A stretch of 64,000 nt of DNA, taken from assembly GCA_015057315.1 (NCBI GenBank), contig SVER01000006.1, forward strand, positions 1 through 64,000, given 5' to 3'. How positions within the stretch are numbered: position 1 is the first letter of the stretch; each line of letters opens with the position of its first letter. This stretch comes from Pseudobutyrivibrio ruminis. Lineage in GTDB: Bacteria; Bacillota; Clostridia; Lachnospirales; Lachnospiraceae. Positions 1 to 64,000 of the stretch are shown one piece after another. The notes under the pieces were generated by a model. It had not been told where the DNA came from, made no database searches, and saw only the letters and a list, made by a program, of their open reading frames with translations. The translations under genes were made by a program, and so were the position numbers.

Positions 1-1122
1 TCAATGGGAAGAGGTGAAACAGAGAAGGCCGGATATTATATAGGAAATGCTGTTACTGTAATGCTTTGCGGTGGACTTATTCTTGCCGTTATTACAGAAT
101 TATTCTTAAAACCTATTCTTATTGCCTGTGGCGCCACAGAAAATATATTGCCATACGCTATGGAATACTCAAGAATATGCGCTTTAGGCTTTCCTTTCTT
201 TATATTATCAGGTGGCGGTAGCCATTTGGTAAGAGCCGATGGAAGTCCTAACATGACTATGGCTATTAACTTAGTAGGTGCCATTATCAACACCATCCTT
301 GATGCTTTATTTGTTGCTGTATTTGGATGGGGCATGACAGGTGCTGCTGTTGCCACAATCATCGGCCAATATATTTCAGGATTCATGGTACTTATCTACC
401 TTACTAAGTTTAAGACAATTAAGCTTGAGAAAGAGCATTTCATTCCTAAGCTTTCAATAATAATTGCCATTGCATCCCTTGGTACTGCACCATTTATCAA
501 TCAGATTGCAATGATGCTCGTGCAGATTGTTATGAATCATGTAATGGGACACTATGGCGCACAGTCAATATACGGCGCAGATATTCCTATTACCTGTGCA
601 GGTATTATCTCAAAGGTTAATGGAATTTGCTTTTCATTTGTAATTGGAATTTCACAGGGATTGCAGCCAATCATTAGCTTTAACTATGGCGCTAAGAATT
701 ATAAAAGAGTTAAGGATGCATACCACTTAGCTATTAAGCTTGCTGCATGCATCACCACTGTTAGCTGGCTATGCTTCCAGCTATTCCCTCGCCAGATTGT
801 TTCAATCTTTGGCTCAGGAAGTGAGCTTTACTTTGATTTCTGTACTAGATACTTTAGAATTTTCCTGTTTGGTATTTGTACAGCTTTCCTACAGCCACTT
901 ACATCAAATTTCTTTACAGCCATAGGAAAGCCTTACAAGGGAATATTTATGTCACTAACAAGACAGGTATTATTCCTTACACCACTGATTATCTGTCTTC
1001 CATTATTGTTTGGATTTGACGGAGTCCTTTACGCAGGACCAATAGCAGATGTACTTTCATTTACCATTTGCTTTATATTGATTAGAAGAGAATTCAGTCA
1101 TCCTGAATTCAAAAATATTTAA
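1..1122 (+). CDS. MATE-family multidrug/organic-cation exporter, 5' truncated
   Basis: The reading frame is open from the first base, so the start lies outside the window; 373 codons remain of a family that usually has about 450. The product is a polytopic membrane protein with at least nine hydrophobic segments. The stretch around VRADGSPNMTMAINLVGAIIN, followed by ALFVAVFGWGMTGAAVATII, is typical of the loop and helices at the middle of MATE proteins, and the second half carries the matching FNYGAKNYKRVKDAY loop. MATE proteins export drugs or metabolites in exchange for Na+ or H+; the substrate cannot be read from sequence. Its stop codon overlaps that of the convergent sugar-binding protein gene by 3 bases, and no terminator separates the two. 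Confidence 0.9.
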   Translation, partial: SMGRGETEKAGYYIGNAVTVMLCGGLILAVITELFLKPILIACGATENILPYAMEYSRICALGFPFFILSGGGSHLVRADGSPNMTMAINLVGAIINTILDALFVAVFGWGMTGAAVATIIGQYISGFMVLIYLTKFKTIKLEKEHFIPKLSIIIAIASLGTAPFINQIAMMLVQIVMNHVMGHYGAQSIYGADIPITCAGIISKVNGICFSFVIGISQGLQPIISFNYGAKNYKRVKDAYHLAIKLAACITTVSWLCFQLFPRQIVSIFGSGSELYFDFCTRYFRIFLFGICTAFLQPLTSNFFTAIGKPYKGIFMSLTRQVLFLTPLIICLPLLFGFDGVLYAGPIADVLSFTICFILIRREFSHPEFKNI

Positions 1123-2162
1123 TTATCAAAAGGATTTGCCACCGTATACTGCTGCCCGTCAACAGTTATGGTGGTAACTTCTTTTATAGTGCTAAATATG
1201 CTCTCTTCCACATAATTAAACTTCTCTGGAATCCCACCATCCTCAATAGACTGAATAAGGGCTTCTACTCTAGGACCGTGATGAGGATTGCATTCACCGA
1301 TACAGGCAATCTTTCCCTGTGCCATATAGGATAGAGCTTCCTCATTAATTCCATCAAAGGACAACACCATAATCTCGCCATTTTCAATATCTGCCCCGGC
1401 TTTTAGACCTGCAGCTTCTATGGCTTTGATTGCGCCGATGGCCTCATTATCGTTTTCGCAATAAACCACATTAATATTATGGTATTCACGAAGCAACTGA
1501 GCCATTACCTCTCTGCCCTTTTCCTGGGTGAAATCAGCATCCTTAAGAGCCACTATATCCCAGCCATGTTCTAAAGCCGCCTCATTAAGACCTCGTGATC
1601 GACCAAGCTGAGCTGTGGAGCCAAGTGTACCTTGCAAATCTACAATGTGCAAATCCTCTGGAGCAATGTCCTTGGCAAGGGTGTATTGATGGAGCCATTC
1701 GCAAACCTTTTTCCCTTCAAGCTCGAAATCAGAGCCAACCCAGCAGCTATATAGTGACCTATCTGCCACATCCACCATTCTATCTACCAGAATAACTGGG
1801 ATATCAGCCTCCTTCGCCTCCTCAAGAACTGAATCCCAACCTGTTTCCATAACCGGCGCAAGAACAATATAATCCACATCCTGCTGGATAAATGTGCGTA
1901 TAGCCGTAATCTGATTGGTCTGCTTTTGCTGACCATCCTTGAATACCAAAGAATAGCCTGTGCCATCCCCAAAGGCCTCCTTCATAGAGGCTGTATTTGC
2001 ACTACGCCAATCCGATTCCGCCCCAAGTTGAGAGAAACCTACCACGATTTTACCGGCATCCTCATTTTCAATTTCTTCTGTCTGAACAGGACGACTGCTC
2101 CCGCAGCCAGTCAAAACCAGCAACGAGAGCAGAAGCCACATAAAAGTCTTTTTATTTTTCAT
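1119..2162 (-). CDS. Second sugar-binding lipoprotein of the ABC operon (YtfQ-like)
   Basis: 347-aa extracytoplasmic solute-binding protein of the ribose/galactose type (Peripla_BP_4). A lipoprotein signal peptide ends at LLVLTGCGSS, so Cys20 would be lipidated and tether the protein to the outer face of the membrane. The mature protein opens with IVVGFSQLGAESDWRSANT, very like the galactofuranose-binding protein YtfQ, and has the family pattern DYIVLAPV..GWDSVLEEAKEADIPVILVDR. It is the last gene of the operon, 6 bp after the second permease, with a weak ribosome site inside the permease end. A second binding protein is unusual, because the operon already begins with one; the two are clearly related but diverged, which suggests different substrates for one permease, or a sensor role for one of them. 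The substrate is inferred only by family likeness. Confidence 0.88.
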   Translation of the reverse strand: MKNKKTFMWLLLSLLVLTGCGSSRPVQTEEIENEDAGKIVVGFSQLGAESDWRSANTASMKEAFGDGTGYSLVFKDGQQKQTNQITAIRTFIQQDVDYIVLAPVMETGWDSVLEEAKEADIPVILVDRMVDVADRSLYSCWVGSDFELEGKKVCEWLHQYTLAKDIAPEDLHIVDLQGTLGSTAQLGRSRGLNEAALEHGWDIVALKDADFTQEKGREVMAQLLREYHNINVVYCENDNEAIGAIKAIEAAGLKAGADIENGEIMVLSFDGINEEALSYMAQGKIACIGECNPHHGPRVEALIQSIEDGGIPEKFNYVEESIFSTIKEVTTITVDGQQYTVANPFDN

Positions 2163-2168
2163 ATAATT

Positions 2169-3209
2169 TTACACTGCCTTTAATGCCTTCTTCTTATTAG
2201 CCATGATAACACTCTGTATCAAAAGGAACAAGCATAGCATTGCAGCAATTGTAATTCCTGTCCACCAAGCCTGGTCGAAACCTGCTGATGAAACGATGTT
2301 TTGGATAGTGCTAAGCGAAAGAACACCAAACAATGTTCCAATAATATTTCCTACACCACCTGTTAGCATTGTTCCACCGATGATAGATGAAGCAATTGCA
2401 TTCATTTCCATACCCATTGCATGGCTTGCTGCACCAGAGCCTACATGAAGGAAATATACATATCCACCAATACCTGCTAAAAGTGAACAGATAAGATGTG
2501 ATAAGAATTTTGTACGTTTTACATTGATACCAAGCATAAGAGCACTTTGCATGTTGCCACCAACTGCATAGAAGCTGCGGCCCAGCTTAGTCCAGCGTAA
2601 CACTACAAAAAGTACAAGCACAACGATAATTGCAACAACAACACCGATTTCAACATAAGCAGGAACATATGCACCAAGCTTGTTTGTTGAACCCATTCCT
2701 GGAACGTTGATACGTGTAAGCTTTAAAGCTACGAACTTTTCGTTTGAAACGTTGAATGGTGCTGTGTTAACTATTGTTGTCATACCTCTGGCAAAGAACA
2801 TACCTGCAAGAGATACGATGAATGGCTGGATATCTAAGTATGCAACTAAAACACCTTGAACGATTCCATAAGCAAGTCCAATTCCAAGAGCAATAAGTAC
2901 TGAGCCAAAAATTGAACCATCATGATAATCCAAATAAACTGCGCAGCACATAGATACAAGTGCAACTACACCACCGATTGAAATATCGATTCCACCTGTT
3001 ATCATTACAAGGCTCATGCCACATGATGTAATGATAAGTGCAGCGTTAGCATTTAATATATTGAAGAAGGCCTGTGGCTTGGTAAAGGCACCACCAAGGA
3101 TTAGGGCTGCTCCAATGTACATAAGTACAAAAACAATAATTGTAATTGAAAGAAGAAGGTTTGTATCACTTACTCGGGTGAAGATGCTCTCCTTTTTTGC
3201 CTTTTCCAT
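2169..3209 (-). CDS. Sugar ABC transporter permease (YjfF-like)
   Basis: 346-aa membrane protein of the BPD_transp_2 family (RbsC/YjfF/YtfT type) with about nine to ten hydrophobic helices and the conserved segment SLVMITGGIDISIGGVVALV that marks these permeases. It would form the channel half with the other permease gene. Its ATG is joined to the stop of the upstream permease as TAATG, and a strong AAGGAGG lies 7 nt before it, so the two are translationally coupled and probably made in equal amounts. YjfF-type permeases carry five- or six-carbon sugars in furanose form; that substrate is inference here. Confidence 0.9.
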   Translation of the reverse strand: MEKAKKESIFTRVSDTNLLLSITIIVFVLMYIGAALILGGAFTKPQAFFNILNANAALIITSCGMSLVMITGGIDISIGGVVALVSMCCAVYLDYHDGSIFGSVLIALGIGLAYGIVQGVLVAYLDIQPFIVSLAGMFFARGMTTIVNTAPFNVSNEKFVALKLTRINVPGMGSTNKLGAYVPAYVEIGVVVAIIVVLVLFVVLRWTKLGRSFYAVGGNMQSALMLGINVKRTKFLSHLICSLLAGIGGYVYFLHVGSGAASHAMGMEMNAIASSIIGGTMLTGGVGNIIGTLFGVLSLSTIQNIVSSAGFDQAWWTGITIAAMLCLFLLIQSVIMANKKKALKAV

Positions 3210-4288
3210 TATGCCACCTCCTTCTTGCTAGTGAATTTCTTTCCAAGTGAGCTAAGATAATTGCGAACAGTTGGAGCAGAGAAAACTACTAAGAGAATTA
3301 CTACTACTGCCTTGTATGCTGCAAGAGCATCTGAGCTAACTTCGAACTTGTAAAGTGTAGTGGTTAAGAACTGGATAACATAAGCTGCAAGAATCGATGC
3401 CCAGATATTAAACTTACCACCTGATAATGAGTTACCACCAAGGGCAACTGCAAGGATTGCATCCATTTCGATATCCTTTGCAATTACTGAATAATTGATT
3501 GTTGAAAGACGGCTAACTTTGATAAGAGCTGCCACTGCAACGCAAAGTCCAAGGATAACGAATGCTAAAATCTTGATTGCTGTTGGGTTGATACCATTTA
3601 ATCTAGAAGATTTTTCGTTGATACCAACTGCCTGTGTGTAAAGACCTAAGTTAGTAAACTTAAGAACAAGTGCAATGATGATAATACATGCAATTGCAAT
3701 AAATACTGTTGTTGGAACAGGGATTCCAGGAATGAATCCACCAAAATATCCAAACTTTGGATCTGGCACAATTGGAAGCTCGTTGTTGTTAATCCAAGCT
3801 GCGATTGAACGACCAGCTGTAAATAATATAAGTGTTGCAATCATTGGCTGAATCTTGAATATGGCAACAAGCACACCATTAAATAATCCGCAAAGCATAC
3901 CAACTATGCATGCCACCAAAAATGCTACGATTACAGGAGCAGCAAGCTCTGTAGGACGTGCTTCGCCGCCACACAAAACTCTTAGCATAGCTGAACCTGC
4001 GATTGCTATTGTGGCACCTACAGAAATATCCTGTCCACCAGATGCTGCTGTTACAAGAGTCATGCCAATTGCAAGGATTGCAAGCTCTGAGCCGTAATCC
4101 AAAATAGTAATCAAATAACCTGATAATACAGGATTACCTGCATTGTTAAGTCCCATTGTTACCTTGAAAAATGTTGGGTCATGGAACAAATTGATTATTG
4201 CCAAAAGCAGTAATGCAATAATTGGAATAAACAATTGATTAGATACCAACCCGCGCCAAAAGTTTTCTTTCTTGTTTGTTTTACTCAT
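3209..4288 (-). CDS. Sugar ABC transporter permease (YtfT-like)
   Basis: About 359-aa polytopic permease of the RbsC/YtfT family. The segment GMTLVTAASGGQDISVGATIAIAG corresponds to the conserved GGIDLSVG region of these proteins, and INEKSSRLNGINPTAIKI to the cytoplasmic EAA-like loop. The frame stays open four codons further upstream to a GTG, but GGAGGTGAT is spaced about 7-9 nt from the ATG at 4288, so that start is preferred. It overlaps the end of the ATPase gene by 8 nt (ATGAGTAA), a coupling arrangement, and its own stop overlaps the next permease start. It probably pairs with that permease as a heterodimer, as YtfT does with YjfF. Confidence 0.9.
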   Translation of the reverse strand: MSKTNKKENFWRGLVSNQLFIPIIALLLLAIINLFHDPTFFKVTMGLNNAGNPVLSGYLITILDYGSELAILAIGMTLVTAASGGQDISVGATIAIAGSAMLRVLCGGEARPTELAAPVIVAFLVACIVGMLCGLFNGVLVAIFKIQPMIATLILFTAGRSIAAWINNNELPIVPDPKFGYFGGFIPGIPVPTTVFIAIACIIIIALVLKFTNLGLYTQAVGINEKSSRLNGINPTAIKILAFVILGLCVAVAALIKVSRLSTINYSVIAKDIEMDAILAVALGGNSLSGGKFNIWASILAAYVIQFLTTTLYKFEVSSDALAAYKAVVVILLVVFSAPTVRNYLSSLGKKFTSKKEVA

Positions 4289-5801
4289 TTTCGCTATCAC
4301 CTCCGGCTATGGTTTTCATAATCTTATTCTGACTTAAATCATCCTCAGAAAGCTCACCTACGATCTTGCGGTCGCGAAGTACAATCAACCTTGAACAGGT
4401 ACGTAGCATTTCGTCTGTTTCTGAAGATATAAAGGTGACACTCATGCCCTCTGAGGCAAGCTCAAGTACAAGCTTTTGAATATCTACCTTTGTTCCAACA
4501 TCGATACCACGAGTTGGTTCGTCAAGAATTAAATACTCTGGGTGCATTAGCAGCCAACGAGCAAGAATAACCTTCTGTTGATTACCACCTGAAAGTGATT
4601 TGATAGGGGTATCAGCAGAGGCTGTTTTAATATTTAGTTTTTTAATATATTCATCTGCAAATTTATATTGCTCGGCCTTTGAGAATGGCTTGAAAAATCC
4701 AGTTAGAACCTGAAGAGCTAAGATAATATTCTCCCTAACTGAAAGATCTCCAATAATACCATCAATCTTTCTATCCTCTGGAAGGTAAGCGATACCATTT
4801 TTCATTGCATCAAGAGGCTTTTGAATCTTAACCTCCTTACCATGAACCTTTACCTTACCAGAAAGAATACGGTCGGCACCGAATATTGCTCTAACGCTTT
4901 CTGATCTACCAGAACCAAGCAATCCGATAAAGCCGTTAACTTCACCTTTTTTAATGTAAAAATCAAATGGTTCGATACCTGCATCACTTTGCAGGTTCTC
5001 TGCCTCAAATATGGTTTCACCTGCGTCAGCTCCGCTGTAGGTTTCATGCTCGCCCTTGATGTCTGAAAGGTCATCCATCTCTTTTCCAAGCATTTTTGCT
5101 ACCAACTGAACTCTAGGTAAATCCTTTATTTCGTACTCTCCCACTAACTGACCGTCGCGAAGAACTGTAATCTTGTCACATACCTCATACACCTGGTCAA
5201 GGAAATGTGTAACGAAGATGATTCCAACTCCTCTTGCCTTTAGGTCACGCATTAATCCAAAAAGCTTCTGAACTTCCTGTGCGTCTAAGGATGATGTTGG
5301 CTCATCCAAAATAAGAACCTTACAATCCATATCTACCGCTCTTGCGATAGCTACCATCTGCTGCACTGCTATTGAGCAGCTTGCCAACTGTTGTGTTGCA
5401 GACGCTGGTATATCAAGTGATTTTAATATACGGTCTGCGTCCTCATTCATTTTTTTCCAATTTGTAAATGCACCTTCGGTACGTCCAATGTACATATTTT
5501 CTGCAACCGTAAGGTTTGGGCACAATGTTATTTCCTGATATACGGTACTGATACCGCTACGCTGTGCGTCCTGTGGTGAGTGAATCTGAACTTCACCCAA
5601 TCCTTTCAAGCTAATAGTTCCTTCGTCCTTTGTGTAAACTCCGGTAAGGACCTTAATTAATGTAGATTTTCCCGCACCATTTTCCCCCATCAAAGCGTGA
5701 ATCTCACCTTCGTTCAAGGAAAAATCCACATTTGCTAAGGCTCGAACACCAGGAAAACTTTTGCAAATGCCACGCATTTCAAGTACTCTGTTGTCTTTCA
5801 C
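4281..5801 (-). CDS. Sugar ABC transporter ATPase, two nucleotide-binding domains (RbsA/MglA type)
   Basis: 506-aa protein with two fused ABC modules, the form used by ribose, galactose and related importers. Module 1 has Walker A GENGAGKSTLIK near residue 40 and Walker B VLILDEPTSSLD. Its signature is degenerate (SCSIAVQQMVAIARA instead of LSxGxxQ). Module 2 has the degenerate Walker A GLLGSGRSESVRA typical of the family, a good signature LSGGNQQKVILARW and Walker B LILDEPTRGIDVG. It hydrolyses ATP at the inner membrane face to drive the two permeases encoded just downstream. Translation starts at GTG, 8 nt after GGGAG. The gene is separated from the first binding-protein gene by 78 bp that holds a GC-rich hairpin. 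Confidence 0.93.
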   Translation of the reverse strand: MKDNRVLEMRGICKSFPGVRALANVDFSLNEGEIHALMGENGAGKSTLIKVLTGVYTKDEGTISLKGLGEVQIHSPQDAQRSGISTVYQEITLCPNLTVAENMYIGRTEGAFTNWKKMNEDADRILKSLDIPASATQQLASCSIAVQQMVAIARAVDMDCKVLILDEPTSSLDAQEVQKLFGLMRDLKARGVGIIFVTHFLDQVYEVCDKITVLRDGQLVGEYEIKDLPRVQLVAKMLGKEMDDLSDIKGEHETYSGADAGETIFEAENLQSDAGIEPFDFYIKKGEVNGFIGLLGSGRSESVRAIFGADRILSGKVKVHGKEVKIQKPLDAMKNGIAYLPEDRKIDGIIGDLSVRENIILALQVLTGFFKPFSKAEQYKFADEYIKKLNIKTASADTPIKSLSGGNQQKVILARWLLMHPEYLILDEPTRGIDVGTKVDIQKLVLELASEGMSVTFISSETDEMLRTCSRLIVLRDRKIVGELSEDDLSQNKIMKTIAGGDSENE

Positions 5802-5831
5802 CGGCTTATCTCCCTAATCTCTTTTTTGAAA

Positions 5832-5853
5832 GAGGCGCGGAAATCCGCGCCTC
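5832..5853 (-). terminator. Intra-operon GC-rich hairpin between binding protein and ATPase genes
   Basis: GAGGCGCGG and CCGCGCCTC form a perfect 9-bp stem with a 4-nt loop, 26 nt after the stop of the first binding-protein gene. The downstream bases (TTTCAAAAAAG) are a poor U tract. It may act as a partial terminator or as a 3' barrier to exonucleases, leaving more binding protein than transporter, as seen in other binding-protein operons. The distinction is inference. Confidence 0.6.
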
Positions 5854-5879
5854 ATGAATTACTATAGTTACAATGACAA

Positions 5880-6914
5880 TTAGATTCCGTATGTATCAAC
5901 GTCTTCCTGTGTAATTGTCTCAGCATCGAAGCCCTTCTCTTCCATGATTACAACCTTCTCTGCTGGAGCGCTTCCACTTTCGATTGTCTTGATGATTTCA
6001 TCAATGTATGAAGCCTGGAATGGGTTGCACTGTCCATCATAGTTCCAGTTCTGAGCAAGAAGCTCTTCAAGTGCCCACTTGTTGCAGTCAAAGCCCATAA
6101 CGATTACGTCTTTGCCAACACCGTGTGAGATACCAGCTGCATCAAGAGCTGCTACAGCACCCTTAGCCATATCATCGTTCTCAGCGTAGATTACGTTGAA
6201 GTCCTTACCAGCATCAATCTGTGACTGAACAATCTGCTGTGCCTTCTCTGCGTTCCACTCAGCTGTCTGCTGTGCTACGATTTCCCAGTTGCTTTCTGCT
6301 GCTACCTTGTCATCAAGAGCGCCTGAACGTCCCTGCTGAGCTGCAGAGCCCATAACACCCTGAATGTGGATAACCTTGTAGCTGTCTAAGCCCTGATCAG
6401 CAAGCCAATTAACTGCTGTCTCACCTTCCTTAGCCATATCAGATACGATAGAAGCATCATAGAGGCTTTCATCAGCATCGATTGTACGGTCGAAAAGGAT
6501 TACATGGATACCAGCATCCTTAGCATCCTGAAGTACACTGTCCCAGCCTGCTGTATCAGCAGCTGAAAGAAGTAAGTAATCAACATCATCCTGGATGAAC
6601 TGCTGAGCTGCCTGAATCTGCTCATCATTCTTTAAGCTGTATGCGAATGATGCATCATAGCCATTCTCCTTTGTGAACATTGCCTTTAAGTCAGCATCGT
6701 TAGCTGTACGATAACCAGACTCGTTAGGATCGTTGTTGATGATACCAACCTTGATTAAATCACCAGAAGCTTCTGTTGTCTCCTCTGTAGCAGCTGCTGT
6801 ATCGCTACTTGTGTCACCTGTTGCTGCTGCATCGCCGCTGTCGCTGCCGCCGCATGCTACAAGACCCATTGTCATTGCAGCAACCATCATCATTGCTAAA
6901 ACTTTTCTCTTCAT
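5880..6914 (-). CDS. First sugar-binding lipoprotein of the ABC operon
   Basis: 344-aa solute-binding lipoprotein. The signal peptide ends AMTMGLVACGGS, placing the lipidated Cys at residue 21, followed by a short Asp/Ala/Thr-rich linker to about residue 50. The mature domain begins IKVGIINNDPNESGYRTAND and has DYLLLSAADTAGWDSVLQDAKDAGIHVILFDR, the hinge-type pattern of Peripla_BP_4 sugar-binding proteins. It is the first gene of the transporter operon and has a very strong AAGGAGGGG before its ATG, in keeping with the high demand for binding protein. Its 121-bp leader contains a long inverted repeat. The two-component system upstream is the likely regulator. Substrate unknown; sugar class by family. 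Confidence 0.93.
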   Translation of the reverse strand: MKRKVLAMMMVAAMTMGLVACGGSDSGDAAATGDTSSDTAAATEETTEASGDLIKVGIINNDPNESGYRTANDADLKAMFTKENGYDASFAYSLKNDEQIQAAQQFIQDDVDYLLLSAADTAGWDSVLQDAKDAGIHVILFDRTIDADESLYDASIVSDMAKEGETAVNWLADQGLDSYKVIHIQGVMGSAAQQGRSGALDDKVAAESNWEIVAQQTAEWNAEKAQQIVQSQIDAGKDFNVIYAENDDMAKGAVAALDAAGISHGVGKDVIVMGFDCNKWALEELLAQNWNYDGQCNPFQASYIDEIIKTIESGSAPAEKVVIMEEKGFDAETITQEDVDTYGI

Positions 6915-6931
6915 TTTTCCCCTCCTTATAA

Positions 6932-6980
6932 GGTCTAAGTATTATTGGGGCTTTCCCCCTTGTTGATTTTATCTTAGACC
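6932..6980 (-). promoter_or_regulatory. Inverted repeat in the leader of the sugar transporter operon
   Basis: GGTCTAAG and CTTAGACC form a perfect 8-bp dyad with 33 bp between them, and inside lies a second GGGG-CTTT-CCCC hairpin. The element sits 17 bp before the start codon, directly upstream of the Shine-Dalgarno. It could be a binding site for the AraC-type regulator or a leader RNA structure; a sequence like TAAGATAAAAT inside it could be a -10 box. Confidence 0.45.
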
Positions 6981-7036
6981 AGAAGGATGAGTTTTTACAT
7001 TGATAAAAAAGGGTAACTTGTTTGATTTTTTATTTC

Positions 7037-8377
7037 TTATTTGGGAGAGGTTTGATTTTCTACGAATTCGGTAGAATTTTTCGGAAGATGAAGTGTAACC
7101 TTTGTGCCTTCTTCGTATATGCTGTCTATATGAATACCGTAGCTTTCACCTAAGTTAAGGCGAATACGTTCATTTACATTATAAAGCCCATACAAAACAT
7201 TCTCCGCTGGTGTTGCTTCTTTGAGAGCAGTTCTAATATCACTGAGGCGCTCAGGTGTCATACCAATTCCATTATCCTCCACCTGAATATAGTAGGAATC
7301 CACATCTTCCCAGCCACGGACTACTATTTGTCCACCGCCACGCTTGTTTTTTATACCATGGTAAAGCGCGTTTTCCACAAGTGGCTGAAGGGTAATCTTT
7401 GGCACCCTGTAATCATATAGCTCCTCTGGAACATCAATCTCATATGACAATATATCTAAATAGCGTATCTGCTGGATTTCCAAATAGCTTCTCACATGAT
7501 GCAAATCTTCCCTGACGGTAACAATTTCCTTACCCTTATTTAAGGATGTTCTAAAGAAATCTGAAAGACTTCCCACCATGGCAATAACCTGCTTTTGATT
7601 GCCAGCCTCCGCAGACCAGACAATGGCATCAAGGGTATTATATAGAAAGTGTGGATTAATCTGAGCCTGCAAAAGCTCAAACTCCGCCTTACGTAGTTGC
7701 CTTTGTTCCGCCCTAACCTGTTTTTCAATTGGCTCTGTAATGGATAGAGGCACAAAGATGGAATACACAACAAGAACGGTAACTATCATCATAAATGCAG
7801 TTACGGCGATTCTAATAAATTTAATAGTGTGTTCCTTGTTAATCTCCTGCGCTGATTGCAGCTCCCTGTTTTCGTAGTAGATATATTCGTTGATGGTATC
7901 CTGCACCAGGCCTGTTACGATTTGAACATCGTTTTCCCAGATGACCATATTCTCTTCGTAGCGTCCTTCTATCCTTAGATTAGAAAGAATTCTATTGTTG
8001 TAAGTCTCCAGGTTATCTAAATATTTTTCCGCACTATCAAGCCTCTTTTTGTTGTCAGGTGTATCTGTGTATTGCTTTAAATCATCAACTACACGTCTGG
8101 CTTCAGAAAGAAGCGCAGGCAGCTTGGAATCATCTGCTGTCTTATTTCCCACTATCAAAAGGTAGGTTTCATAGTCATAATCATTTTTGAAATCAAGACT
8201 AAACTCACTGGCCGTAACCACTGAGTTTAGCATTGTTTCATATCTTGAATTTGTCTCCCACAGATTATAAAAAACATAAATAAGAAATATTACTATAGGG
8301 ATAAGCAGAAAAAGATAGGAAATACGAATCTGAAGAGCTAGCTTTCCCTGCTCCCTGTCACCTGTTCTGCTTTTCAT
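7037..8377 (-). CDS. YesM/LytS-type membrane sensor histidine kinase
   Basis: 446-aa sensor kinase. TM1 lies near residues 18-40 (YLFLLIPIVIFLIYVFY), an extracytoplasmic four-helix-like sensor region follows to about 188, and TM2 is near 190-212. The catalytic part is the His_kinase family (PF06580): QINPHFLYNTLDAI places the phosphorylated histidine at residue 243. A HATPase_c domain follows with N box LVENALYHGIK and G box VEDNGIGM. It phosphorylates the response regulator encoded just upstream, with which it overlaps by ATGA. Such pairs in Firmicutes sense carbohydrates and control the next ABC transporter; the adjacent transporter operon fits that role. The ligand is unknown. Confidence 0.92.
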   Translation of the reverse strand: MKSRTGDREQGKLALQIRISYLFLLIPIVIFLIYVFYNLWETNSRYETMLNSVVTASEFSLDFKNDYDYETYLLIVGNKTADDSKLPALLSEARRVVDDLKQYTDTPDNKKRLDSAEKYLDNLETYNNRILSNLRIEGRYEENMVIWENDVQIVTGLVQDTINEYIYYENRELQSAQEINKEHTIKFIRIAVTAFMMIVTVLVVYSIFVPLSITEPIEKQVRAEQRQLRKAEFELLQAQINPHFLYNTLDAIVWSAEAGNQKQVIAMVGSLSDFFRTSLNKGKEIVTVREDLHHVRSYLEIQQIRYLDILSYEIDVPEELYDYRVPKITLQPLVENALYHGIKNKRGGGQIVVRGWEDVDSYYIQVEDNGIGMTPERLSDIRTALKEATPAENVLYGLYNVNERIRLNLGESYGIHIDSIYEEGTKVTLHLPKNSTEFVENQTSPK

Positions 8378-9987
8378 TTAATCTCCTCTTTTGCAGTTCC
8401 TCGATATGCAGTAGGGGTAATGCCCTGGGCCTTTTTAAATGCATAAGAGAAGTAATGTGCATCCTTATATCCCACCATGCTTGCTATTTCGCTGCTCTTT
8501 TTGCTAGTGCATCTAAGCAGTTCCTTTGCCTTTGTAATACGATAATCTGTGAGATATTTAATAAATGGCTGTCCTGTTTCCTGCCTGAACACAGCACTTA
8601 AATGGTTAGGTGAAAAATTCACATAGGCTGCCAATGTATTAAGAGAAAAGTCCTCGTTAGAATAGTTTTCCTCAATGTAAGCAATAGCATCCCTAACCAC
8701 ATCATGATATCTGCTTTTAGATTTTTCCTCTCTAAGGCAGATTGCTTTATCTATAATCCTCTTAAGATATGCAACGGAATTATCCTTGCTAAGTAGTATA
8801 GAATTATCTGAATCAAATGTATCAATGGCGTCTCTTGGTACGCCGATTTCATTTTCCACAAAATCCACCACCGTAAGATAAGTATCCATAGTAAGATACT
8901 GTCTAAACATAGTGGAATTCATAACATTGCTTCCAAGGTCGCAGGTAAACTCCTCCACGAAGAAGGTAACTTCGTTACAGTCTCCACGGCGAAGGAATTC
9001 GATAACTCTCTCATGAGCCATCTTTTTAGGATTAAGTTCTGACAGAGAGAACTCCTCATTTGCTTGAGGGTTGTGTTCATTACCCCAGATGAATTTGTTA
9101 GATTCTCCCAGATGGCGATGGGCAAAGCCTCGACCTGCACTGTCAAATGATTCTGGAATCTCTGTAATGTGAGTAACAGTCTTACCCACTCCACCAAAGA
9201 ATCGAATGTGACGATTCTCCTCAAACATCCTTTCCATTCTATCAATGCATTCCTTTAAAAGCTCATCCATCTGCTCTGTGGAATCTGCCTTAAATAAAAA
9301 TGCCTTGCCTTCTAGATGTCTATCAAAAAGCAACGCATTTTTCTCCTGTGCCATTGCCTTAATTCTTTCTTCCATGGATACAACAGTGCCTGAATATTCC
9401 TCCATATCATGCCTGTCAGACCACACCTTAAGCAAGAGAATGTTGTAGCATACTGCAGACAAATCCAAGGATAGCTTTCTGGCTTCATTCATAAGAGAAA
9501 GGGTATCCCTGCCACCTGTCACAAGCATGTCAAAAAAGCCTAAGCGCTCAGAAAGATTCTTCTCTTCCATCTCCTTCTCATACTTTTCCACAATGGCTAA
9601 TTCTTCTTTTTTATCTTTTATTTTGTTGCCAAGTGCATCTAATTCCTCTAAAAGCTTACTGCCACTGATAGGCTTACCTAAGTAGCGGGCTACGCCGATG
9701 TTTAGTGCCTCTCTGGCATAATCAAACTCCTCGTAGCCTGTCAGCAGAATAATCTCTGTAGAAGAATGCTCCTCCTTTATCATTTTAGATAGAGTAAGGC
9801 CATCCATAAATGGCATCTTGATATCCGTAATTACGATATCTGGCAACTCTTTTCTAATCATTGGCAGTGCAACCTCACCGTCACCTGCCTCCCCGCAGAA
9901 CTTGAATCCATGACTCTCCCAGTCAATGTTGTTCTTGATTGACTCTCGGACAAAATACTCGTCCTCAACTAAAAAAACCTTTAACAT
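8374..9987 (-). CDS. AraC-type response regulator (YesN-like)
   Basis: About 537-aa cytoplasmic transcription factor. The N-terminal receiver domain has the acidic pair EDE at residues 8-10, the phosphoacceptor Asp55 in PDIVITDIKMPFMDG and Lys105-like KPISG. A long central region (about 130-420) is of unassigned fold. The C-terminal AraC helix-turn-helix pair starts at DAIAYIEENYSNEDFSLNTLA and ends GITPTAYR. The frame extends four codons upstream to TTG, but GGGGGA lies 4-5 nt before the ATG at 9987, so that start is chosen. Partner of the kinase gene downstream; likely activates the sugar transporter operon, probably by binding direct repeats upstream of it. Confidence 0.93.
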   Translation of the reverse strand: MLKVFLVEDEYFVRESIKNNIDWESHGFKFCGEAGDGEVALPMIRKELPDIVITDIKMPFMDGLTLSKMIKEEHSSTEIILLTGYEEFDYAREALNIGVARYLGKPISGSKLLEELDALGNKIKDKKEELAIVEKYEKEMEEKNLSERLGFFDMLVTGGRDTLSLMNEARKLSLDLSAVCYNILLLKVWSDRHDMEEYSGTVVSMEERIKAMAQEKNALLFDRHLEGKAFLFKADSTEQMDELLKECIDRMERMFEENRHIRFFGGVGKTVTHITEIPESFDSAGRGFAHRHLGESNKFIWGNEHNPQANEEFSLSELNPKKMAHERVIEFLRRGDCNEVTFFVEEFTCDLGSNVMNSTMFRQYLTMDTYLTVVDFVENEIGVPRDAIDTFDSDNSILLSKDNSVAYLKRIIDKAICLREEKSKSRYHDVVRDAIAYIEENYSNEDFSLNTLAAYVNFSPNHLSAVFRQETGQPFIKYLTDYRITKAKELLRCTSKKSSEIASMVGYKDAHYFSYAFKKAQGITPTAYRGTAKEEIK

Positions 9988-10023
9988 ACATTCCCCCAAA
10001 ACAATTATTAAAGCAAGACTGCT

Positions 10024-11310
10024 TTACTTACATACTATCTGATTTCGGCCTCCCTCTTTAGCCTCATACAGATTGGCATCGGCACGGCTAAGTGCCTCAT
10101 CCGTAGACTCACCTGCAATCATTGCTGTAAGTCCAAAGCTCATTGTAATTTGTCTGTCAGTATCAGGCACATAGATGGTTCGCACATCATCCATAATCAT
10201 AGACAATTCTCTTTTTGCGATATCAAGCTCCCTGCCATCAAATATCAGCAAAAATTCTTCGCCACCCCATCTAGCCGCAAAGCCTTTACCAACCATTCCC
10301 TTTTTCAGCTTGGCTGCTACCATTCTAAGCACCTCGTCACCCATTTCGTGTCCGTAGGTGTCGTTTACCTTTTTAAAGAAATCTATATCCGCAATGCATA
10401 CACAGTACTTCATTCCCATTTCCACCATGCGGATTCTTACCTCTGATAGCTTCTTATCAGCGGAACGTCTATTGTTAAGCTCCGTCAGTGCATCAAACTC
10501 TACCAAAGTCTTTAAAGCCCTTGCCATCTTCTTACCATCATGAGCTAAGCTCTTGATTTCGTCATCCTCCTGCATAAGCTCACGTGGCATTTCGTAATCA
10601 AACTCACCACCGGCAAGCTTGTTCATATATCTGTCCATCTTGAAGATTCTATCAGCAAGCTTCTTGTTGAACCTTACCATAATAAAACCAAAGAATACTG
10701 CCACCACAAGGCATATTCCGATAATCGGAAGGATATATCTAAATACTTGCTTTTGAACATCCTCCCCCGAACGGCACACCCCTATCATTCCCATGACTGA
10801 GCCATCAGCACCAGCAAAGGGTTTATAATAGGCAAAGCTTCTGGTGTTATATACCATTACATTATCGTAAAAGGCAGATGAGCCTGTATCAAGGACTTCG
10901 TTTTTAACCACTGCTGCTACCTTGGTTCCTACTGCGCTGTTGCCTGAGCTATCGCTGAGTGTAGTTAATAGTCTGGTATCATTGTAAAAAATGGAAACAT
11001 TGATGTTAAGGGTATCCGAAAGCTGAGCCATCAATGTATCATCACCATTAAGAGGCTGCTCCCCCTTGTATATGGACATTTCTCCATCATCACCCTCAAC
11101 TAAGTGAAAATCTCCATTGTAGAATTTGTCAAAGGTAAATCCCACCAGCTCAGCATCACCTATAAGCTCCTGCCTAATCTGGTCTGTTATGGATTTTCTT
11201 ACGATGCTGACACTTACCACCACTATTGCAACAGTCATGAGCGTAAGTGGAATCAGCGTCATCTTCAGCATCTGACGCTTCAAGCTGTTTTTAAACCCCT
11301 TATCTGCCAT
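10024..11310 (-). CDS. Membrane diguanylate cyclase with extracytoplasmic sensor (GGDEF)
   Basis: 428-aa protein that should make cyclic di-GMP from two GTP. TM1 is near residues 17-37, followed by an extracytoplasmic Cache-like sensor region to about 190, TM2 near 191-212 (YILPIIGICLVVAVFFGF), a HAMP-like linker and a GGDEF domain. The active-site motif is GGEEF at residues 349-353 in ARWGGEEFLLIF, and the substrate region DIDFFKKVNDTYGHEMGD is intact, so activity is expected. The product-inhibition site (RxxD just before ARW) is absent: the bases read VGKG there. It lies 36 bp upstream of the response regulator and may be cotranscribed with it. A c-di-GMP riboswitch occurs later in the same window. 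Confidence 0.93.
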   Translation of the reverse strand: MADKGFKNSLKRQMLKMTLIPLTLMTVAIVVVSVSIVRKSITDQIRQELIGDAELVGFTFDKFYNGDFHLVEGDDGEMSIYKGEQPLNGDDTLMAQLSDTLNINVSIFYNDTRLLTTLSDSSGNSAVGTKVAAVVKNEVLDTGSSAFYDNVMVYNTRSFAYYKPFAGADGSVMGMIGVCRSGEDVQKQVFRYILPIIGICLVVAVFFGFIMVRFNKKLADRIFKMDRYMNKLAGGEFDYEMPRELMQEDDEIKSLAHDGKKMARALKTLVEFDALTELNNRRSADKKLSEVRIRMVEMGMKYCVCIADIDFFKKVNDTYGHEMGDEVLRMVAAKLKKGMVGKGFAARWGGEEFLLIFDGRELDIAKRELSMIMDDVRTIYVPDTDRQITMSFGLTAMIAGESTDEALSRADANLYEAKEGGRNQIVCK

Positions 11311-11329
11311 ATCCCTCTCCTTTGCAGCT

Positions 11330-11364
11330 AAAAGACAAAGAGAGCAGGCCTAAGGCCTACTCTC
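11330..11364 (-). terminator. Intrinsic terminator after the kinase-like gene
   Basis: On the minus strand GAGAGTAGGCC pairs with GGCCTGCTCTC (one G-U/mismatch position) around a 3-nt loop, followed by TTTGTCTTTT. It ends the transcript of the cytidylate-kinase-like gene and separates it from the diguanylate cyclase gene. Confidence 0.8.
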
Positions 11365-11370
11365 CCCCGA

Positions 11371-11967
11371 TTACTCTTTGTTGTTTAAAAACTCTGATAA
11401 CATTTTATATAGAGCTTCTGCCGTAGCTTCAACCCCCATTAACGAGCTATTAACGCAAAAGTCGTAGCCTCTGCTATCTCCCCATTTCATCTTGGAATAA
11501 TAGTTGTGATAAGCCTTTCGCTTTTTATCGTGACGATACATCTTAGCCTTTGCCTCGATTTTGTTAAGCTTGTAGAGCCTGCAAATACGCTCGGTCTTAA
11601 CAGCCTCGTCTCCCCTGATAAAAAGTGATATATGTGCAGGATGATCCCTTAGTACATTCTCTGAACAACGCCCAACTACTACAAAGCTTTCTCCGCTTTC
11701 AGCCTTCTCTCTGATAAAATCAAACTGAAGCTTAGCTATTGTATCCTGTACGCTAGAAGAATGACCTCGTACTGTACGGGTAAGTCCCTGTCGCTTCATT
11801 TCCTCGTGCTTATGTAAATCCTCTGCATCTATTCCATTTCTCTCCGCCATCTGGTCTAGCATGTTGCGATCATATAGCGGTACATTAAACTTCTCCGAAA
11901 GTATAGTGGCGATTTCGTGTCCACCACTACCGTATTCTCTTCCTACTGAAATAATAAACTGCCCCAT
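11371..11967 (-). CDS. Cytidylate kinase-like P-loop protein (AAA_26 family)
   Basis: 198-aa cytoplasmic protein of the 'cytidylate kinase-like family' common in Clostridia. The start IISVGREYGSGGHEIATILSE carries the P-loop GREYGSGG, and VVGRCSENVLRDHPAHISLFIRG with KTERICRLYKLNKIEAKAKMYRHDKKR resembles the NMP-kinase lid region. The family is not the canonical Cmk (which is longer and has a distinct NMP-binding insert), and its substrate is not established. The gene has its own terminator and a GGGGGG-type ribosome site (GAAAGGGGGG). An 8-bp inverted repeat (AATAAGTC/GACTTATT) lies just upstream, between it and the transporter gene. A phosphotransfer role is likely; substrate unknown. Confidence 0.8.
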   Translation of the reverse strand: MGQFIISVGREYGSGGHEIATILSEKFNVPLYDRNMLDQMAERNGIDAEDLHKHEEMKRQGLTRTVRGHSSSVQDTIAKLQFDFIREKAESGESFVVVGRCSENVLRDHPAHISLFIRGDEAVKTERICRLYKLNKIEAKAKMYRHDKKRKAYHNYYSKMKWGDSRGYDFCVNSSLMGVEATAEALYKMLSEFLNNKE

Positions 11968-12059
11968 AAACTACCCCCCTTTCAGTATTATCTTCTACAA
12001 ATATTTTATCTGATTACCGGCAATAAGTCGAGTATTGACAGTAAATAAAGAAGACTTAT

Positions 12060-13409
12060 TTAAAGATATCTGAAAAAGATGCATATCATTGATACCATAA
12101 GCACAATTATTGTACCTGGTACCAATTCCTTGCAGTATGTACCCCAGCTGATTGGATAACCTTCCTTACCTGCTGTAGAAATACCTACAACATTGGCGCT
12201 GGCACCGATTGGTGTCATGCTGCCTCCAATATCTGTACCAATGGCAAGTGTCCATGCCATTGTAGAAAGGTCTACACCTGTTGTAGCTGCAAGTGTCCTG
12301 ATAACAGGAATCATTGTAGCTGAGAAAGGAATGTTGTCGATAAAAGCTGATGCAATTGCGCTTATCCAAAGGATGATTGCAATCATCAGATGAGCATTAC
12401 CACCCGATACCTTTGCAATGAATTCTGCAATAACAACAAGTACACCTGTCTCCTCAAGACCACCTACTACGATAAATAATCCAATAAAGAATAACAGTGT
12501 AAAATAATCAACTCTCTTAAGCAGTACAAGTGCCTTACGACCTGCTGTGGCAAGTGTGATAATTGCAATAAATGTACCTATAAATGCAACTGTAAGGCCT
12601 GTCATAGAATGTGTAACCAAAAGTGCAATAGCAATCAGGAATATGATTGTGCTAGTCAAGAACTCTTTCATATTATCAATCTTAACATCAACATCTATTG
12701 TTCCTGGCTCAACCTTATCTGCTGGATCCTGTAATCTGCTTCTCATTGTAAAGTAGAAATAGATAATGATGATAATAAGAGAAATACCACCGATTGCACC
12801 TGTGTTCATAACGAAATCAGCAAAAGAATAACCAAGTGATGTACCGATAATGATGTTTGGTGGATCACCGCACATAGTAGCACTTCCACCAAGATTAGCA
12901 CAGAAAATCTCTGCCATAATAACTGGCACAGGGTTAAACTTAAGTGTTCTTGCAAGCCTGATTGTAACTGCTGCAAGGAAAAGTATAACTGTGATAGAAT
13001 CGATAAACATAGCAAGAACTGATGAAAGAATCATAAAAGCTACAAAGATTCTAACCGGTTCAAACTTTGCCAGCTTTGCAATCTTAAGACAAAGCCAATC
13101 AAAAAAGCCTGCCTCTGCCATGCCCTCTACCATTACCATCATTCCCCATAAAAATATAATGGTAGCCCAATTAACGCCAGAGGTCTGTTCTGCAGACTCA
13201 CCAGCTGCGTGCCAAAAAGAAGGTGTAAAAATCCCGCCAATAGCTAAGGTTTTAAGGAAAGCCTCTGAACTATGCATACCAATACCAAAAACAAAGATAC
13301 TGGTAAGAGCCCCACAACCTAAAGTAACATAGTGCTTTGGGAACCTGTCCCATACAATAAGCACAAACATAGCCACGAAAATGACTATAGCCATGATTTC
13401 CGCTAACAT
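12060..13409 (-). CDS. ArsB/NhaD-superfamily ion transporter
   Basis: 449-aa membrane protein with about 11-12 helices of the ion transporter superfamily that includes ArsB, NhaD and the P protein. Two inverted-repeat signature regions are visible: ANLGGSATMCGDPPNIIIG around residue 175 and GTDIGGSMTPIGASANVVG near residue 395, which in this fold hold the discontinuous helices that bind substrate. Candidates for substrate are Na+/H+ exchange, arsenite or a dicarboxylate; sequence alone does not decide. No ars genes are adjacent. It lies 76 bp downstream of the GH3 gene in the same direction, with an inverted repeat in between that covers the Shine-Dalgarno sequence. Confidence 0.85.
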   Translation of the reverse strand: MLAEIMAIVIFVAMFVLIVWDRFPKHYVTLGCGALTSIFVFGIGMHSSEAFLKTLAIGGIFTPSFWHAAGESAEQTSGVNWATIIFLWGMMVMVEGMAEAGFFDWLCLKIAKLAKFEPVRIFVAFMILSSVLAMFIDSITVILFLAAVTIRLARTLKFNPVPVIMAEIFCANLGGSATMCGDPPNIIIGTSLGYSFADFVMNTGAIGGISLIIIIIYFYFTMRSRLQDPADKVEPGTIDVDVKIDNMKEFLTSTIIFLIAIALLVTHSMTGLTVAFIGTFIAIITLATAGRKALVLLKRVDYFTLLFFIGLFIVVGGLEETGVLVVIAEFIAKVSGGNAHLMIAIILWISAIASAFIDNIPFSATMIPVIRTLAATTGVDLSTMAWTLAIGTDIGGSMTPIGASANVVGISTAGKEGYPISWGTYCKELVPGTIIVLMVSMICIFFRYL

Positions 13410-13415
13410 AAATAA

Positions 13416-13462
13416 CTCCCTTCGTATGCGAATATTACTTCATCTATTGTATACGAGGGGAG
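13416..13462 (-). promoter_or_regulatory. Inverted repeat covering the Shine-Dalgarno of the ion transporter gene
   Basis: Two 14-bp arms (13416-13429 and 13449-13462) match at 12 positions around a 19-nt centre. The distal arm, CTCCCCTCGTATAC, can pair with GCATACGAAGGGAG, which contains the GGGAG ribosome site 6 nt before the ATG. A candidate promoter (TTTAAA, 17 bp, TACAAT; 13446-13474) overlaps the first arm, so the dyad may instead be an operator at the transcription start. Confidence 0.55.
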
Positions 13463-13485
13463 TAAATTTTTAAAGAAATATTTAT

Positions 13486-16224
13486 TTAAATCTTGGCACT
13501 TTCCATTAATTTCTTCATGGAGCCTGAATTTTTGATTACCTGCAAAACGTGAATAACCGCCTGCTGTAGGTCACCTAGGGCTAGATACGCCCCTCTATTG
13601 ATACCTCTGTAGATTACCGCCTTTTTTCCATCAGGCAAGTCTTCTATCTTACAAATTCCCTGCTCCTTAAGCCTATGAATATTTTCGTTAAGTGGCACAT
13701 CTGCTTCCACTGTGGTTCGCACCAAATCCTTGCCGGATTTGTCAGGCATAAACGAACCCCAATTGTAATATTGAATCATAGGTTCACCATAAACAAAGGA
13801 TTTTTCTACCTTGGTTACAAAGCCATCTTTGTCAAATTCTGGTGGAATTTCCATCATTGCCTGAAGAATCTTATCAGGGTCGAAGCCTGGCATAATCAAA
13901 TCGCAACCGGCGTGAATGTCATAAGCCTTTTCAGATAAAGAACCCCAATCAGATAATATAAATCCATCAAAGCCCCAATCCTTTCTTACAATATCAGTAT
14001 TAAGTCCACGCTGTGAAGATGAATACTGGCCGTTTATCCTGTTTCCAGAATTAAGCAGTCCTGCCGGCCTGCAGATAAACTGGCATGTAGAAAATGAGCG
14101 AAGATATATTTCTCCAAAAGCCCGGCGGGAAACATTAATATTAACGTCTGCAGTGCCGCTTTCCTGATTGTAGGTTACAAGATTTTTCAGGATGGCATCT
14201 CTGCCGTCATATCTCTTGATACCCATTATAAGACCTGCTCCCATTGTACCTGCAAGAGCCGGGTCTTCACTGTAAAATTCGTAGGCACGGCTACGCATTG
14301 GATTTCTATGAATGTTTAATGCAGGAGACAGGCAATAATCAATACCATAAAACTCCATCTCACGACCGATGGCGCGACCCATTCTAACCACTGCACCCAT
14401 ATCCCAGGTCTGCCCCATATTCATAGGTGATGGGAAGCAGGTAGTAGCCACACCTTCTATCCTAAGGCCTGATGGTCCATCTGCCAGCTTAACTGCAGGA
14501 ATACCAAGTGTGGTGTCAAATTGCGATGTTGTTCTAGCTGAAACTCTGTACTTATACTTATCAATATTAAAATCAAAATTGAATCTGGATTCGTTATCTA
14601 TTGGACTGGTGTAATAATCACCAGCTACTATTCTTGCCATTACCTCTGGTGAAAGGGATGACACAAATTCCTCTATTGTCACCTTACCATTAATCACATC
14701 AAAAAATGTAGATGTACCGCAAGGCTTTACATATTTAATATTTTCACGACCAGACAAAGGCATATTGTAGGAATTGCTGTTGGTGTATGAAACATACTTA
14801 CTGCCTTCCGGTACATAAGTGATAAATTCTTCATCTCTGGAAACGTATTTGTTCTCAGAGTTATAATCATCACCATTTAAGGAAGCAACCATGATAAAGC
14901 CTGTATCTTCCTCAGGACGCTTAGGTGGAGCCAAAAATTCCAGTGGCTTTTTAGGCTCCATTACATGTGTAACACTCTTAATAGTAGTAAGTCTATCCAA
15001 AACCACCTTGCCACATAGCACTGTATCCTTCGAATTCTCACCTATTCTAAACAGGTAATCACCCTTCTCCATTACCCAGGCTGTGGTTTCCTCGTCAAAG
15101 GAGCTTAGTGTCATAATAGGAATCTTAATTGTAACATCCTCATGCTCACCTGGCTTTAGCTTACCTGTCTTGGCAAAGCCTACCAGTATTTGGTTTGGCT
15201 TTTCAATATTAACTATCGGCTGAGTGCAGTACACTTGAACCACCTGTCTGCCTGCATGCTCACCTGTGTTTGTTACCTTAACACGAAGAACAATAGACAT
15301 CCAGCTGGCCTCTAGATATTCAAGCTTCATATCGAATGTGGTATAGCTAAGTCCGTATCCGAATGGATAAAGAGGCGCCACATCAAAGGTATCGAAATAT
15401 CGATACCCAACATAGATTCCTTCTTTATAATCAATTTCGTTTTTCTTGGCACTGGCATTCAAGGTTGCTGTGCTGTAGCAGGTTGAATAATCCTTGTACT
15501 TCTTAGCCCAGGTGGCTGTAAGCCTACCACTAGGATTAACAGCGCCGGTAAGTACATCTGCAAGAGCATTGCCAGCTTCCATGCCCGGGATACCCATTAA
15601 TAAGATGGCTTTGATATTCTTCGCCCTGGCGAACTGTCCCAACTCAAGCATGTTTGTATTTAATACAAGAATAACATTTTCAAATGTATCAACAATAAGC
15701 TGCAAATTCTGCTGCTCTGTCTCAGTGAAATGATATTCGCTTTCCTTAAGTGGACCACTTGCCACAAGCTGATGGCGAACTACATATATACAAGTGTCAG
15801 TTCCAAGCACTGCCTCTGCAATATCAGCCTTCGATATAGGAAGCTCATCTGTTTCGTACTGCTTACCTTCGTAGGCACCATTTCTTTTAGCTGTTGCCTT
15901 ATCCTGTTTATCCTTTACCCCTGCTGCCTTTTCCATCTTCTCCAACCAGGCATCTGTGGAAAAGCTAAAGCCATTAGATAAAAGGCCTTCCTTAACATTT
16001 ACATTCTTATCCGTAAATACGTAGTTAAAAAATAAGCCACTAAAAATAGTGTCAACTGCCCCTGCACCGAAAAGAGCCACCTTGCCCCTTTTCATAGGAA
16101 GTATCCCACTATTTTCTAGTAGCACAAAAGTGTCAGCGGCTAAACCTCTGACGATTTCTCTATGCTCTGGGAATTGCAATCCCTTATCTTTAAATAGCTT
16201 ACTCTTGATGTCATTAAGTTTCAT
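13486..16224 (-). CDS. GH3 beta-glycosidase with inverted domain order
   Basis: 912-aa glycoside hydrolase family 3 enzyme without a signal peptide, so cytoplasmic; it would cleave imported beta-linked gluco- or xylo-oligosaccharides. The order is unusual: the GH3 C-terminal alpha/beta domain comes first (LAADTFVLLENSGILPM near residue 30, to about 255), then a fibronectin-III-like domain (LRVKVTNTGEHAGRQVVQVYC, about 310-400), a linker, and last the TIM-barrel domain (VKLADGPSGLR ... GFILSDWGS). The nucleophile is Asp759 in the SDWG motif. Most GH3 enzymes place the barrel first; the swapped order is known for some rumen and Lachnospiraceae beta-glucosidases. The last ~100 residues after the barrel are unassigned. 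A promoter is seen at 16264-16292; GGGAG lies 10 nt before the ATG. Confidence 0.9.
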   Translation of the reverse strand: MKLNDIKSKLFKDKGLQFPEHREIVRGLAADTFVLLENSGILPMKRGKVALFGAGAVDTIFSGLFFNYVFTDKNVNVKEGLLSNGFSFSTDAWLEKMEKAAGVKDKQDKATAKRNGAYEGKQYETDELPISKADIAEAVLGTDTCIYVVRHQLVASGPLKESEYHFTETEQQNLQLIVDTFENVILVLNTNMLELGQFARAKNIKAILLMGIPGMEAGNALADVLTGAVNPSGRLTATWAKKYKDYSTCYSTATLNASAKKNEIDYKEGIYVGYRYFDTFDVAPLYPFGYGLSYTTFDMKLEYLEASWMSIVLRVKVTNTGEHAGRQVVQVYCTQPIVNIEKPNQILVGFAKTGKLKPGEHEDVTIKIPIMTLSSFDEETTAWVMEKGDYLFRIGENSKDTVLCGKVVLDRLTTIKSVTHVMEPKKPLEFLAPPKRPEEDTGFIMVASLNGDDYNSENKYVSRDEEFITYVPEGSKYVSYTNSNSYNMPLSGRENIKYVKPCGTSTFFDVINGKVTIEEFVSSLSPEVMARIVAGDYYTSPIDNESRFNFDFNIDKYKYRVSARTTSQFDTTLGIPAVKLADGPSGLRIEGVATTCFPSPMNMGQTWDMGAVVRMGRAIGREMEFYGIDYCLSPALNIHRNPMRSRAYEFYSEDPALAGTMGAGLIMGIKRYDGRDAILKNLVTYNQESGTADVNINVSRRAFGEIYLRSFSTCQFICRPAGLLNSGNRINGQYSSSQRGLNTDIVRKDWGFDGFILSDWGSLSEKAYDIHAGCDLIMPGFDPDKILQAMMEIPPEFDKDGFVTKVEKSFVYGEPMIQYYNWGSFMPDKSGKDLVRTTVEADVPLNENIHRLKEQGICKIEDLPDGKKAVIYRGINRGAYLALGDLQQAVIHVLQVIKNSGSMKKLMESAKI

Positions 16225-16263
16225 ATCAAAACTGCTCCCAATAATATCTAATTCCTATATTTT

Positions 16264-16292
16264 ATAATATCATCTTTTCTTTTATTCTTGAA
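16264..16292 (-). promoter_or_regulatory. Candidate sigma-A promoter for the GH3 gene
   Basis: TTCAAG (-35, 16287-16292) and TATTAT (-10, 16264-16269) are spaced by 17 bp and lie about 40 bp before the start codon. The divergent metF gene begins less than 100 bp away, so both promoters share a short AT-rich region. Confidence 0.5.
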
Positions 16293-16360
16293 TATGATAC
16301 TATTTTTCTATTTAAAAACTGTGATAGAATTGTTAAAATTATTGAGAATAGGAGATTTTT

Positions 16361-17215
16361 ATGCTAAAAGACATGTTTGACCGAGATTCATCCTTATCAT
16401 TTGAAGTATTTCCTCCAAAGAAGGAGGCAGATTTTTCTGATTGCTTCAAAATACTTGATTCACTATCAACACTTTCGCCTGATTTCATTAGTGTAACCTA
16501 CGGTGCAGGTGGTAGCAATTCCAAGAAGACTGTTGAGATTGCTTCTTACATACAGAACACTCTTCACACTGATGCCATGGCGCACCTTACTTGCGTTGGT
16601 TCTTCTGAGGAAGATATTCTAAGGGTTACTGATGAGCTGAAAAATGCTGGCGTCTGGCACGTATTGGCACTCAGGGGTGACAAGCCTCGTGACATGTCTG
16701 ATGAGCAGTTTGAGAAAAGAATATTCCCTCATGCAACAGATTTGATTCACTTTTTGAATACTAACACTAATCTTGATATATCTGCTTCTTGCTACCCTGA
16801 AAAGCATCCTGAAGCCATTTCCATGGATTCAGATATTGCTTTTATGAAGATGAAGCAGGATATGGGTGCTAAGATGTTTATTTCTCAGCTGTTTTTCGAC
16901 AACACTGATTTCTACAGATTTGTTGAGCGTGCTAAGAATGCAGGCATCACTGTTCCTATTGTTGCAGGTATCATGCCTATCACATCAGCAAGACAGATTG
17001 GCTCCACAGTTACACTTGCAGGTTCATCTGTTCCAAAGAAGCTTGCAGATATTTGTGCTAAATATGGTGACCAACCAGACGAAATGCGTTCAGCCGGAAT
17101 TGAGTATGCTATCAACCAAATCAATGACCTGAAAAAATGCGGCATGGGTCACATTCACATCTATTGCATGAACAAGCCTAAAATGACTTCTGAAATTTGC
17201 GCCGCAATAAAATAG
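16361..17215 (+). CDS. metF: 5,10-methylenetetrahydrofolate reductase
   Basis: 284-aa cytoplasmic flavoprotein that reduces 5,10-methylene-THF to 5-methyl-THF, the methyl donor for methionine synthesis. Length matches the bacterial family (about 280-300). Diagnostic segments are LSFEVFPPKKEADF at residues 12-25 (Glu15 is the family's catalytic Glu position), FISVTYGAGGSNS, HLTCVGSS and VLALRGDKPRD, with QLFFDNTDFYRF in the second half. The start is supported by AGGAG 6 nt before the ATG. It is followed after 9 bp by cysE, an operon that joins the methyl and sulfur sides of methionine/cysteine synthesis. I see no T-box or SAM riboswitch in the 136-bp upstream gap. Confidence 0.95.
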   Translation: MLKDMFDRDSSLSFEVFPPKKEADFSDCFKILDSLSTLSPDFISVTYGAGGSNSKKTVEIASYIQNTLHTDAMAHLTCVGSSEEDILRVTDELKNAGVWHVLALRGDKPRDMSDEQFEKRIFPHATDLIHFLNTNTNLDISASCYPEKHPEAISMDSDIAFMKMKQDMGAKMFISQLFFDNTDFYRFVERAKNAGITVPIVAGIMPITSARQIGSTVTLAGSSVPKKLADICAKYGDQPDEMRSAGIEYAINQINDLKKCGMGHIHIYCMNKPKMTSEICAAIK

Positions 17216-17224
17216 GAGATTATT

Positions 17225-18106
17225 ATGGACGGAAAAAAGATTGAACAGGAAATATTAGAAATTACCGATGAGCTTATTAAGGATTACAAATCCGACAGAG
17301 CTATCGACAAGATGGACACTTACCATCAGCCTAATAAGGATTCCATCATCGATATTACTAAAAAGCTTCTTCGTATTGTATACCCTGGCTACTACCGTGA
17401 CCATGTATATAAGGTATACAACGTGGAGACTAATCTTAACACACTTATGGAAGATGTTGTTTACAATCTGAACAAGCAGATTGCACTTATACTTTGCTAC
17501 AGACCGGATTTTGACGGTTGCTGCGAAGAGATTTGCTCTACAAAGGCTGAAGAATTATCACTTGCCTTCCTTAAGAAAATTCCACATGTACGTGCCTTGC
17601 TTGACACAGATTTGCAGGCTGCTTACGACGGTGACCCTGCCGCCACCAGCATAGATGAAATAATCTTTGCCTACCCTGGCATTATGGCAATCACCATTTA
17701 CCGATTAGCCCATGAGCTGTATCTGCTTGGAGTGCCTATTATTCCACGTATCATGACTGAGTACGCCCATTCCAACACTGGTATCGATATCCATCCTGGC
17801 GCTACTATCGGTGAATATTTCTTTATCGACCATGGCACAGGTATTGTAATCGGTGAAACAACAGTAATTGGAAAGAATGTTAAGGTATACCAGGGTGTTA
17901 CACTTGGTGCCCTTTCAACAAGGGGCGGCCAGAACCTTAGAGGTGTCCGCAGACATCCTACTATTGAAGATAATGTTACTATTTATTCAAATGCTTCAGT
18001 GCTTGGTGGGGATACTGTTATCGGACATGATTCGATTATTGGAGGTTCTACATTTATTACTGAATCGGTACCACCAGAATCTAGAATTTATTATGATGTG
18101 AAATAA
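17225..18106 (+). CDS. cysE: Serine O-acetyltransferase (EpsC/CysE type)
   Basis: 293-aa enzyme that transfers acetyl from acetyl-CoA to L-serine, the first step of cysteine synthesis. An N-terminal helical region (about 1-190) precedes a left-handed beta-helix of hexapeptide repeats: TGIDIHPGATIGEYFFIDHG, GIVIGETTVIGKNVKVYQGVTLGA, and the tail VIGHDSIIGGSTFITESVP. The histidines in DIHPGA and IDHGTG are the family's active-site positions. The long N-terminus fits the EpsC-like group common in anaerobes. AGGAG lies 6 nt before the ATG, and the gene directly follows metF. A palindromic repeat begins right after its stop and may serve as terminator. Confidence 0.95.
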   Translation: MDGKKIEQEILEITDELIKDYKSDRAIDKMDTYHQPNKDSIIDITKKLLRIVYPGYYRDHVYKVYNVETNLNTLMEDVVYNLNKQIALILCYRPDFDGCCEEICSTKAEELSLAFLKKIPHVRALLDTDLQAAYDGDPAATSIDEIIFAYPGIMAITIYRLAHELYLLGVPIIPRIMTEYAHSNTGIDIHPGATIGEYFFIDHGTGIVIGETTVIGKNVKVYQGVTLGALSTRGGQNLRGVRRHPTIEDNVTIYSNASVLGGDTVIGHDSIIGGSTFITESVPPESRIYYDVK

Positions 18107-18274
18107 GCCTTTCCCCCATAAATGGGGGGAAGGTGGATGCGCAGCAGACGGATGAGGGGCTCTGTAGATACACCTCATCAGTCACCTGCGGTGACAGCTT
18201 GTCTCGCCTCCCGGCTCGGTCGTTGCTAAACAGGCTCCACTGGAGCCTAGCAACCTCAAGGGGAAGCCTTTCTT
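18107..18274. repeat. Palindromic intergenic repeat element (MITE/REP-like)
   Basis: The whole 168-bp gap between two convergent genes is one GC-richer, highly structured unit. Imperfect terminal inverted repeats (AGCCTTTCCCCC at the left, GGGGAAGCCT at the right) enclose several hairpins: CCCCC/GGGGG, GATGAGG/CCTCATC, TCACC-TGC-GGTGA, and a nested GTTGCTA/TAGCAAC with GGCTCC/GGAGCC. Elements with the same CACCTGCGGTGACAG core recur between genes in many gut Firmicutes, from memory. Only one copy is in this window. It contains no coding capacity and could terminate both neighbours. Confidence 0.75.
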
Positions 18275-20551
18275 TTACATCTTCAAGTACTCCATACCCT
18301 GCTTTACTTCATCAGGTACGGTGCCTTCATTCTTTTCTACTTTATCTATAATGGTCTTCAGGTGATTAAGGGCCTGGCTGCACTTTATCTCATGCCTAGA
18401 AATCAACTGCTCATACATAGGGTGATTAGCCACCTTAGCTCGATAAGCCTTGGAGAATGTACAGTGCTTGTTCAATATATTTCTCTCTGGCTTATTAAGT
18501 CTGATACTTCCCTGAGCCTCAAAGTTAATCCAGATTGTATATTGCTTGGTAAAGGCTTCACGCATATTGTTGCGGGATGATTTAAGCAGTGTCTTTACCT
18601 TTTCCTTGTTCTCAGCAGAAAGCTCTTTGTTCTTGCGGTAGAATGTAAAGTAATCGTAGAAATCAGATGTAAGGCAATCACTGCCAATATCATTCCATCT
18701 AGAGCCCTGCTCCTTGCGGCAAATCTCCCAGCGGAAGGCGCCGCAGCAGTAAATCATCATCTTGTCCAAATCATCAAATGTAAACATTGGGAATACAAAT
18801 CTGCCTGGTGAATCCACCTTGATTCCACCGCACTCCTGCCACATCATAGCACGCATACCACAGTTTGGAAGAAGTATTATATCAGGCTGCACCCTCTTAA
18901 GATATGGCTCGCTCTTTACATTGGCATCCATATCAGTGAAGAAGCCTTCTCTAAGGAATATTTGATAGTCTATGCTTTCTATCTTTTCCATGGCCTCTAC
19001 AAGCTTGGCATTTGTAACAAGCATTCTCATTGGCTCCATGCCAAAATCCTCTTTTGTAAGAACCGGACAGAATGATGTCATCTTACCAGATGTGGTTCTG
19101 TTGGCAGATACAAAGAAGTTGTTCATTTCGAACTTAACCTTCTGCTCCTGATCTGCCATCCACTTAGGCATATCAGCCTCTGTGATATTACCGGATTTAC
19201 GCTCTTCTAGCACAAAGCCTCTGTAATCTAAATCCAGCTCGTTTCGGCTAGGCTCACGCTCGCCAGCGTAAACAGCTCTAAGCCATTTATATATGGTGAA
19301 TAGATGGTCACTTTCGCATAGACTAGAAAGCCTATCCATTATATCTGCAAGCTCATTTGTGATTTCATCTCCAATGGCATCATACTCAATATATCCAAAA
19401 TTCAAAAACATCTGAATAATAGTATCAAGTTCGCCGCCGTATGCTTCAAATTCCAAAGCTCTAAAGAAGGTCTTTTGATACATTTCATAGAATATATCTA
19501 CTGCCTTCTTTCTAACCTTGCGCTCGTAGTCATCTTTGCCTTCTCTATCTGACAATGCCAGGTATTCAGCAATCTGTTTCTTGTATTCTGCGGTCTTATC
19601 CTCGTCAATTTCTGCAAACTCACAGATATGCTCAAAGGTCTGGGTGAACTCAGCCTGCTTTTGCATCTTGGCCTCATCAAAGGCTGCAGCTGTAGCTGCA
19701 AAATCATGACCGTCATACTCAGCCCATCTGTTTTTGATAAGTGCCTTATCATAAAGACCTGATGAAGATAGGAACTTATAGAGCATTTTCATTAGCTTTA
19801 TGATATTAGCCTGGTCAACTCCTCGCTCTGCTGCATAGACTCTCAGCTTAAAAATAGCATCAAACAAATCGTTTTTGTCTGATGATAACAACACAGGTGT
19901 AAATTCATCCAGGTAAAAGCCCATAGTTTCAGCACATTCGATTGCGCGCTTCATGTAACCGCAGCTGATACCAATAACACCATTTACTATTTCTGTGCGT
20001 TTACCATAGATGCTTTCAATTTCCTTGTTATCAACAGAATTAAGGCTATCTATGTAATCATGCTCCCACTTAAGGATTCCCCCCTTAAGCTCAATAGGCT
20101 CCATCTCCTCAAGCATAGGAATCTCCACCGGAGTCATGCCCACTGCCCTGCACTGCTTTCTATATTCACCATGGATTCCACGACAATAATCAGCGAAATC
20201 ATCCACCTTTTTCTTTAGCTCATCATAGATTTTGAACACATCCCTACATTGCCTGAATGCACCCTTAGCAAAGCCAAAGATATACACAGGTTGAGCCTTA
20301 AAAATACCATCAAAATCATCCATACTCTTGTATGGGCATTTGATGACAGAGGCATCCTCTTCCACAGTATAGTCCGCTTCGTACTTATGGTTTAAAGCAT
20401 CGGATAATCCTGCTACTGTACCAGGACCAAGCAGTAGCTGTTTGCCCTTCCAATCCTGCCTTATAGTTCCTTTCAGGATTACATACATGCTATCTACTGC
20501 ATCCCCTTCGTTTATTAACTTTTTGCCCTTTTCAATAGTGATTGGTTCCAA
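18275..20551 (-). CDS. Large protein with N-terminal cyclic-nucleotide-binding-like domain, function unknown
   Basis: 758-aa cytoplasmic protein with no signal peptide or membrane segment. Residues 1-90 look like a Crp/Fnr-type cNMP-binding beta-barrel (IEKGKKLINEGDAVDSMYVILKGTIRQDW ... LLGPGTVAGLSDAL). The typical RxxxA phosphate-binding cassette is not evident, so cyclic-nucleotide binding is uncertain. No helix-turn-helix follows; the remaining ~650 residues are mostly charged and helical, with a Cys-containing part near 560-650 (ILLPNCGMRAMMWQECGG, IYCCGAFRWEICRKEQG). I do not recognise that part. Translation starts at TTG, chosen because AAGGAG is 5 nt before it. A near-consensus promoter and an inverted repeat precede it. 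Perhaps a signal-responsive scaffold; function not assigned. Confidence 0.8.
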   Translation of the reverse strand: MEPITIEKGKKLINEGDAVDSMYVILKGTIRQDWKGKQLLLGPGTVAGLSDALNHKYEADYTVEEDASVIKCPYKSMDDFDGIFKAQPVYIFGFAKGAFRQCRDVFKIYDELKKKVDDFADYCRGIHGEYRKQCRAVGMTPVEIPMLEEMEPIELKGGILKWEHDYIDSLNSVDNKEIESIYGKRTEIVNGVIGISCGYMKRAIECAETMGFYLDEFTPVLLSSDKNDLFDAIFKLRVYAAERGVDQANIIKLMKMLYKFLSSSGLYDKALIKNRWAEYDGHDFAATAAAFDEAKMQKQAEFTQTFEHICEFAEIDEDKTAEYKKQIAEYLALSDREGKDDYERKVRKKAVDIFYEMYQKTFFRALEFEAYGGELDTIIQMFLNFGYIEYDAIGDEITNELADIMDRLSSLCESDHLFTIYKWLRAVYAGEREPSRNELDLDYRGFVLEERKSGNITEADMPKWMADQEQKVKFEMNNFFVSANRTTSGKMTSFCPVLTKEDFGMEPMRMLVTNAKLVEAMEKIESIDYQIFLREGFFTDMDANVKSEPYLKRVQPDIILLPNCGMRAMMWQECGGIKVDSPGRFVFPMFTFDDLDKMMIYCCGAFRWEICRKEQGSRWNDIGSDCLTSDFYDYFTFYRKNKELSAENKEKVKTLLKSSRNNMREAFTKQYTIWINFEAQGSIRLNKPERNILNKHCTFSKAYRAKVANHPMYEQLISRHEIKCSQALNHLKTIIDKVEKNEGTVPDEVKQGMEYLKM

Positions 20552-20560
20552 GTTTTCTCC

Positions 20561-20590
20561 TTAGCTTAATAGCATCTATACTTAAGCTAA
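20561..20590 (-). promoter_or_regulatory. 9-bp inverted repeat at the transcription start of the cNMP-domain gene
   Basis: TTAGCTTAA (20561-20569) and TTAAGCTAA (20582-20590) are perfect inverted arms 12 bp apart. The outer arm touches the -10 box and the inner arm abuts the GGAG ribosome site. Because the predicted start point falls inside the first arm, an operator is more likely than an RNA hairpin. Confidence 0.5.
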
Positions 20591-20618
20591 TTATAAAATT
20601 GTCTGAATATTATTGCAA
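20590..20618 (-). promoter_or_regulatory. Sigma-A promoter of the cNMP-domain gene
   Basis: TTGCAA (20613-20618) and a perfect TATAAT (20590-20595) are separated by 17 bp, 39 bp before the TTG start codon. Confidence 0.75.
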
Positions 20619-20709
20619 TTCCATTAAGACAATTTCACAAAAATTTAACGGCTCTGCTGTTAATAGCAACTAAAAAAAGTCACACAAAATAAATTTTTGT
20701 CGTTAATAA

Positions 20710-20738
20710 TTGAAAATCAGAATCACTTATTCTATACT
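20710..20738 (+). promoter_or_regulatory. Plus-strand promoter of a candidate small RNA
   Basis: TTGAAA (20710-20715) and TATACT (20733-20738) lie 17 bp apart on the plus strand, where no coding sequence follows. Confidence 0.65.
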
Positions 20739-20744
20739 TGAATT

Positions 20745-20869
20745 GTCAGATATTATCCGAGGGTTTATTAGTAGCACCAAAATCTCTCAATCTATTAATC
20801 TTCATCCCTGGATGATTATGACCTTCTTAAATCTTTAGTGGATAAGGCCTACTTATCCACATTTTTTTT
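20745..20869 (+). ncRNA. Candidate orphan small RNA, about 125 nt
   Basis: Between a near-consensus promoter and a strong intrinsic terminator on the plus strand lies a 125-nt segment without an open frame of note. It contains short helices (GGT..ACC near 20763-20779 and CATCC-CT-GGATG near 20805) and the terminal stem GTGGATAAG/CTTATCCAC. It does not match 6S, SRP, RNase P or tmRNA motifs I know. The two flanking genes are both on the minus strand, so this promoter and terminator have no other explanation. The gap 20552-20880 holds this unit and the promoter region of the upstream gene, and nothing else that I see. Confidence 0.55.
20838..20869 (+). terminator. Intrinsic terminator, plus strand
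   Basis: GTGGATAAG and CTTATCCAC form a perfect 9-bp stem with a 5-nt loop, followed by A and eight T on the plus strand only. On the minus strand there is no T tract, so it is not well suited to ending the protease gene that stops at 20881. Confidence 0.8.
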
Positions 20870-20880
20870 GCAAAAATCTT

Positions 20881-23800
20881 CTACTCAAGTTTTTTCCAAA
20901 CAGGATACAATTTCAGTTCACCGCCAGCTGGCTTAGCATTGATTATAGTCTTACCCGGTGCAAAATTAATATCTGCTGTAGATGCCCCATCGGTTGTAGC
21001 CCAGCCCTCAAACTTGTAGCCATTTCTCTTAAATGTAGTCTGCTTTACAATCTTGTAAGATGCGCCCCGCTTAATGGTTTTGCTTACAGCTTTGCCGGCA
21101 GTACTATATTGTCCTGGATTATAGGTAACCTTGTATGTTGCATCAACATTCTTTTCAAAATTAGCAACTATAGTTACAGGCTGACTCATGGTAAAGCCCA
21201 AATCTCTTAGGTTGATTTCTGTAACGCCATTACTGTCTGTTCCAGCGAATTTTACGCTCTCATCACTTTCAAGGCAATAGTAAGACAATATGTATTTTGT
21301 GGTTACATATTTGCTACCTACCTTGCGCGTACTTGTGGCACTGTAGCCAGTGGAAGGCAAGGTAAACACACCCGTCTTATTTCTTATTGTGGCAGGCTTG
21401 TTTGCTATGTTTAGATATGTTCCATCAGTGGCAGTTCTATTTGCTTTAAATGTAATTGCATAGTCCACCGGTGCCTTTTCAATTGGGATTGTAACATCCT
21501 TATAGCCGGCATAAGCTCCCACTCCATGAAGGCGCAGCTTGCCATTGCCTGCTATCAACTGCCCTGCTTTGTTTCTAGGCAAGGTTGTACTGATTATTTC
21601 AAAACCATCAGCCTCTACAACCTCTTTATTCAAAACAAGTGTGATATCATCATTACTAACAAGTGTTTCCCTTCCATCAAACAGGAATCGTCTATTCAGA
21701 GAAACCTTGGCTTTTGAAATATCGTAGGATTTGTCTATTGCCCTAAATACAATATCCTTGTCACCTTTATATCCATTGCAAGAGCCTTTGATTCGTGCAA
21801 TATACTCAGTACCGCTTTCCACCTTTTCATTGATGTCTACTGGCGCATATCTGCTATGAACATCATCATTTCCATTGTATAGATATTCAACTGTGTAATC
21901 CTTACTTGCGCCTGCTGCAAGAGTCTTTCCTGCCTTAGATACCACCTTCACTGATGGTGCCTTGAACTTATTGCCAGCAATGATATCACCAACTGTTATT
22001 GTATTATCATCAATATAAGCTGTACCTATCTTAAAAGTACCAGTTATTTTACCTGTAAAATTCTTCTTGCCTGTGATGGTGGCAGTTACCGTATTTTCGA
22101 ATTTGTAGCCGCCCTTGAAAGCAAATGTAGCGTTAGCCTTACCAAAGGATTGATTAGAATAATAATCCTTGCCTGCAAACTCAAAATGAATTACAGGTGT
22201 AGCGTTTGTGTATGGCAGCTCACGCAATTCATCTTCATCATTTACCTTAAGCTTTGCTGTTTTATCTGCATCAAGATATACAACAGCATCTGTTATATCT
22301 GCTTTGGTCACTTTGTAAGTAAGAGTAAGGCTTGTAGCATTACCATTTGTTCCCTTTATCTTGATACTCTTGGTTCCAACATTTACGGCATCCTTTGGCC
22401 AGGTAACCTGATAGCTCTCATCATAGCCTGGAACTGTAAATGAAGATAGGCCATATTCTATAGTTTTACTTACAGTGGCATTACTATCCGCTGGATTTGG
22501 CAGTGTTATGATTATCTTTGGAGATGATGTTTCGGCTGCGCCTGTATAGGTGAAGTTATCTACACCATCCTTATAGCTAACATCATCCTTTGTAATAATT
22601 GTTCCTTCCACAGTGTAGGCTTTTGTTCTGCTGCCTGTGTAAGCTCCAATTCCATAGATTGTAGCCTTGGACATTCCCACCTTTTCACTGTTGACATTAG
22701 CTACCACATAATCTTTGTCTTGCTTTAATTCCCTGTCTCCATCCACAACCTTAAATGCGATTTTATCAGCATATTTATAGACAGCTTTATCGCAATCTAC
22801 AGTTATGGTCTTTGCAGATATCTTAGTAGCAGCCTTTGCCGGAACACTAAAGTTCTTTGTCATTGTGCCCATGTATGTTCCGATTCCGGTGATAGTAGCT
22901 GTGTAGCTGCCTACCGAGAATACACCCTCACCTGGCTGATAGCCTGGAATCTTGCTGTTGTAGGTATAGGTAATGGTGTAATCCTTGCCCTCAGTAAGTG
23001 GTGTTCCATTCATGGTTACGGTAGTATTCACTTCTGATTTTTTGTCTGTGCCATCAAGCACTACTGCGTTGGCATTTATAGTAACCTTTGCATTAGTAAT
23101 TCTGCGGTTTGCATCAATTACCCTAAGCTTGCGGGCTGCAATAGTACCTGTATAATTGCCTTTTATTGTAACAGGTATGCTGTAACCTGCATCTGTTGGA
23201 TCTGCTTTTACATTGGAATAATCAACCTGGAAATCCTTACCCTCTTTCAGCTTTCTTACCACTGGCTTTGAAGCAGTAGCATTGAATGATGCATACTGAG
23301 CCTGGGTGTAAGAAATTGTAAGCTTAGGCTTTTGCAACTTTTTATTTTCAGTCACCACAAATGAAACCCCATCCACAGGTGTGGCACCACTGGCAGTGAT
23401 TGAAAGCATTGCATCATCCACCGGCATAGGAGTGATTGAAAATTCCTGTATGTAGCTGCTGACATACTTGCCTTTACCATTTATGATGATATTGGCATTA
23501 TCACCAGCGTTTTTGTTGTTCTTGTAGCTAATGGTATAGTCTGTGCCGTAGGTAAGCAGCTTGTTGTTATAGAATACTCGATAATCTGCTGAGTAATTAA
23601 CCCCATCGGAATTCTTGCCTGTAGGCAGAGTCTTGGCGTAGCCTGAATATACAGTACCTGAATGAGTCTTGGCATCTGTAATAGTTGCCATGGTCTTATC
23701 TGAAATCCACAATCCCTTAGGCAGATTTCTAGGGTTATCAATACTAGTATCATCTGAATTCACATCACCCCAGCTACTTACTACAGTAAATGGAATGTCC

Positions 23801-26800
23801 ACACAATCTGAATAAGTGATATTGTTATCGATTGTTTTGACGGCCAATGCGCGGACTTTGATGGTACCTTCGTAATTAGCCCTAAATGCAGCATATCTTG
23901 TGGCAGCACTTTCAAAGGCTGCCTTTTCATCCTCTGTATCAGGCAAATCTCCCGGAGTACTACCTGTAAAGACCTGGTAGTAGATAGTTGCTCCTGGAGT
24001 GTCTGTTGTGAGACGCACCAGGTCACCGTATTCTAGTGCAGTGGCGTTGTTACCTTGAGGTTTTTCTACCTTCTCAACGTCATTTTTGACAGTAACTGTC
24101 TTTATTATTTCATGATTTTCGTATTTTGGCGAAAGCTTACTTCCAGTCAGCCTTAGATTAATGGCGGCTATACCCACGCCAGTGTTACCTGTTATTGTGG
24201 TATAGAAATTTCTTTCTGTTGTAGCATTACCTGAAGCATCCTTTATGAATTCCTCATAGGTTACGCCATCAATAATCAGCTTAATATCGTATATACGAAT
24301 ATCGTGACCCTTATACACTATTTCATCAGCACTATCCATGGCTGATTCATCAGTATTGTTTGTAATCTTGTAGGTGAGCTGCCCCCATTTTGCCACAACA
24401 GTATGATCGGCATTGGTTGTAACAACAGAGTCGCTGTTAATCAGCTGACCATCCTCACTTCCTAAATGCCAGCCTAAAAATACATAGCCCGCCCTTGTTG
24501 GAGTGGCAAGAGTGCCGTATCGGGCCTGCTCCGTAACGAGCTTTTTTACATCAGGTGATGTACCACCATTTGCATCGTAGGTCAAAACCCACTGATCAGC
24601 CTCCTTGAACTGTGGGTAAAATACTATTCTTTCCTTAAATGTATATTTGCCAGTGTATATATTCTTTTCAGGTAATATATCTTCCTTAGAGATGGTGGTT
24701 ACAATCTTGTTTCCTGCTTCATCTGTTGACCATCCATAGAACACCTTATTCACCGGTGTGTATGGAAGCGGATTTTCGGCAATCGCACTTGCTGTAGGCA
24801 ATGTATATGGGGTGTTGGTTATATTGATGTTCTTTATCAATCTAACGGAGCTTGAATATCCGCCCATGCCATCTGGCTCATAGTAACGCACAGGAACGCT
24901 ATACAGACTCCAGATTGGATATAAGGTTAGGTCTTCCATAAGATTATTTCTTAAATCAGACTCATACACCTCATCAGCATCATCCCCTGGTCCATTTTTC
25001 CAACCTTTTAAATAATAGCCTTCCTTACTTGACTTGCCTGCATCCTCTTTATCTGGTAGCTTGCAGTAATTTGTTACTCCAGGATAATAGGTAGAATAAA
25101 GCTTGCGATAGCTCTCATCTTCTGCAGTCACATAGGAGATGTTATAAGGCTTTACCGTCACAGTTACGGTAATTCTATAGATCTTTCCGTCCACTGTGTA
25201 ATCGCCAAATACCACAGTGCTGCCCTTAGCCTTTTTAATTGTGACAAGGCCTACATCAACAGTAGCTATATTTTCATTCACCACTGACCACCTGATGAGG
25301 GATGGATCAACAGCCTCCCCGCCAAATGTGGCCTCTATCTGATGAGTGGTTCCGGCATGGTCGTAGATGATAGGTGTAGATGTGGCAAAATCGCCTGTTG
25401 GTGTGATATTGCCAGTGTTATTTGTGTAAAGCTTGACCTTTGCATCCTGGTCATATTTATTATCTCCAATAGAAAAGCCCGCATCATTTTTAACTGTATG
25501 ATAAATATTACCCAGATTGTTGTGAGCCAAACTATCGAATGCAATAGCTGGGCACTCACTACCTGAAGCTTTAATCGTATAGGTCAGAGTGATTTTCTTA
25601 TCAGGTTCGGTCACCTCTAGCGGTGCGCCCAGAGGGATGGTGTAATAACCGTAAAACATATTATGATAGGTTCCAGCAGTGCTATTGGTTCCATCAGAAA
25701 CGGTAACCTGTATGTCGGCATTTGTGTTTAGCACCTGCACACCAACAGCCCGGATGCTTTCACCAGCTGCAATCTTTCCGTCGTACTCGACCTTGGCTGT
25801 AAGGCTGCCCCCTTTACTTTGACTACGCAAAGCTCCAGTGTACTCCGAAGATGCATAGGAATACACATTATCGTACATATCCTTTGTGGCAGAATAAGCA
25901 ATAGCCTCGCCGCCATCTATAAGGGATTTATCATAGTAGGAAAGCCAGAAATATCCGTTCTTTCCATAATCTTCCAAATCCCAGCTATTACGCACAAGCC
26001 AAGCACCGTTGCCAAGTGGCTGGCTACCTTCTTTAAAGTGCTCGCGAGAGAAATTATCATCCCAGCCCACAAGCATTACCGCATGATTCTGGTCCTCACG
26101 ACTAGTGTAGTAGGAATTGTAGGTAGAACTATAGGCATCGTCATCTGATGCATAGAATGATGTACTAACGGAACCGTGCTCCAAAATAGCTTTCTTAACC
26201 TGTACCCTGTCCTCTATGTTGATTTCATAGATATTCTGAACCTGGGCATAATCGTGGCCTAGGGCATATTCTTCCGCTGGCACATAGTTGCTTCCCTTGG
26301 AATATGGGACATACACCTCCTGCACAGGGCCTACCTTGTTAGCCAAGGCCTGGTTTGCCATAGTAGCAGTACCGCCATTGCTAAGATAATTTGAGCCCAG
26401 ATATTTATATTCATCAGTATCGTGGCACCCTTTTGGGTCAGTATATTTGTGGGCTGTAAAATAGGCAAGCTGAAGCTCGGACAAGTCGATGCTAGAAGAC
26501 TCGCCACTGTTTTTAATCAAATCTGTCTCCACAGCGCCCAAAGCTGCAAAAGCCCAGCATGCGCCATCTGAACCCTGGCTTCGAATCTCTGGCAAGTACC
26601 CTGCCTCGTAGCCATTGTAGCTACTATCAGTGCTTGACGACCTTAAAAGCATGCTTGTAGATATGCCATCATTATAAATAGGAATCTCGTAGTCTGCCGG
26701 TGTAGATATCAAGCCTGTAGGACCATCTGATTCATCCTCTACATGGACGTAAAGTGTAGGTATTTCTACATCCTCGGCAATAGTGTAATCAGTGTCTACC

Positions 26801-27351
26801 ACTGGCTGGAAGGTATAATCCCCCAAATATTCGTCGTAATCATCTATAGGTGTCCAATCGTATATACGAATCTCAATTTCATTATCTTGATTCGTATATG
26901 CGATAATCTTCTTTGGAAATTTTTCCTTCAAACTGTCAAGTGCAAGCTTGTAATGAGTGGTGATTTCATCAAGCTCCTTGAACTTGATAATTTCTTCTTC
27001 CTCCTCCTCTTCATCAGAAGCTTTAAGCAGTTCATCTTCTAGGGCTTCCTCTTCAAGGACTTCATCTTCTACAGCTTCCTCTACAAGGTTTTCATCTGTT
27101 ACAGCTTCTTTTGGCTCTTCTGTTGCCTCCTCTGCCGTAGCTTTATCCTCATCAGCTTCATTAGTATTGAATTGATTTTCATTTGGAGTTTCTTCTGGAT
27201 TCTTAATTCCATCCGACTGGTTTGATTCTTCGGATGTGCTTTCCTGTAATATGGTTGCATCAATACTTTCAGCAAGGGCTGTAGTATCAAACGCAGTGAA
27301 AGCCAATGCTCCTGACAATATTAAGCTAATTAATCTATTTCCTAATTTCAT
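20881..27351 (-). CDS. Secreted papain-family (C1A) cysteine protease with InlB-type and Ig-like repeats
   Basis: 2156-aa exported protein. The signal peptide ends near ALAES (residue 28). An acidic disordered linker (30-122) leads to a ~90-aa domain (123-215) also found in the next protease. The C1A domain (about 250-480) is complete: oxyanion Gln259, Cys265 in GACWAFA, His423 in [13 protein letters not shown], Asn455 in VRNSWD. A lectin-like domain (about 490-650) of the kind that follows C1A in Clostridia comes next, then a Big_2-like domain (660-740), three InlB-type B repeats (745-1000, e.g. LATPTRAGYVFLGWHL), an array of Ig-like GKGxYxG repeats (1200-2000) and one last B repeat that ends the protein. 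No LPXTG, SLH or transmembrane anchor is seen. Likely extracellular processing of surface or host/feed proteins. Confidence 0.9.
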   Translation of the reverse strand: MKLGNRLISLILSGALAFTAFDTTALAESIDATILQESTSEESNQSDGIKNPEETPNENQFNTNEADEDKATAEEATEEPKEAVTDENLVEEAVEDEVLEEEALEDELLKASDEEEEEEEIIKFKELDEITTHYKLALDSLKEKFPKKIIAYTNQDNEIEIRIYDWTPIDDYDEYLGDYTFQPVVDTDYTIAEDVEIPTLYVHVEDESDGPTGLISTPADYEIPIYNDGISTSMLLRSSSTDSSYNGYEAGYLPEIRSQGSDGACWAFAALGAVETDLIKNSGESSSIDLSELQLAYFTAHKYTDPKGCHDTDEYKYLGSNYLSNGGTATMANQALANKVGPVQEVYVPYSKGSNYVPAEEYALGHDYAQVQNIYEINIEDRVQVKKAILEHGSVSTSFYASDDDAYSSTYNSYYTSREDQNHAVMLVGWDDNFSREHFKEGSQPLGNGAWLVRNSWDLEDYGKNGYFWLSYYDKSLIDGGEAIAYSATKDMYDNVYSYASSEYTGALRSQSKGGSLTAKVEYDGKIAAGESIRAVGVQVLNTNADIQVTVSDGTNSTAGTYHNMFYGYYTIPLGAPLEVTEPDKKITLTYTIKASGSECPAIAFDSLAHNNLGNIYHTVKNDAGFSIGDNKYDQDAKVKLYTNNTGNITPTGDFATSTPIIYDHAGTTHQIEATFGGEAVDPSLIRWSVVNENIATVDVGLVTIKKAKGSTVVFGDYTVDGKIYRITVTVTVKPYNISYVTAEDESYRKLYSTYYPGVTNYCKLPDKEDAGKSSKEGYYLKGWKNGPGDDADEVYESDLRNNLMEDLTLYPIWSLYSVPVRYYEPDGMGGYSSSVRLIKNINITNTPYTLPTASAIAENPLPYTPVNKVFYGWSTDEAGNKIVTTISKEDILPEKNIYTGKYTFKERIVFYPQFKEADQWVLTYDANGGTSPDVKKLVTEQARYGTLATPTRAGYVFLGWHLGSEDGQLINSDSVVTTNADHTVVAKWGQLTYKITNNTDESAMDSADEIVYKGHDIRIYDIKLIIDGVTYEEFIKDASGNATTERNFYTTITGNTGVGIAAINLRLTGSKLSPKYENHEIIKTVTVKNDVEKVEKPQGNNATALEYGDLVRLTTDTPGATIYYQVFTGSTPGDLPDTEDEKAAFESAATRYAAFRANYEGTIKVRALAVKTIDNNITYSDCVDIPFTVVSSWGDVNSDDTSIDNPRNLPKGLWISDKTMATITDAKTHSGTVYSGYAKTLPTGKNSDGVNYSADYRVFYNNKLLTYGTDYTISYKNNKNAGDNANIIINGKGKYVSSYIQEFSITPMPVDDAMLSITASGATPVDGVSFVVTENKKLQKPKLTISYTQAQYASFNATASKPVVRKLKEGKDFQVDYSNVKADPTDAGYSIPVTIKGNYTGTIAARKLRVIDANRRITNAKVTINANAVVLDGTDKKSEVNTTVTMNGTPLTEGKDYTITYTYNSKIPGYQPGEGVFSVGSYTATITGIGTYMGTMTKNFSVPAKAATKISAKTITVDCDKAVYKYADKIAFKVVDGDRELKQDKDYVVANVNSEKVGMSKATIYGIGAYTGSRTKAYTVEGTIITKDDVSYKDGVDNFTYTGAAETSSPKIIITLPNPADSNATVSKTIEYGLSSFTVPGYDESYQVTWPKDAVNVGTKSIKIKGTNGNATSLTLTYKVTKADITDAVVYLDADKTAKLKVNDEDELRELPYTNATPVIHFEFAGKDYYSNQSFGKANATFAFKGGYKFENTVTATITGKKNFTGKITGTFKIGTAYIDDNTITVGDIIAGNKFKAPSVKVVSKAGKTLAAGASKDYTVEYLYNGNDDVHSRYAPVDINEKVESGTEYIARIKGSCNGYKGDKDIVFRAIDKSYDISKAKVSLNRRFLFDGRETLVSNDDITLVLNKEVVEADGFEIISTTLPRNKAGQLIAGNGKLRLHGVGAYAGYKDVTIPIEKAPVDYAITFKANRTATDGTYLNIANKPATIRNKTGVFTLPSTGYSATSTRKVGSKYVTTKYILSYYCLESDESVKFAGTDSNGVTEINLRDLGFTMSQPVTIVANFEKNVDATYKVTYNPGQYSTAGKAVSKTIKRGASYKIVKQTTFKRNGYKFEGWATTDGASTADINFAPGKTIINAKPAGGELKLYPVWKKLE

Positions 27352-27422
27352 ATGTGCCTAATTCTCCATAATACTCATGTTATCAAACATTGTACCATGA
27401 ATTCCTGCACATTTTGTGAATA

Positions 27423-27473
27423 AATAAAGGTTCTTGCGGGCTTTTTCATTAAGTGCCCACAAGAACCTTTATT
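27423..27473 (-). terminator. Terminator of the second protease gene
   Basis: A 19-bp stem with one mismatch (AATAAAGGTTCTTGTGGGC with GCCCGCAAGAACCTTTATT, 13-nt loop) starts 2 bp after the stop codon. It works equally in both directions; the T tract is short. Confidence 0.75.
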
Positions 27474-27475
27474 GA

Positions 27476-30400
27476 TTAATTAGCTTTTAATGTGATTGTT
27501 TTAGGGTTAATCTTAAATGTGTACTTCTTGGTGCCTCCGTAATTGCCCTTACCTTTGATAGTAATGGTAGCTTTACCCTTCTTAACGTTGTTCTGATAAT
27601 TTACAATGTCGTAATCATTTGCTGTAAGGGTATTCTTTCCAAACCTTACTACAAGGTCAGACTTCTTGATATATCTAGCCTTTCCTGTATAATCCAAGCC
27701 ATTCTTAAGATTGCTGTCCTTTGCAATAGACACCGATGCGCTGGAAACATTAGCTGAGATAATTCTATAAGTAAATGTAATCTTACCAGTATAAGCGCCC
27801 TTGCCAGTTACTGTACCCTGGATAATTGTTCCTACAGGAATAACATCGTATTTATCTACAGGATCACCTACTGCACGCCCTGCATCCACATAAGTCTTGC
27901 CCTGCTTTTTTGTAATAGGGTCTTTAATGTTTACATATTCATAGTAAATATTCTTTTCATAATCTGTGCCTGCTACAAGCTTCTTAAGCTTGCCATTATC
28001 GTCCATATCATTAAGCACTGGAGCAGATTTTACTTTACTTGAATTAACATTGTAAACCTTATCAGCTGCAGAAACTGTAACATCCTCTATGTTCTTCTGT
28101 CCTATGCTGTAATAGATTGGATCAAAAGCCTGCTTGCCAACAAAATTCTTCTTTGGCTTAATTGTTACCTTTACCTTATCATCTGCATTCTTGGCGATTC
28201 TGCCTGTGTTGTTGCTGTAGCTAATGCTGAAACAGGTCTTAACCACAGATGGATCAAGCTGCTTGTTATCAAATGTGATAGTTGGAAGCTTCTTAGTGCC
28301 ACCCTTGATGTACTTAACCTGCTCATCCATGCTTACCTTGATGCGGGCTCTGTTTGTAGAATCGTCCAGATTTACAGTACTAATTGCAAAAGCCTTGCTC
28401 TTTGTGTATTTGCCTGTGTACAGGTTCTTACCAACAATAACTATATTCTTGTTACCTGCATTTAATGTGTCCTTTGGAAGCTGAACATCATAGTCATCCG
28501 CTGTTACTTCCTTGCCATCTACAACAACCCTAACTGCCAAATCCTCTAGTGTATATGGCTCACCCTTATATTCGAAGAAGTCCTTACCAGTATTCTTGTT
28601 TGTAACAGTAACTGTGACATTCTTGTTGATAGGTGTGCCGGCAATGCTGTACTGATATGTAAGCTTGCCTTTGTATTTTCCAATACCGTAGAAGACATCA
28701 GTGTGCTTGCCAATATTTACTGATTTGTCTCTTACAAGGATGTAATCAACGCCCTCAGTAAGACCTGCAGCAACATATTGCTGTGTGTAAGCCGTTGTTG
28801 TGTATGGCACCTTACTTACAAACCCGCTAATCATCTTCTTTGAAAGAGCTGTTCCGCCCTTCACTGCGAACTTCTTAGTAACAGAACCAACCAGCTCCTG
28901 ATTATCACCAGTAATTGTAACCATGTAATTTCCACCAGTTACAATCTTGCTTCTGTTTCCATAATCCACAGAATCTGGAATATCCACATACTTGTAAGTG
29001 ATAGTGCACTTAGCAAGAGCAGCATCCTCAATCTTATTGCCATTAAGCTTTACAGTAAGTTTGATTTTGCCTGCCTGGTCATCTGTGCCCTGGCCGATTA
29101 CAACATCCTTTGAATCTACAGTAACAGATGCATTGCTTAGGCATTTTGTCTTATCTGCAACAAAGTAGATTAAAGTATGCTCGCCTACGTAGTTGCCCTT
29201 ACCAACAACCTTTACAGCCTTCTGACCTGCATTTTCTGTCATAGCATTTGATGTAGCCTGACCGTTTGCAGCATCAAAATATTCAAGGGTATAATCCTTG
29301 TTCTTTGAAAGTGTTACTGTCTTACCTTTTCTAACATCCTTGACAGTAACTGCTGCATTAATGAGCTTTCCTGTGTATGGATAAGCATCCTTAGCTAAGG
29401 TATATGTGGCTTCCCCATCAAATGGTTTTGGCTCAATTGTAAATGTATCTGTGTAAGTGCCCTTGTAATCGCCCTTACCTATGATTGAAATTGTAGCCTG
29501 GCCTGCATTTGTGTTCTTGGCAAGCTTGTAGGTGTAATCCACCTTGTTCTGTAAAAGCTCAACACCATCATATACTCTAAAATCTGCATCTGGTGTTAGC
29601 TTGAATGCAGCACCATTGTAGGTATATGTATTATTGTGGATTCCTGCAATCCAAATGCCTGTCTTTGGCGATGCCTCGTACTCAGCACGGTCAGCAGCAT
29701 TTTCGATTCTGCTTGATTCCTTGTCAGAGTCCTTGACTGTGTATGTAAATGTAGCTTCATCACTGTCTGTATAGCCTGAAGCTGTAGCCTTAGCCTTGAT
29801 AGTGTATGTACCTGCTTGGTCTAAGATAATGCCATCGCTATAAGTCTGCTGGGAACCACCATTTATCGTATATACGATAGTTGCATAGTTGGTTTCAGAC
29901 TCAAGAGTAACCACTGTTCCAATCTCTACATCTCCTGACTCCACTGATGCTTTGATAGTAGCAACCTTTGGAAAATCAATCCACTTAGCATAGATGTTCA
30001 TTGTTCTAACAGCTATGTTTGGAATAATACTATCCTCTGTAATCCTATCAGTATATAAAGAATCCCAATACCAACCGGCAAATACTTTTTCATCAGAAGT
30101 AAGTGCTGGTAATTTGCCTATCTTCTCACCTGTTACATGCTCTTCCTCTCCCAAATCTGCTGGAACAGTACCATACTTAGATATAGGATTAAGTAGGATT
30201 AGATATCTAGCACGTGGATCTACGTTTGCTGGCTGCCACTCAGCAATAATTGTGTGGTCTTCTGTAAGCTCTACTATTGATGATTCTGTAACAATTGGAC
30301 CATCTACAGTGTTAATGTGCCATGCAACAAATTCGTAGCCCTGGCGATATGGTGTGTATAAGGTATATTTAGCCCCAACAACCAGGTTTTCACCAATAGT

Positions 30401-33400
30401 CTCTCTTTCATTACCATAACTTAGAGTTCCTCCATTAGCATGATAGAGTACATGAACTCTTTCAGGCTCATCATCTTGCCAAATTGCATGAAGTGTGAAT
30501 TCAGCCTCCACTTTAGTCTCATCATATCCACTAGTAGAAATTATCTTATCTGTTGCGCTTACAATCTGGTTTGCATCAGTAGCAATTCTGCTCCATCCTT
30601 TAAATTCAGTGTCGTCCTTTGTAGGTGTCTCTAGCTCGCCAAATGCAGGGATTTTTTCATAAGTCCATGTATATGTCTTAGGCTCTACCTGGCTGCCACC
30701 ATTTGAATCAAAGTTAAAGGTAGCTGTATATTCTATAGGTTCGTATCTTGCGTGAAGACTATCATTATTATAAAGCCCCACTACATCTGTATCAGTGACA
30801 ATGGCTTGCTTAGCTGATGAGTACCAACCAACTGCACGATAACCTGCCTTATGTGGCACGTCTAACAATGTACCGTATGGCTCACCCTGAGTAAGATTTT
30901 TTTCACCAAGCATCCTACTGCGTTCATCATAGTAGTTAGCGGTAAATGTTACTACTTGTGTTGGTTTTTCTACCCAGTGGGCATAGAGGGTGATGTCTTT
31001 AGCATAGTTATATATATCACCTGCTTTTACTTCATTACCTTCAGACTTTTCAGTAAACCAACCATCAAATATATAGCCTTCTCTTGTAGGATTTGGTAAA
31101 CCATATATGCTAGAACCTGAAGTAAAGCTCTTAGTTGTAGTATTTACACTGCCATCATTTGGATCAAATGTAACATTGTATGTATTAGCTTTCCAAAAAG
31201 CAACTAATTTATGATTAGATGTTGATTTTAATGGTGTCTCTGCAGTTACTTTTGCTCCAGTCTCAGAATCGTAACGCCACTCAACAAATTCGTATCCTGC
31301 GCGTGTTGGTGTTGGCAAAACTCCATAGGCTTCATCTATATATACAGATTTTTCAGAAGGTGTTACCGTGCCTTTTCCTGCATCAAAAGTAATCTTTATC
31401 TTATTTAATTCAGTCCAGTGTGCATAGAATGTTGTATCATCAGCTATGTTGTACTTAATGTTCGAAGTATATTTATTTCCATCTGTTGCACCTGTGTACC
31501 AACCATCAAATTTATAATTTGGTCTTGTTGGTGTTGGTAGTGTTCCAATTGACGCATCAAATGTTACAGTCATTGGAGCAGCATCCACTGTTCCACCATT
31601 AGCACTAAAGGTGATAGTGTATGTATTAGCTTCCCATGACGCATAAATAGTGTGTGTAGACTTAGACTTTAATGCTGTTTCAGCTGTAACTATGTCTCCA
31701 GCAGCAGAATTATAGTGCCAGCCTGTAAATGTATAGCCTGTACGAGTTGGTGTTGGTAATGTTCCGTAAGGCTCGTCATTGTATACTTCCTTGTATGAAG
31801 GTGTAAGGCTATTTCCTGAGTTTACACTATAATTAATTCTAACTTTCTTCTTTTCAGTCCAGCGAGCAAGGAGCGTTATATTTTTGCTAAAATCACATTT
31901 TGATGTATCTTTATATTCCTTGGTGCTAGATCCTGATGTAAACCAGCCTTTAAACTCATATCCATATCTAGTTGGAACCGGTAGTTCGCCTATCGCCGCA
32001 TCATAGGTTACTTCCTTAGAAGCTACATCCACATTACCGCCATTTGCATTAAATGTAATAGTGTATTTGTTAGCTTCCCATGATGCCACAAGTGTATGGT
32101 TGGAATTCTTACTTACGGTAGTAGTTGATTCTATCTTATCACCGCTCTCTTTGTCTAAATGCCAACCGGTGAATTTGTACCCTGTCTTAGTAGGTGTTGG
32201 CAACTCTCCGTAAGCCTCACCTGGTTCTACAGATTTGCTAGTAGGAGTGACGTTGCCACCATTTGAGTTAAATGTAACCTTTACACTAGTATCATCTTTA
32301 TATTTAGGATAAACTGTTACCATTAAACCATACTTATCATCCAATACAATAGGTGGTGCGAAAGCATCGTCTAATGTGATAACACTGACAGGATACTTTC
32401 CTGCTGCATCCCATGACCAATAAGAGAACACCTTTCCGGTTGAACCTTCATAATATTTTGGCGAACCGTAGTCACTCATTTCACTTCTTTTTAGCAACGT
32501 ATATGGGAAGTTTTCCATATATAAATCAGTGGCAAAAACATTATAACTAGAAGTATAATATTCATCTAAATTATTTTTAGGCACCTTATAACGCAGTGCG
32601 ACCTTCTGCTTTTCCCACTTTGGATATACAGTAACATTTCCTGTCTTTGTGATAAGTGTCTCTGTCGTAAGCTTTGTTGTAAAAGCAGCATCTGAATATA
32701 AGCCTTCCAACGCGTAGCCTAATTTTCTAATCTGTGTATTATCAGGCAAATCACAATTACTAGCATCTCCTGGGTAATATTCTTTATATTTATCTGCTAC
32801 AATGATTCCGTCACCATCATATATGATTTCATAAGGCTTGATTGTTACACGTATATTAACCTCATATTTTTTCTTAGTAGTAGGATCTACATAAGAACCC
32901 ACAACAATTGTGGAACCTTTCTTGTAACCAAGAGTTATGACACCTGCGGCTGAAACTGTAGCTATAGATTTATCTACAACAGACCATGTAAGTTTTGATG
33001 CATCTTTGATGATGGAATCATCTGCCAATGTAACAGTGTGTGTAGTTCCGCCATAATCTAAAATTTCATCCTCGGATACACTTAATTCTCCTGATACATC
33101 ACCAGTAGTTACATCGTTTGTATAGATTCTTACTAAAGGATCTTCGCTATAGTTTGTTGTAAAATTTCCACTCTTTACTGAAAATCCTTTGTCCATGCTA
33201 GCAGTATGAGTAGTAACGCAATAATTCTTGCTATTTGGATTAGGATCACCTATTTCCTGTGGTCTAGTATTTTCAACTAACAGCTTAGGTTTCTCATTTG
33301 CGGCTGGAGTAATTGTCACCGTCACAGTAACATCCGTCTTTTTTGTTATCTCTAACCCACTTGTAAGCTTTACTGTGTAATTACCTGCTTCAACAACATT

Positions 33401-35239
33401 ACGAGAGCCTGAAACCGTATTCTTACCGTCTGTTACAGATACATCAATCTTAGAATTAGTATTCAATATTTCAGTAGATACAGCTTCGATTGTTTCACCA
33501 GCATCTACAGAATATTTTACTTCTATAGTAATAGGCTCACCATCGTTATATGATTCCATTGTATAATATGATACTAATTCACCTGTAGCGTATGAATAGG
33601 CATTATCATACTGGGTAGTGGATGCCGAAAATGCAGTTACACTTCCACTACTTTTTAAACCTGCATCATAATATGAAAGCCAGAAGTAACCCTGCTTTCC
33701 ATAATCATCCAAGCCCCAGCTGTTTCGTACTAACCATGCACCATTTCCTTCTGGCTTGCAGCCTTCATAGAAATTATCTTTTGAGAAATTATCGTCCCAA
33801 CCAACTAGAGCAATAGCATGATTGGTACTCTCAAAAGTGCCATAGAATGAATTATATGTAGATGAGTAATGGGCAGTACCAGTATATTCCTTTGTATCTA
33901 CCAAATTACCATCACTATATGAAGTAACTGTACGTTTAAAGTCACCTTCACTTGCCCAGAAGGATGCAGCAACAGCACCTCTTTGCATAATTGCTTCTTT
34001 AATTAAATCTTGATTCTCATAGTTGATTTCATAAGAATCGTAAATCTGAGCATAATCACTACTTACCGCAAATTTATCATCAAGTACAGCATCACCGCCC
34101 ATTGAATATGGAGCATAGTCTTCCTTGACTGCACCTATTTTATTCATCAATGCTCTTGTGGAAATTGTTGTATTACCACCTGTTGATAAATACTTTTTGC
34201 CTGCCGCACCTGCAAATGAAAATGTATCATTGTCATGACAATTCTTAGGATCATCAAAATTGTGGGCAGCAAAATATGCCAGCTGTAATTCTGACAAATC
34301 GATGCTCTTTGATGCTTCGCCCTTCGAAATCAAATCAGACTCGATAGCAGCCATAGTAGCAAAAGCCCAACAAGCTCCCTCTTGGCCCTGGTCACGGATT
34401 ACAGGGAGTTTGTCCTTATTGTTATATGTATCTGGAAGCGCTGCTTTAAGTAATCCACTCTCATTCTTTACCACTGGAACATCTGGCTTTGTTTCATCAG
34501 CCACATAGCCTGTAGGACCATCTGACTCATCCTCGACATACACCATCAGTGTAGGTTCTTCTGCATCCTCACTAACTTCATAATCTGTATCAATTACTGG
34601 CTCGAATTTATACTCGCCCAGATATTGGTCGTAATCATCCACTGCAACCCAATCATAGATGCGGATTTTTACTTCCTCATCCTTGTTTGTCATTGCATAT
34701 ATATATTTAGGGAATTTCTTTTCGAGACTAACTAATGCAAGCTTGTATTTAGTATAGATAGGAGTGATTTCATTGTAGCTAACAATCTGTTCTTCTTCCT
34801 CTTCCTCCTCTTTTTCCTTAAGAAGGTCCTCTTCTGTAAGCTCCTCTTCTACAAGTTCTTCCTCAGGAATTTCTCCCTCTAATTCAGCTTCATCTGCTTC
34901 TTTTGTGCCCTCAGCTGGTTCACCTTCTGCTGGTGTTCCACCTTCTGCTGGTTCTCCCTCAGCTGGTGCGCCACCTTCCACTGGCTCACCCTCTGCTGGT
35001 GTGCCTCCTTCTACTGGCTTCCCCTCAGCTGGTGTGCCACCTTCTGGTACCTCTTCTGCTGGCTGTTCACCATTTTGTGTATCAGAAGAAGGCTGATTTT
35101 CATCAGCATCTGTAGGCTCGTCTACTTTTTCGTTAACAGGCTCATCGCCTGTACTTGCAGCGTAAACACTCATATCTATAGATGTGAATGCCAAAGCCCC
35201 TGCTAATAGTAAACTTAATAGTCTCATTCGTAATTTCAT
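27476..35239 (-). CDS. Secreted papain-family (C1A) cysteine protease with about ten InlB-type repeats
   Basis: 2587-aa exported protein, close relative of the protease gene downstream. The frame is open 33 codons further up, but the ATG at 35239 begins a good signal peptide ([20 protein letters not shown]) and follows AGGAG by 10 nt. Order: signal peptide 1-28; acidic linker with four 11-residue repeats (67-110) to about 150; the ~90-aa domain shared with the other protease (152-243); C1A domain 275-535 with Gln284, Cys290, His474, Asn507; lectin-like domain about 540-700; Big_2-like; 10-12 InlB-type B repeats (about 805-1765); a chitobiase-C-like domain ([18 protein letters not shown], about 1770-1840); and GKGxYxG Ig-like repeats to the end ([15 protein letters not shown]). 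No classical wall anchor is seen. Own promoter and terminator. Confidence 0.9.
29960..32290 (-). repeat. Array of InlB-type B repeats in the second protease gene
   Basis: About ten repeats of 70-80 codons (Listeria-Bacteroides repeat, PF09479) with the core LPTPTRxGYxFxGW. From the third repeat they alternate in two kinds, one ending in LVASWEAN-like and one in LLARWTEK-like sequence, so the true unit is a pair of about 148 residues repeated three times. Confidence 0.75.
34910..35041 (-). repeat. Four 33-bp tandem repeats encoding an 11-residue Pro/Glu/Gly motif
   Basis: Residues 67-110 of the second protease are four copies of [11 protein letters not shown] with small changes (T/A, K/E, V/A). 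The in-frame 33-bp unit is a likely site of copy-number change; the encoded segment is a flexible spacer between signal peptide and protease domain. Confidence 0.85.
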
Positions 35240-35288
35240 GATATCAGTACTCCTAAAAAATCCCATTTTCATCCATTGTGTTATACAA

Positions 35289-35317
35289 AATATATCATGT
35301 CGTATTAAACGTGTAAA
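35289..35317 (-). promoter_or_regulatory. Sigma-A promoter of the second protease gene
   Basis: TTTACA (35312-35317) and TATATT (35289-35294) with a 17-bp spacer, 50 bp before the ATG at 35239. Confidence 0.65.
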
Positions 35318-35380
35318 GTATAACGTTATATAATTCACAATTTTTTCTTATTTCTTCATCTGATATAATTTTTCCAGCGT

Positions 35381-35412
35381 AAAAAAAGACAGCGAGGTGA
35401 TTCTCGCTGTCC
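35381..35412 (-). terminator. Terminator of the beta-helix surface protein gene
   Basis: On the minus strand GGACAGCGAG and CTCGCTGTC form a 9-bp stem around a 6-nt loop followed by seven T. Confidence 0.9.
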
Positions 35413-35420
35413 TTAATGTT

Positions 35421-38400
35421 TTATTTCTTTTTAGAAAGCATACCTGAGATATTGACTTTCTTTGAAACAGTACCTGTATAATACTGCATTTCACCTTTGG
35501 TGCTACTAAAGTAAATATTAGAGTAAGCACTGCCTGTTACATTCTTTAGGTTATCAATCGTACCGTCTGTTACATTTAAGCTACAGTTGCCACCTAATGA
35601 AATATTCACTGGCTTTTTGCCTTTACCATCTGAAACAAAACTAATATTGTTTATATTAACAGTCTGATTCTTATCTACCTTAATAGTCATGCCCTTGTTG
35701 CCGTTATATCTAAGGCTTACTGGAGTCTCTCCTGTAATTGTAAACATTGGAGCCTTCTTAGCCTTTGGAATGTTGTAGATTTCTACTGGGTGCTTAGATG
35801 TTTCCGATTCCGGATTCACACTTAAGCTGTATTGTGCTGCCGTAAGCTTGTTGTTGATATCTGTTATTGCATCATTATATGAAATATATCTACCTACAAA
35901 ATTAGTTTTTTCAGAAGATGATACTACTGAAAGCTCATATCCTGGAACCTTTGAAAATACAGCTGTGTTGTAATAAAGCACGCCATTCTTTCTAACAATA
36001 GTTGAATCCTTACTATTAATAAACTGTCCAACATTGAATTTAAATGTGGCATTTCCTGATTCATCTTCAACAGCTACCGAATTAGTCTTAAACAGCTCAA
36101 TTACAGGTTTTTCACTAATCTTTGCTTTATCAAGATCAAGTGTGCCATTCTTTTCAAGATCAAAAAGATTTACATACTTTCCTGATTTATCCTTGCATAC
36201 AAGATTAATGTTTATAGGATGACCGTTACTTTCAGCTGAGTTGACGATAGTAATATTACTCTTAACTGCCTTTACTGTCTTCTTGTCCTTCTCTGTAGTA
36301 TATGTACAAAGTCCTGATATGCTATTGGACTCGCCATCACTGTATACTGTGCCAACAGATAGCTTGCCATTGCAGTTAAGTTCACTTTTTGCAGCAAGTC
36401 CTAGTTTATTTATCTTTGTTACATTTCCTGTTACATTTATCTTGCTACTCTCTAAAGCGAAGCCACTAAAAGCACCTGTTTTCTTGTTTGTAAAGCTTTC
36501 ACCTGCGCCTGTGATAGACTTGAGATTACTTTCCCACTTAACATCAGAGAAAAATAATATATGCTGTCCAACATTTATTGAAACAGGCTTGCTTGCATTG
36601 ATTTTTGCAGAACCTATCATTAGGTCACAAGTAAGATTTAGGCTGCTGTTTGCTATATCAAAATCATTAACTACATTACCTAAAATCATAAGCTTATCAG
36701 CACAATTAGCCGCTGGCATCACTAGATTCACTGGCTTATCAGCTTTTTTAAGTGGCACGATGAGATATTGCCCATTAGGATTCTTAATTGCATTGATTTC
36801 TGCAATTGCTTCCTTGTATGTTGCAAAACTAGCAATTTGTTCAGGATCAGCTAATGAGTTTTCTTCTTTAGACTCATATAACCAATAGTTTTCTTCTACT
36901 GTACTGTTGTCAACATAGAAGATTGAACCGCTCTTCTTAACGAGCTTTCCGCCTGAAACTGATGAATCCGTATATACGAATCTATTATTGGCTGCCTTTG
37001 GTGCCTTTACAATCTGGTACTTTGGATTGTTGTGAGCAAGTGAGCCATCCTTGAAGCCTTCGTAATTTACATCACTGCTTCCAAGCTCAACATAACCCTT
37101 TGTCTTATCCTTGTAGAGAAGCTTAATTTCAAGTGATGGTTCATTTGAAATATTTGCTGTTTCAATCTTGTTTGCTACAGTGATATTAGATGTAATCTTT
37201 GTAGCTAAAACCTGGCCCTTTACTTTTGCTGTTGCTACATTTGCTGTGCCCACAAAAGTTCTACGGTCGCTATCCTTTGATACAAGATTTCCAATGTTGG
37301 TTTTGCCATATACTGTAAACTTACCGTTTTCAAAATCAAGTGTGCCCACGTTGTTCATGTTGCCATTTACAACGATATCACCACTGTTTCTTACTATAAG
37401 TCCCGAAGCTGCATTTACACTACTACCTGTGATGTTGCCGATTCTGTCATTTGAAACTTCTGAATTCTTAAGTGTAAGTTTGAACTTTCCAAGTGTAGCA
37501 TTAAGCTTTGTATTTGTTCCGTTCTTTGCAGGGTTGTCTGCAAGCTTGATGTTCTCTAAAACGAGATTTGACTTAAGTGTGATTGCATTCTTAAGCTTGA
37601 ACTCATACTTTCCACTGACACCATCTGCTGGTTTGATTGTAATCTGTGCAGCCTTTGTTGCTGTTGTAAGATTCTCTGTAAGCTTGATTGGCTCTACATC
37701 CTGCTCTACCTTAGGATTAATGGCAAGAGTATAGTTCTTTGAAGCACTTCCTGCTTTGTTAATCTCTGCAAATGCTTCCTTAAGAGTAGGGTATGTGCCC
37801 CATGAGCAATTACCCTGGTCACTTGTTTCAAATACTTCTACCGCATATACGATAGGTTCCTCGTCAATGCGAAGTGCATTTGCAACCTTCTTTGTTGCAT
37901 ACTTGATTGTAGTGCTTGCGCCTGCAATGTTCTTTCCAATTACGAAATAACATGCTGGAGCCTGCTTCGCAAATACGATATCTTTTTTCAAATATGAATC
38001 AGCGCCTGCATAATCGTTTGCTGTTAAATACTTAGGCAATACATTTATTGCATATTCACTGATTTTAACATCATAAGGCTTTTCGCCTGTTGTTTTAACT
38101 GTAATATCCTTGGATGCTACATCAGCGTTAATCACACCAGAGATTGAAAGCTTGTTTGAATAGCTTGTACCATAAGTGATTGTGTTGCCAGCATCCATCG
38201 AATTAATATTTTTGAATGTAGCGGCTGTCTTTACATCAATCTTTGAGCTAGAAAGCTCTGCAAGGTTAGAAACGTTAATGCTTCCAGCTGTTGATGTAAC
38301 ATCAGCATATACTAAAGTTAAATTTGAAACGTTGATTGCACCTGTTGATTCAAGTGCTGCTCGGCTATCCGCGCCGCCGACAACTGTGATTCCACCCTTG

Positions 38401-40772
38401 CCAGTAGCTGATACTGAAGCAAATGTATTGTTAAACTTAACATTCTGGAATGTAAGTTTATGGGCGCCTGCATTCATCTTTGCACCTGACTTTGTAGATT
38501 CAAGTACAATATTTTGGAATGTCACATCTGTTGCAGGTACTAAATCTCCACCAAATGAAAGCTTTGTCTTGTCATTACCTACGATAGTAACAGGAGCCTT
38601 TGGAAGAGTAAGCTTGTCTAGTGTTGTATCCTCTTCGATAGTAATTGCAAATGTAAAATCCTTGCTATAGCTATACAGTAAATCTGCCTTAGCTACGGCA
38701 TCCTTCCATGTTGGGAAATACTCTGTATGATGGTAATTCTCTGGTTCTATATTATATGAATCCAGTCTAAATGTGAGCTTATCTGCTACGATATTTTCTC
38801 CAGAAAGGCATGGAACAAGCTTTGTATCACCACCCTCCGGCTGGTCAATTACAAGGGCTTTAAAATCTTTTGTACGACCTTTGTTGTAGAAAAGTGTATC
38901 GCCCTTTTTTATTTCAAGGAGTTTACCATTCTTATCTACTCTTCTGTAATGTATTGACTCTCCGCTAAATGAATCAATCGCAAGAGAATATAGTTCTACA
39001 CCTTCTTCTACATTTACGTAAGTATCGTAATATTCATTGATTCCTGGTCCATAATTGCTATAGTCTCCACGAATTGAACCTATTATTGCTTTTTTACCAG
39101 GCACTGCCTTGATTGTAATCTGTGGGCAGGAAACACTAATACTATTAACGTTTATCGCACCAAAAACAGCCTCTGTTCCTAATTGAATGTGTGCCAAGCT
39201 ATTATTACCAATATTAAAATCATAATTAGAGGTAATATCTACCTTGGAAAAATCTAAAACCGCACTAGCCTTATCAAATGTTATGCGATTATCTCCAAGA
39301 TTTAGCTTTGAACAATTTTCGCCAATCTTGGTATCTACATGTTGGAAATATACCTCGCATGGTAAAGTACCATCGCCATCAATTGTTATTGTCCCTGCAT
39401 TATTTAATGTGTATACAGAAAACCAAGCCGCTTTGTCAGGGAAAATGTTTGTACCAGTTGCCACTACATCGCCATATACTTCAACCATATATCGGTAATT
39501 TACATCACCAAGGCTGTTGATATATGTAATCATACTATTCCAGTCACTGAATGTATTTTGATCTAGGCGAACATCAGGTCCTGCTTCAGTAGAAGCTTCA
39601 AGTATAATAGGTGGCTGTTCACCTACAATATATTGGTAGTTATAGTAGCTTGTATCATAATATGCCTTATTAGAGGCTTTGCTTCCTTCTGGCTGAAGGA
39701 GAGTGAATTTATTCTTCTCCCAATCAGTTGGGCCAGCTGCTGTAAATGCTACTGTACCATTTGGCATTTCAATTAGATTGCCATCTGCATCGATTCTACC
39801 AATCTGTACTGGCTGGCTATCTTCTGTCAAAACTTCGGTAAATACAAGATTTGTGTTTTTATAACCTTTTATCGTAGCAGGACCTGCTTCAGCATTAGAA
39901 GAATTTTTCTTACCAATTAAACGCTTAATTTTAGCTGCGTTTTTAACAGTTAATGTATGGCTTTCTTCAATATAAGCCTTGTCTACGCCTACACTTGCAA
40001 ATGTAAAATCAGCATCCTTTGTATAGAAGGTACCACCTGAAGTATCTTGATAGATAGATGTTCCCTTTGAGCCCATATCAAACAGCTCTTCTCCAGAGTA
40101 ATCGCCACCCTTAGATATTGTAAGATTGTGTCCATTCAAGTTGATTCCATACGCCTGATTTACATCCTCAGGGACAAATGTGATATTCTCAAACTCGGTA
40201 TCACTTTCTAGGTAAACAGGCTGAAAGATATTAATTTTCTTAACACCATCGTTACCCTTAATTAATAGAGGGATATTCTTTTTAGGGATAATTTGCTCAG
40301 ACATTGTAGAATGTACATCAATATCCTTCATTATAAGGATTTCACATACTGAGTCAGATTCTTCCAAAGTCTCTATATATTTACGAGCTTCATGATATTT
40401 CTCAAACTTCTTTGTTACATCCCTATAGGTAACTATTACCTCAGGATCAGTAACTTCTTCCTCAGTAGATGTACCTTCTTCAAGAAGCTTCTTTTCCTCT
40501 TCCTCTTCTACTACAAGCTCCTCTTCAAGAGCTTCCTCTTCCTCTACTGATTCTGATTCAGCTTGAGATTCGTTAGATTCCACCTGAGTGTTGTCTTTTG
40601 ATTTCTCAGAATCAGCTTCGGTAGATGCTTTTTCTGGCTCTTCTGATATAGCCTCTGTTTCATGTACAGTGGTTTCGATTACATCATCTGAGCTCTCACT
40701 TGCCATTACTGGCATTGGGGTGCTAAATACCATAGCAACCGCCATGATTAAAGCTAGAATTTGCTTTTTCAT
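35421..40772 (-). CDS. Giant secreted surface protein of six beta-helix-like modules, under c-di-GMP riboswitch
   Basis: 1783-aa exported protein. The first ATG (40778) directly abuts GGAG, so the second ATG at 40772, 6 nt after AAGGAG, is the better start. A signal peptide (ends near PVMASES) and an acidic linker to about residue 108 precede six modules of about 280-325 residues, beginning near 110, 406, 684, 990, 1314 and 1626. Each opens with a helix of the type TYKEAIAEINAI, then a strand like YLIVPLK, then long runs of short beta strands (for example LTIKNAAKI, ITVVGGADS) that look like a right-handed beta helix, as in adhesins and pectate-lyase-like proteins. It lacks the protease, LRR and GKGxYxG parts of its neighbours. 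It ends in a basic KKK. Proposed adhesin or matrix protein; catalytic residues are not recognisable. Confidence 0.82.
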   Translation of the reverse strand: MKKQILALIMAVAMVFSTPMPVMASESSDDVIETTVHETEAISEEPEKASTEADSEKSKDNTQVESNESQAESESVEEEEALEEELVVEEEEEKKLLEEGTSTEEEVTDPEVIVTYRDVTKKFEKYHEARKYIETLEESDSVCEILIMKDIDVHSTMSEQIIPKKNIPLLIKGNDGVKKINIFQPVYLESDTEFENITFVPEDVNQAYGINLNGHNLTISKGGDYSGEELFDMGSKGTSIYQDTSGGTFYTKDADFTFASVGVDKAYIEESHTLTVKNAAKIKRLIGKKNSSNAEAGPATIKGYKNTNLVFTEVLTEDSQPVQIGRIDADGNLIEMPNGTVAFTAAGPTDWEKNKFTLLQPEGSKASNKAYYDTSYYNYQYIVGEQPPIILEASTEAGPDVRLDQNTFSDWNSMITYINSLGDVNYRYMVEVYGDVVATGTNIFPDKAAWFSVYTLNNAGTITIDGDGTLPCEVYFQHVDTKIGENCSKLNLGDNRITFDKASAVLDFSKVDITSNYDFNIGNNSLAHIQLGTEAVFGAINVNSISVSCPQITIKAVPGKKAIIGSIRGDYSNYGPGINEYYDTYVNVEEGVELYSLAIDSFSGESIHYRRVDKNGKLLEIKKGDTLFYNKGRTKDFKALVIDQPEGGDTKLVPCLSGENIVADKLTFRLDSYNIEPENYHHTEYFPTWKDAVAKADLLYSYSKDFTFAITIEEDTTLDKLTLPKAPVTIVGNDKTKLSFGGDLVPATDVTFQNIVLESTKSGAKMNAGAHKLTFQNVKFNNTFASVSATGKGGITVVGGADSRAALESTGAINVSNLTLVYADVTSTAGSINVSNLAELSSSKIDVKTAATFKNINSMDAGNTITYGTSYSNKLSISGVINADVASKDITVKTTGEKPYDVKISEYAINVLPKYLTANDYAGADSYLKKDIVFAKQAPACYFVIGKNIAGASTTIKYATKKVANALRIDEEPIVYAVEVFETSDQGNCSWGTYPTLKEAFAEINKAGSASKNYTLAINPKVEQDVEPIKLTENLTTATKAAQITIKPADGVSGKYEFKLKNAITLKSNLVLENIKLADNPAKNGTNTKLNATLGKFKLTLKNSEVSNDRIGNITGSSVNAASGLIVRNSGDIVVNGNMNNVGTLDFENGKFTVYGKTNIGNLVSKDSDRRTFVGTANVATAKVKGQVLATKITSNITVANKIETANISNEPSLEIKLLYKDKTKGYVELGSSDVNYEGFKDGSLAHNNPKYQIVKAPKAANNRFVYTDSSVSGGKLVKKSGSIFYVDNSTVEENYWLYESKEENSLADPEQIASFATYKEAIAEINAIKNPNGQYLIVPLKKADKPVNLVMPAANCADKLMILGNVVNDFDIANSSLNLTCDLMIGSAKINASKPVSINVGQHILFFSDVKWESNLKSITGAGESFTNKKTGAFSGFALESSKINVTGNVTKINKLGLAAKSELNCNGKLSVGTVYSDGESNSISGLCTYTTEKDKKTVKAVKSNITIVNSAESNGHPININLVCKDKSGKYVNLFDLEKNGTLDLDKAKISEKPVIELFKTNSVAVEDESGNATFKFNVGQFINSKDSTIVRKNGVLYYNTAVFSKVPGYELSVVSSSEKTNFVGRYISYNDAITDINNKLTAAQYSLSVNPESETSKHPVEIYNIPKAKKAPMFTITGETPVSLRYNGNKGMTIKVDKNQTVNINNISFVSDGKGKKPVNISLGGNCSLNVTDGTIDNLKNVTGSAYSNIYFSSTKGEMQYYTGTVSKKVNISGMLSKKK

Positions 40773-40803
40773 TTTCATCTCCTTACCAACAAATTAATCA
40801 AGT

Positions 40804-40834
40804 AAAAAAGGTTCCCTGAAAATTTCAGGGAACC
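40804..40834 (-). terminator. Terminator acting as riboswitch expression platform
   Basis: On the minus strand a perfect hairpin (GGTTCCCTGAAA with TTTCAGGGAACC) is followed by six T. It ends 14 nt before the AAGGAG of the beta-helix gene, inside its leader and just after the c-di-GMP aptamer, where a plain gene terminator would make no sense. Confidence 0.88.
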
Positions 40835-40847
40835 ACAAATTCATATT

Positions 40848-40918
40848 AAGCAACTGACTGCCATTTTACAGGCTCTAGAGTTTTGCGTCCCCCACTTTCG
40901 CAGAGTTTGCCCTATTTA
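40848..40918 (-). promoter_or_regulatory. Cyclic di-GMP-I riboswitch aptamer (GEMM-I)
   Basis: On the minus strand the conserved GEMM-I blocks appear in order: AGGGCAAAC (ending at 40905), a hairpin CTCTGC-GAAA-GTGGGG with the GNRA tetraloop, GGACGCAAA (40890-40882), the receptor-side CTCTAGAGCCT, and GGCAGTCAGTTGC at the 3' end, which closes P1 by pairing with GGGCAA. Spacing matches the clostridial members of Rfam GEMM-I as I remember them. It binds c-di-GMP and should control read-through into the beta-helix surface protein gene through the following terminator. Whether the ligand turns the gene on or off cannot be told without folding. Confidence 0.9.
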
Positions 40919-40934
40919 CTTTTCAAACGGGTTG

Positions 40935-40963
40935 AGTTTATCACGTTTTTTACATTGTGTCAA
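40935..40963 (-). promoter_or_regulatory. Near-consensus promoter upstream of the c-di-GMP riboswitch
   Basis: A perfect TTGACA (40958-40963) and TAAACT (40935-40940) are 17 bp apart. The predicted start is near 40928, about 15 nt before the aptamer. Confidence 0.85.
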
Positions 40964-40975
40964 TAAAACTTATTT

Positions 40976-41022
40976 CAAAAAAGCAAGGCCAAATGAGGTG
41001 ACTCCAAAATGACCTTGCTTTC
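40976..41022 (-). terminator. Terminator of the LRR/InlB-type gene
   Basis: AAGCAAGGTCA and TGGCCTTGCTT pair (one G-U) around a 21-nt loop, followed by TTTT, 28 bp after the stop codon and just before the next gene's promoter. Confidence 0.8.
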
Positions 41023-41050
41023 TACCATATTTTAATATGTATTAAGTATA

Positions 41051-44000
41051 TTAATTCTTATCCATAAGACTAAGAGTTCTTGCCACAATCCTGAAGTTTA
41101 CAACCTTCTGCTTGCTAGAAGTATTTGTGCCTGTAATGATAATCTTACCAGTACCTGCCTTAACATTTTCTACATTTGCAATAGTAACGTTGTACTCATT
41201 GGCTTTTAACTCCTTACCGGCAACCTTTACTGTAATATCATTCTTTGAAGGAATAATCTGCTTACCAGTGTATGTCTGAGGATTTATTTTTACTGATGCC
41301 TTTGAAAGATCGTAACCTACGCGGAATTCTCTTTCGATAGATTTGCCTGCGTACGCACCCTTTCCTTCGATTACTGCGATAATAGTTGTACCTGCTGGAA
41401 CAGTGTCCTTTGCCTTTACAGCCTCGCCCGCTTCTGCTACATAGTCGCATGCTTTCTTCTTAGCAGTTCTCTTGATTTCTGTTTCGTTTGCATACTTGTA
41501 TGATACAGTGAAATCCTTTTTGTTTGCCAGCTTCTTGTTTGTATATGTATTCTTAACAACGATTGAAGGATTTACACCATTTGCTTTACCAGTATAGGCT
41601 GCATCTGAAACAGTTACATCAATTATAGCTGCATCTGAAATATCGTAACCAGCCACTGGGCTGTACTCAAATGTCTTTGTTCCAACATAGTTGCCCTTAC
41701 CAGTAATTGTCATAACCACCTTTGCATCTGTGCCATAAACAACCTTGTTGCTTGGAGCCTGACCATTTACTGTGTACTTAACTGAATACTCGCTACCCTT
41801 AAGCAGAGTTCCATCAAATAATACCTTGAATGCAACTGGCTTATATACACCCTTCTTTGTAGAAGCTACTGGTGCAACAAAGCTAACCACATCTGCCTCC
41901 TTGATATCTGCTTTTTCTACATCGAATGTAATCTTGTAAGATCCCTTGAAGCTGCCCTTTCCAGTAATTGTCTGAGTAGCTGTCATTGTCTTGCTGTTAA
42001 CTTTCGCCTTACTAATTGTGTATTCTGACTTAAGGACTAAATCGTTACCTGTCCTAGTATTTTTGATTGACTTAAGAGCATTGTAGCCATTGTTGTATGA
42101 TACTTTATTGCTCTTTTCAATTGCAACGAATGGTTTATCACCTTCAATTGCATTCTTGATGTCTGCCTTGTTAATCTTAAAGTTCTTAGTAAGAACACCA
42201 AAGTATTCCTTACCATCCATTGTTACTACAACTTTTGCTGTACCAGCTGCAACATTCTTTTCGTATGATACAGTGTATGATTTTGCATCAATAGCTACTG
42301 CCTCTGTTTTCTTTGTTGCCTTAATCTGAAGATTCTTAACCGCTGGAGTATGAGCTGTTCCATCATAATCAAATGATGATTCTGATAATTCGAATGTTGT
42401 ATTTGAATTTGTAAGTTTTACAGCATCCTCATTTCCTTCAATGTTAAAACGAAGTTCAAGCTTGCCCTTTGTATTACCCTTACCTGTAATAATCATTGTA
42501 GGAGCAATGCTTGCGCCATTCTTGTTTACCGCATCATACTTTGCAATCTTCTTGTTGTTCTTGTATGAAACCTTGTAATCCTTGTTTTCTTCAAGAAGCT
42601 TCTTGCCATAGTATACCTGATAGCCAGAAAGCTTAACATTTGCACCTGTATAAACTGTACTTACCTTTGTTTCATCATAGATTGCCCCCTGGAATACAAC
42701 CCAGAACTTTCCTTCATACTCTGGCTTGTAAAGATCAGGTGTATCCTCTGCTGAAACTGAATCAACAACTGTTACTGTCCATGTGTTCTTTGGACTATCT
42801 GTCCAGTTTTCCTTTGTAGCGTACGCTGTGATTGTGTATGTATTACCTGCCTCTAAAGCGAAGCCATCACTGTATGTATTCTCGCTTGCAGCAGCATTTT
42901 CAGCCTTAACTGTGTAAAGGATTGTTGCATCTGCTGTTGCAGATTTGAAGTAGAACTTTGTGATATCTGTCTTCTCATCAGTTGGTAAAACTGTAAGACC
43001 ATTTGAATCTAAAAGCTCTGGTGCCTCAACAGTATCCACATTGTTCTTGTACTTAGCATAAAGTACCTGATCTTTTGCCTCGTCTGTAACCTTTGTATCT
43101 GCTGTTACAAGATCACCATCAGCTGTGAACCAACCCTTGAAGGTCTTGCCTGTAGCAGAAGGTACTGGAAGTTCTTTATCTGTATTGTCGTTGTACTTTC
43201 CATAAGTGCTGTTTTTGTATACTTCCATTGATGTAATTGCAACTGTTGCATTTACACCTGGGTTAAGTGTTACTGTGTAAATTGGGCCATCCCACTTAGC
43301 ATAAAGTGTGATGTTGCCTGACTGATTTGATACGTCAATTGTTGTAACACCGTTTACGCTTTTTTCAGTTGGCTTTGTGAACTTAGCATCCTTGAACCAA
43401 CCTGCGAACTTGTAGTTCTCACGTGTTGGGTCGGCGATTTGGATTGAACCATCTGATGCAAGATATCCAGCTGGATATGCGCCGGTTGCAACACCGCCAT
43501 TTAATTTATATGTTATAGACTTTGTGCTAACAATACGATTTTTATCAATGCCCTGTGCAATTAAAGCATTATATGTATTCTTTCCTGAACCAGTAATAAT
43601 AAAATAGGCTAATTCACATTCGCCAAAAACTTTATATCCCATATCAGAGATATTGGCTCCAAGGTAAACTTTTTCTAAACTTCTACAATTTCTAAATGCT
43701 TCATATTTTAGTGTCTTCACCTTTGATGGTAAGCTTATTTCTGTTATTGAGCTATTTTTAAATGCAGACTCACCGATTGTTGTTAAATTCTCTCCGGTAA
43801 ATGTAACTGTCTTTAATCCTGTTACACCACTAAATGCATCATTAGCTATTGTTGTTACTGATGCTGGTATTGAAAGGACATATCCTGGTGTAAATGTTGC
43901 ATTATTAAATATGCTTGGTAGTGTTACCATTCCCTCTGGTAACGTTACATTTGAAAGATTTCTTCCACTAAAGGTCGAATAACTAGCCTGAAAATTCTTA

Positions 44001-45490
44001 CCTTTTATTACAACTGTTGTATCCCCTGCTACTGGTTTTTCTGCTTCAAATGCTTCTGATTTTATTTCCTGTAAGCCTTCTGGTAACGTAATATTTGTCA
44101 GGTTTACACAATTCTTAAAGGCTTGATATTTTATTGTTTTCACCTTTGATGGTAGGCTTATTTCTGATATTGAACTGTTGTTAAATGCATACTCGCCGAT
44201 TGTTGTTAAATTTTCTCCAGTAAATGTAACTGTCTTTAATCCTGTTACACCACTAAATGCATAATCAGCTATTGTTGTTACCGATGCTGGTATTGAAAGG
44301 ACATATCCTGGTGTAAATGTTGCATTATTAAATATGCTTGGTAATGTTACCATTCCCTCTGGTAACGTTACATTTGAAAGATTTCTTCCACTAAAGGTCG
44401 AATAACTAGCCTGAAAATTCTTACCTTTTATTACAACTGTTGTATCCCCTGCTACTGGTTTTTCTGCTTCAAATGCTTCTGATTTTATTTCCTGTAAGCC
44501 TTCTGGTAACGTAATATTTGTCAGGTTTACACAATTCTTAAAGGCTTGATATTTTATTGTTTTCACCTTTGATGGTAGGCTTATTTCTGATATTGAACTG
44601 TTGTTAAATGCATACTCGCCGATTGTTGTTAAATTTTCTCCAGTAAATGTAACGGTCTTTAATCCTGTTACACCACTAAATACATAATCAGCTATTGTTG
44701 TTACCGATGCTGGTATTGAAAGGACATATCCTGTTGTAAATGTTGCGTTATTAAATAGCTTTGGTAGTGTTACCATTCCTTCTGGTAACTTTACACTTGT
44801 AAGGTTTCTTCCTTCAAAAACACTAAAATCGACATCTAGTGATTTACTCTCAATAACTACCTCTGTATCAACCTGATTATTAACACAAAATGCTTTATAA
44901 CCTATTTTACGCGTGCTACTAGGAATTACGATTTTTTTCAAATTTGTACAATTTGAAAACGACATATAACCTATTGATGTAAGCGTAGAAGGGAGAGTAA
45001 TCGATGTAATTCCTGTAACATTACTAAATGCATAATCTGCAATTGAAGTAATTCCTTCAGGAATTTCAACTGCTCCTCCATTACCTTTGTACTTTGTTAC
45101 TGTGTAGCCTTCAATCTCAAGATCTTCAGCGGTAATAGCTTCCAGCATCTCCTGCTCTTCAGCTTCCTCAACCTCTAACTCTTCTTCCACAAGAGCTTCG
45201 CCATCTTCCTGAGCTTCCTCAGAATTTGCCTCGCCTTCCTGTGTGTTAGTTGTCTCATTTGACTTATTATCATCATTTGAATCAGACTTGTTCTGATCTT
45301 CTGATGTTTCAGCATCGCTACTTTCCTGCTGTGAAGGTTTTTCAGTATTTTCTTCACTAATAGATTCTTCAGTTTTTTCGATGCTTGGCTCTGCTTCGTT
45401 TAACTCTGCTGCAAATACATTCATATCAACTGATGTAAATGTAAGAGTCAACGCAAGTGCAAAGCTTAAAAAACGTGTGAACTTGTTCAT
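41051..45490 (-). CDS. Secreted LRR_5 (BspA-type) surface protein with InlB and Ig-like repeats
   Basis: 1479-aa exported protein. The signal peptide is MNKFTRFLSFALALTLTFTS to about residue 28; an acidic Ser/Glu linker runs to about 122. LRR_5 repeats (about 125-625, e.g. ITLPEGLQEIKSEAF) include a 141-residue unit present in three copies, two of them almost identical in DNA. Two InlB-type B repeats (645-815) and a chitobiase-C-like domain (815-910) follow. From about 920 to the end are Ig-like repeats with ITGKGNYVG-type cores. The final ~300 residues closely resemble the end of the truncated gene at the right window edge. AGGAGG lies 5 nt before the ATG; own promoter and terminator. BspA-type LRR proteins mediate adhesion; that role is inferred. 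No anchor motif seen. Confidence 0.88.
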   Translation of the reverse strand: MNKFTRFLSFALALTLTFTSVDMNVFAAELNEAEPSIEKTEESISEENTEKPSQQESSDAETSEDQNKSDSNDDNKSNETTNTQEGEANSEEAQEDGEALVEEELEVEEAEEQEMLEAITAEDLEIEGYTVTKYKGNGGAVEIPEGITSIADYAFSNVTGITSITLPSTLTSIGYMSFSNCTNLKKIVIPSSTRKIGYKAFCVNNQVDTEVVIESKSLDVDFSVFEGRNLTSVKLPEGMVTLPKLFNNATFTTGYVLSIPASVTTIADYVFSGVTGLKTVTFTGENLTTIGEYAFNNSSISEISLPSKVKTIKYQAFKNCVNLTNITLPEGLQEIKSEAFEAEKPVAGDTTVVIKGKNFQASYSTFSGRNLSNVTLPEGMVTLPSIFNNATFTPGYVLSIPASVTTIADYAFSGVTGLKTVTFTGENLTTIGEYAFNNSSISEISLPSKVKTIKYQAFKNCVNLTNITLPEGLQEIKSEAFEAEKPVAGDTTVVIKGKNFQASYSTFSGRNLSNVTLPEGMVTLPSIFNNATFTPGYVLSIPASVTTIANDAFSGVTGLKTVTFTGENLTTIGESAFKNSSITEISLPSKVKTLKYEAFRNCRSLEKVYLGANISDMGYKVFGECELAYFIITGSGKNTYNALIAQGIDKNRIVSTKSITYKLNGGVATGAYPAGYLASDGSIQIADPTRENYKFAGWFKDAKFTKPTEKSVNGVTTIDVSNQSGNITLYAKWDGPIYTVTLNPGVNATVAITSMEVYKNSTYGKYNDNTDKELPVPSATGKTFKGWFTADGDLVTADTKVTDEAKDQVLYAKYKNNVDTVEAPELLDSNGLTVLPTDEKTDITKFYFKSATADATILYTVKAENAAASENTYSDGFALEAGNTYTITAYATKENWTDSPKNTWTVTVVDSVSAEDTPDLYKPEYEGKFWVVFQGAIYDETKVSTVYTGANVKLSGYQVYYGKKLLEENKDYKVSYKNNKKIAKYDAVNKNGASIAPTMIITGKGNTKGKLELRFNIEGNEDAVKLTNSNTTFELSESSFDYDGTAHTPAVKNLQIKATKKTEAVAIDAKSYTVSYEKNVAAGTAKVVVTMDGKEYFGVLTKNFKINKADIKNAIEGDKPFVAIEKSNKVSYNNGYNALKSIKNTRTGNDLVLKSEYTISKAKVNSKTMTATQTITGKGSFKGSYKITFDVEKADIKEADVVSFVAPVASTKKGVYKPVAFKVLFDGTLLKGSEYSVKYTVNGQAPSNKVVYGTDAKVVMTITGKGNYVGTKTFEYSPVAGYDISDAAIIDVTVSDAAYTGKANGVNPSIVVKNTYTNKKLANKKDFTVSYKYANETEIKRTAKKKACDYVAEAGEAVKAKDTVPAGTTIIAVIEGKGAYAGKSIEREFRVGYDLSKASVKINPQTYTGKQIIPSKNDITVKVAGKELKANEYNVTIANVENVKAGTGKIIITGTNTSSKQKVVNFRIVARTLSLMDKN
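43831..44676 (-). repeat. Two 423-bp tandem repeats, nearly identical
   Basis: Units 43831-44253 and 44254-44676 differ at about five positions by eye. Each encodes 141 residues with several LRR_5 motifs. A third, more diverged copy starts at 44677. The exact in-frame period and near identity point to a recent duplication or gene conversion. Confidence 0.92.
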
Positions 45491-45544
45491 CTCATCCTCC
45501 TAATTTCTAATGTGCATAAGTCTTTAATTACACAAACTTTCATC

Positions 45545-45573
45545 ATTATACATTTATGCCTTTATTAAATCAA
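45545..45573 (-). promoter_or_regulatory. Sigma-A promoter of the LRR/InlB-type gene
   Basis: TTGATT (45568-45573) and a perfect TATAAT (45545-45550) with 17-bp spacing, 54 bp before the ATG. Confidence 0.75.
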
Positions 45574-45677
45574 TACATTTATATATAATTTTGTAAATCA
45601 AGGCTGTTTTATAACTTTTTTCATTCTACTAACTATGTATCAAATATATTGCAACTATAATGGCAAATATCTAAGTG

Positions 45678-45729
45678 CCTGTCACAGGAATGAGCACAAA
45701 GCCACATATTACATTCGCCTTGTGACAGG
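45678..45729. repeat. Inverted repeat of 11-12 bp in the intergenic gap
   Basis: CCTGTCACAGG (45678-45688) and CCTTGTGACAGG (45718-45729) are inverted and 29 bp apart. The GTGCCTGTCACAG end resembles REP-type palindromes of Firmicutes. The gap 45491-45859 otherwise holds one promoter, one terminator and a remnant of coding sequence. Confidence 0.5.
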
Positions 45730-45750
45730 ATTGACAACCTTACAAATACC

Positions 45751-45780
45751 AAAAACAGCGCCCCTATTTAGGAGCGCTGT
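45751..45780 (-). terminator. Terminator of the two-gene LRR operon
   Basis: ACAGCGC and GCGCTGT enclose a short extension (TCC/GGG) and a 6-nt loop; five T follow on the minus strand. It lies 80 bp beyond the stop of the upstream gene, with a coding remnant in between. Confidence 0.85.
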
Positions 45781-45794
45781 CTATAGCTTAATAC

Positions 45795-45860
45795 TTATTT
45801 AACTGTACTTTTAGTAATCTTGAATGTAACCTTCACATTTAACGCTGTTGCATTATCTGC
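45795..45860 (-). pseudogene. Remnant of a surface-protein C-terminus
   Basis: Directly after the TAG of the LRR gene, in another frame, 21 codons read ADNATALNVKVTFKITKSTVK and stop at TAA. This is the standard ending of the Ig-like repeats in this island (compare VTFKIT..., VSFKIVKKSL). It has no start of its own. It suggests loss of most of another gene, or a recombination that gave the LRR gene a new end, with the original tail and terminator left behind. Confidence 0.55.
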
Positions 45861-48800
45861 TAGTTAACTTTTTGTGGTGTAATCTTATATGTTGCTTTAA
45901 CACTTCCGGTGTAGCCCTTGGTACTATTACCACCTATAACTACTGTGACTGTGCCTGCCTTTGTATAGTCAGTAGTTGTTAAGATGTAATAACTGTCTTG
46001 TGGCAGTGGCTTACCGTTCTTGGTAAGAGTTATATCTGCCTTAGTAACTTTGTTATTAGCTAATTTGACACTATACATTTTGTCTGCGATAGTAGCCTTG
46101 GCGCCTGTAATAGTATTGTCCATGACGGTCACTTCGCAAACCTTTTGTCCAGCCTTATAGTCACCCTTGAAGTTTGCTACAGCATAGAATTTTGCGCCAG
46201 CCTTCAGAACATCATTCGTTCTAAGCTGATTTTTCTTATCTTTATCCTTATATAGCGTTTTGTCTATTGTGTAGTCCACACCAGGCTTAAGATAAGTTAA
46301 TCCATCGTACAGTTTTAAATCAGTAGGCATATTCACACCTGACTTCTTTGCTAGAACTGAGGCTTTATCTGTGCTAGGTTTAATTTTATCTATTCTATAT
46401 TTGTTTATTGTATATGTAAGTGTTTTAGATCCAACCCAGCCATTAAATCCTTTTATAGTCATCTTTGCCTTACCAGGTTTTTTATTATTTGTATATGTTA
46501 TGAAGCAATCATTATATTCATCCAGCTTCTGGTAAGTGGTCTTTCCTGTGGTTTGGTCTGTGGTGTAATATCTTATTTCAAATGCAGGATTTGCAATAAG
46601 TTTACCTTCTGTAGGCTCAATCCCTTTATCATCAAAAATAATTACTAAACCATTTTTTGTATTAATCTCTGACGCATTCTTTACTACCTTTGCTGATGCA
46701 AGACTTATTTTTTTAGGATTAGCTGCAACAGTCTTTTCTCCGTAGTATGTGCCTGCGCCTTTTACTATTACATTCACAAAAGTATTACGAGAATTAGAAA
46801 CATGGGTTTCTCTGATTTGGTATGTGTAATCAGTATCTTGTTTAAGCGTCTTACCATTACAGGTTACTTTAATATCAATTTGACCAGTCTGGTCATTGAT
46901 AATAGTAAATGGTAATACCTTAACTGAGGCCTTTGAAATATCCTTATATTTCTTTGTTTTGAACTCTACATTTTTAGTACCTATATAAGGTATATCTGAA
47001 TAATCGCCAGCTTTTAGCTTAAGAGTAATTCCATTTTTATCAACGTTTATTATTTGTGTATAATAATCGCGAAGATACTCCAATCGCTTGGATTCATCCT
47101 TTTTCATAGCGGCATTTTTATCTGTATAAACTTTTATACATTTATTAAGCTCGCTACTGTATCCACTAGGATATTTAACTATAAAATCCCCTGGATCTAA
47201 ATCACTATCAAGCACTACATAAGCTGTAGACATCTTCCTTCCCTTTAATGGAACCTTTTTAACGCAAGTGCCTATGCATCTTCCTGTAGATATACCTTGG
47301 AAAGTAAATGTTCTGTATCCAGCTTCATAATCTGCTTCAGATGTAACAGTCCAGTCTTTGCCGTACTCTAGTGGCTTTCCCTGATATCTGACATAATCCT
47401 TTCCTCTATACTTTAATGCTTCTTGATAGTCTTCTGTTTCCTTTGGAATAGAAATCTGGCATTTATTAATATCTATCTTATTAAGAATTTTTACTAGGCA
47501 CTGCACTGTGCCAGTGTAATTGCCTTTTCCAACAACAGCAATCTTGTATGTTCCTACAGCCTTAAAGGCATCCTTGTTGTAGGTGGCAGCATCTTTTTTA
47601 TCAGTGCCTATATATTTAAGTGTATAATCCTTGTTCTCTACAAGCTTCTTTTTGTTGCCATCTTTTTGGCTTCTAACCTCTAGCTTTGGCTTTTGAACCT
47701 TGCCATTGTATGCTAACTCAATCGTATTTAATCCTTGATTCTTATATTCTACGTAGTAATTCCTTCCTGCAATATTCTCAGGTAAAATATCAAATTCATA
47801 AACCTTTGTGCCGGAATACTTGCCCTTAAACTGCAAGGTGATTTTTCCCTTACCAGCATTCACATTATTGGAATACTTAACGGTGTAGTCCTTGCCTTCG
47901 TTCAAATCTATGGTATGGTCAAATACTCTAAGATATGGATCAGTGATTGGCTTTCCTGTGTATCTTGCAGTCTTTTTATAGTAAACCCATACACCCTGTG
48001 GAATATCAGCTTCACTCTTAAAGCCCATCTCATCCATTATATAGTCATATAATGAACTAGGAAGTTCTGAACTAGAATCCCCTGAAATACGAGCATATAG
48101 TGAACATGCCTCTCTAACTGTAAAAGATGTGTTTAATTTTTTCTTTAGAGCACTATCAAAATACCAGCCCATAATGCTCTTATTCTGCCCATTAATCTCT
48201 ACTGACCTTGGCAGGTCGCTTGCTTTGAACTTTCTGTTCTTTCTATAATTGATTACCTCTTGCTTATTGCTTGAGGAGTTATTATCGTTATAATAATTTA
48301 ACGTAATTGGAACCAACTTAGATTTGAACACTATGCTCTTGTTGGTACTAACACTTGCTAAATCATTAATATCGTAATTATCCCATGACTCATCCTCTGA
48401 ATAAACAATTGCATTTACTCCTGAGAAAGCATTATCACCACAATTTGGAACCTTGCCATAGAAGCTAACTGTTACAGGATAATTCTTACCATGGAATGCA
48501 TGTGCACCAATAAACTCTACATTCTTTCCTAATATAATATCTGTCAGATTGCTAGTAGAATAAAATGCGTAGGACATAATGTTCTTGATGCCGTTACCTA
48601 CGTTCACACTTGTTACGCCTATTTTGGCAAAAGCATATCCATCAACTTCCTGCACAGAATCAGGCAAAACAAGTGAACCCGATATATTCGTATCACCATA
48701 AAAGGCTTTCTCACCAACGTATGTAAGGTTAGCTGGAAGTGCCAATTGTCCATATATAAATCTAGCATTTTCAAAGGTCTCATCCTCAATTCTTCTAAGA

Positions 48801-50344
48801 TCATTAGAGAATTTAACTGACAGTTGAGCATCCGTTTTATTCAGGTATATTTGGCAATTGCTGAAAGCACTGCTTCCAATTGTAGTAGTATTTGACAAAT
48901 CAAGTGATGATACAGATTTTGCTGTAAAGCTGGCATTCTTAAATGCACCCTCGCCAATCTGTGTGTAGGATTTTGAATTAATTAACTGGAAGTTTTCATC
49001 AGGATTCTGTGAACTTCCGCATTTAGCATTAAAGAATGCGTAATCACCAATTTGCTTAATAGTGCCAGGCATTGACATCTTTGCAATTGTCATATCTGCA
49101 AAGGCGTAATTACCTATTCTTGTTGCACCTGCGCCAATATTCAAAACATCAATAGACAAGCCATACCATGGTGCTTTGTTAGTAGTACTGTAATCTGCCA
49201 TGGCGCCAGAGCCTGTGATTGTCAAAGTCTTAGTCTTTTCATCATAGCTCCAATCAAGACTACCTGTCTTGGCACTCTTAGCTATGGATGTACCTGTGTA
49301 CCAGGTAACTGATTCAAACTGCTTTGAAGCAACATTCATTTTTGCCTGAGTGTAGGTCTTATTATCTACTGGATAATAAGCTAGTGCATTTACACCGGCA
49401 AATGCGTTAGCTCCAATAGATGGCATATTGCCCTTAAACACTACCTTCTTCAGATTTTTGCAGCCATAAAATGCTTCTGCTGCAATAGATGTAAGGGAAG
49501 CTGGAAATTCAATCTCACTTATAGAGCTTGCCTTGAAACAATTTGCTGGAATGTTTTTTACCACACTAGCTGTTCCAAAATTGATTCCAGCATCAAAATC
49601 TGCACCTGCAAATGCAGCTTTACCTATTGATGTAACTGAAGCTGGAATATCTACCCTACTACCAAACTTCTCAAACAAAAAGGCGCACTCACCAATTTTT
49701 GTAAGTGTATTTGGAAGCTTTACCGATTTAACTTTATCAGCGAAAATAAAGTTGTACTTTCCAATAGATGTAATTCCCTCACCAATTACAATATTGACTG
49801 TTTTACCATCTATTGCATTAACATAACCTGGGAGCATTTCGCTAAATGGATTTAAATCTGGGATTGCACCCTTACCTGTGATAGTAAGAGTAGCTGTGTT
49901 TGCATCGTATTTATAGTTAATTGAAGATGTAACTACACCCTGGGAATTAATATCATAACGATTACCAGCTGCTGCAAGAAGCTTTTGCTCAGCCTCAATT
50001 TCTTCTGATAGAAGCTCCTGCTCTTCGGCTGTATGCTCTCTTACAAAAGCTTCTTCCTCATCAGCGGCTTCATTTATTTCTTCTTTTATTTCTTCTTTTA
50101 CTTCTTCTGCAGATTCTTCTATAATTTCTTCTTTATCTTCTGTAGCAGGTTCTGTTTCTTCATTTTCCTCTGCTATAGTTTGTTCCTCTGCTGATTCTTC
50201 TGATGATTCTTCTGATGATTCATCCGAAACATTATTTTCCTGTGCACTCTCATAAAATTCAGCAGCGTATACATCCGCCTCAAAAGAGGTGAATGTAATT
50301 GCTGCTGCAAGTGCAAGGCTTATAAACCTTGTTGCCTTTTTCAT
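45860..50344 (-). CDS. Secreted LRR_5 surface protein with Ig-like C-terminal array
   Basis: 1494-aa exported protein, paralogue of the gene just upstream. The signal peptide ends at VYAAE (residue 29); the acidic Glu/Ser linker reaches about residue 110 and ends in a helical EEIEAEQKLLAAAGN. LRR_5 repeats fill about 130-690 (e.g. TSIGKYNFIFADKVKSVKLP). Near 770 the motif MGFKSEADIPQGVWVYYKK opens the Ig-like array, with cores such as GKGNYTGTVQC, running to the end (VKATYKITPQKVN). It starts 22 bp after the upstream gene with GAAGGTAGG as ribosome site and shares that gene's promoter. Probably adhesive or structural; no enzymatic motif and no classical anchor are visible. Confidence 0.87.
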   Translation of the reverse strand: MKKATRFISLALAAAITFTSFEADVYAAEFYESAQENNVSDESSEESSEESAEEQTIAEENEETEPATEDKEEIIEESAEEVKEEIKEEINEAADEEEAFVREHTAEEQELLSEEIEAEQKLLAAAGNRYDINSQGVVTSSINYKYDANTATLTITGKGAIPDLNPFSEMLPGYVNAIDGKTVNIVIGEGITSIGKYNFIFADKVKSVKLPNTLTKIGECAFLFEKFGSRVDIPASVTSIGKAAFAGADFDAGINFGTASVVKNIPANCFKASSISEIEFPASLTSIAAEAFYGCKNLKKVVFKGNMPSIGANAFAGVNALAYYPVDNKTYTQAKMNVASKQFESVTWYTGTSIAKSAKTGSLDWSYDEKTKTLTITGSGAMADYSTTNKAPWYGLSIDVLNIGAGATRIGNYAFADMTIAKMSMPGTIKQIGDYAFFNAKCGSSQNPDENFQLINSKSYTQIGEGAFKNASFTAKSVSSLDLSNTTTIGSSAFSNCQIYLNKTDAQLSVKFSNDLRRIEDETFENARFIYGQLALPANLTYVGEKAFYGDTNISGSLVLPDSVQEVDGYAFAKIGVTSVNVGNGIKNIMSYAFYSTSNLTDIILGKNVEFIGAHAFHGKNYPVTVSFYGKVPNCGDNAFSGVNAIVYSEDESWDNYDINDLASVSTNKSIVFKSKLVPITLNYYNDNNSSSNKQEVINYRKNRKFKASDLPRSVEINGQNKSIMGWYFDSALKKKLNTSFTVREACSLYARISGDSSSELPSSLYDYIMDEMGFKSEADIPQGVWVYYKKTARYTGKPITDPYLRVFDHTIDLNEGKDYTVKYSNNVNAGKGKITLQFKGKYSGTKVYEFDILPENIAGRNYYVEYKNQGLNTIELAYNGKVQKPKLEVRSQKDGNKKKLVENKDYTLKYIGTDKKDAATYNKDAFKAVGTYKIAVVGKGNYTGTVQCLVKILNKIDINKCQISIPKETEDYQEALKYRGKDYVRYQGKPLEYGKDWTVTSEADYEAGYRTFTFQGISTGRCIGTCVKKVPLKGRKMSTAYVVLDSDLDPGDFIVKYPSGYSSELNKCIKVYTDKNAAMKKDESKRLEYLRDYYTQIINVDKNGITLKLKAGDYSDIPYIGTKNVEFKTKKYKDISKASVKVLPFTIINDQTGQIDIKVTCNGKTLKQDTDYTYQIRETHVSNSRNTFVNVIVKGAGTYYGEKTVAANPKKISLASAKVVKNASEINTKNGLVIIFDDKGIEPTEGKLIANPAFEIRYYTTDQTTGKTTYQKLDEYNDCFITYTNNKKPGKAKMTIKGFNGWVGSKTLTYTINKYRIDKIKPSTDKASVLAKKSGVNMPTDLKLYDGLTYLKPGVDYTIDKTLYKDKDKKNQLRTNDVLKAGAKFYAVANFKGDYKAGQKVCEVTVMDNTITGAKATIADKMYSVKLANNKVTKADITLTKNGKPLPQDSYYILTTTDYTKAGTVTVVIGGNSTKGYTGSVKATYKITPQKVN

Positions 50345-50366
50345 TATAATTTCTGCCTACCTTCTA

Positions 50367-53300
50367 CTAGTTAAAATTCTTCTTTGTTAATTTGTATGTT
50401 GCTTTAATTCTTCCTACGTATCCCTTGCTAGGAATTCCTTGAATTATTACTGTGACTGTACCTGCCTTGGAAATATCACTGTAATTCAAAATATAATATG
50501 AATCTTTTGGAAGGGTCTTTCCATTAACCACTAGTGTCACATCTTCCACTCTAGGTCTATTTTTAGATGTATCATAATCATAAACCCTATCTGCAATTGT
50601 TGCTTTTCCGCTTTTAATTGTGTTTTTAACAACTGTAAATCTAATTATTCGTCTATCAGGTTGATAGTTACCTTTAAAATTAATAGCGGCATATAGCTGT
50701 GTTCCTGCTTTTACTACCTCAGTCTGTTTTACAGGAATCTTTGCTTCAGAATCCCTATATATAGTCTTTTCGATAGTGTAATCAACTCCAGGTTTAAGTA
50801 TGGTTCCATTGTGAAGCAGATTTAAATCTGTAGGTATATTTACACCCACCTTTTTCTCAAGAACTCCACAGCCTGAATTAGAAACATCACTTGTTGCATA
50901 TTTATCTATCATATAGGTTAATGTTTTTTTACCTGTCCAAGCATTGCAGCCCTCTATAGTAAGCTGGGCCTTCCCTGGTTTTCGGCTAGTTGGCATATGC
51001 AAATAGTAATCATCCCTTTTATTCAGTACTTGGTAATTAGTCTTTCCACTTGAAGCATCAGTGTAATAATATCTAATTTCAAATTCGGGATTGATTATAG
51101 CTTCAGGTTTGAAAACCTTTTCTTCATAAATAATCACTAAACCTTTTTTGATATTAATCTCTGATGCACTCTTTACAACCTTTGCTGAAGCAAGACTTAT
51201 TTTTGTTACTTTACCAGAAAATGCCTTTTTACCACAGTAGTTTCCTATACCCTCTACCTCTGCATCAAAATATACTACTGCACCATTAGATGGCTTGCTA
51301 ATGGATTGGCTAAGATTATATCTATAATCAACATTTGGCGTAAGCTTTTTGCCATTTAAGCGTACATCTAAAATAGGATTACCAAGCTTTGCCTCAGTTA
51401 CAGTAATTGGCATTGCCTTAATACTGCAGTTTGAAATATCCTTATATTTCTTTGACTTAAATTCCACTACTTTGTGGCCTATATAACGACAACCCACTGT
51501 AGGATAATCACCAGCCCTTAATTTGACTTTAAATTTGCCTTTTGTTTCTAAAACCTCAACCTTATAATCAAATCCATATCTTAAAAGCTTACTGCTATCC
51601 TTTTTCAAGGCAGCTCCTTTGTCTGTGTATACCTTTAGGATATCGCTATAAGAATACTGCACATCTGCTGGATCCATATCAGTATCAAGTTCAACATAAA
51701 CAGTGGATATATTCTTACCCTTTATTTTTGCTTTTTTGACAACAGTACCAACACATCTTCCTGCGGAAATGCCATTGAAGGTGTAAGTAATATAACCTGC
51801 ATCGCTATCCATTAAATAGGTGTAAGACCAATCTTTATCCATTAACAAAGATTTACCCTGATATTCTACAAAAGGTTTATCCAGGCTTGATATTTTGCTA
51901 TCGTAGTTGCCAGATAATTTTGGCAAAGTGATTTTGCACTTACTGATATCTATCTTATTTTCGATTTTTACATGGCAGACTAGGCTTCCTTTGTAGTTAC
52001 CTTTACCTATAATCTCTACCTTGTATTTTCCAACTGCCTTAAATGCATCTTTGTTGTAAGTATTGGCATCAGTTTTATCTGTGCCTATATATTTGACGAT
52101 ATAATCCTTATTCTCGGTGAGATATTCCTTTCTGTCATAGCCTGCTTTTCTAACAGTAATTTTTGGCTTTTGAACCTTTCCGTTATAAGCTAATTCCACT
52201 GTAGTCAAGGTGTTATCCTTATATTCAGCGAAATAATTATGAGAATCAATGTTTATTGGCAAAATTTCAAATTCACCGGTTTTCTTTCCTGAGTAGCTAC
52301 CCTTGCCTTGAATTGTGTAGGATGCCTTTCCTGCATTAACATTCTTGGAATAGGTTACTGTGTAATCCTTTCCTTCACTTAGCTCCCGGGTATAATAAAA
52401 CACTCTCAGGCATGGTTTGATAGGCTTGCCAGTATATTCTACAGTTTCATCACAGTACACCCAAATTCCTTTTGGCACATCAGCATTACTCTTAAATCCC
52501 ATTTTCGCCATTATAAGTGGATTTACAGTATGTTCTGGTGTCACCTTATCCTCTGTGTAATGTGCATACAGTTCCATTGGACCAGAAACGGTCATATAAG
52601 AAGGGAACTCTAATTTCAAAGCTCCATCACGATACCAGCTTTTTATCGTTCTGTCTTGGCCATTTATGTTTACCGAAGTTGGAAGATTTTTCTTCTGATA
52701 TACACTATTTTTTCTTACGTTTATTACCGTCTGTGTAGTACATGGTTTATATTTATCGTTGAAATACTTCAATGTGATTGGGACTAATTTACTCTTAAAT
52801 TCAATAGTGGAACCTTGATAAGCACATGCAAAATCATCCACTTCATATTTATCCCAGGAAGCATCCTCCGAATATATTAATGCATTAATCTTTGAAAAAG
52901 CATAATGTCCATATCTTGGGGCCTTACAATAAAAATTGCACTTCACTACATTGCTATTATTTATTTCAAATGCTCTTGTTCCAATAAACTCAACATTCTT
53001 ACCAATCGTAATTTCCTGCAGATTCCTATTGTCATAAAAAGCAGAAGCCATAATGTTCTTCACACCATTTCCAACATTAACAGTTGAAATACCCATTTCT
53101 GCAAAGGAATTACAATTTACCTCGCTTAAAGTATCTGGCAAGGTAAGTGTTCCTGTAATGCCTTCATCATCATAAAAGGCTCTATCTCCAATATATGTAA
53201 TATTAGATGGTAAGATTAGCTGACCTTTTATAAAGGTAGCTCCTTCAAAAGCCTGATCTTCAATTCTTCTAAGATTATTTGATAACTTAAGAGGGAATGT

Positions 53301-54740
53301 TGCTGTGTTTTCTTTTCTTCCTACGTAGCATTTATAGAAGGCTCTTTCACTAATTACCGTAGCATTAGACAAATCAAGAACCGTAGCTGTTGTGGCATAA
53401 AAGCGGGCATTCTGAAATGCTCCTTCCCCAATTTCAGTAAAGCTGCTTGCATTAATAAGTGGGAAGGCGACCTCTGTAGATCCGTATCCACATTCTGCAT
53501 TTAAGAAGGCATAATCACCAACCTGCTTAATGGTGTTTGGAATACGGATATTTACAATTTCCATATTATTGAATGCATAGTTACCAATTCTTGTTATGCC
53601 TGGATTGATAATTACGTTAGTTAAAGCCATGTCATACCATGGAGCCTTATTAGTATTGGTATAATCTCCCATGGGACCATCACCTGATATGGTTAAAGTC
53701 TTTGATTTTTCATCATAGCTCCAATTAACACTACCACATTTACCACTTTTTCCTACAGTTTCAGCTGTACGCCACTCAACATAATCAAACTGCTTTGAAG
53801 CTGCATCCATTTTGCTTTTTGTATAGGTTTTATTATCTGTTGGATAATAGGCAACAGCATTTACACAACCAAAGGCATTAGCCCCAAAGGTTGGCATATT
53901 TCCTTTAAACACTACTGCTTTTAGATTACCGCATCCATAGAAAGCCTTGACTCCTATGGTTTTAACTGACGCAGAGATACAAAGCTCTTGATTTTTACTG
54001 AATCTTTCAAAAAAGAAAGCGTAATCTCCTATTTTTGTAAGGGTACCTGGAAGCTTTATTGATTTAATATTACTTGGAAAAATGAAGTTATATTTTCCGA
54101 TTGATGTGATTCCTTCATCAATCACAATATTGACTGATTTACCATTGATGGCACTAACAAAATCAGGAAGCTTGTTGCTGTCAGGCTTTAAATCTGGCAT
54201 TGCGCCCTTTCCTGTAAGATAAAGAGTACTTGTAGCGGAGTCATACCTATAATTAATGGTAGATGTAACCGCTCCGCTTGCCTTAACAGTGCTTGCATTT
54301 CCAGCTGCTGCAAGGAGTTTCTGTTCAGCATCGATTTCCTCTGCTAAGAGTTCTAGCTCTTCTGCTGTATGCTCTTTAGCAAAGTCTTCTACCTCAACAG
54401 TTTCTTCACCCTCTTTAATCTCTTCTTCATCTTCTGTAGCAGGAGCTGTTTCTTCAACTTCCTCTACATCAGCCTGTTCTTCTGATTGTTCATCCTCTGG
54501 ATTATCATTAGATATTTCTTCAGAATTTTCCTGTGATATATCTTCTGAATTATCACTGGAATCTGGTGCTTCAATTTCTTCATCAATGTTTTGCTCTGAT
54601 GAAGCTTCTGTCACCGTTTCTTCATTGTCTGTAACCTCAGCAGCATAGACTGTGGTCACATCTGAAAAAATGACAGAAAAAACCTGCATGGCTACCAGAA
54701 GCATAAGCGCCATGCTTTTACATTTTCTAAACATTTTCAT
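50367..54740 (-). CDS. Secreted LRR_5 surface protein, first gene of a paralogous pair
   Basis: About 1457-aa exported protein. The frame opens at a TTG (54752) that lies within the ribosome site AGGGAG; ATGs at 54740 and 54734 are the realistic starts, the latter having the better 9-nt spacing. The signal peptide (FRKCKSMALMLLVAMQVFSV) ends at VYAAEV. Order as in its neighbour: acidic linker to about 120, the same EEIDAEQKLLAAAGN helix, LRR_5 repeats about 130-670, MGFKSNADVPKGIWVYCDE near 745, then Ig-like GKGNYKG repeats to the end (IKATYKLTKKNFN). The two proteins align over their whole length, so they come from a tandem gene duplication. An inverted repeat occupies the leader. Confidence 0.87.
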   Translation of the reverse strand: MKMFRKCKSMALMLLVAMQVFSVIFSDVTTVYAAEVTDNEETVTEASSEQNIDEEIEAPDSSDNSEDISQENSEEISNDNPEDEQSEEQADVEEVEETAPATEDEEEIKEGEETVEVEDFAKEHTAEELELLAEEIDAEQKLLAAAGNASTVKASGAVTSTINYRYDSATSTLYLTGKGAMPDLKPDSNKLPDFVSAINGKSVNIVIDEGITSIGKYNFIFPSNIKSIKLPGTLTKIGDYAFFFERFSKNQELCISASVKTIGVKAFYGCGNLKAVVFKGNMPTFGANAFGCVNAVAYYPTDNKTYTKSKMDAASKQFDYVEWRTAETVGKSGKCGSVNWSYDEKSKTLTISGDGPMGDYTNTNKAPWYDMALTNVIINPGITRIGNYAFNNMEIVNIRIPNTIKQVGDYAFLNAECGYGSTEVAFPLINASSFTEIGEGAFQNARFYATTATVLDLSNATVISERAFYKCYVGRKENTATFPLKLSNNLRRIEDQAFEGATFIKGQLILPSNITYIGDRAFYDDEGITGTLTLPDTLSEVNCNSFAEMGISTVNVGNGVKNIMASAFYDNRNLQEITIGKNVEFIGTRAFEINNSNVVKCNFYCKAPRYGHYAFSKINALIYSEDASWDKYEVDDFACAYQGSTIEFKSKLVPITLKYFNDKYKPCTTQTVINVRKNSVYQKKNLPTSVNINGQDRTIKSWYRDGALKLEFPSYMTVSGPMELYAHYTEDKVTPEHTVNPLIMAKMGFKSNADVPKGIWVYCDETVEYTGKPIKPCLRVFYYTRELSEGKDYTVTYSKNVNAGKASYTIQGKGSYSGKKTGEFEILPINIDSHNYFAEYKDNTLTTVELAYNGKVQKPKITVRKAGYDRKEYLTENKDYIVKYIGTDKTDANTYNKDAFKAVGKYKVEIIGKGNYKGSLVCHVKIENKIDISKCKITLPKLSGNYDSKISSLDKPFVEYQGKSLLMDKDWSYTYLMDSDAGYITYTFNGISAGRCVGTVVKKAKIKGKNISTVYVELDTDMDPADVQYSYSDILKVYTDKGAALKKDSSKLLRYGFDYKVEVLETKGKFKVKLRAGDYPTVGCRYIGHKVVEFKSKKYKDISNCSIKAMPITVTEAKLGNPILDVRLNGKKLTPNVDYRYNLSQSISKPSNGAVVYFDAEVEGIGNYCGKKAFSGKVTKISLASAKVVKSASEINIKKGLVIIYEEKVFKPEAIINPEFEIRYYYTDASSGKTNYQVLNKRDDYYLHMPTSRKPGKAQLTIEGCNAWTGKKTLTYMIDKYATSDVSNSGCGVLEKKVGVNIPTDLNLLHNGTILKPGVDYTIEKTIYRDSEAKIPVKQTEVVKAGTQLYAAINFKGNYQPDRRIIRFTVVKNTIKSGKATIADRVYDYDTSKNRPRVEDVTLVVNGKTLPKDSYYILNYSDISKAGTVTVIIQGIPSKGYVGRIKATYKLTKKNFN

Positions 54741-54751
54741 TCTCTCCCTCA

Positions 54752-54820
54752 AATATAGTTTTTAACAATTTCCTAGTGTTCGAATAGCCGTATAAATCAT
54801 TAAATAAACCAAACTATATT
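54752..54820 (-). promoter_or_regulatory. 10-bp inverted repeat in the leader of the LRR gene pair
   Basis: AATATAGTTT (54752-54761) and AAACTATATT (54811-54820) are perfect inverted arms 49 bp apart; the inner arm adjoins the ribosome site. It may be an operator or close a leader RNA structure. A TATAAT occurs further upstream near 54834. Confidence 0.4.
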
Positions 54821-54895
54821 TTATCAAATCACGATTATACTGTACACAAATTTTTCACAAATTTTAACATTTCTCCTTTAACACCCATATACAAC

Positions 54896-54923
54896 AAAAT
54901 GGCAGTCCGAAGACTGCCATTTT
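54896..54923 (-). terminator. Terminator of the 1609-aa surface protein gene
   Basis: AAAATGGCAGTC and GACTGCCATTTT pair perfectly around a TTCG tetraloop, 20 bp after the stop codon. The symmetry means it could also act on the other strand. Confidence 0.8.
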
Positions 54924-54943
54924 GGTACATAGATTTGATTATG

Positions 54944-57900
54944 TTATTTTACTAATACTTTGACTGTGAATTCGGTACCTGTTGAACCTTCAAGTTGTCC
55001 TTCACAAACAATATTATAAGTTAGTGTATATGTTGTCTTTTTCTTTAGTAGTGCAGCATTCTTAATCTGGATAGTAAGAGCATTAGTAGTCTCATCATAT
55101 ACAGGATTTGCAAATGCTTTCTGAAGTGTCTTGTTAGTCTTTGTAGACCAAACAACATTTGAAATCTTTGCTGTGCTACCTTCCTTTGGAGTAACAATAA
55201 TCTTTGCTGTCTTAGCCTTGTTACCAATGTAAACTGTAGCCTTTGTAGAGCTCTGAGTTACCTTTGGCATTGTCTGAATAGGTTTTGTACTAAGTTCTAC
55301 GGCATCTGTTTTAACAGAACCATTACCAAATACATATACACCCTTGTAGATGTAATTTTGGTTTTTAATCTTTCCAATATACTTGCTGTTAGCCTTAAGC
55401 TGACACTTATTGCCCTCTTGTTCATCAAGCATAAAGTGGAAAGTATTTTTATCATTATTCCAGCTTTGTGTTGCCTTGTTATTAATTTCGCTTGTAAGCA
55501 TAAACTTAGAAGCATCAATCTGTCCATTGTAATTCTTTAATGCAAGTGTGTATGTTACTGCATCTGTTGGAGCCTGCAACACATTAATCTTTTTATTGTT
55601 AGACTTAATTGTTAATACTGGCTTAGCATTTGTAACCTTAACTGTAAGTGTGATATCCGGTGCAGCAACACCATCTACTGTGATACCTGAAAGCTTGAAC
55701 TTTTCAGTATTTGCAAGTCTCTTGTTAAGGTATACATATAGGTTGCCATCAACAAATGAAAGACTAACTGGTGCTGCGCTTACAGATGAATAATCATAAT
55801 GATTCTTCTTGTTACCGCTTGTTACGTTAGTAATCTTGTAGCTACCATTATTAACAGAGTTGTTAGCGCCTGCCCATGAATTCTTAACTGTGTATGGAAT
55901 CTTTGCTATTTCTTCAAGATTTCCATTTGAATCCTTTACTCCAACAAGTGTGTTGTTAAGAGTAGTAGCAGTAGTCTTAAGTGAAATTACTGGCTTAGTT
56001 TCATAAATCTTTACCTTTACAGTAGCAAATGCTGAGTATGGTAATGTATTTGAACCTGTGTAAGGTACTTCGTATGCACTCTTGAATGTATAAGTTCCAT
56101 ACTTTGGCAGATTCTTAGAATCAACTGTTGCTGTAATCTTACCATCTGCATAAACAACTTTAATCTTCTCAGCTTCAGCTCTAGCCTTGCCGCTATTTGT
56201 TGTGTTAAAGCCATCAAATGTTGCTTTAGCGCCATCCATGAAATCGCTCTTAACATTGAATGTCACATAGTTGCTAGTAGAATTTGCAAGGTTAAGATTA
56301 ATCTGGCTGTTATCACTAATTGCAATGCTTGGCTTTGCACTACTTACATTGATTGTAAGATTAAATGAAACAGGCGATGTCCAATATTTGTTTTCTACAA
56401 GCATGCAAGCCTTTGCTGTAGTAGAAGGTGCCTCATCTGCAAGCTTTACTACAAGCTTATCATTTGCCTTATCAATCGCTGGCTCTAAGCTGTTGTAGTT
56501 GAAGTAGTAGCTTGAGTTACCAGTGTATTCAACACTTGTAAAGCTATCATCTATATCAACTACTTCCTTCTTATTCTTGACCTTTTCAAGAAGAGATATT
56601 TCGTATGTCTGTCCCTTAGCATACTTATGTGTTGTAACTGATGTCTTTTCAAGTGAAAGGCTTGGTGCAGTACGTCCTGTAGGTACAGTAATCTTTAATT
56701 TGCATGCATCGTAACCATTGTATTTAAACTTAAGATAGCCTGTTGTAATAACCTTGTTCTTAGTATTTGGCTCAAGGATTCTCTGCTTCTGAACAATCTT
56801 TAATGTTGTGTAATCCTTGTCATCAGTAGTAAGAACCTTAAAGTTCTTTGAGAAGTTTTCTTCTGTATCTGTTTCAGCTGACTCAAGAACTGGCTTGTAG
56901 CTATTGTCGAAAGCATAACCTGTTGGGCTCTTAAGCTTAATAACTACTTCGCCCTGCTCTGGAGCATCGTTTGTATAGAAGGTGTTAATCTTACCTGTAA
57001 TCTTGCTGATTGAAGGTGCTGGCTTTTTATTAGCTATTGTAACCTTTGGGAATGCTACATAGTAGTAATCACCATCTACGCTAAGCTTCAAATAAAGATT
57101 TGTATATGATGCATTGTTGTTGTAATAGCTTGTGCCCTCTGCAACAGCAATTAACATCTTCTGAACGTTATCCTTTAAATCGCCATATTTTTCAACAACG
57201 AAGTACTCAGATAAATCATCCCACTTGCTTCCGTTTTTCTTGACAACTGTAATGTGATCCTTTGCAATCACACCGCCGTATGCCTGGATAAGTGAAAACT
57301 CGATTCCCTTTGCAATGCTACCAACACTGTCTATTTCTGTAGCAGGAGCGTTGATTGTGATTGTCTCATCTGCAACATAAGGTGTCTTATCAACGACTCT
57401 TACTATAAATGAAATGCTCTTGTTGGCATCTACTGTTGAAGTAGCTGTGATTGTAGTCTCACCAACACCACAAATCATAATTGTGTTTTCATTACAATCT
57501 GTTGTTGCTGATTTAACCTTGGCAATGGCTGTATCACCACTCTGCCATTTGAAGCTTGATTCGATTGAATTGTCAAGCTCATCAACCGCATCAACCTTAA
57601 CCTCGAAATCTCTTGTTAATTTGTTTGATGCGCCTGCCTCTACCCAAGCCTTTGAAGTCTGGATGTATGGCATGCCTGCATCTGTATCAATTCCGTTTTC
57701 AAATTTATAAGGACGATTTGGGAACTCAACTCCCTTTACGTCTTTAAACTTTGTCTCGCCGTTTACTTTAACCTTGAGCTTTAACTGAATGTTTGTATTA
57801 GCCTTTAATGTAGCTGTTACATAAACTGTCTTGTTTGCAGATGTCTTCTTGAGAAGCTTTATCTTACCATTTGCATCTACTGTTACAACTGATTTATCAC

Positions 57901-59773
57901 TTGTAGCAAAATTCCAAAGCCATGGGTTTGAATAAACTGTTCCGTAGCCATTATTAGTCTTTGCTCTGATAAGAAGCTGTTCAATCTGATTTGCAGTATC
58001 GTAGGTTACTGAAAATTCTTTTCCATCACGAACAACTTTATTAGCATCCTTTGAATCTTCAAATGTAAATGTTACATCATTAGGCAATTTTGCGAATGCT
58101 GCATTTACAACAATTTCATTATTCTTGATATCTGCTGAAGATACTACAAATGATTTTGAAGAATCAACAAAACGCTTTGTATAATCAACGCCCGTTGGTA
58201 AAGGGCCGTGTGTCATGGAAATAAGATAGTAGCCTGATGCTGGAGTATCCTTAACAGTCACCTTAGTTCCAACGCTAACATTTTTACCAGGGTTGGCACT
58301 TAACGAATTACCTAATGAAGCACCATTAGTTACAACATTCATTCCTGTGAATTTTGATTTGTAAACAATTCCGTCTGCCTTATGTGTTCCTGCCCATTCC
58401 TCACCAGTTCCGCTGTAAGAATAGATTTCAAGTCCCTGATAAATAGGGAATGAATCAGCTGTAAGCTTAACTGATGTAAGACCTGATTCGATATCCTTTT
58501 GATTGATTTCGATGGTCTTAAGTGAAGTACAGTTATCAAAAGCAAAATCCTTTACTGTTGTAACTGAATTTTCAAGGATAACCTTTTTAAGTCTGTCACA
58601 ATTCTTGAAAGCGTATGGCTCAATTACTTCTACACCCTTACCAGCTTCTTTTGAACCGATTGTAATCTGCTCAAGGTATTTACAATCTTCAAACACACCT
58701 GCTGGTACTGTTTTATAAGATGCTGGAAGCTTGATTCCAAGGATGTGGCTATCAGCAAAACATCTGGCATCCAAGCCTTCGCTTGTAAGTGATGTATTAG
58801 ATAAATCTACAATTCCGATGTATTCACACTTTGCAAATGCATTGGATTTAATCTTTGTCAATGTTGATGGGAATTTCACGTTTCTCTCATCATCATCAAT
58901 TGCTGTACCAGAAAAAGCATACTCTCCAATTGTTGCAACCTTTGAACTGCCAAAGCCTTCAAGCTTTACTAAATTAGTACAACCATTAAATGCATAATCT
59001 GAAATAGTAGTAACTGATGAACCAATGTTGATTCCCTGTAGTGCTGTACATCCTGAAAATGCATTCTTTCCAATTACTGTAACTGAATCAGGAATAGCAA
59101 AGTACACGCTACTTCCTGACCACTTTAAGTTAGCACAACCAGAAAACATATCTTCTGAAATAACTGTTGCAGCTGAAGTGCTATCTTCAAATGCAAAAGT
59201 TGTTAAGCTACGGCAATCCTTAAAGGCACCTACGCCGAACTCAGAAACTGTCTTTGGAACAGTGATTTCCATAATGCTTGAGCCTGCGAAAACATCTGCA
59301 CCAATCTTTGTGATTTCTGCATTTGTTTTTGCAAACAAATCTAAAGTGATTTTCTTAGGTAGCTTGTTCTTGTCTACACCACTCTTAAGTGTAAGCACAC
59401 CATCTGTTACTTCAAAATATTCTGACTCATTTTCTTTTTCTGTTACTGGCTCTTCTGCTGGAGTTTCAGGAGCTTCCTCCCCCTCTCCAACAAGCTCTTC
59501 TACCTCAGGCTCTTCTACTACCACCTGATTTTCTTCTGTATCTGCTTCATTATTAAAGTCTTCTTTATCTGTCTCTTCTGCTGGAGTCTCATTTTCAGTA
59601 TTTGTTTCTTCTGACTGAACTTCTTCTTCTTCTGCTGGAGTGTCCACGTCAGAAAATGATTCGTCCACGGCTACTTCTGCTTGCGCTTCGCTAGCATAAA
59701 CAGGCAATGGAGCGAGATTCAGCATCATGCATGCACTAAGCAGCAATGACAACATACGAACTCTTTTCTTCAT
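54944..59773 (-). CDS. Secreted LRR_5 surface protein with Big_2 and KPxLxI repeats
   Basis: 1609-aa exported protein. The signal peptide ends PVYASEA (residue 28); a Glu/Thr/Pro linker runs to about 115. LRR_5 repeats (about 118-455, e.g. VTVIGKNAFSGCTALQGINI) follow, then Big_2-like Ig domains (about 590-800, TAIAKVKSATTDCNENTIMI). The C-terminal half is at least six repeats of about 100 residues, each opening with a motif like AKPSIAISDNSQINLNLAN or AKPVLTIKSNNKKINVLQ. This type differs from the GKGxYxG repeats of the other proteins in the island, and the paired C-terminal module is absent; it ends GTEFTVKVLVK. Own promoter in a palindrome and own terminator. Adhesive role inferred. Confidence 0.86.
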   Translation of the reverse strand: MKKRVRMLSLLLSACMMLNLAPLPVYASEAQAEVAVDESFSDVDTPAEEEEVQSEETNTENETPAEETDKEDFNNEADTEENQVVVEEPEVEELVGEGEEAPETPAEEPVTEKENESEYFEVTDGVLTLKSGVDKNKLPKKITLDLFAKTNAEITKIGADVFAGSSIMEITVPKTVSEFGVGAFKDCRSLTTFAFEDSTSAATVISEDMFSGCANLKWSGSSVYFAIPDSVTVIGKNAFSGCTALQGINIGSSVTTISDYAFNGCTNLVKLEGFGSSKVATIGEYAFSGTAIDDDERNVKFPSTLTKIKSNAFAKCEYIGIVDLSNTSLTSEGLDARCFADSHILGIKLPASYKTVPAGVFEDCKYLEQITIGSKEAGKGVEVIEPYAFKNCDRLKKVILENSVTTVKDFAFDNCTSLKTIEINQKDIESGLTSVKLTADSFPIYQGLEIYSYSGTGEEWAGTHKADGIVYKSKFTGMNVVTNGASLGNSLSANPGKNVSVGTKVTVKDTPASGYYLISMTHGPLPTGVDYTKRFVDSSKSFVVSSADIKNNEIVVNAAFAKLPNDVTFTFEDSKDANKVVRDGKEFSVTYDTANQIEQLLIRAKTNNGYGTVYSNPWLWNFATSDKSVVTVDANGKIKLLKKTSANKTVYVTATLKANTNIQLKLKVKVNGETKFKDVKGVEFPNRPYKFENGIDTDAGMPYIQTSKAWVEAGASNKLTRDFEVKVDAVDELDNSIESSFKWQSGDTAIAKVKSATTDCNENTIMICGVGETTITATSTVDANKSISFIVRVVDKTPYVADETITINAPATEIDSVGSIAKGIEFSLIQAYGGVIAKDHITVVKKNGSKWDDLSEYFVVEKYGDLKDNVQKMLIAVAEGTSYYNNNASYTNLYLKLSVDGDYYYVAFPKVTIANKKPAPSISKITGKINTFYTNDAPEQGEVVIKLKSPTGYAFDNSYKPVLESAETDTEENFSKNFKVLTTDDKDYTTLKIVQKQRILEPNTKNKVITTGYLKFKYNGYDACKLKITVPTGRTAPSLSLEKTSVTTHKYAKGQTYEISLLEKVKNKKEVVDIDDSFTSVEYTGNSSYYFNYNSLEPAIDKANDKLVVKLADEAPSTTAKACMLVENKYWTSPVSFNLTINVSSAKPSIAISDNSQINLNLANSTSNYVTFNVKSDFMDGAKATFDGFNTTNSGKARAEAEKIKVVYADGKITATVDSKNLPKYGTYTFKSAYEVPYTGSNTLPYSAFATVKVKIYETKPVISLKTTATTLNNTLVGVKDSNGNLEEIAKIPYTVKNSWAGANNSVNNGSYKITNVTSGNKKNHYDYSSVSAAPVSLSFVDGNLYVYLNKRLANTEKFKLSGITVDGVAAPDITLTVKVTNAKPVLTIKSNNKKINVLQAPTDAVTYTLALKNYNGQIDASKFMLTSEINNKATQSWNNDKNTFHFMLDEQEGNKCQLKANSKYIGKIKNQNYIYKGVYVFGNGSVKTDAVELSTKPIQTMPKVTQSSTKATVYIGNKAKTAKIIVTPKEGSTAKISNVVWSTKTNKTLQKAFANPVYDETTNALTIQIKNAALLKKKTTYTLTYNIVCEGQLEGSTGTEFTVKVLVK

Positions 59774-59836
59774 AGCATTTTCCCTTTCATAAAACTAATA
59801 GAACTAAATACTGTTCTACATAAATTAATACACAAT

Positions 59837-59870
59837 ATATTGTACCACTCCAAAGCAGGCGGTACAATAT
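59837..59870. promoter_or_regulatory. Promoter inside a perfect 10-bp inverted repeat
   Basis: ATATTGTACC (59837-59846) and GGTACAATAT (59861-59870) surround 14 bp. Read on the minus strand this gives TTGTAC, 17 bp, TACAAT, about 65 bp before the start of the 1609-aa protein gene. By symmetry the same promoter reads on the plus strand, antisense to the end of the next gene. The dyad may be bound by a repressor. Confidence 0.6.
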
Positions 59871-59917
59871 CCGTGGTATATAATTCACATTTAATTTACA
59901 TAAGATTATGCCAAATA

Positions 59918-62602
59918 TTATCTAGTAATATTTCTTGCCACAATCTTGTATTTGATTGTGAGTGTACCTGCGAAGCCCTTTTCACTTTTTCCTTCGATAA
60001 CTACTGTTGCATCCCCGAGCTTATTATTGTTTTTATAAGTGCACTCTTTTATAACAAATGCATCGTTTGGCACAGGCTCGCCTTTGTAGGTAAGCTTGAT
60101 ATCTGCATTTGTAAGCTTTGTCAGACCGGCTTTTTTATTAGAGTCCAAAACGACCGTTTTGCTGATAGGTGCCTGCTTTGCCTTGGCGATGTTATTGCTC
60201 TCAACAGTCACTACCTGTGTGAAAGATCCATTGTAGTTGCCCTTTCCATTGATGGTAACTGCAATCTTTGTGCCAGGCTTTACTATATCCTTTGCTCCGA
60301 TAGGTGTACCATCAGCATATTTGTAGATTACTTTGCTGTAGTCTGTGCCAGCCACAAGCTTTCTTCCGTTGTGGTACAGATTGATTGTAGGTGCATTAAG
60401 ACCAGCTGTGCTTTTGGCTACAATATTGGAAACGCCCTTATCAACTCCATTTTTACTAATGTCATAAGGCTCAATTTTGTATTTATAAACTACCTTGCCT
60501 GTAAAAATGCCAATACCTGTAATGGTAACCTGACCTGTGCCTGCTTTATTTACATTCTGCCAGGTTATCTTATAATCTTTAGTTCTATTTAAATACACAC
60601 CTGTGTTGCTTTCTCTATTCAAATAGCTAACTTCTGCTATTCCCTGCTTACATCCTGTAGGGTTGTACTTATAGTCACAACTAGCAAGTCTAACTCTTAC
60701 TTGAGAATTAAAAGGTGTTGTATCATTAGCTGCTTTTATCTCGGTATCTTTGCTTGAAAGATTCATTTTAGGTACGGTAATTGTCAACTCTTTTTTACCT
60801 TTAAAACGTCCTGGTCTACCTGTAATACGTACTTTGTATTTACTATTTGATAAATCTTCTATTGAATAATAATAATCATAATCTTTTTTGACTTGTGTAA
60901 CATTTTTAGTTTCTAAGCCTTTAAGCTCTTCGCCTTTGTAAGTAACTTTTAATACCTTAGAGATATTAGGGTATCCACCGACATATACAAGACCTGGGGT
61001 AGTAACTTTTGCATTGGCGATGCTAGGTAAATTTAGAGAAGTAGAAACCACCTTATCTCCTTGGCATATATAGTTGCCATTACAGGTTCCAGTCAATGTC
61101 ACACTAACTTTTCCTGTATTCCAATCCCTACTTACATTAGAAATTATGTACTCTTCACCTACTTCCAACCTCTTTGAACTATCTTTCGATGCTGCACTTG
61201 GGTATACCTGTACATTATTTTCATACCAGGATGTCGATCCCATTCCACCATTTTCCATTTCATAAGCTAAAATATCATCAGGTTTAGGCATCACTACGTA
61301 CACATTAGATATAGATCTACACTTAATTGTTACTTTCTTTACCAACGTTCCTGTAAAATCAGAATCAGGGGTAGCAATAAATATAAAGTAACCAACATTA
61401 GGCTTATCTGTTGATTTTGTTTCCAAAGTAAAATCTATACCTTCTTTTAAAGTACGATTACCATAGGTAACCTTAGCCCATTTTTCAAAAGTACTCTCCG
61501 GTATTAACCCTTTTTCGAGTTTTGTGATATCAACTACACTAGGCATATATGATTTACACTTAGTCATTGGAATCTTTTTATTGATTTCAACAGTATACGA
61601 CATGTCACCGGTAAAGTTTTTATTTAAACTACAAACCGAAACCACATAAGTGCCTTCTTTTTTAAAAGCATCTTTGTCATAAAGGCTAGATTTACTATCT
61701 GTGTTATCAAAAATCAATTTGTAATCAACATTTTCTTTTAAGGTAATTGTCGTATTATCAGTTAAGTTGTATTTGATAGTAGCTCTTGGCTTTTGAACAT
61801 TACCATTATATCTAAGTGTAATTAAATTAGTTTTTTGTCCCTTGTACCAAATACTACTATTTTTGTCATTAAGATCTAAAGGCTTAATCTTATAAGTATA
61901 ATTTACCGTACCCTTATACAAGCCCTTTCCTGTGATTACTGCAGTAGCATCACCTGCATTTACATTATTCTTATAGGTGATAGTGTAATCAGTGCCTTTT
62001 GTCAAAAGGTCTTTGTTATTGAAGACCCTAACATCATCAGAAAGAACTACTGCCTTGCTTGTATAGCTACGGCTGTCCTTTTGTGGGTCGTATACCCATA
62101 TGCCGTTTGGAATATCCTTTGCGGATTTGAATCCCATGAACTTGCGAACGGTTTCCTCAACATCGCCATAATCCTCATCAGCCTCTAAGAGGTCTTCCTC
62201 CTCTGGCTCCTCAACGATAAGCTCATCTTCTGTTGGCTCTTCCTCTTCACCAGTTTCCTCTTCTGTTGGCTCTTGGCCTATGAGTTCTTCACCTGTGAGC
62301 TCTTCGCCTGTAGACTCTGTGTTTTGGGACTCAGTTACTTCTGTGCCCTCCTCAGATGAATTCTCGCCAGCTGTGATTTCCTCTTTATTTTCTTCGTCTT
62401 CTGAAGCCCCAGGTTGCTCCTCTTCTGGAACAACTATCTCAGTTTCTCCTGTATTTTCTGTTTCACCTTCTGAAGACATTTCTGTTTGTTCAAGAAGTAT
62501 CTCCCCTTGTTCTTCAGCCTGCACCATCTGTATTGGCGCAAAATTAAAGGCTAGTACCAATGCCAATAGGATTGATACTAGCCGCATAAATGTGTTTTTC
62601 AT
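59918..62602 (-). CDS. Secreted surface protein made of Ig-like GKGxYxG repeats
   Basis: About 894-aa exported protein. The frame opens at a TTG (62617) within the ribosome site; the ATG at 62602, 8 nt after GGAGG, is the start. Signal peptide (MKNTFMRLVSILLALVLAFN) to about residue 29, then a long acidic linker of repeated EELTGEELIGQEPTEEE type to about 145. The motif FMGFKSAKDIPNGIWVYDP near 155 starts a tandem array of Ig-like domains (ITGKGLYKGTVNYTYKI, ITGIGIFTGKVVYKYKI, INGKGNYNGSFTQVVTV) that ends with the paired module (VEGKSEKGFAG-like, YKIVARNITR). It is the shortest complete member of the island, in effect signal, linker and array only. No enzymatic domain or wall anchor is visible. 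Confidence 0.85.
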   Translation of the reverse strand: MKNTFMRLVSILLALVLAFNFAPIQMVQAEEQGEILLEQTEMSSEGETENTGETEIVVPEEEQPGASEDEENKEEITAGENSSEEGTEVTESQNTESTGEELTGEELIGQEPTEEETGEEEEPTEDELIVEEPEEEDLLEADEDYGDVEETVRKFMGFKSAKDIPNGIWVYDPQKDSRSYTSKAVVLSDDVRVFNNKDLLTKGTDYTITYKNNVNAGDATAVITGKGLYKGTVNYTYKIKPLDLNDKNSSIWYKGQKTNLITLRYNGNVQKPRATIKYNLTDNTTITLKENVDYKLIFDNTDSKSSLYDKDAFKKEGTYVVSVCSLNKNFTGDMSYTVEINKKIPMTKCKSYMPSVVDITKLEKGLIPESTFEKWAKVTYGNRTLKEGIDFTLETKSTDKPNVGYFIFIATPDSDFTGTLVKKVTIKCRSISNVYVVMPKPDDILAYEMENGGMGSTSWYENNVQVYPSAASKDSSKRLEVGEEYIISNVSRDWNTGKVSVTLTGTCNGNYICQGDKVVSTSLNLPSIANAKVTTPGLVYVGGYPNISKVLKVTYKGEELKGLETKNVTQVKKDYDYYYSIEDLSNSKYKVRITGRPGRFKGKKELTITVPKMNLSSKDTEIKAANDTTPFNSQVRVRLASCDYKYNPTGCKQGIAEVSYLNRESNTGVYLNRTKDYKITWQNVNKAGTGQVTITGIGIFTGKVVYKYKIEPYDISKNGVDKGVSNIVAKSTAGLNAPTINLYHNGRKLVAGTDYSKVIYKYADGTPIGAKDIVKPGTKIAVTINGKGNYNGSFTQVVTVESNNIAKAKQAPISKTVVLDSNKKAGLTKLTNADIKLTYKGEPVPNDAFVIKECTYKNNNKLGDATVVIEGKSEKGFAGTLTIKYKIVARNITR

Positions 62603-62610
62603 ATCGATAT

Positions 62611-62644
62611 CCTCCAAGAATTAATTATGTCCATTTCTTGGAGG
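62611..62644 (-). promoter_or_regulatory. Perfect 10-bp hairpin that hides the Shine-Dalgarno sequence
   Basis: In the minus-strand RNA CCTCCAAGAA and TTCTTGGAGG pair fully around a 14-nt loop, and the second arm contains the GGAGG of the 894-aa protein gene. No terminator separates this gene from the one upstream, so read-through RNA would carry the hairpin. A weak promoter (TTGCTA, 17 bp, CATAAT) overlaps it, so an operator role is the alternative. Confidence 0.6.
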
Positions 62645-62692
62645 AATAGCAATAGATATTTCGTATTTTTTAGGATTCTTTAGTTTATTTTT

Positions 62693-64000
62693 TTATAAAG
62701 ATTTTTTCACAATCTTAAAGCTTACTTTCTTCTCGCCAGCAAATGCACCAGTACCTCTGATGGTAATCTTGGCTGTGCCTGCGCGAAGGTTGTTTTCGCA
62801 TGAAACGATTTCAAAATCCTTGGAAGATAAAGAAACCTTTCCGATCTTAACAGTGATGTTGCTCTTGTCTGGAACGATAGCTTTTCCTGTGTAGGTTTGG
62901 TTGGCAACCTTGATTGTAGCCTTCTTCATATCGTAGATATATCTGAAGGAAGCAACCATAGAAGCACCTTCGTATTTGCCTACACCCTTGATGTTTGCAT
63001 TTATCACTGTGCCTGCTGGTACGATATCAGTCTTATCCACAGGAGTGTTGGCGTTTACCACATAATAAACAGTCTTCTTGTTTTCCACACGTGTGATTAC
63101 TGTCTGTTCCGCGTATGTGTAGCTTTCCACATAGTAATCACCCTTTTTGTTGTTTCTTAGTGTTGTGCCATTGTAAGTGTTCTTTATGATAAGCTTTGGC
63201 TTGCAGATGTTAGCCTTGTTAGCATAGGTTACGTTTGAAATGCTTACGTTTAGCATATCTGCATCAAAGCCGTAGCTTTTGGCAACAGTGTATGTTACCT
63301 TTTTAGATTTTTCGTAGTTACCCTTACCAGTGATGGTAAGCTGAACCTTGGTGCCCTCTGGATAAACTGTCTTGGTGTCAGGGGCAATCTCCTGTCCTGC
63401 TGCATCAATAATCATGTAGCTTACAGTGTAATCTGTACCCTGCTTAAGCAAGCCGTTGCCGTCATATACCTTGAAGGCTGCTGCTTTATACACACCCTTT
63501 TTTGTAGATGCAACTGGGGCAAGCAAGCCCTTAACCTCTGCATTATTAATATCTGCAGGTGTCACATTGTAGGTAATCTTGCGGCTGCCTGTGAAGCTGC
63601 CCTTGCCAGTAATGGTCATTGTAGCAGTGAGCTGTCCGTCCACCTTTTTAGTAGAAACCTTTGTTGTGTAATCTGCCTTTTCTGCAAGTGTATATGTGGC
63701 CTGACCAGTCTTAAGCTGAATACTGGTAAGTCCATTTAAGCTTGTCTTGCTATAGACTACAGAATTGACCTGCTTAATATCCATAGCTGTGTCGTTTATA
63801 TTTCTCTTGGCAATATTGAAACTCTTTGATACCGAACCGTAATATTCAGAATCGCTGTTAAAGGTAACTGTGATGGTGCCCTTGCCAAGCTTTGTTTCAG
63901 TGTAAGTCACATCATACTGAGATGGTGCAACTGGTGTCTTCTTCACCTCTACTGTGATGGCAGGCTTCTTTTCAGCGCCATCGAAAATCATGTAATCACT
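62693..64000 (-). CDS. C-terminal part of a surface protein with Ig-like repeats, 5' truncated
   Basis: The frame is open to the window end (436 codons seen), so the start and any N-terminal domains are missing. All of it is Ig-like repeat: cores TFNSDSEYYGSVSKSFNI, ITGKGSFTGSRKITYNV, ITGKGNYEKSKKVTYTV, IKGVGKYEGASMVASF and IRGTGAFAGEKKVSFKI. It aligns with the last ~430 residues of the LRR/InlB protein ending at 41051, including LLAPVASTKKGVYKAAAFKV and the final pair of domains. It ends VSFKIVKKSL with no anchor. The gap to the next gene is 90 bp without a clear terminator, so both may be cotranscribed. Confidence 0.85.
   Translation of the reverse strand, partial: SDYMIFDGAEKKPAITVEVKKTPVAPSQYDVTYTETKLGKGTITVTFNSDSEYYGSVSKSFNIAKRNINDTAMDIKQVNSVVYSKTSLNGLTSIQLKTGQATYTLAEKADYTTKVSTKKVDGQLTATMTITGKGSFTGSRKITYNVTPADINNAEVKGLLAPVASTKKGVYKAAAFKVYDGNGLLKQGTDYTVSYMIIDAAGQEIAPDTKTVYPEGTKVQLTITGKGNYEKSKKVTYTVAKSYGFDADMLNVSISNVTYANKANICKPKLIIKNTYNGTTLRNNKKGDYYVESYTYAEQTVITRVENKKTVYYVVNANTPVDKTDIVPAGTVINANIKGVGKYEGASMVASFRYIYDMKKATIKVANQTYTGKAIVPDKSNITVKIGKVSLSSKDFEIVSCENNLRAGTAKITIRGTGAFAGEKKVSFKIVKKSL

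Follow-up and report, generated by a model that had tools for sequence, protein, structure and literature searches.

Two reports on Clostridioides difficile describe class I c-di-GMP riboswitches as OFF switches and class II riboswitches as ON switches, and give as class I targets the flagella, the protease PPEP-1/ZmpI and one calcium-binding putative adhesin (PMC11477304, PMC6200980). In the same reports the adhesins CD2831 and CD3246, which are cleaved by PPEP-1, are assigned to class II (ON) switches. A previous, sequence-only reading of the DNA described below had drawn a parallel with C. difficile, in which adhesins and a protease would be controlled by riboswitches of the present kind; the parallel holds for the protease and for one putative adhesin, but CD2831 and CD3246 fall outside it as class II targets (PMC11477304, PMC6200980). 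That putative adhesin, CD2797, is lowered in expression by c-di-GMP (PMC6200980, PMC11477304), and resembles the case presented here in having a class I riboswitch before the gene of a putative surface protein. It belongs to another organism, and the likeness concerns the riboswitch class and its place before the gene. In Cd1, the riboswitch of the C. difficile flgB operon, aptamer and terminator are reported to coexist and to compete with an antiterminator that is only transiently stable, the outcome being OFF (PMC9262584). Bc2 of Bacillus thuringiensis is likewise a class I riboswitch with a terminator before a surface adhesin gene, that of the collagen adhesin Cap/CbpA, but is reported to be an ON switch (PMC4933901, PMC7423583). 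CdrA of Pseudomonas aeruginosa shares with the product studied here a large predicted beta-helix and regulation by c-di-GMP; it differs in being raised by c-di-GMP and in resembling two-partner-secreted adhesins, and the abstract of its report names no riboswitch (PMC2847200). Class I riboswitches before adhesins are thus published in C. difficile and B. thuringiensis, and therefore neither the sensor nor its pairing with adhesin-like genes is new. The novelty attached to this locus at first was overrated for that reason and because a GEMM-I leader also precedes a Pfam beta-helix protein in another genome of the family (G039, L053). Among the matches listed in a literature search, no paper linked c-di-GMP riboswitches with Butyrivibrio, Pseudobutyrivibrio or Lachnospiraceae.

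Here we analyse a leader in a 3.4-Mb draft genome of the genus Pseudobutyrivibrio, in keeping with the Lachnospiraceae-type host that had been suggested. The window is the whole stretch of DNA analysed, 64 kb in length. Its MTHFR gene shares 97% identity with that of a Pseudobutyrivibrio MAG from roe deer and 79-93% with those of the other Pseudobutyrivibrio records compared, which places the window in this genus or very close to it. Minus-strand positions 40963-40772 hold, in order, a promoter-like site, a c-di-GMP-I aptamer, an intrinsic terminator, a ribosome binding site and an ATG. The features are as follows.

40935..40963, minus strand: sigma-70-type promoter-like site, TTGACA-17-TAAACT, with TG before the -10
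40846..40921, minus strand: c-di-GMP-I (GEMM-I) riboswitch aptamer, RF01051 at 55.2 bits, E 4.5e-8
40882..40893, minus strand: proposed antiterminator 5′ strand, GGGGGACGCAAA, made of the P2 3′ side and the conserved core (RNAfold)
40827..40839, minus strand: proposed antiterminator 3′ strand, UUUGUG, one bulged G and UUCCCU (RNAfold/RNAduplex)
40804..40834, minus strand: intrinsic terminator, 11-bp stem, 3-nt loop and six T, hairpin 40834-40810
40779..40784, minus strand: ribosome binding site AAGGAG, 6 nt before the ATG at 40772, by eye
35421..40772, minus strand: putatively riboswitch-controlled gene, 1783 aa, signal-like start, predicted beta-helix modules
35381..35411, minus strand: terminator closing the beta-helix gene, GACAGCGAG/CTCGCTGTC hairpin 35411-35388, seven T

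The covariance match to RF01051 is full length (model positions 1-87 of 87) and scores 55.2 bits against a gathering threshold of 35, with an E value of 4.5e-8 for the 64-kb window searched with 4227 families and 5.7e-10 in the genome search. RF01051 is the sole Rfam family above threshold within the window; the subfamily model RF03167 (c-di-GMP-I-GGC) reached 54.6 bits, below its own threshold of 59. Conserved blocks GGGCAAAC, a GAAA-capped P2, GGGGGACGCAAA and GGCAGTCAGTTGC lie inside 40921-40846, and the blocks expected of GEMM-I are all present (GGCAAAC, a GNRA-capped P2, GACGCAAA, and P3 with CAGYC...UUGC). One pair is non-standard in the RF01051 alignment and P1 is not clear by eye. Of 200 dinucleotide shuffles of the 126-nt leader, 198 fold less well than the leader itself (z -2.5). 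The RF01051 score, the layout and the shuffle result together show that the leader is real and dismiss a chance match. By family membership it is a c-di-GMP-I (GEMM-I) riboswitch, predicted to bind c-di-GMP. The sequence-only reading had recognised a consensus promoter, the ordered GEMM-I blocks and a hairpin with a U-tract on the minus strand; each lies where it had put it, and its assignment to RF01051 is borne out by a score above the Rfam threshold.

The base before GCAAA, which we take to be the equivalent of the selectivity base G20 of Vc2, is G in this aptamer, the form that goes with c-di-GMP. Moreover, the genome encodes 23 GGDEF and 9 EAL matches, along with 6 Flagellin_N matches, and the window itself includes a GGDEF gene that also has an sCache domain (10024-11310). 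Riboswitches for 3′,3′-cGAMP were originally annotated as c-di-GMP-I (PMC9262584), but given this base and this set of enzymes, we consider it very improbable that another cyclic dinucleotide such as cGAMP is sensed here.

The aptamer appears to sit in a 5′ leader, between the promoter-like site at 40963-40935 and the ATG at 40772. The former consists of TTGACA (40963-40958), a 17-nt spacer and TAAACT (40940-40935), matches 10 of 12 consensus positions and includes the TG; the same place in a second genome of the genus (G015) holds TTGACG-17-TATACT, likewise with TG. A consensus match of this sort makes the site a candidate promoter and is no proof of function. Between 27000 and 46000 the scan gave 51 promoter-like sites where chance would give 62.3, and hence no excess, whereas terminator-like sites are in mild excess (15 against 9.9 expected, sd 2.8). 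For the gene itself, the start at 40772 is better spaced than the ATG at 40778, which would give 1785 aa in place of 1783. Downstream, the gene is closed by the terminator at 35411-35388, whose hairpin was listed on the plus strand and whose minus-strand T run was read by eye, and a promoter-like site at 35317-35289 precedes the next gene, which encodes a papain-family protein. The gene before the beta-helix gene (41051-45490), with BspA-type leucine-rich repeats, is followed by a AAGCAAGGTC...GGCCTTGCTT hairpin with a T run, seen by eye. These terminators and the promoter-like site mean that the switch most likely governs one gene. The beta-helix gene appears to stand alone under the riboswitch, with the proteases and leucine-rich repeat proteins predicted to lie outside the unit. 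An operon with the papain-family proteins is disfavoured, a terminator and a promoter-like site separating the genes; the protease neighbours, to which the sequence-only reading had drawn attention, are therefore probably outside the switch. At 20881-35338 the window encodes two giant proteins (2156 and 2620 aa), both of which have a papain-family domain and Listeria-Bacteroides repeats.

The locus is conserved in G015: the two proteins share 82% identity along their length, and an alignment that runs from the promoter into the next gene shows 83%. The terminator of G015 keeps the stem and has a diverged loop. In both leaders it starts 11 nt past the aptamer with no base in common, and therefore a bound aptamer and a terminator can coexist. 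Upstream of the promoter, G015 has an extra reading frame of 2075 aa (L042:3726-9953) between the leucine-rich repeat gene and the promoter. The few bases that separate its stop from the promoter show no terminator by eye, so that read-through from this frame may also be halted at the riboswitch terminator.

We consider that the leader is probably a transcriptional OFF switch of the c-di-GMP-I class for a single gene. Without ligand, as the polymerase passes the terminator 5′ strand, UUUGUGGUUCCCU would invade the aptamer and pair with GGGGGACGCAAA, and this antiterminator would hide the terminator 5′ strand long enough for transcription to enter the gene. At high c-di-GMP, the ligand would lock P2, P3 and the GACGCAAA pocket and so block the antiterminator; the terminator would then fold and transcription would end at about 40804. 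The secreted beta-helix protein would be made at low c-di-GMP, in the free or swimming state. The design shares with Cd1 a class I aptamer and a separate terminator and, as predicted, would also share an antiterminator composed of a terminator strand and an aptamer strand. It differs in the aptamer strand used, which for Cd1 lies at the aptamer 3′ side (reported pairs with G86 and C87; PMC9262584) and in the present proposal would be the P2 3′ side together with the internal GACGCAAA core, and in the target, which is a flagellar operon for Cd1 and a predicted secreted protein here.

In the proposed 3′ strand, UUUGUG comes from the linker and the start of the terminator and UUCCCU from the terminator 5′ strand. 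RNAduplex gives -14.2 kcal/mol for the two strands. For an RNA that ends with the terminator 5′ strand, the RNAfold minimum is the antiterminator, with P2 and the pocket destroyed. The earlier suggestion of folding the leader with and without an aptamer constraint to look for an antiterminator thus yields a predicted one, better by 5.1 kcal/mol, which is the cost of enforcing P2, P3 and the GC pairs at that length in the window (4.0 kcal/mol in G015). The cost falls to 3.0 kcal/mol in the window and 1.7 in G015 once the terminator is complete, and rises at the first length to 6.6 and 5.2 kcal/mol, respectively, if in addition the base before GCAAA is left unpaired for the ligand. This cost would fall to the ligand and to tertiary contacts, both of which RNAfold disregards. 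Both antiterminator strands are identical in G015 while their surroundings differ, and GAATTTGTGGTTCCCTG (40842-40826) is unchanged there, although neither the aptamer nor the terminator stem includes its first 8 nt.

Once the full terminator is transcribed, the terminator fold wins at equilibrium, and therefore the switch must be kinetic. The same dominance of the complete terminator is what would be expected of an inert leader, one that binds c-di-GMP and hardly regulates, its strong terminator acting as a near-constant brake. Bc1 of B. thuringiensis is reported to be such a case, binding c-di-GMP with expression unchanged (PMC11218506), and the non-standard aptamer pair and indistinct P1 noted above point the same way. 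We nevertheless think it improbable that the leader is inert, given that G015 keeps the aptamer (three differences in 76 nt), the linker and the terminator strand whilst the flanks have diverged more.

Another rival is an ON switch, in which c-di-GMP would prevent the terminator and the protein would be made at high c-di-GMP. Its best opening is a pairing of the AUAGG before GCAAA with the CCCU of the terminator strand, since this pairing is compatible with P2 and P3 and spares both. With P2 and P3 alone enforced, both leaders show it (for RNA ending at the terminator 5′ strand, 3.24 expected pairs between AUAGG and the tail in the window and 3.08 in G015). In G015 it dominates once half of the terminator 3′ strand is made, with 4.13 expected pairs where the core has 1.70. 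With the terminator complete and P2 and P3 enforced it is nearly gone, at 0.11 and 0.04 expected pairs. It also occupies the base before GCAAA, which presumably contacts the ligand. Class I ON switches are on record: Bc2 is reported to be one, before a collagen adhesin (PMC4933901), and one C. difficile gene with a class I riboswitch rises with c-di-GMP, although the abstract of that report terms class I uniformly ‘off’ (PMC6200980).

Terminator layout across the family bears on the same question. Our layout sample comprised 155 RF01051 matches from 96 genomes (L010-L059, L072-L178 and the window), part of the matches found. In 38 leaders the scan gave no terminator, leaving 117, and 15 more scored below 23; with both sets dropped, 102 well-scored leaders remained. 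In 21 of these the start of the terminator falls within the aptamer 3′ end, as in the ON-type pilM riboswitch, and in 69 it lies 0-60 nt after the aptamer; 12 show neither layout. With 21 leaders thus ON-like and 69 OFF-like, sequence may suffice to tell which way control runs. The pilM-type feature, a terminator 5′ strand containing the aptamer 3′ end, is absent from the leader studied here; with the terminator 11 nt beyond the aptamer in both the window and G015, a ligand-bound fold can leave the terminator free. An ON switch is therefore rather unlikely in our estimation. The sequence-only reading had left the direction open; anatomy and the comparison with Cd1 favour OFF, which we regard as the likelier direction.

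The antiterminator pairing was compared with several controls. Pairing with the tail takes up 7.05 of the 8 core bases in the window, a value that none of 300 shuffles reaches (mean 1.73); the G015 value of 6.20 of 8 is reached by 4% of 300 shuffles. By energy the pairing is ordinary. The duplex energy of the window is matched by 21.3% of 1000 shuffles, its coupling energy is -3.8 against -3.4 in shuffles (33% as good), and that of G015 is -4.1 against -4.3 (48% as good). Elsewhere in the genus, G012 and G020 show no core pairing and G013 has only 2.96 of 8 (8% of shuffles). For a family-wide test we took leaders with separate terminators, of which 57 of 69 remained after near-identical ones were dropped, G015 standing for the window. 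Aptamers pair better with their own terminator 5′ strand than with swapped ones (-9.58 against -8.75; p 0.0002, the lowest value that 5000 permutations can give), a shuffle test of the same 57 leaders gave p 0.002, and a version with longer strands gave -11.5 for own against -10.4 for swapped (p 0.00005, the minimum for 20000). The terminator 3′ strand, used as a negative control in the 57 leaders, gave no own-pairing signal (p 0.20). A position-specific core test found 5 of 57 leaders pairing at least 4 core bases, with 3.6% expected (p 0.055), and the corresponding test of the 3′ block found no excess (7 of 57, 12.2% expected). Among the 40 leaders whose terminator lies at most 25 nt away, which is the type of the window, the shuffle test gave p 0.108 and the swap test p 0.006. 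Family-wide support for the proposed antiterminator is thus modest, and several shuffle controls are neutral for this leader.

The sequence-only reading had made the target a giant six-module beta-helix protein displayed on the surface. The giant protein is upheld as the riboswitch target and has a signal-like start, and a beta-helix fold is supported as a prediction: the predicted modules fold as beta-helices, nearest to the cellulose-binding tapirins, whose fold takes rows 1 and 2 of the structure matches. The Foldseek matches are weak, with a best E value of 0.013 for the long model and 0.10 for a module. The product thus has the predicted fold of right-handed parallel beta-helix proteins but gives no Pfam match such as Beta_helix, and it is tapirin-like in predicted fold with no sequence link found to the tapirins of Caldicellulosiruptor. 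Searched with Pfam at E 0.001, it matched 0 families, with no Beta_helix, adhesin or anchor domain; no NCBIfam family came above its cut-off (NF053819 scored 17.9 against 47), and PDB sequence searches gave no convincing match. The six modules stand in part: the motif at module starts was found in five copies by pattern and one more by eye, and a 1096-residue model has a helix at four module starts, but self-BLASTP at E 1e-3 found no internal repeat. An LPXTG-type motif with a hydrophobic tail is absent from the C terminus, which ends NVTGSAYSNIYFSSTKGEMQYYTGTVSKKVNISGMLSKKK; the genome has 5 sortase matches. With no sortase-type anchor seen and no Pfam domain, the proposed surface display is left unsupported. 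The product may be secreted, as its signal-like start would suggest, and may have a role in plant-fibre adhesion.

Within the draft genome a single RF01051 match was found, 150 of 193 first-look candidates having been scored; a second riboswitch of this family was looked for among the same candidates and none was recovered. A search with RF01786 gave no match in the genome, but none in any control genome either. At least 6 of the 29 genus genomes, this one included, have an RF01051 match, one each. The gene behind it encodes the beta-helix protein in this genome (G000) and G015; at that place G012 and G020 have an MCP-type chemotaxis protein, G013 has a zinc-ribbon protein and G004 an EAL protein. 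The G013 aptamer (L041:10001-10078) is 87% identical over 78 nt to that of the window and is followed by a different terminator and the zinc-ribbon gene; in the 20 kb around it nothing else aligns to the window at E 1e-10. As identity is confined to the aptamer, the aptamer therefore recurs with a different platform and gene.

The beta-helix protein family is narrow. It was found in 4 of the 29 genus genomes, being split into several reading frames in G010 (L182), and a profile search found the protein in 3 of 299 sampled family genomes, this one included, the other two being partial. A short-peptide scan of named genomes gave no relative. The genome itself holds a paralog (C50) that is 42% identical. 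Leaders of the GEMM type were also sought before this paralog, a further one in G015 (C46) and a relative in G020; none was seen by eye in the 250 nt upstream and none gave an RF01051 match.

Lastly, we surveyed c-di-GMP-I leaders across the family. RF01051 matches occur in at least 135 of 397 sampled Lachnospiraceae genomes; match counts are lower bounds, at most 39 candidates having been scored per genome in the genus and at most 10 in the family. In the sample of 155 leaders, a downstream frame was readable in 118 and 37 had no usable one. By a simple rule, applied without a signal-peptide program or control set, 80 of the 118 frames start with a hydrophobic, positively flanked signal-like stretch. 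Pfam matches among 104 non-redundant downstream frames, many incomplete at the end of the examined stretch, included CAP (10), transglutaminase (9), GGDEF (7) and EAL (3). Secreted targets therefore look common in the family, and the beta-helix case fits the pattern. The base before GCAAA, counted in 126 of the 155 leaders with 29 left out, is G in 102, A in 18, T in 1 and C in 1, with 4 not read. As this would be the selectivity site, some of the 18 aptamers with A for G could prefer another cyclic dinucleotide. Two side observations came from the survey. In G039, a c-di-GMP-I leader precedes a Pfam Beta_helix protein (L053:7398-8696, E 8.7e-18). Tandem c-di-GMP-I aptamers occur in G326 (C7 and C14), G148 (C10), G206 (C55), G045 (C3), G406 (C1), G365 (C17) and G327 (C26), the last with three in a row.

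In summary, we tentatively offer a fuller account of the locus, which in its entirety is doubtful: a single c-di-GMP-I riboswitch would act on a nearly genus-restricted, tapirin-like giant protein through a variant OFF mechanism whose antiterminator takes the GACGCAAA core, such that a fibre-binding protein would be made whilst the cell is swimming and stopped once c-di-GMP rises on attachment. If true, this fibre-binding protein would reverse the usual adhesin rule. Whatever the fate of that account, the locus offers a clean case from a rumen bacterium in which a c-di-GMP riboswitch appears to control a single gene.
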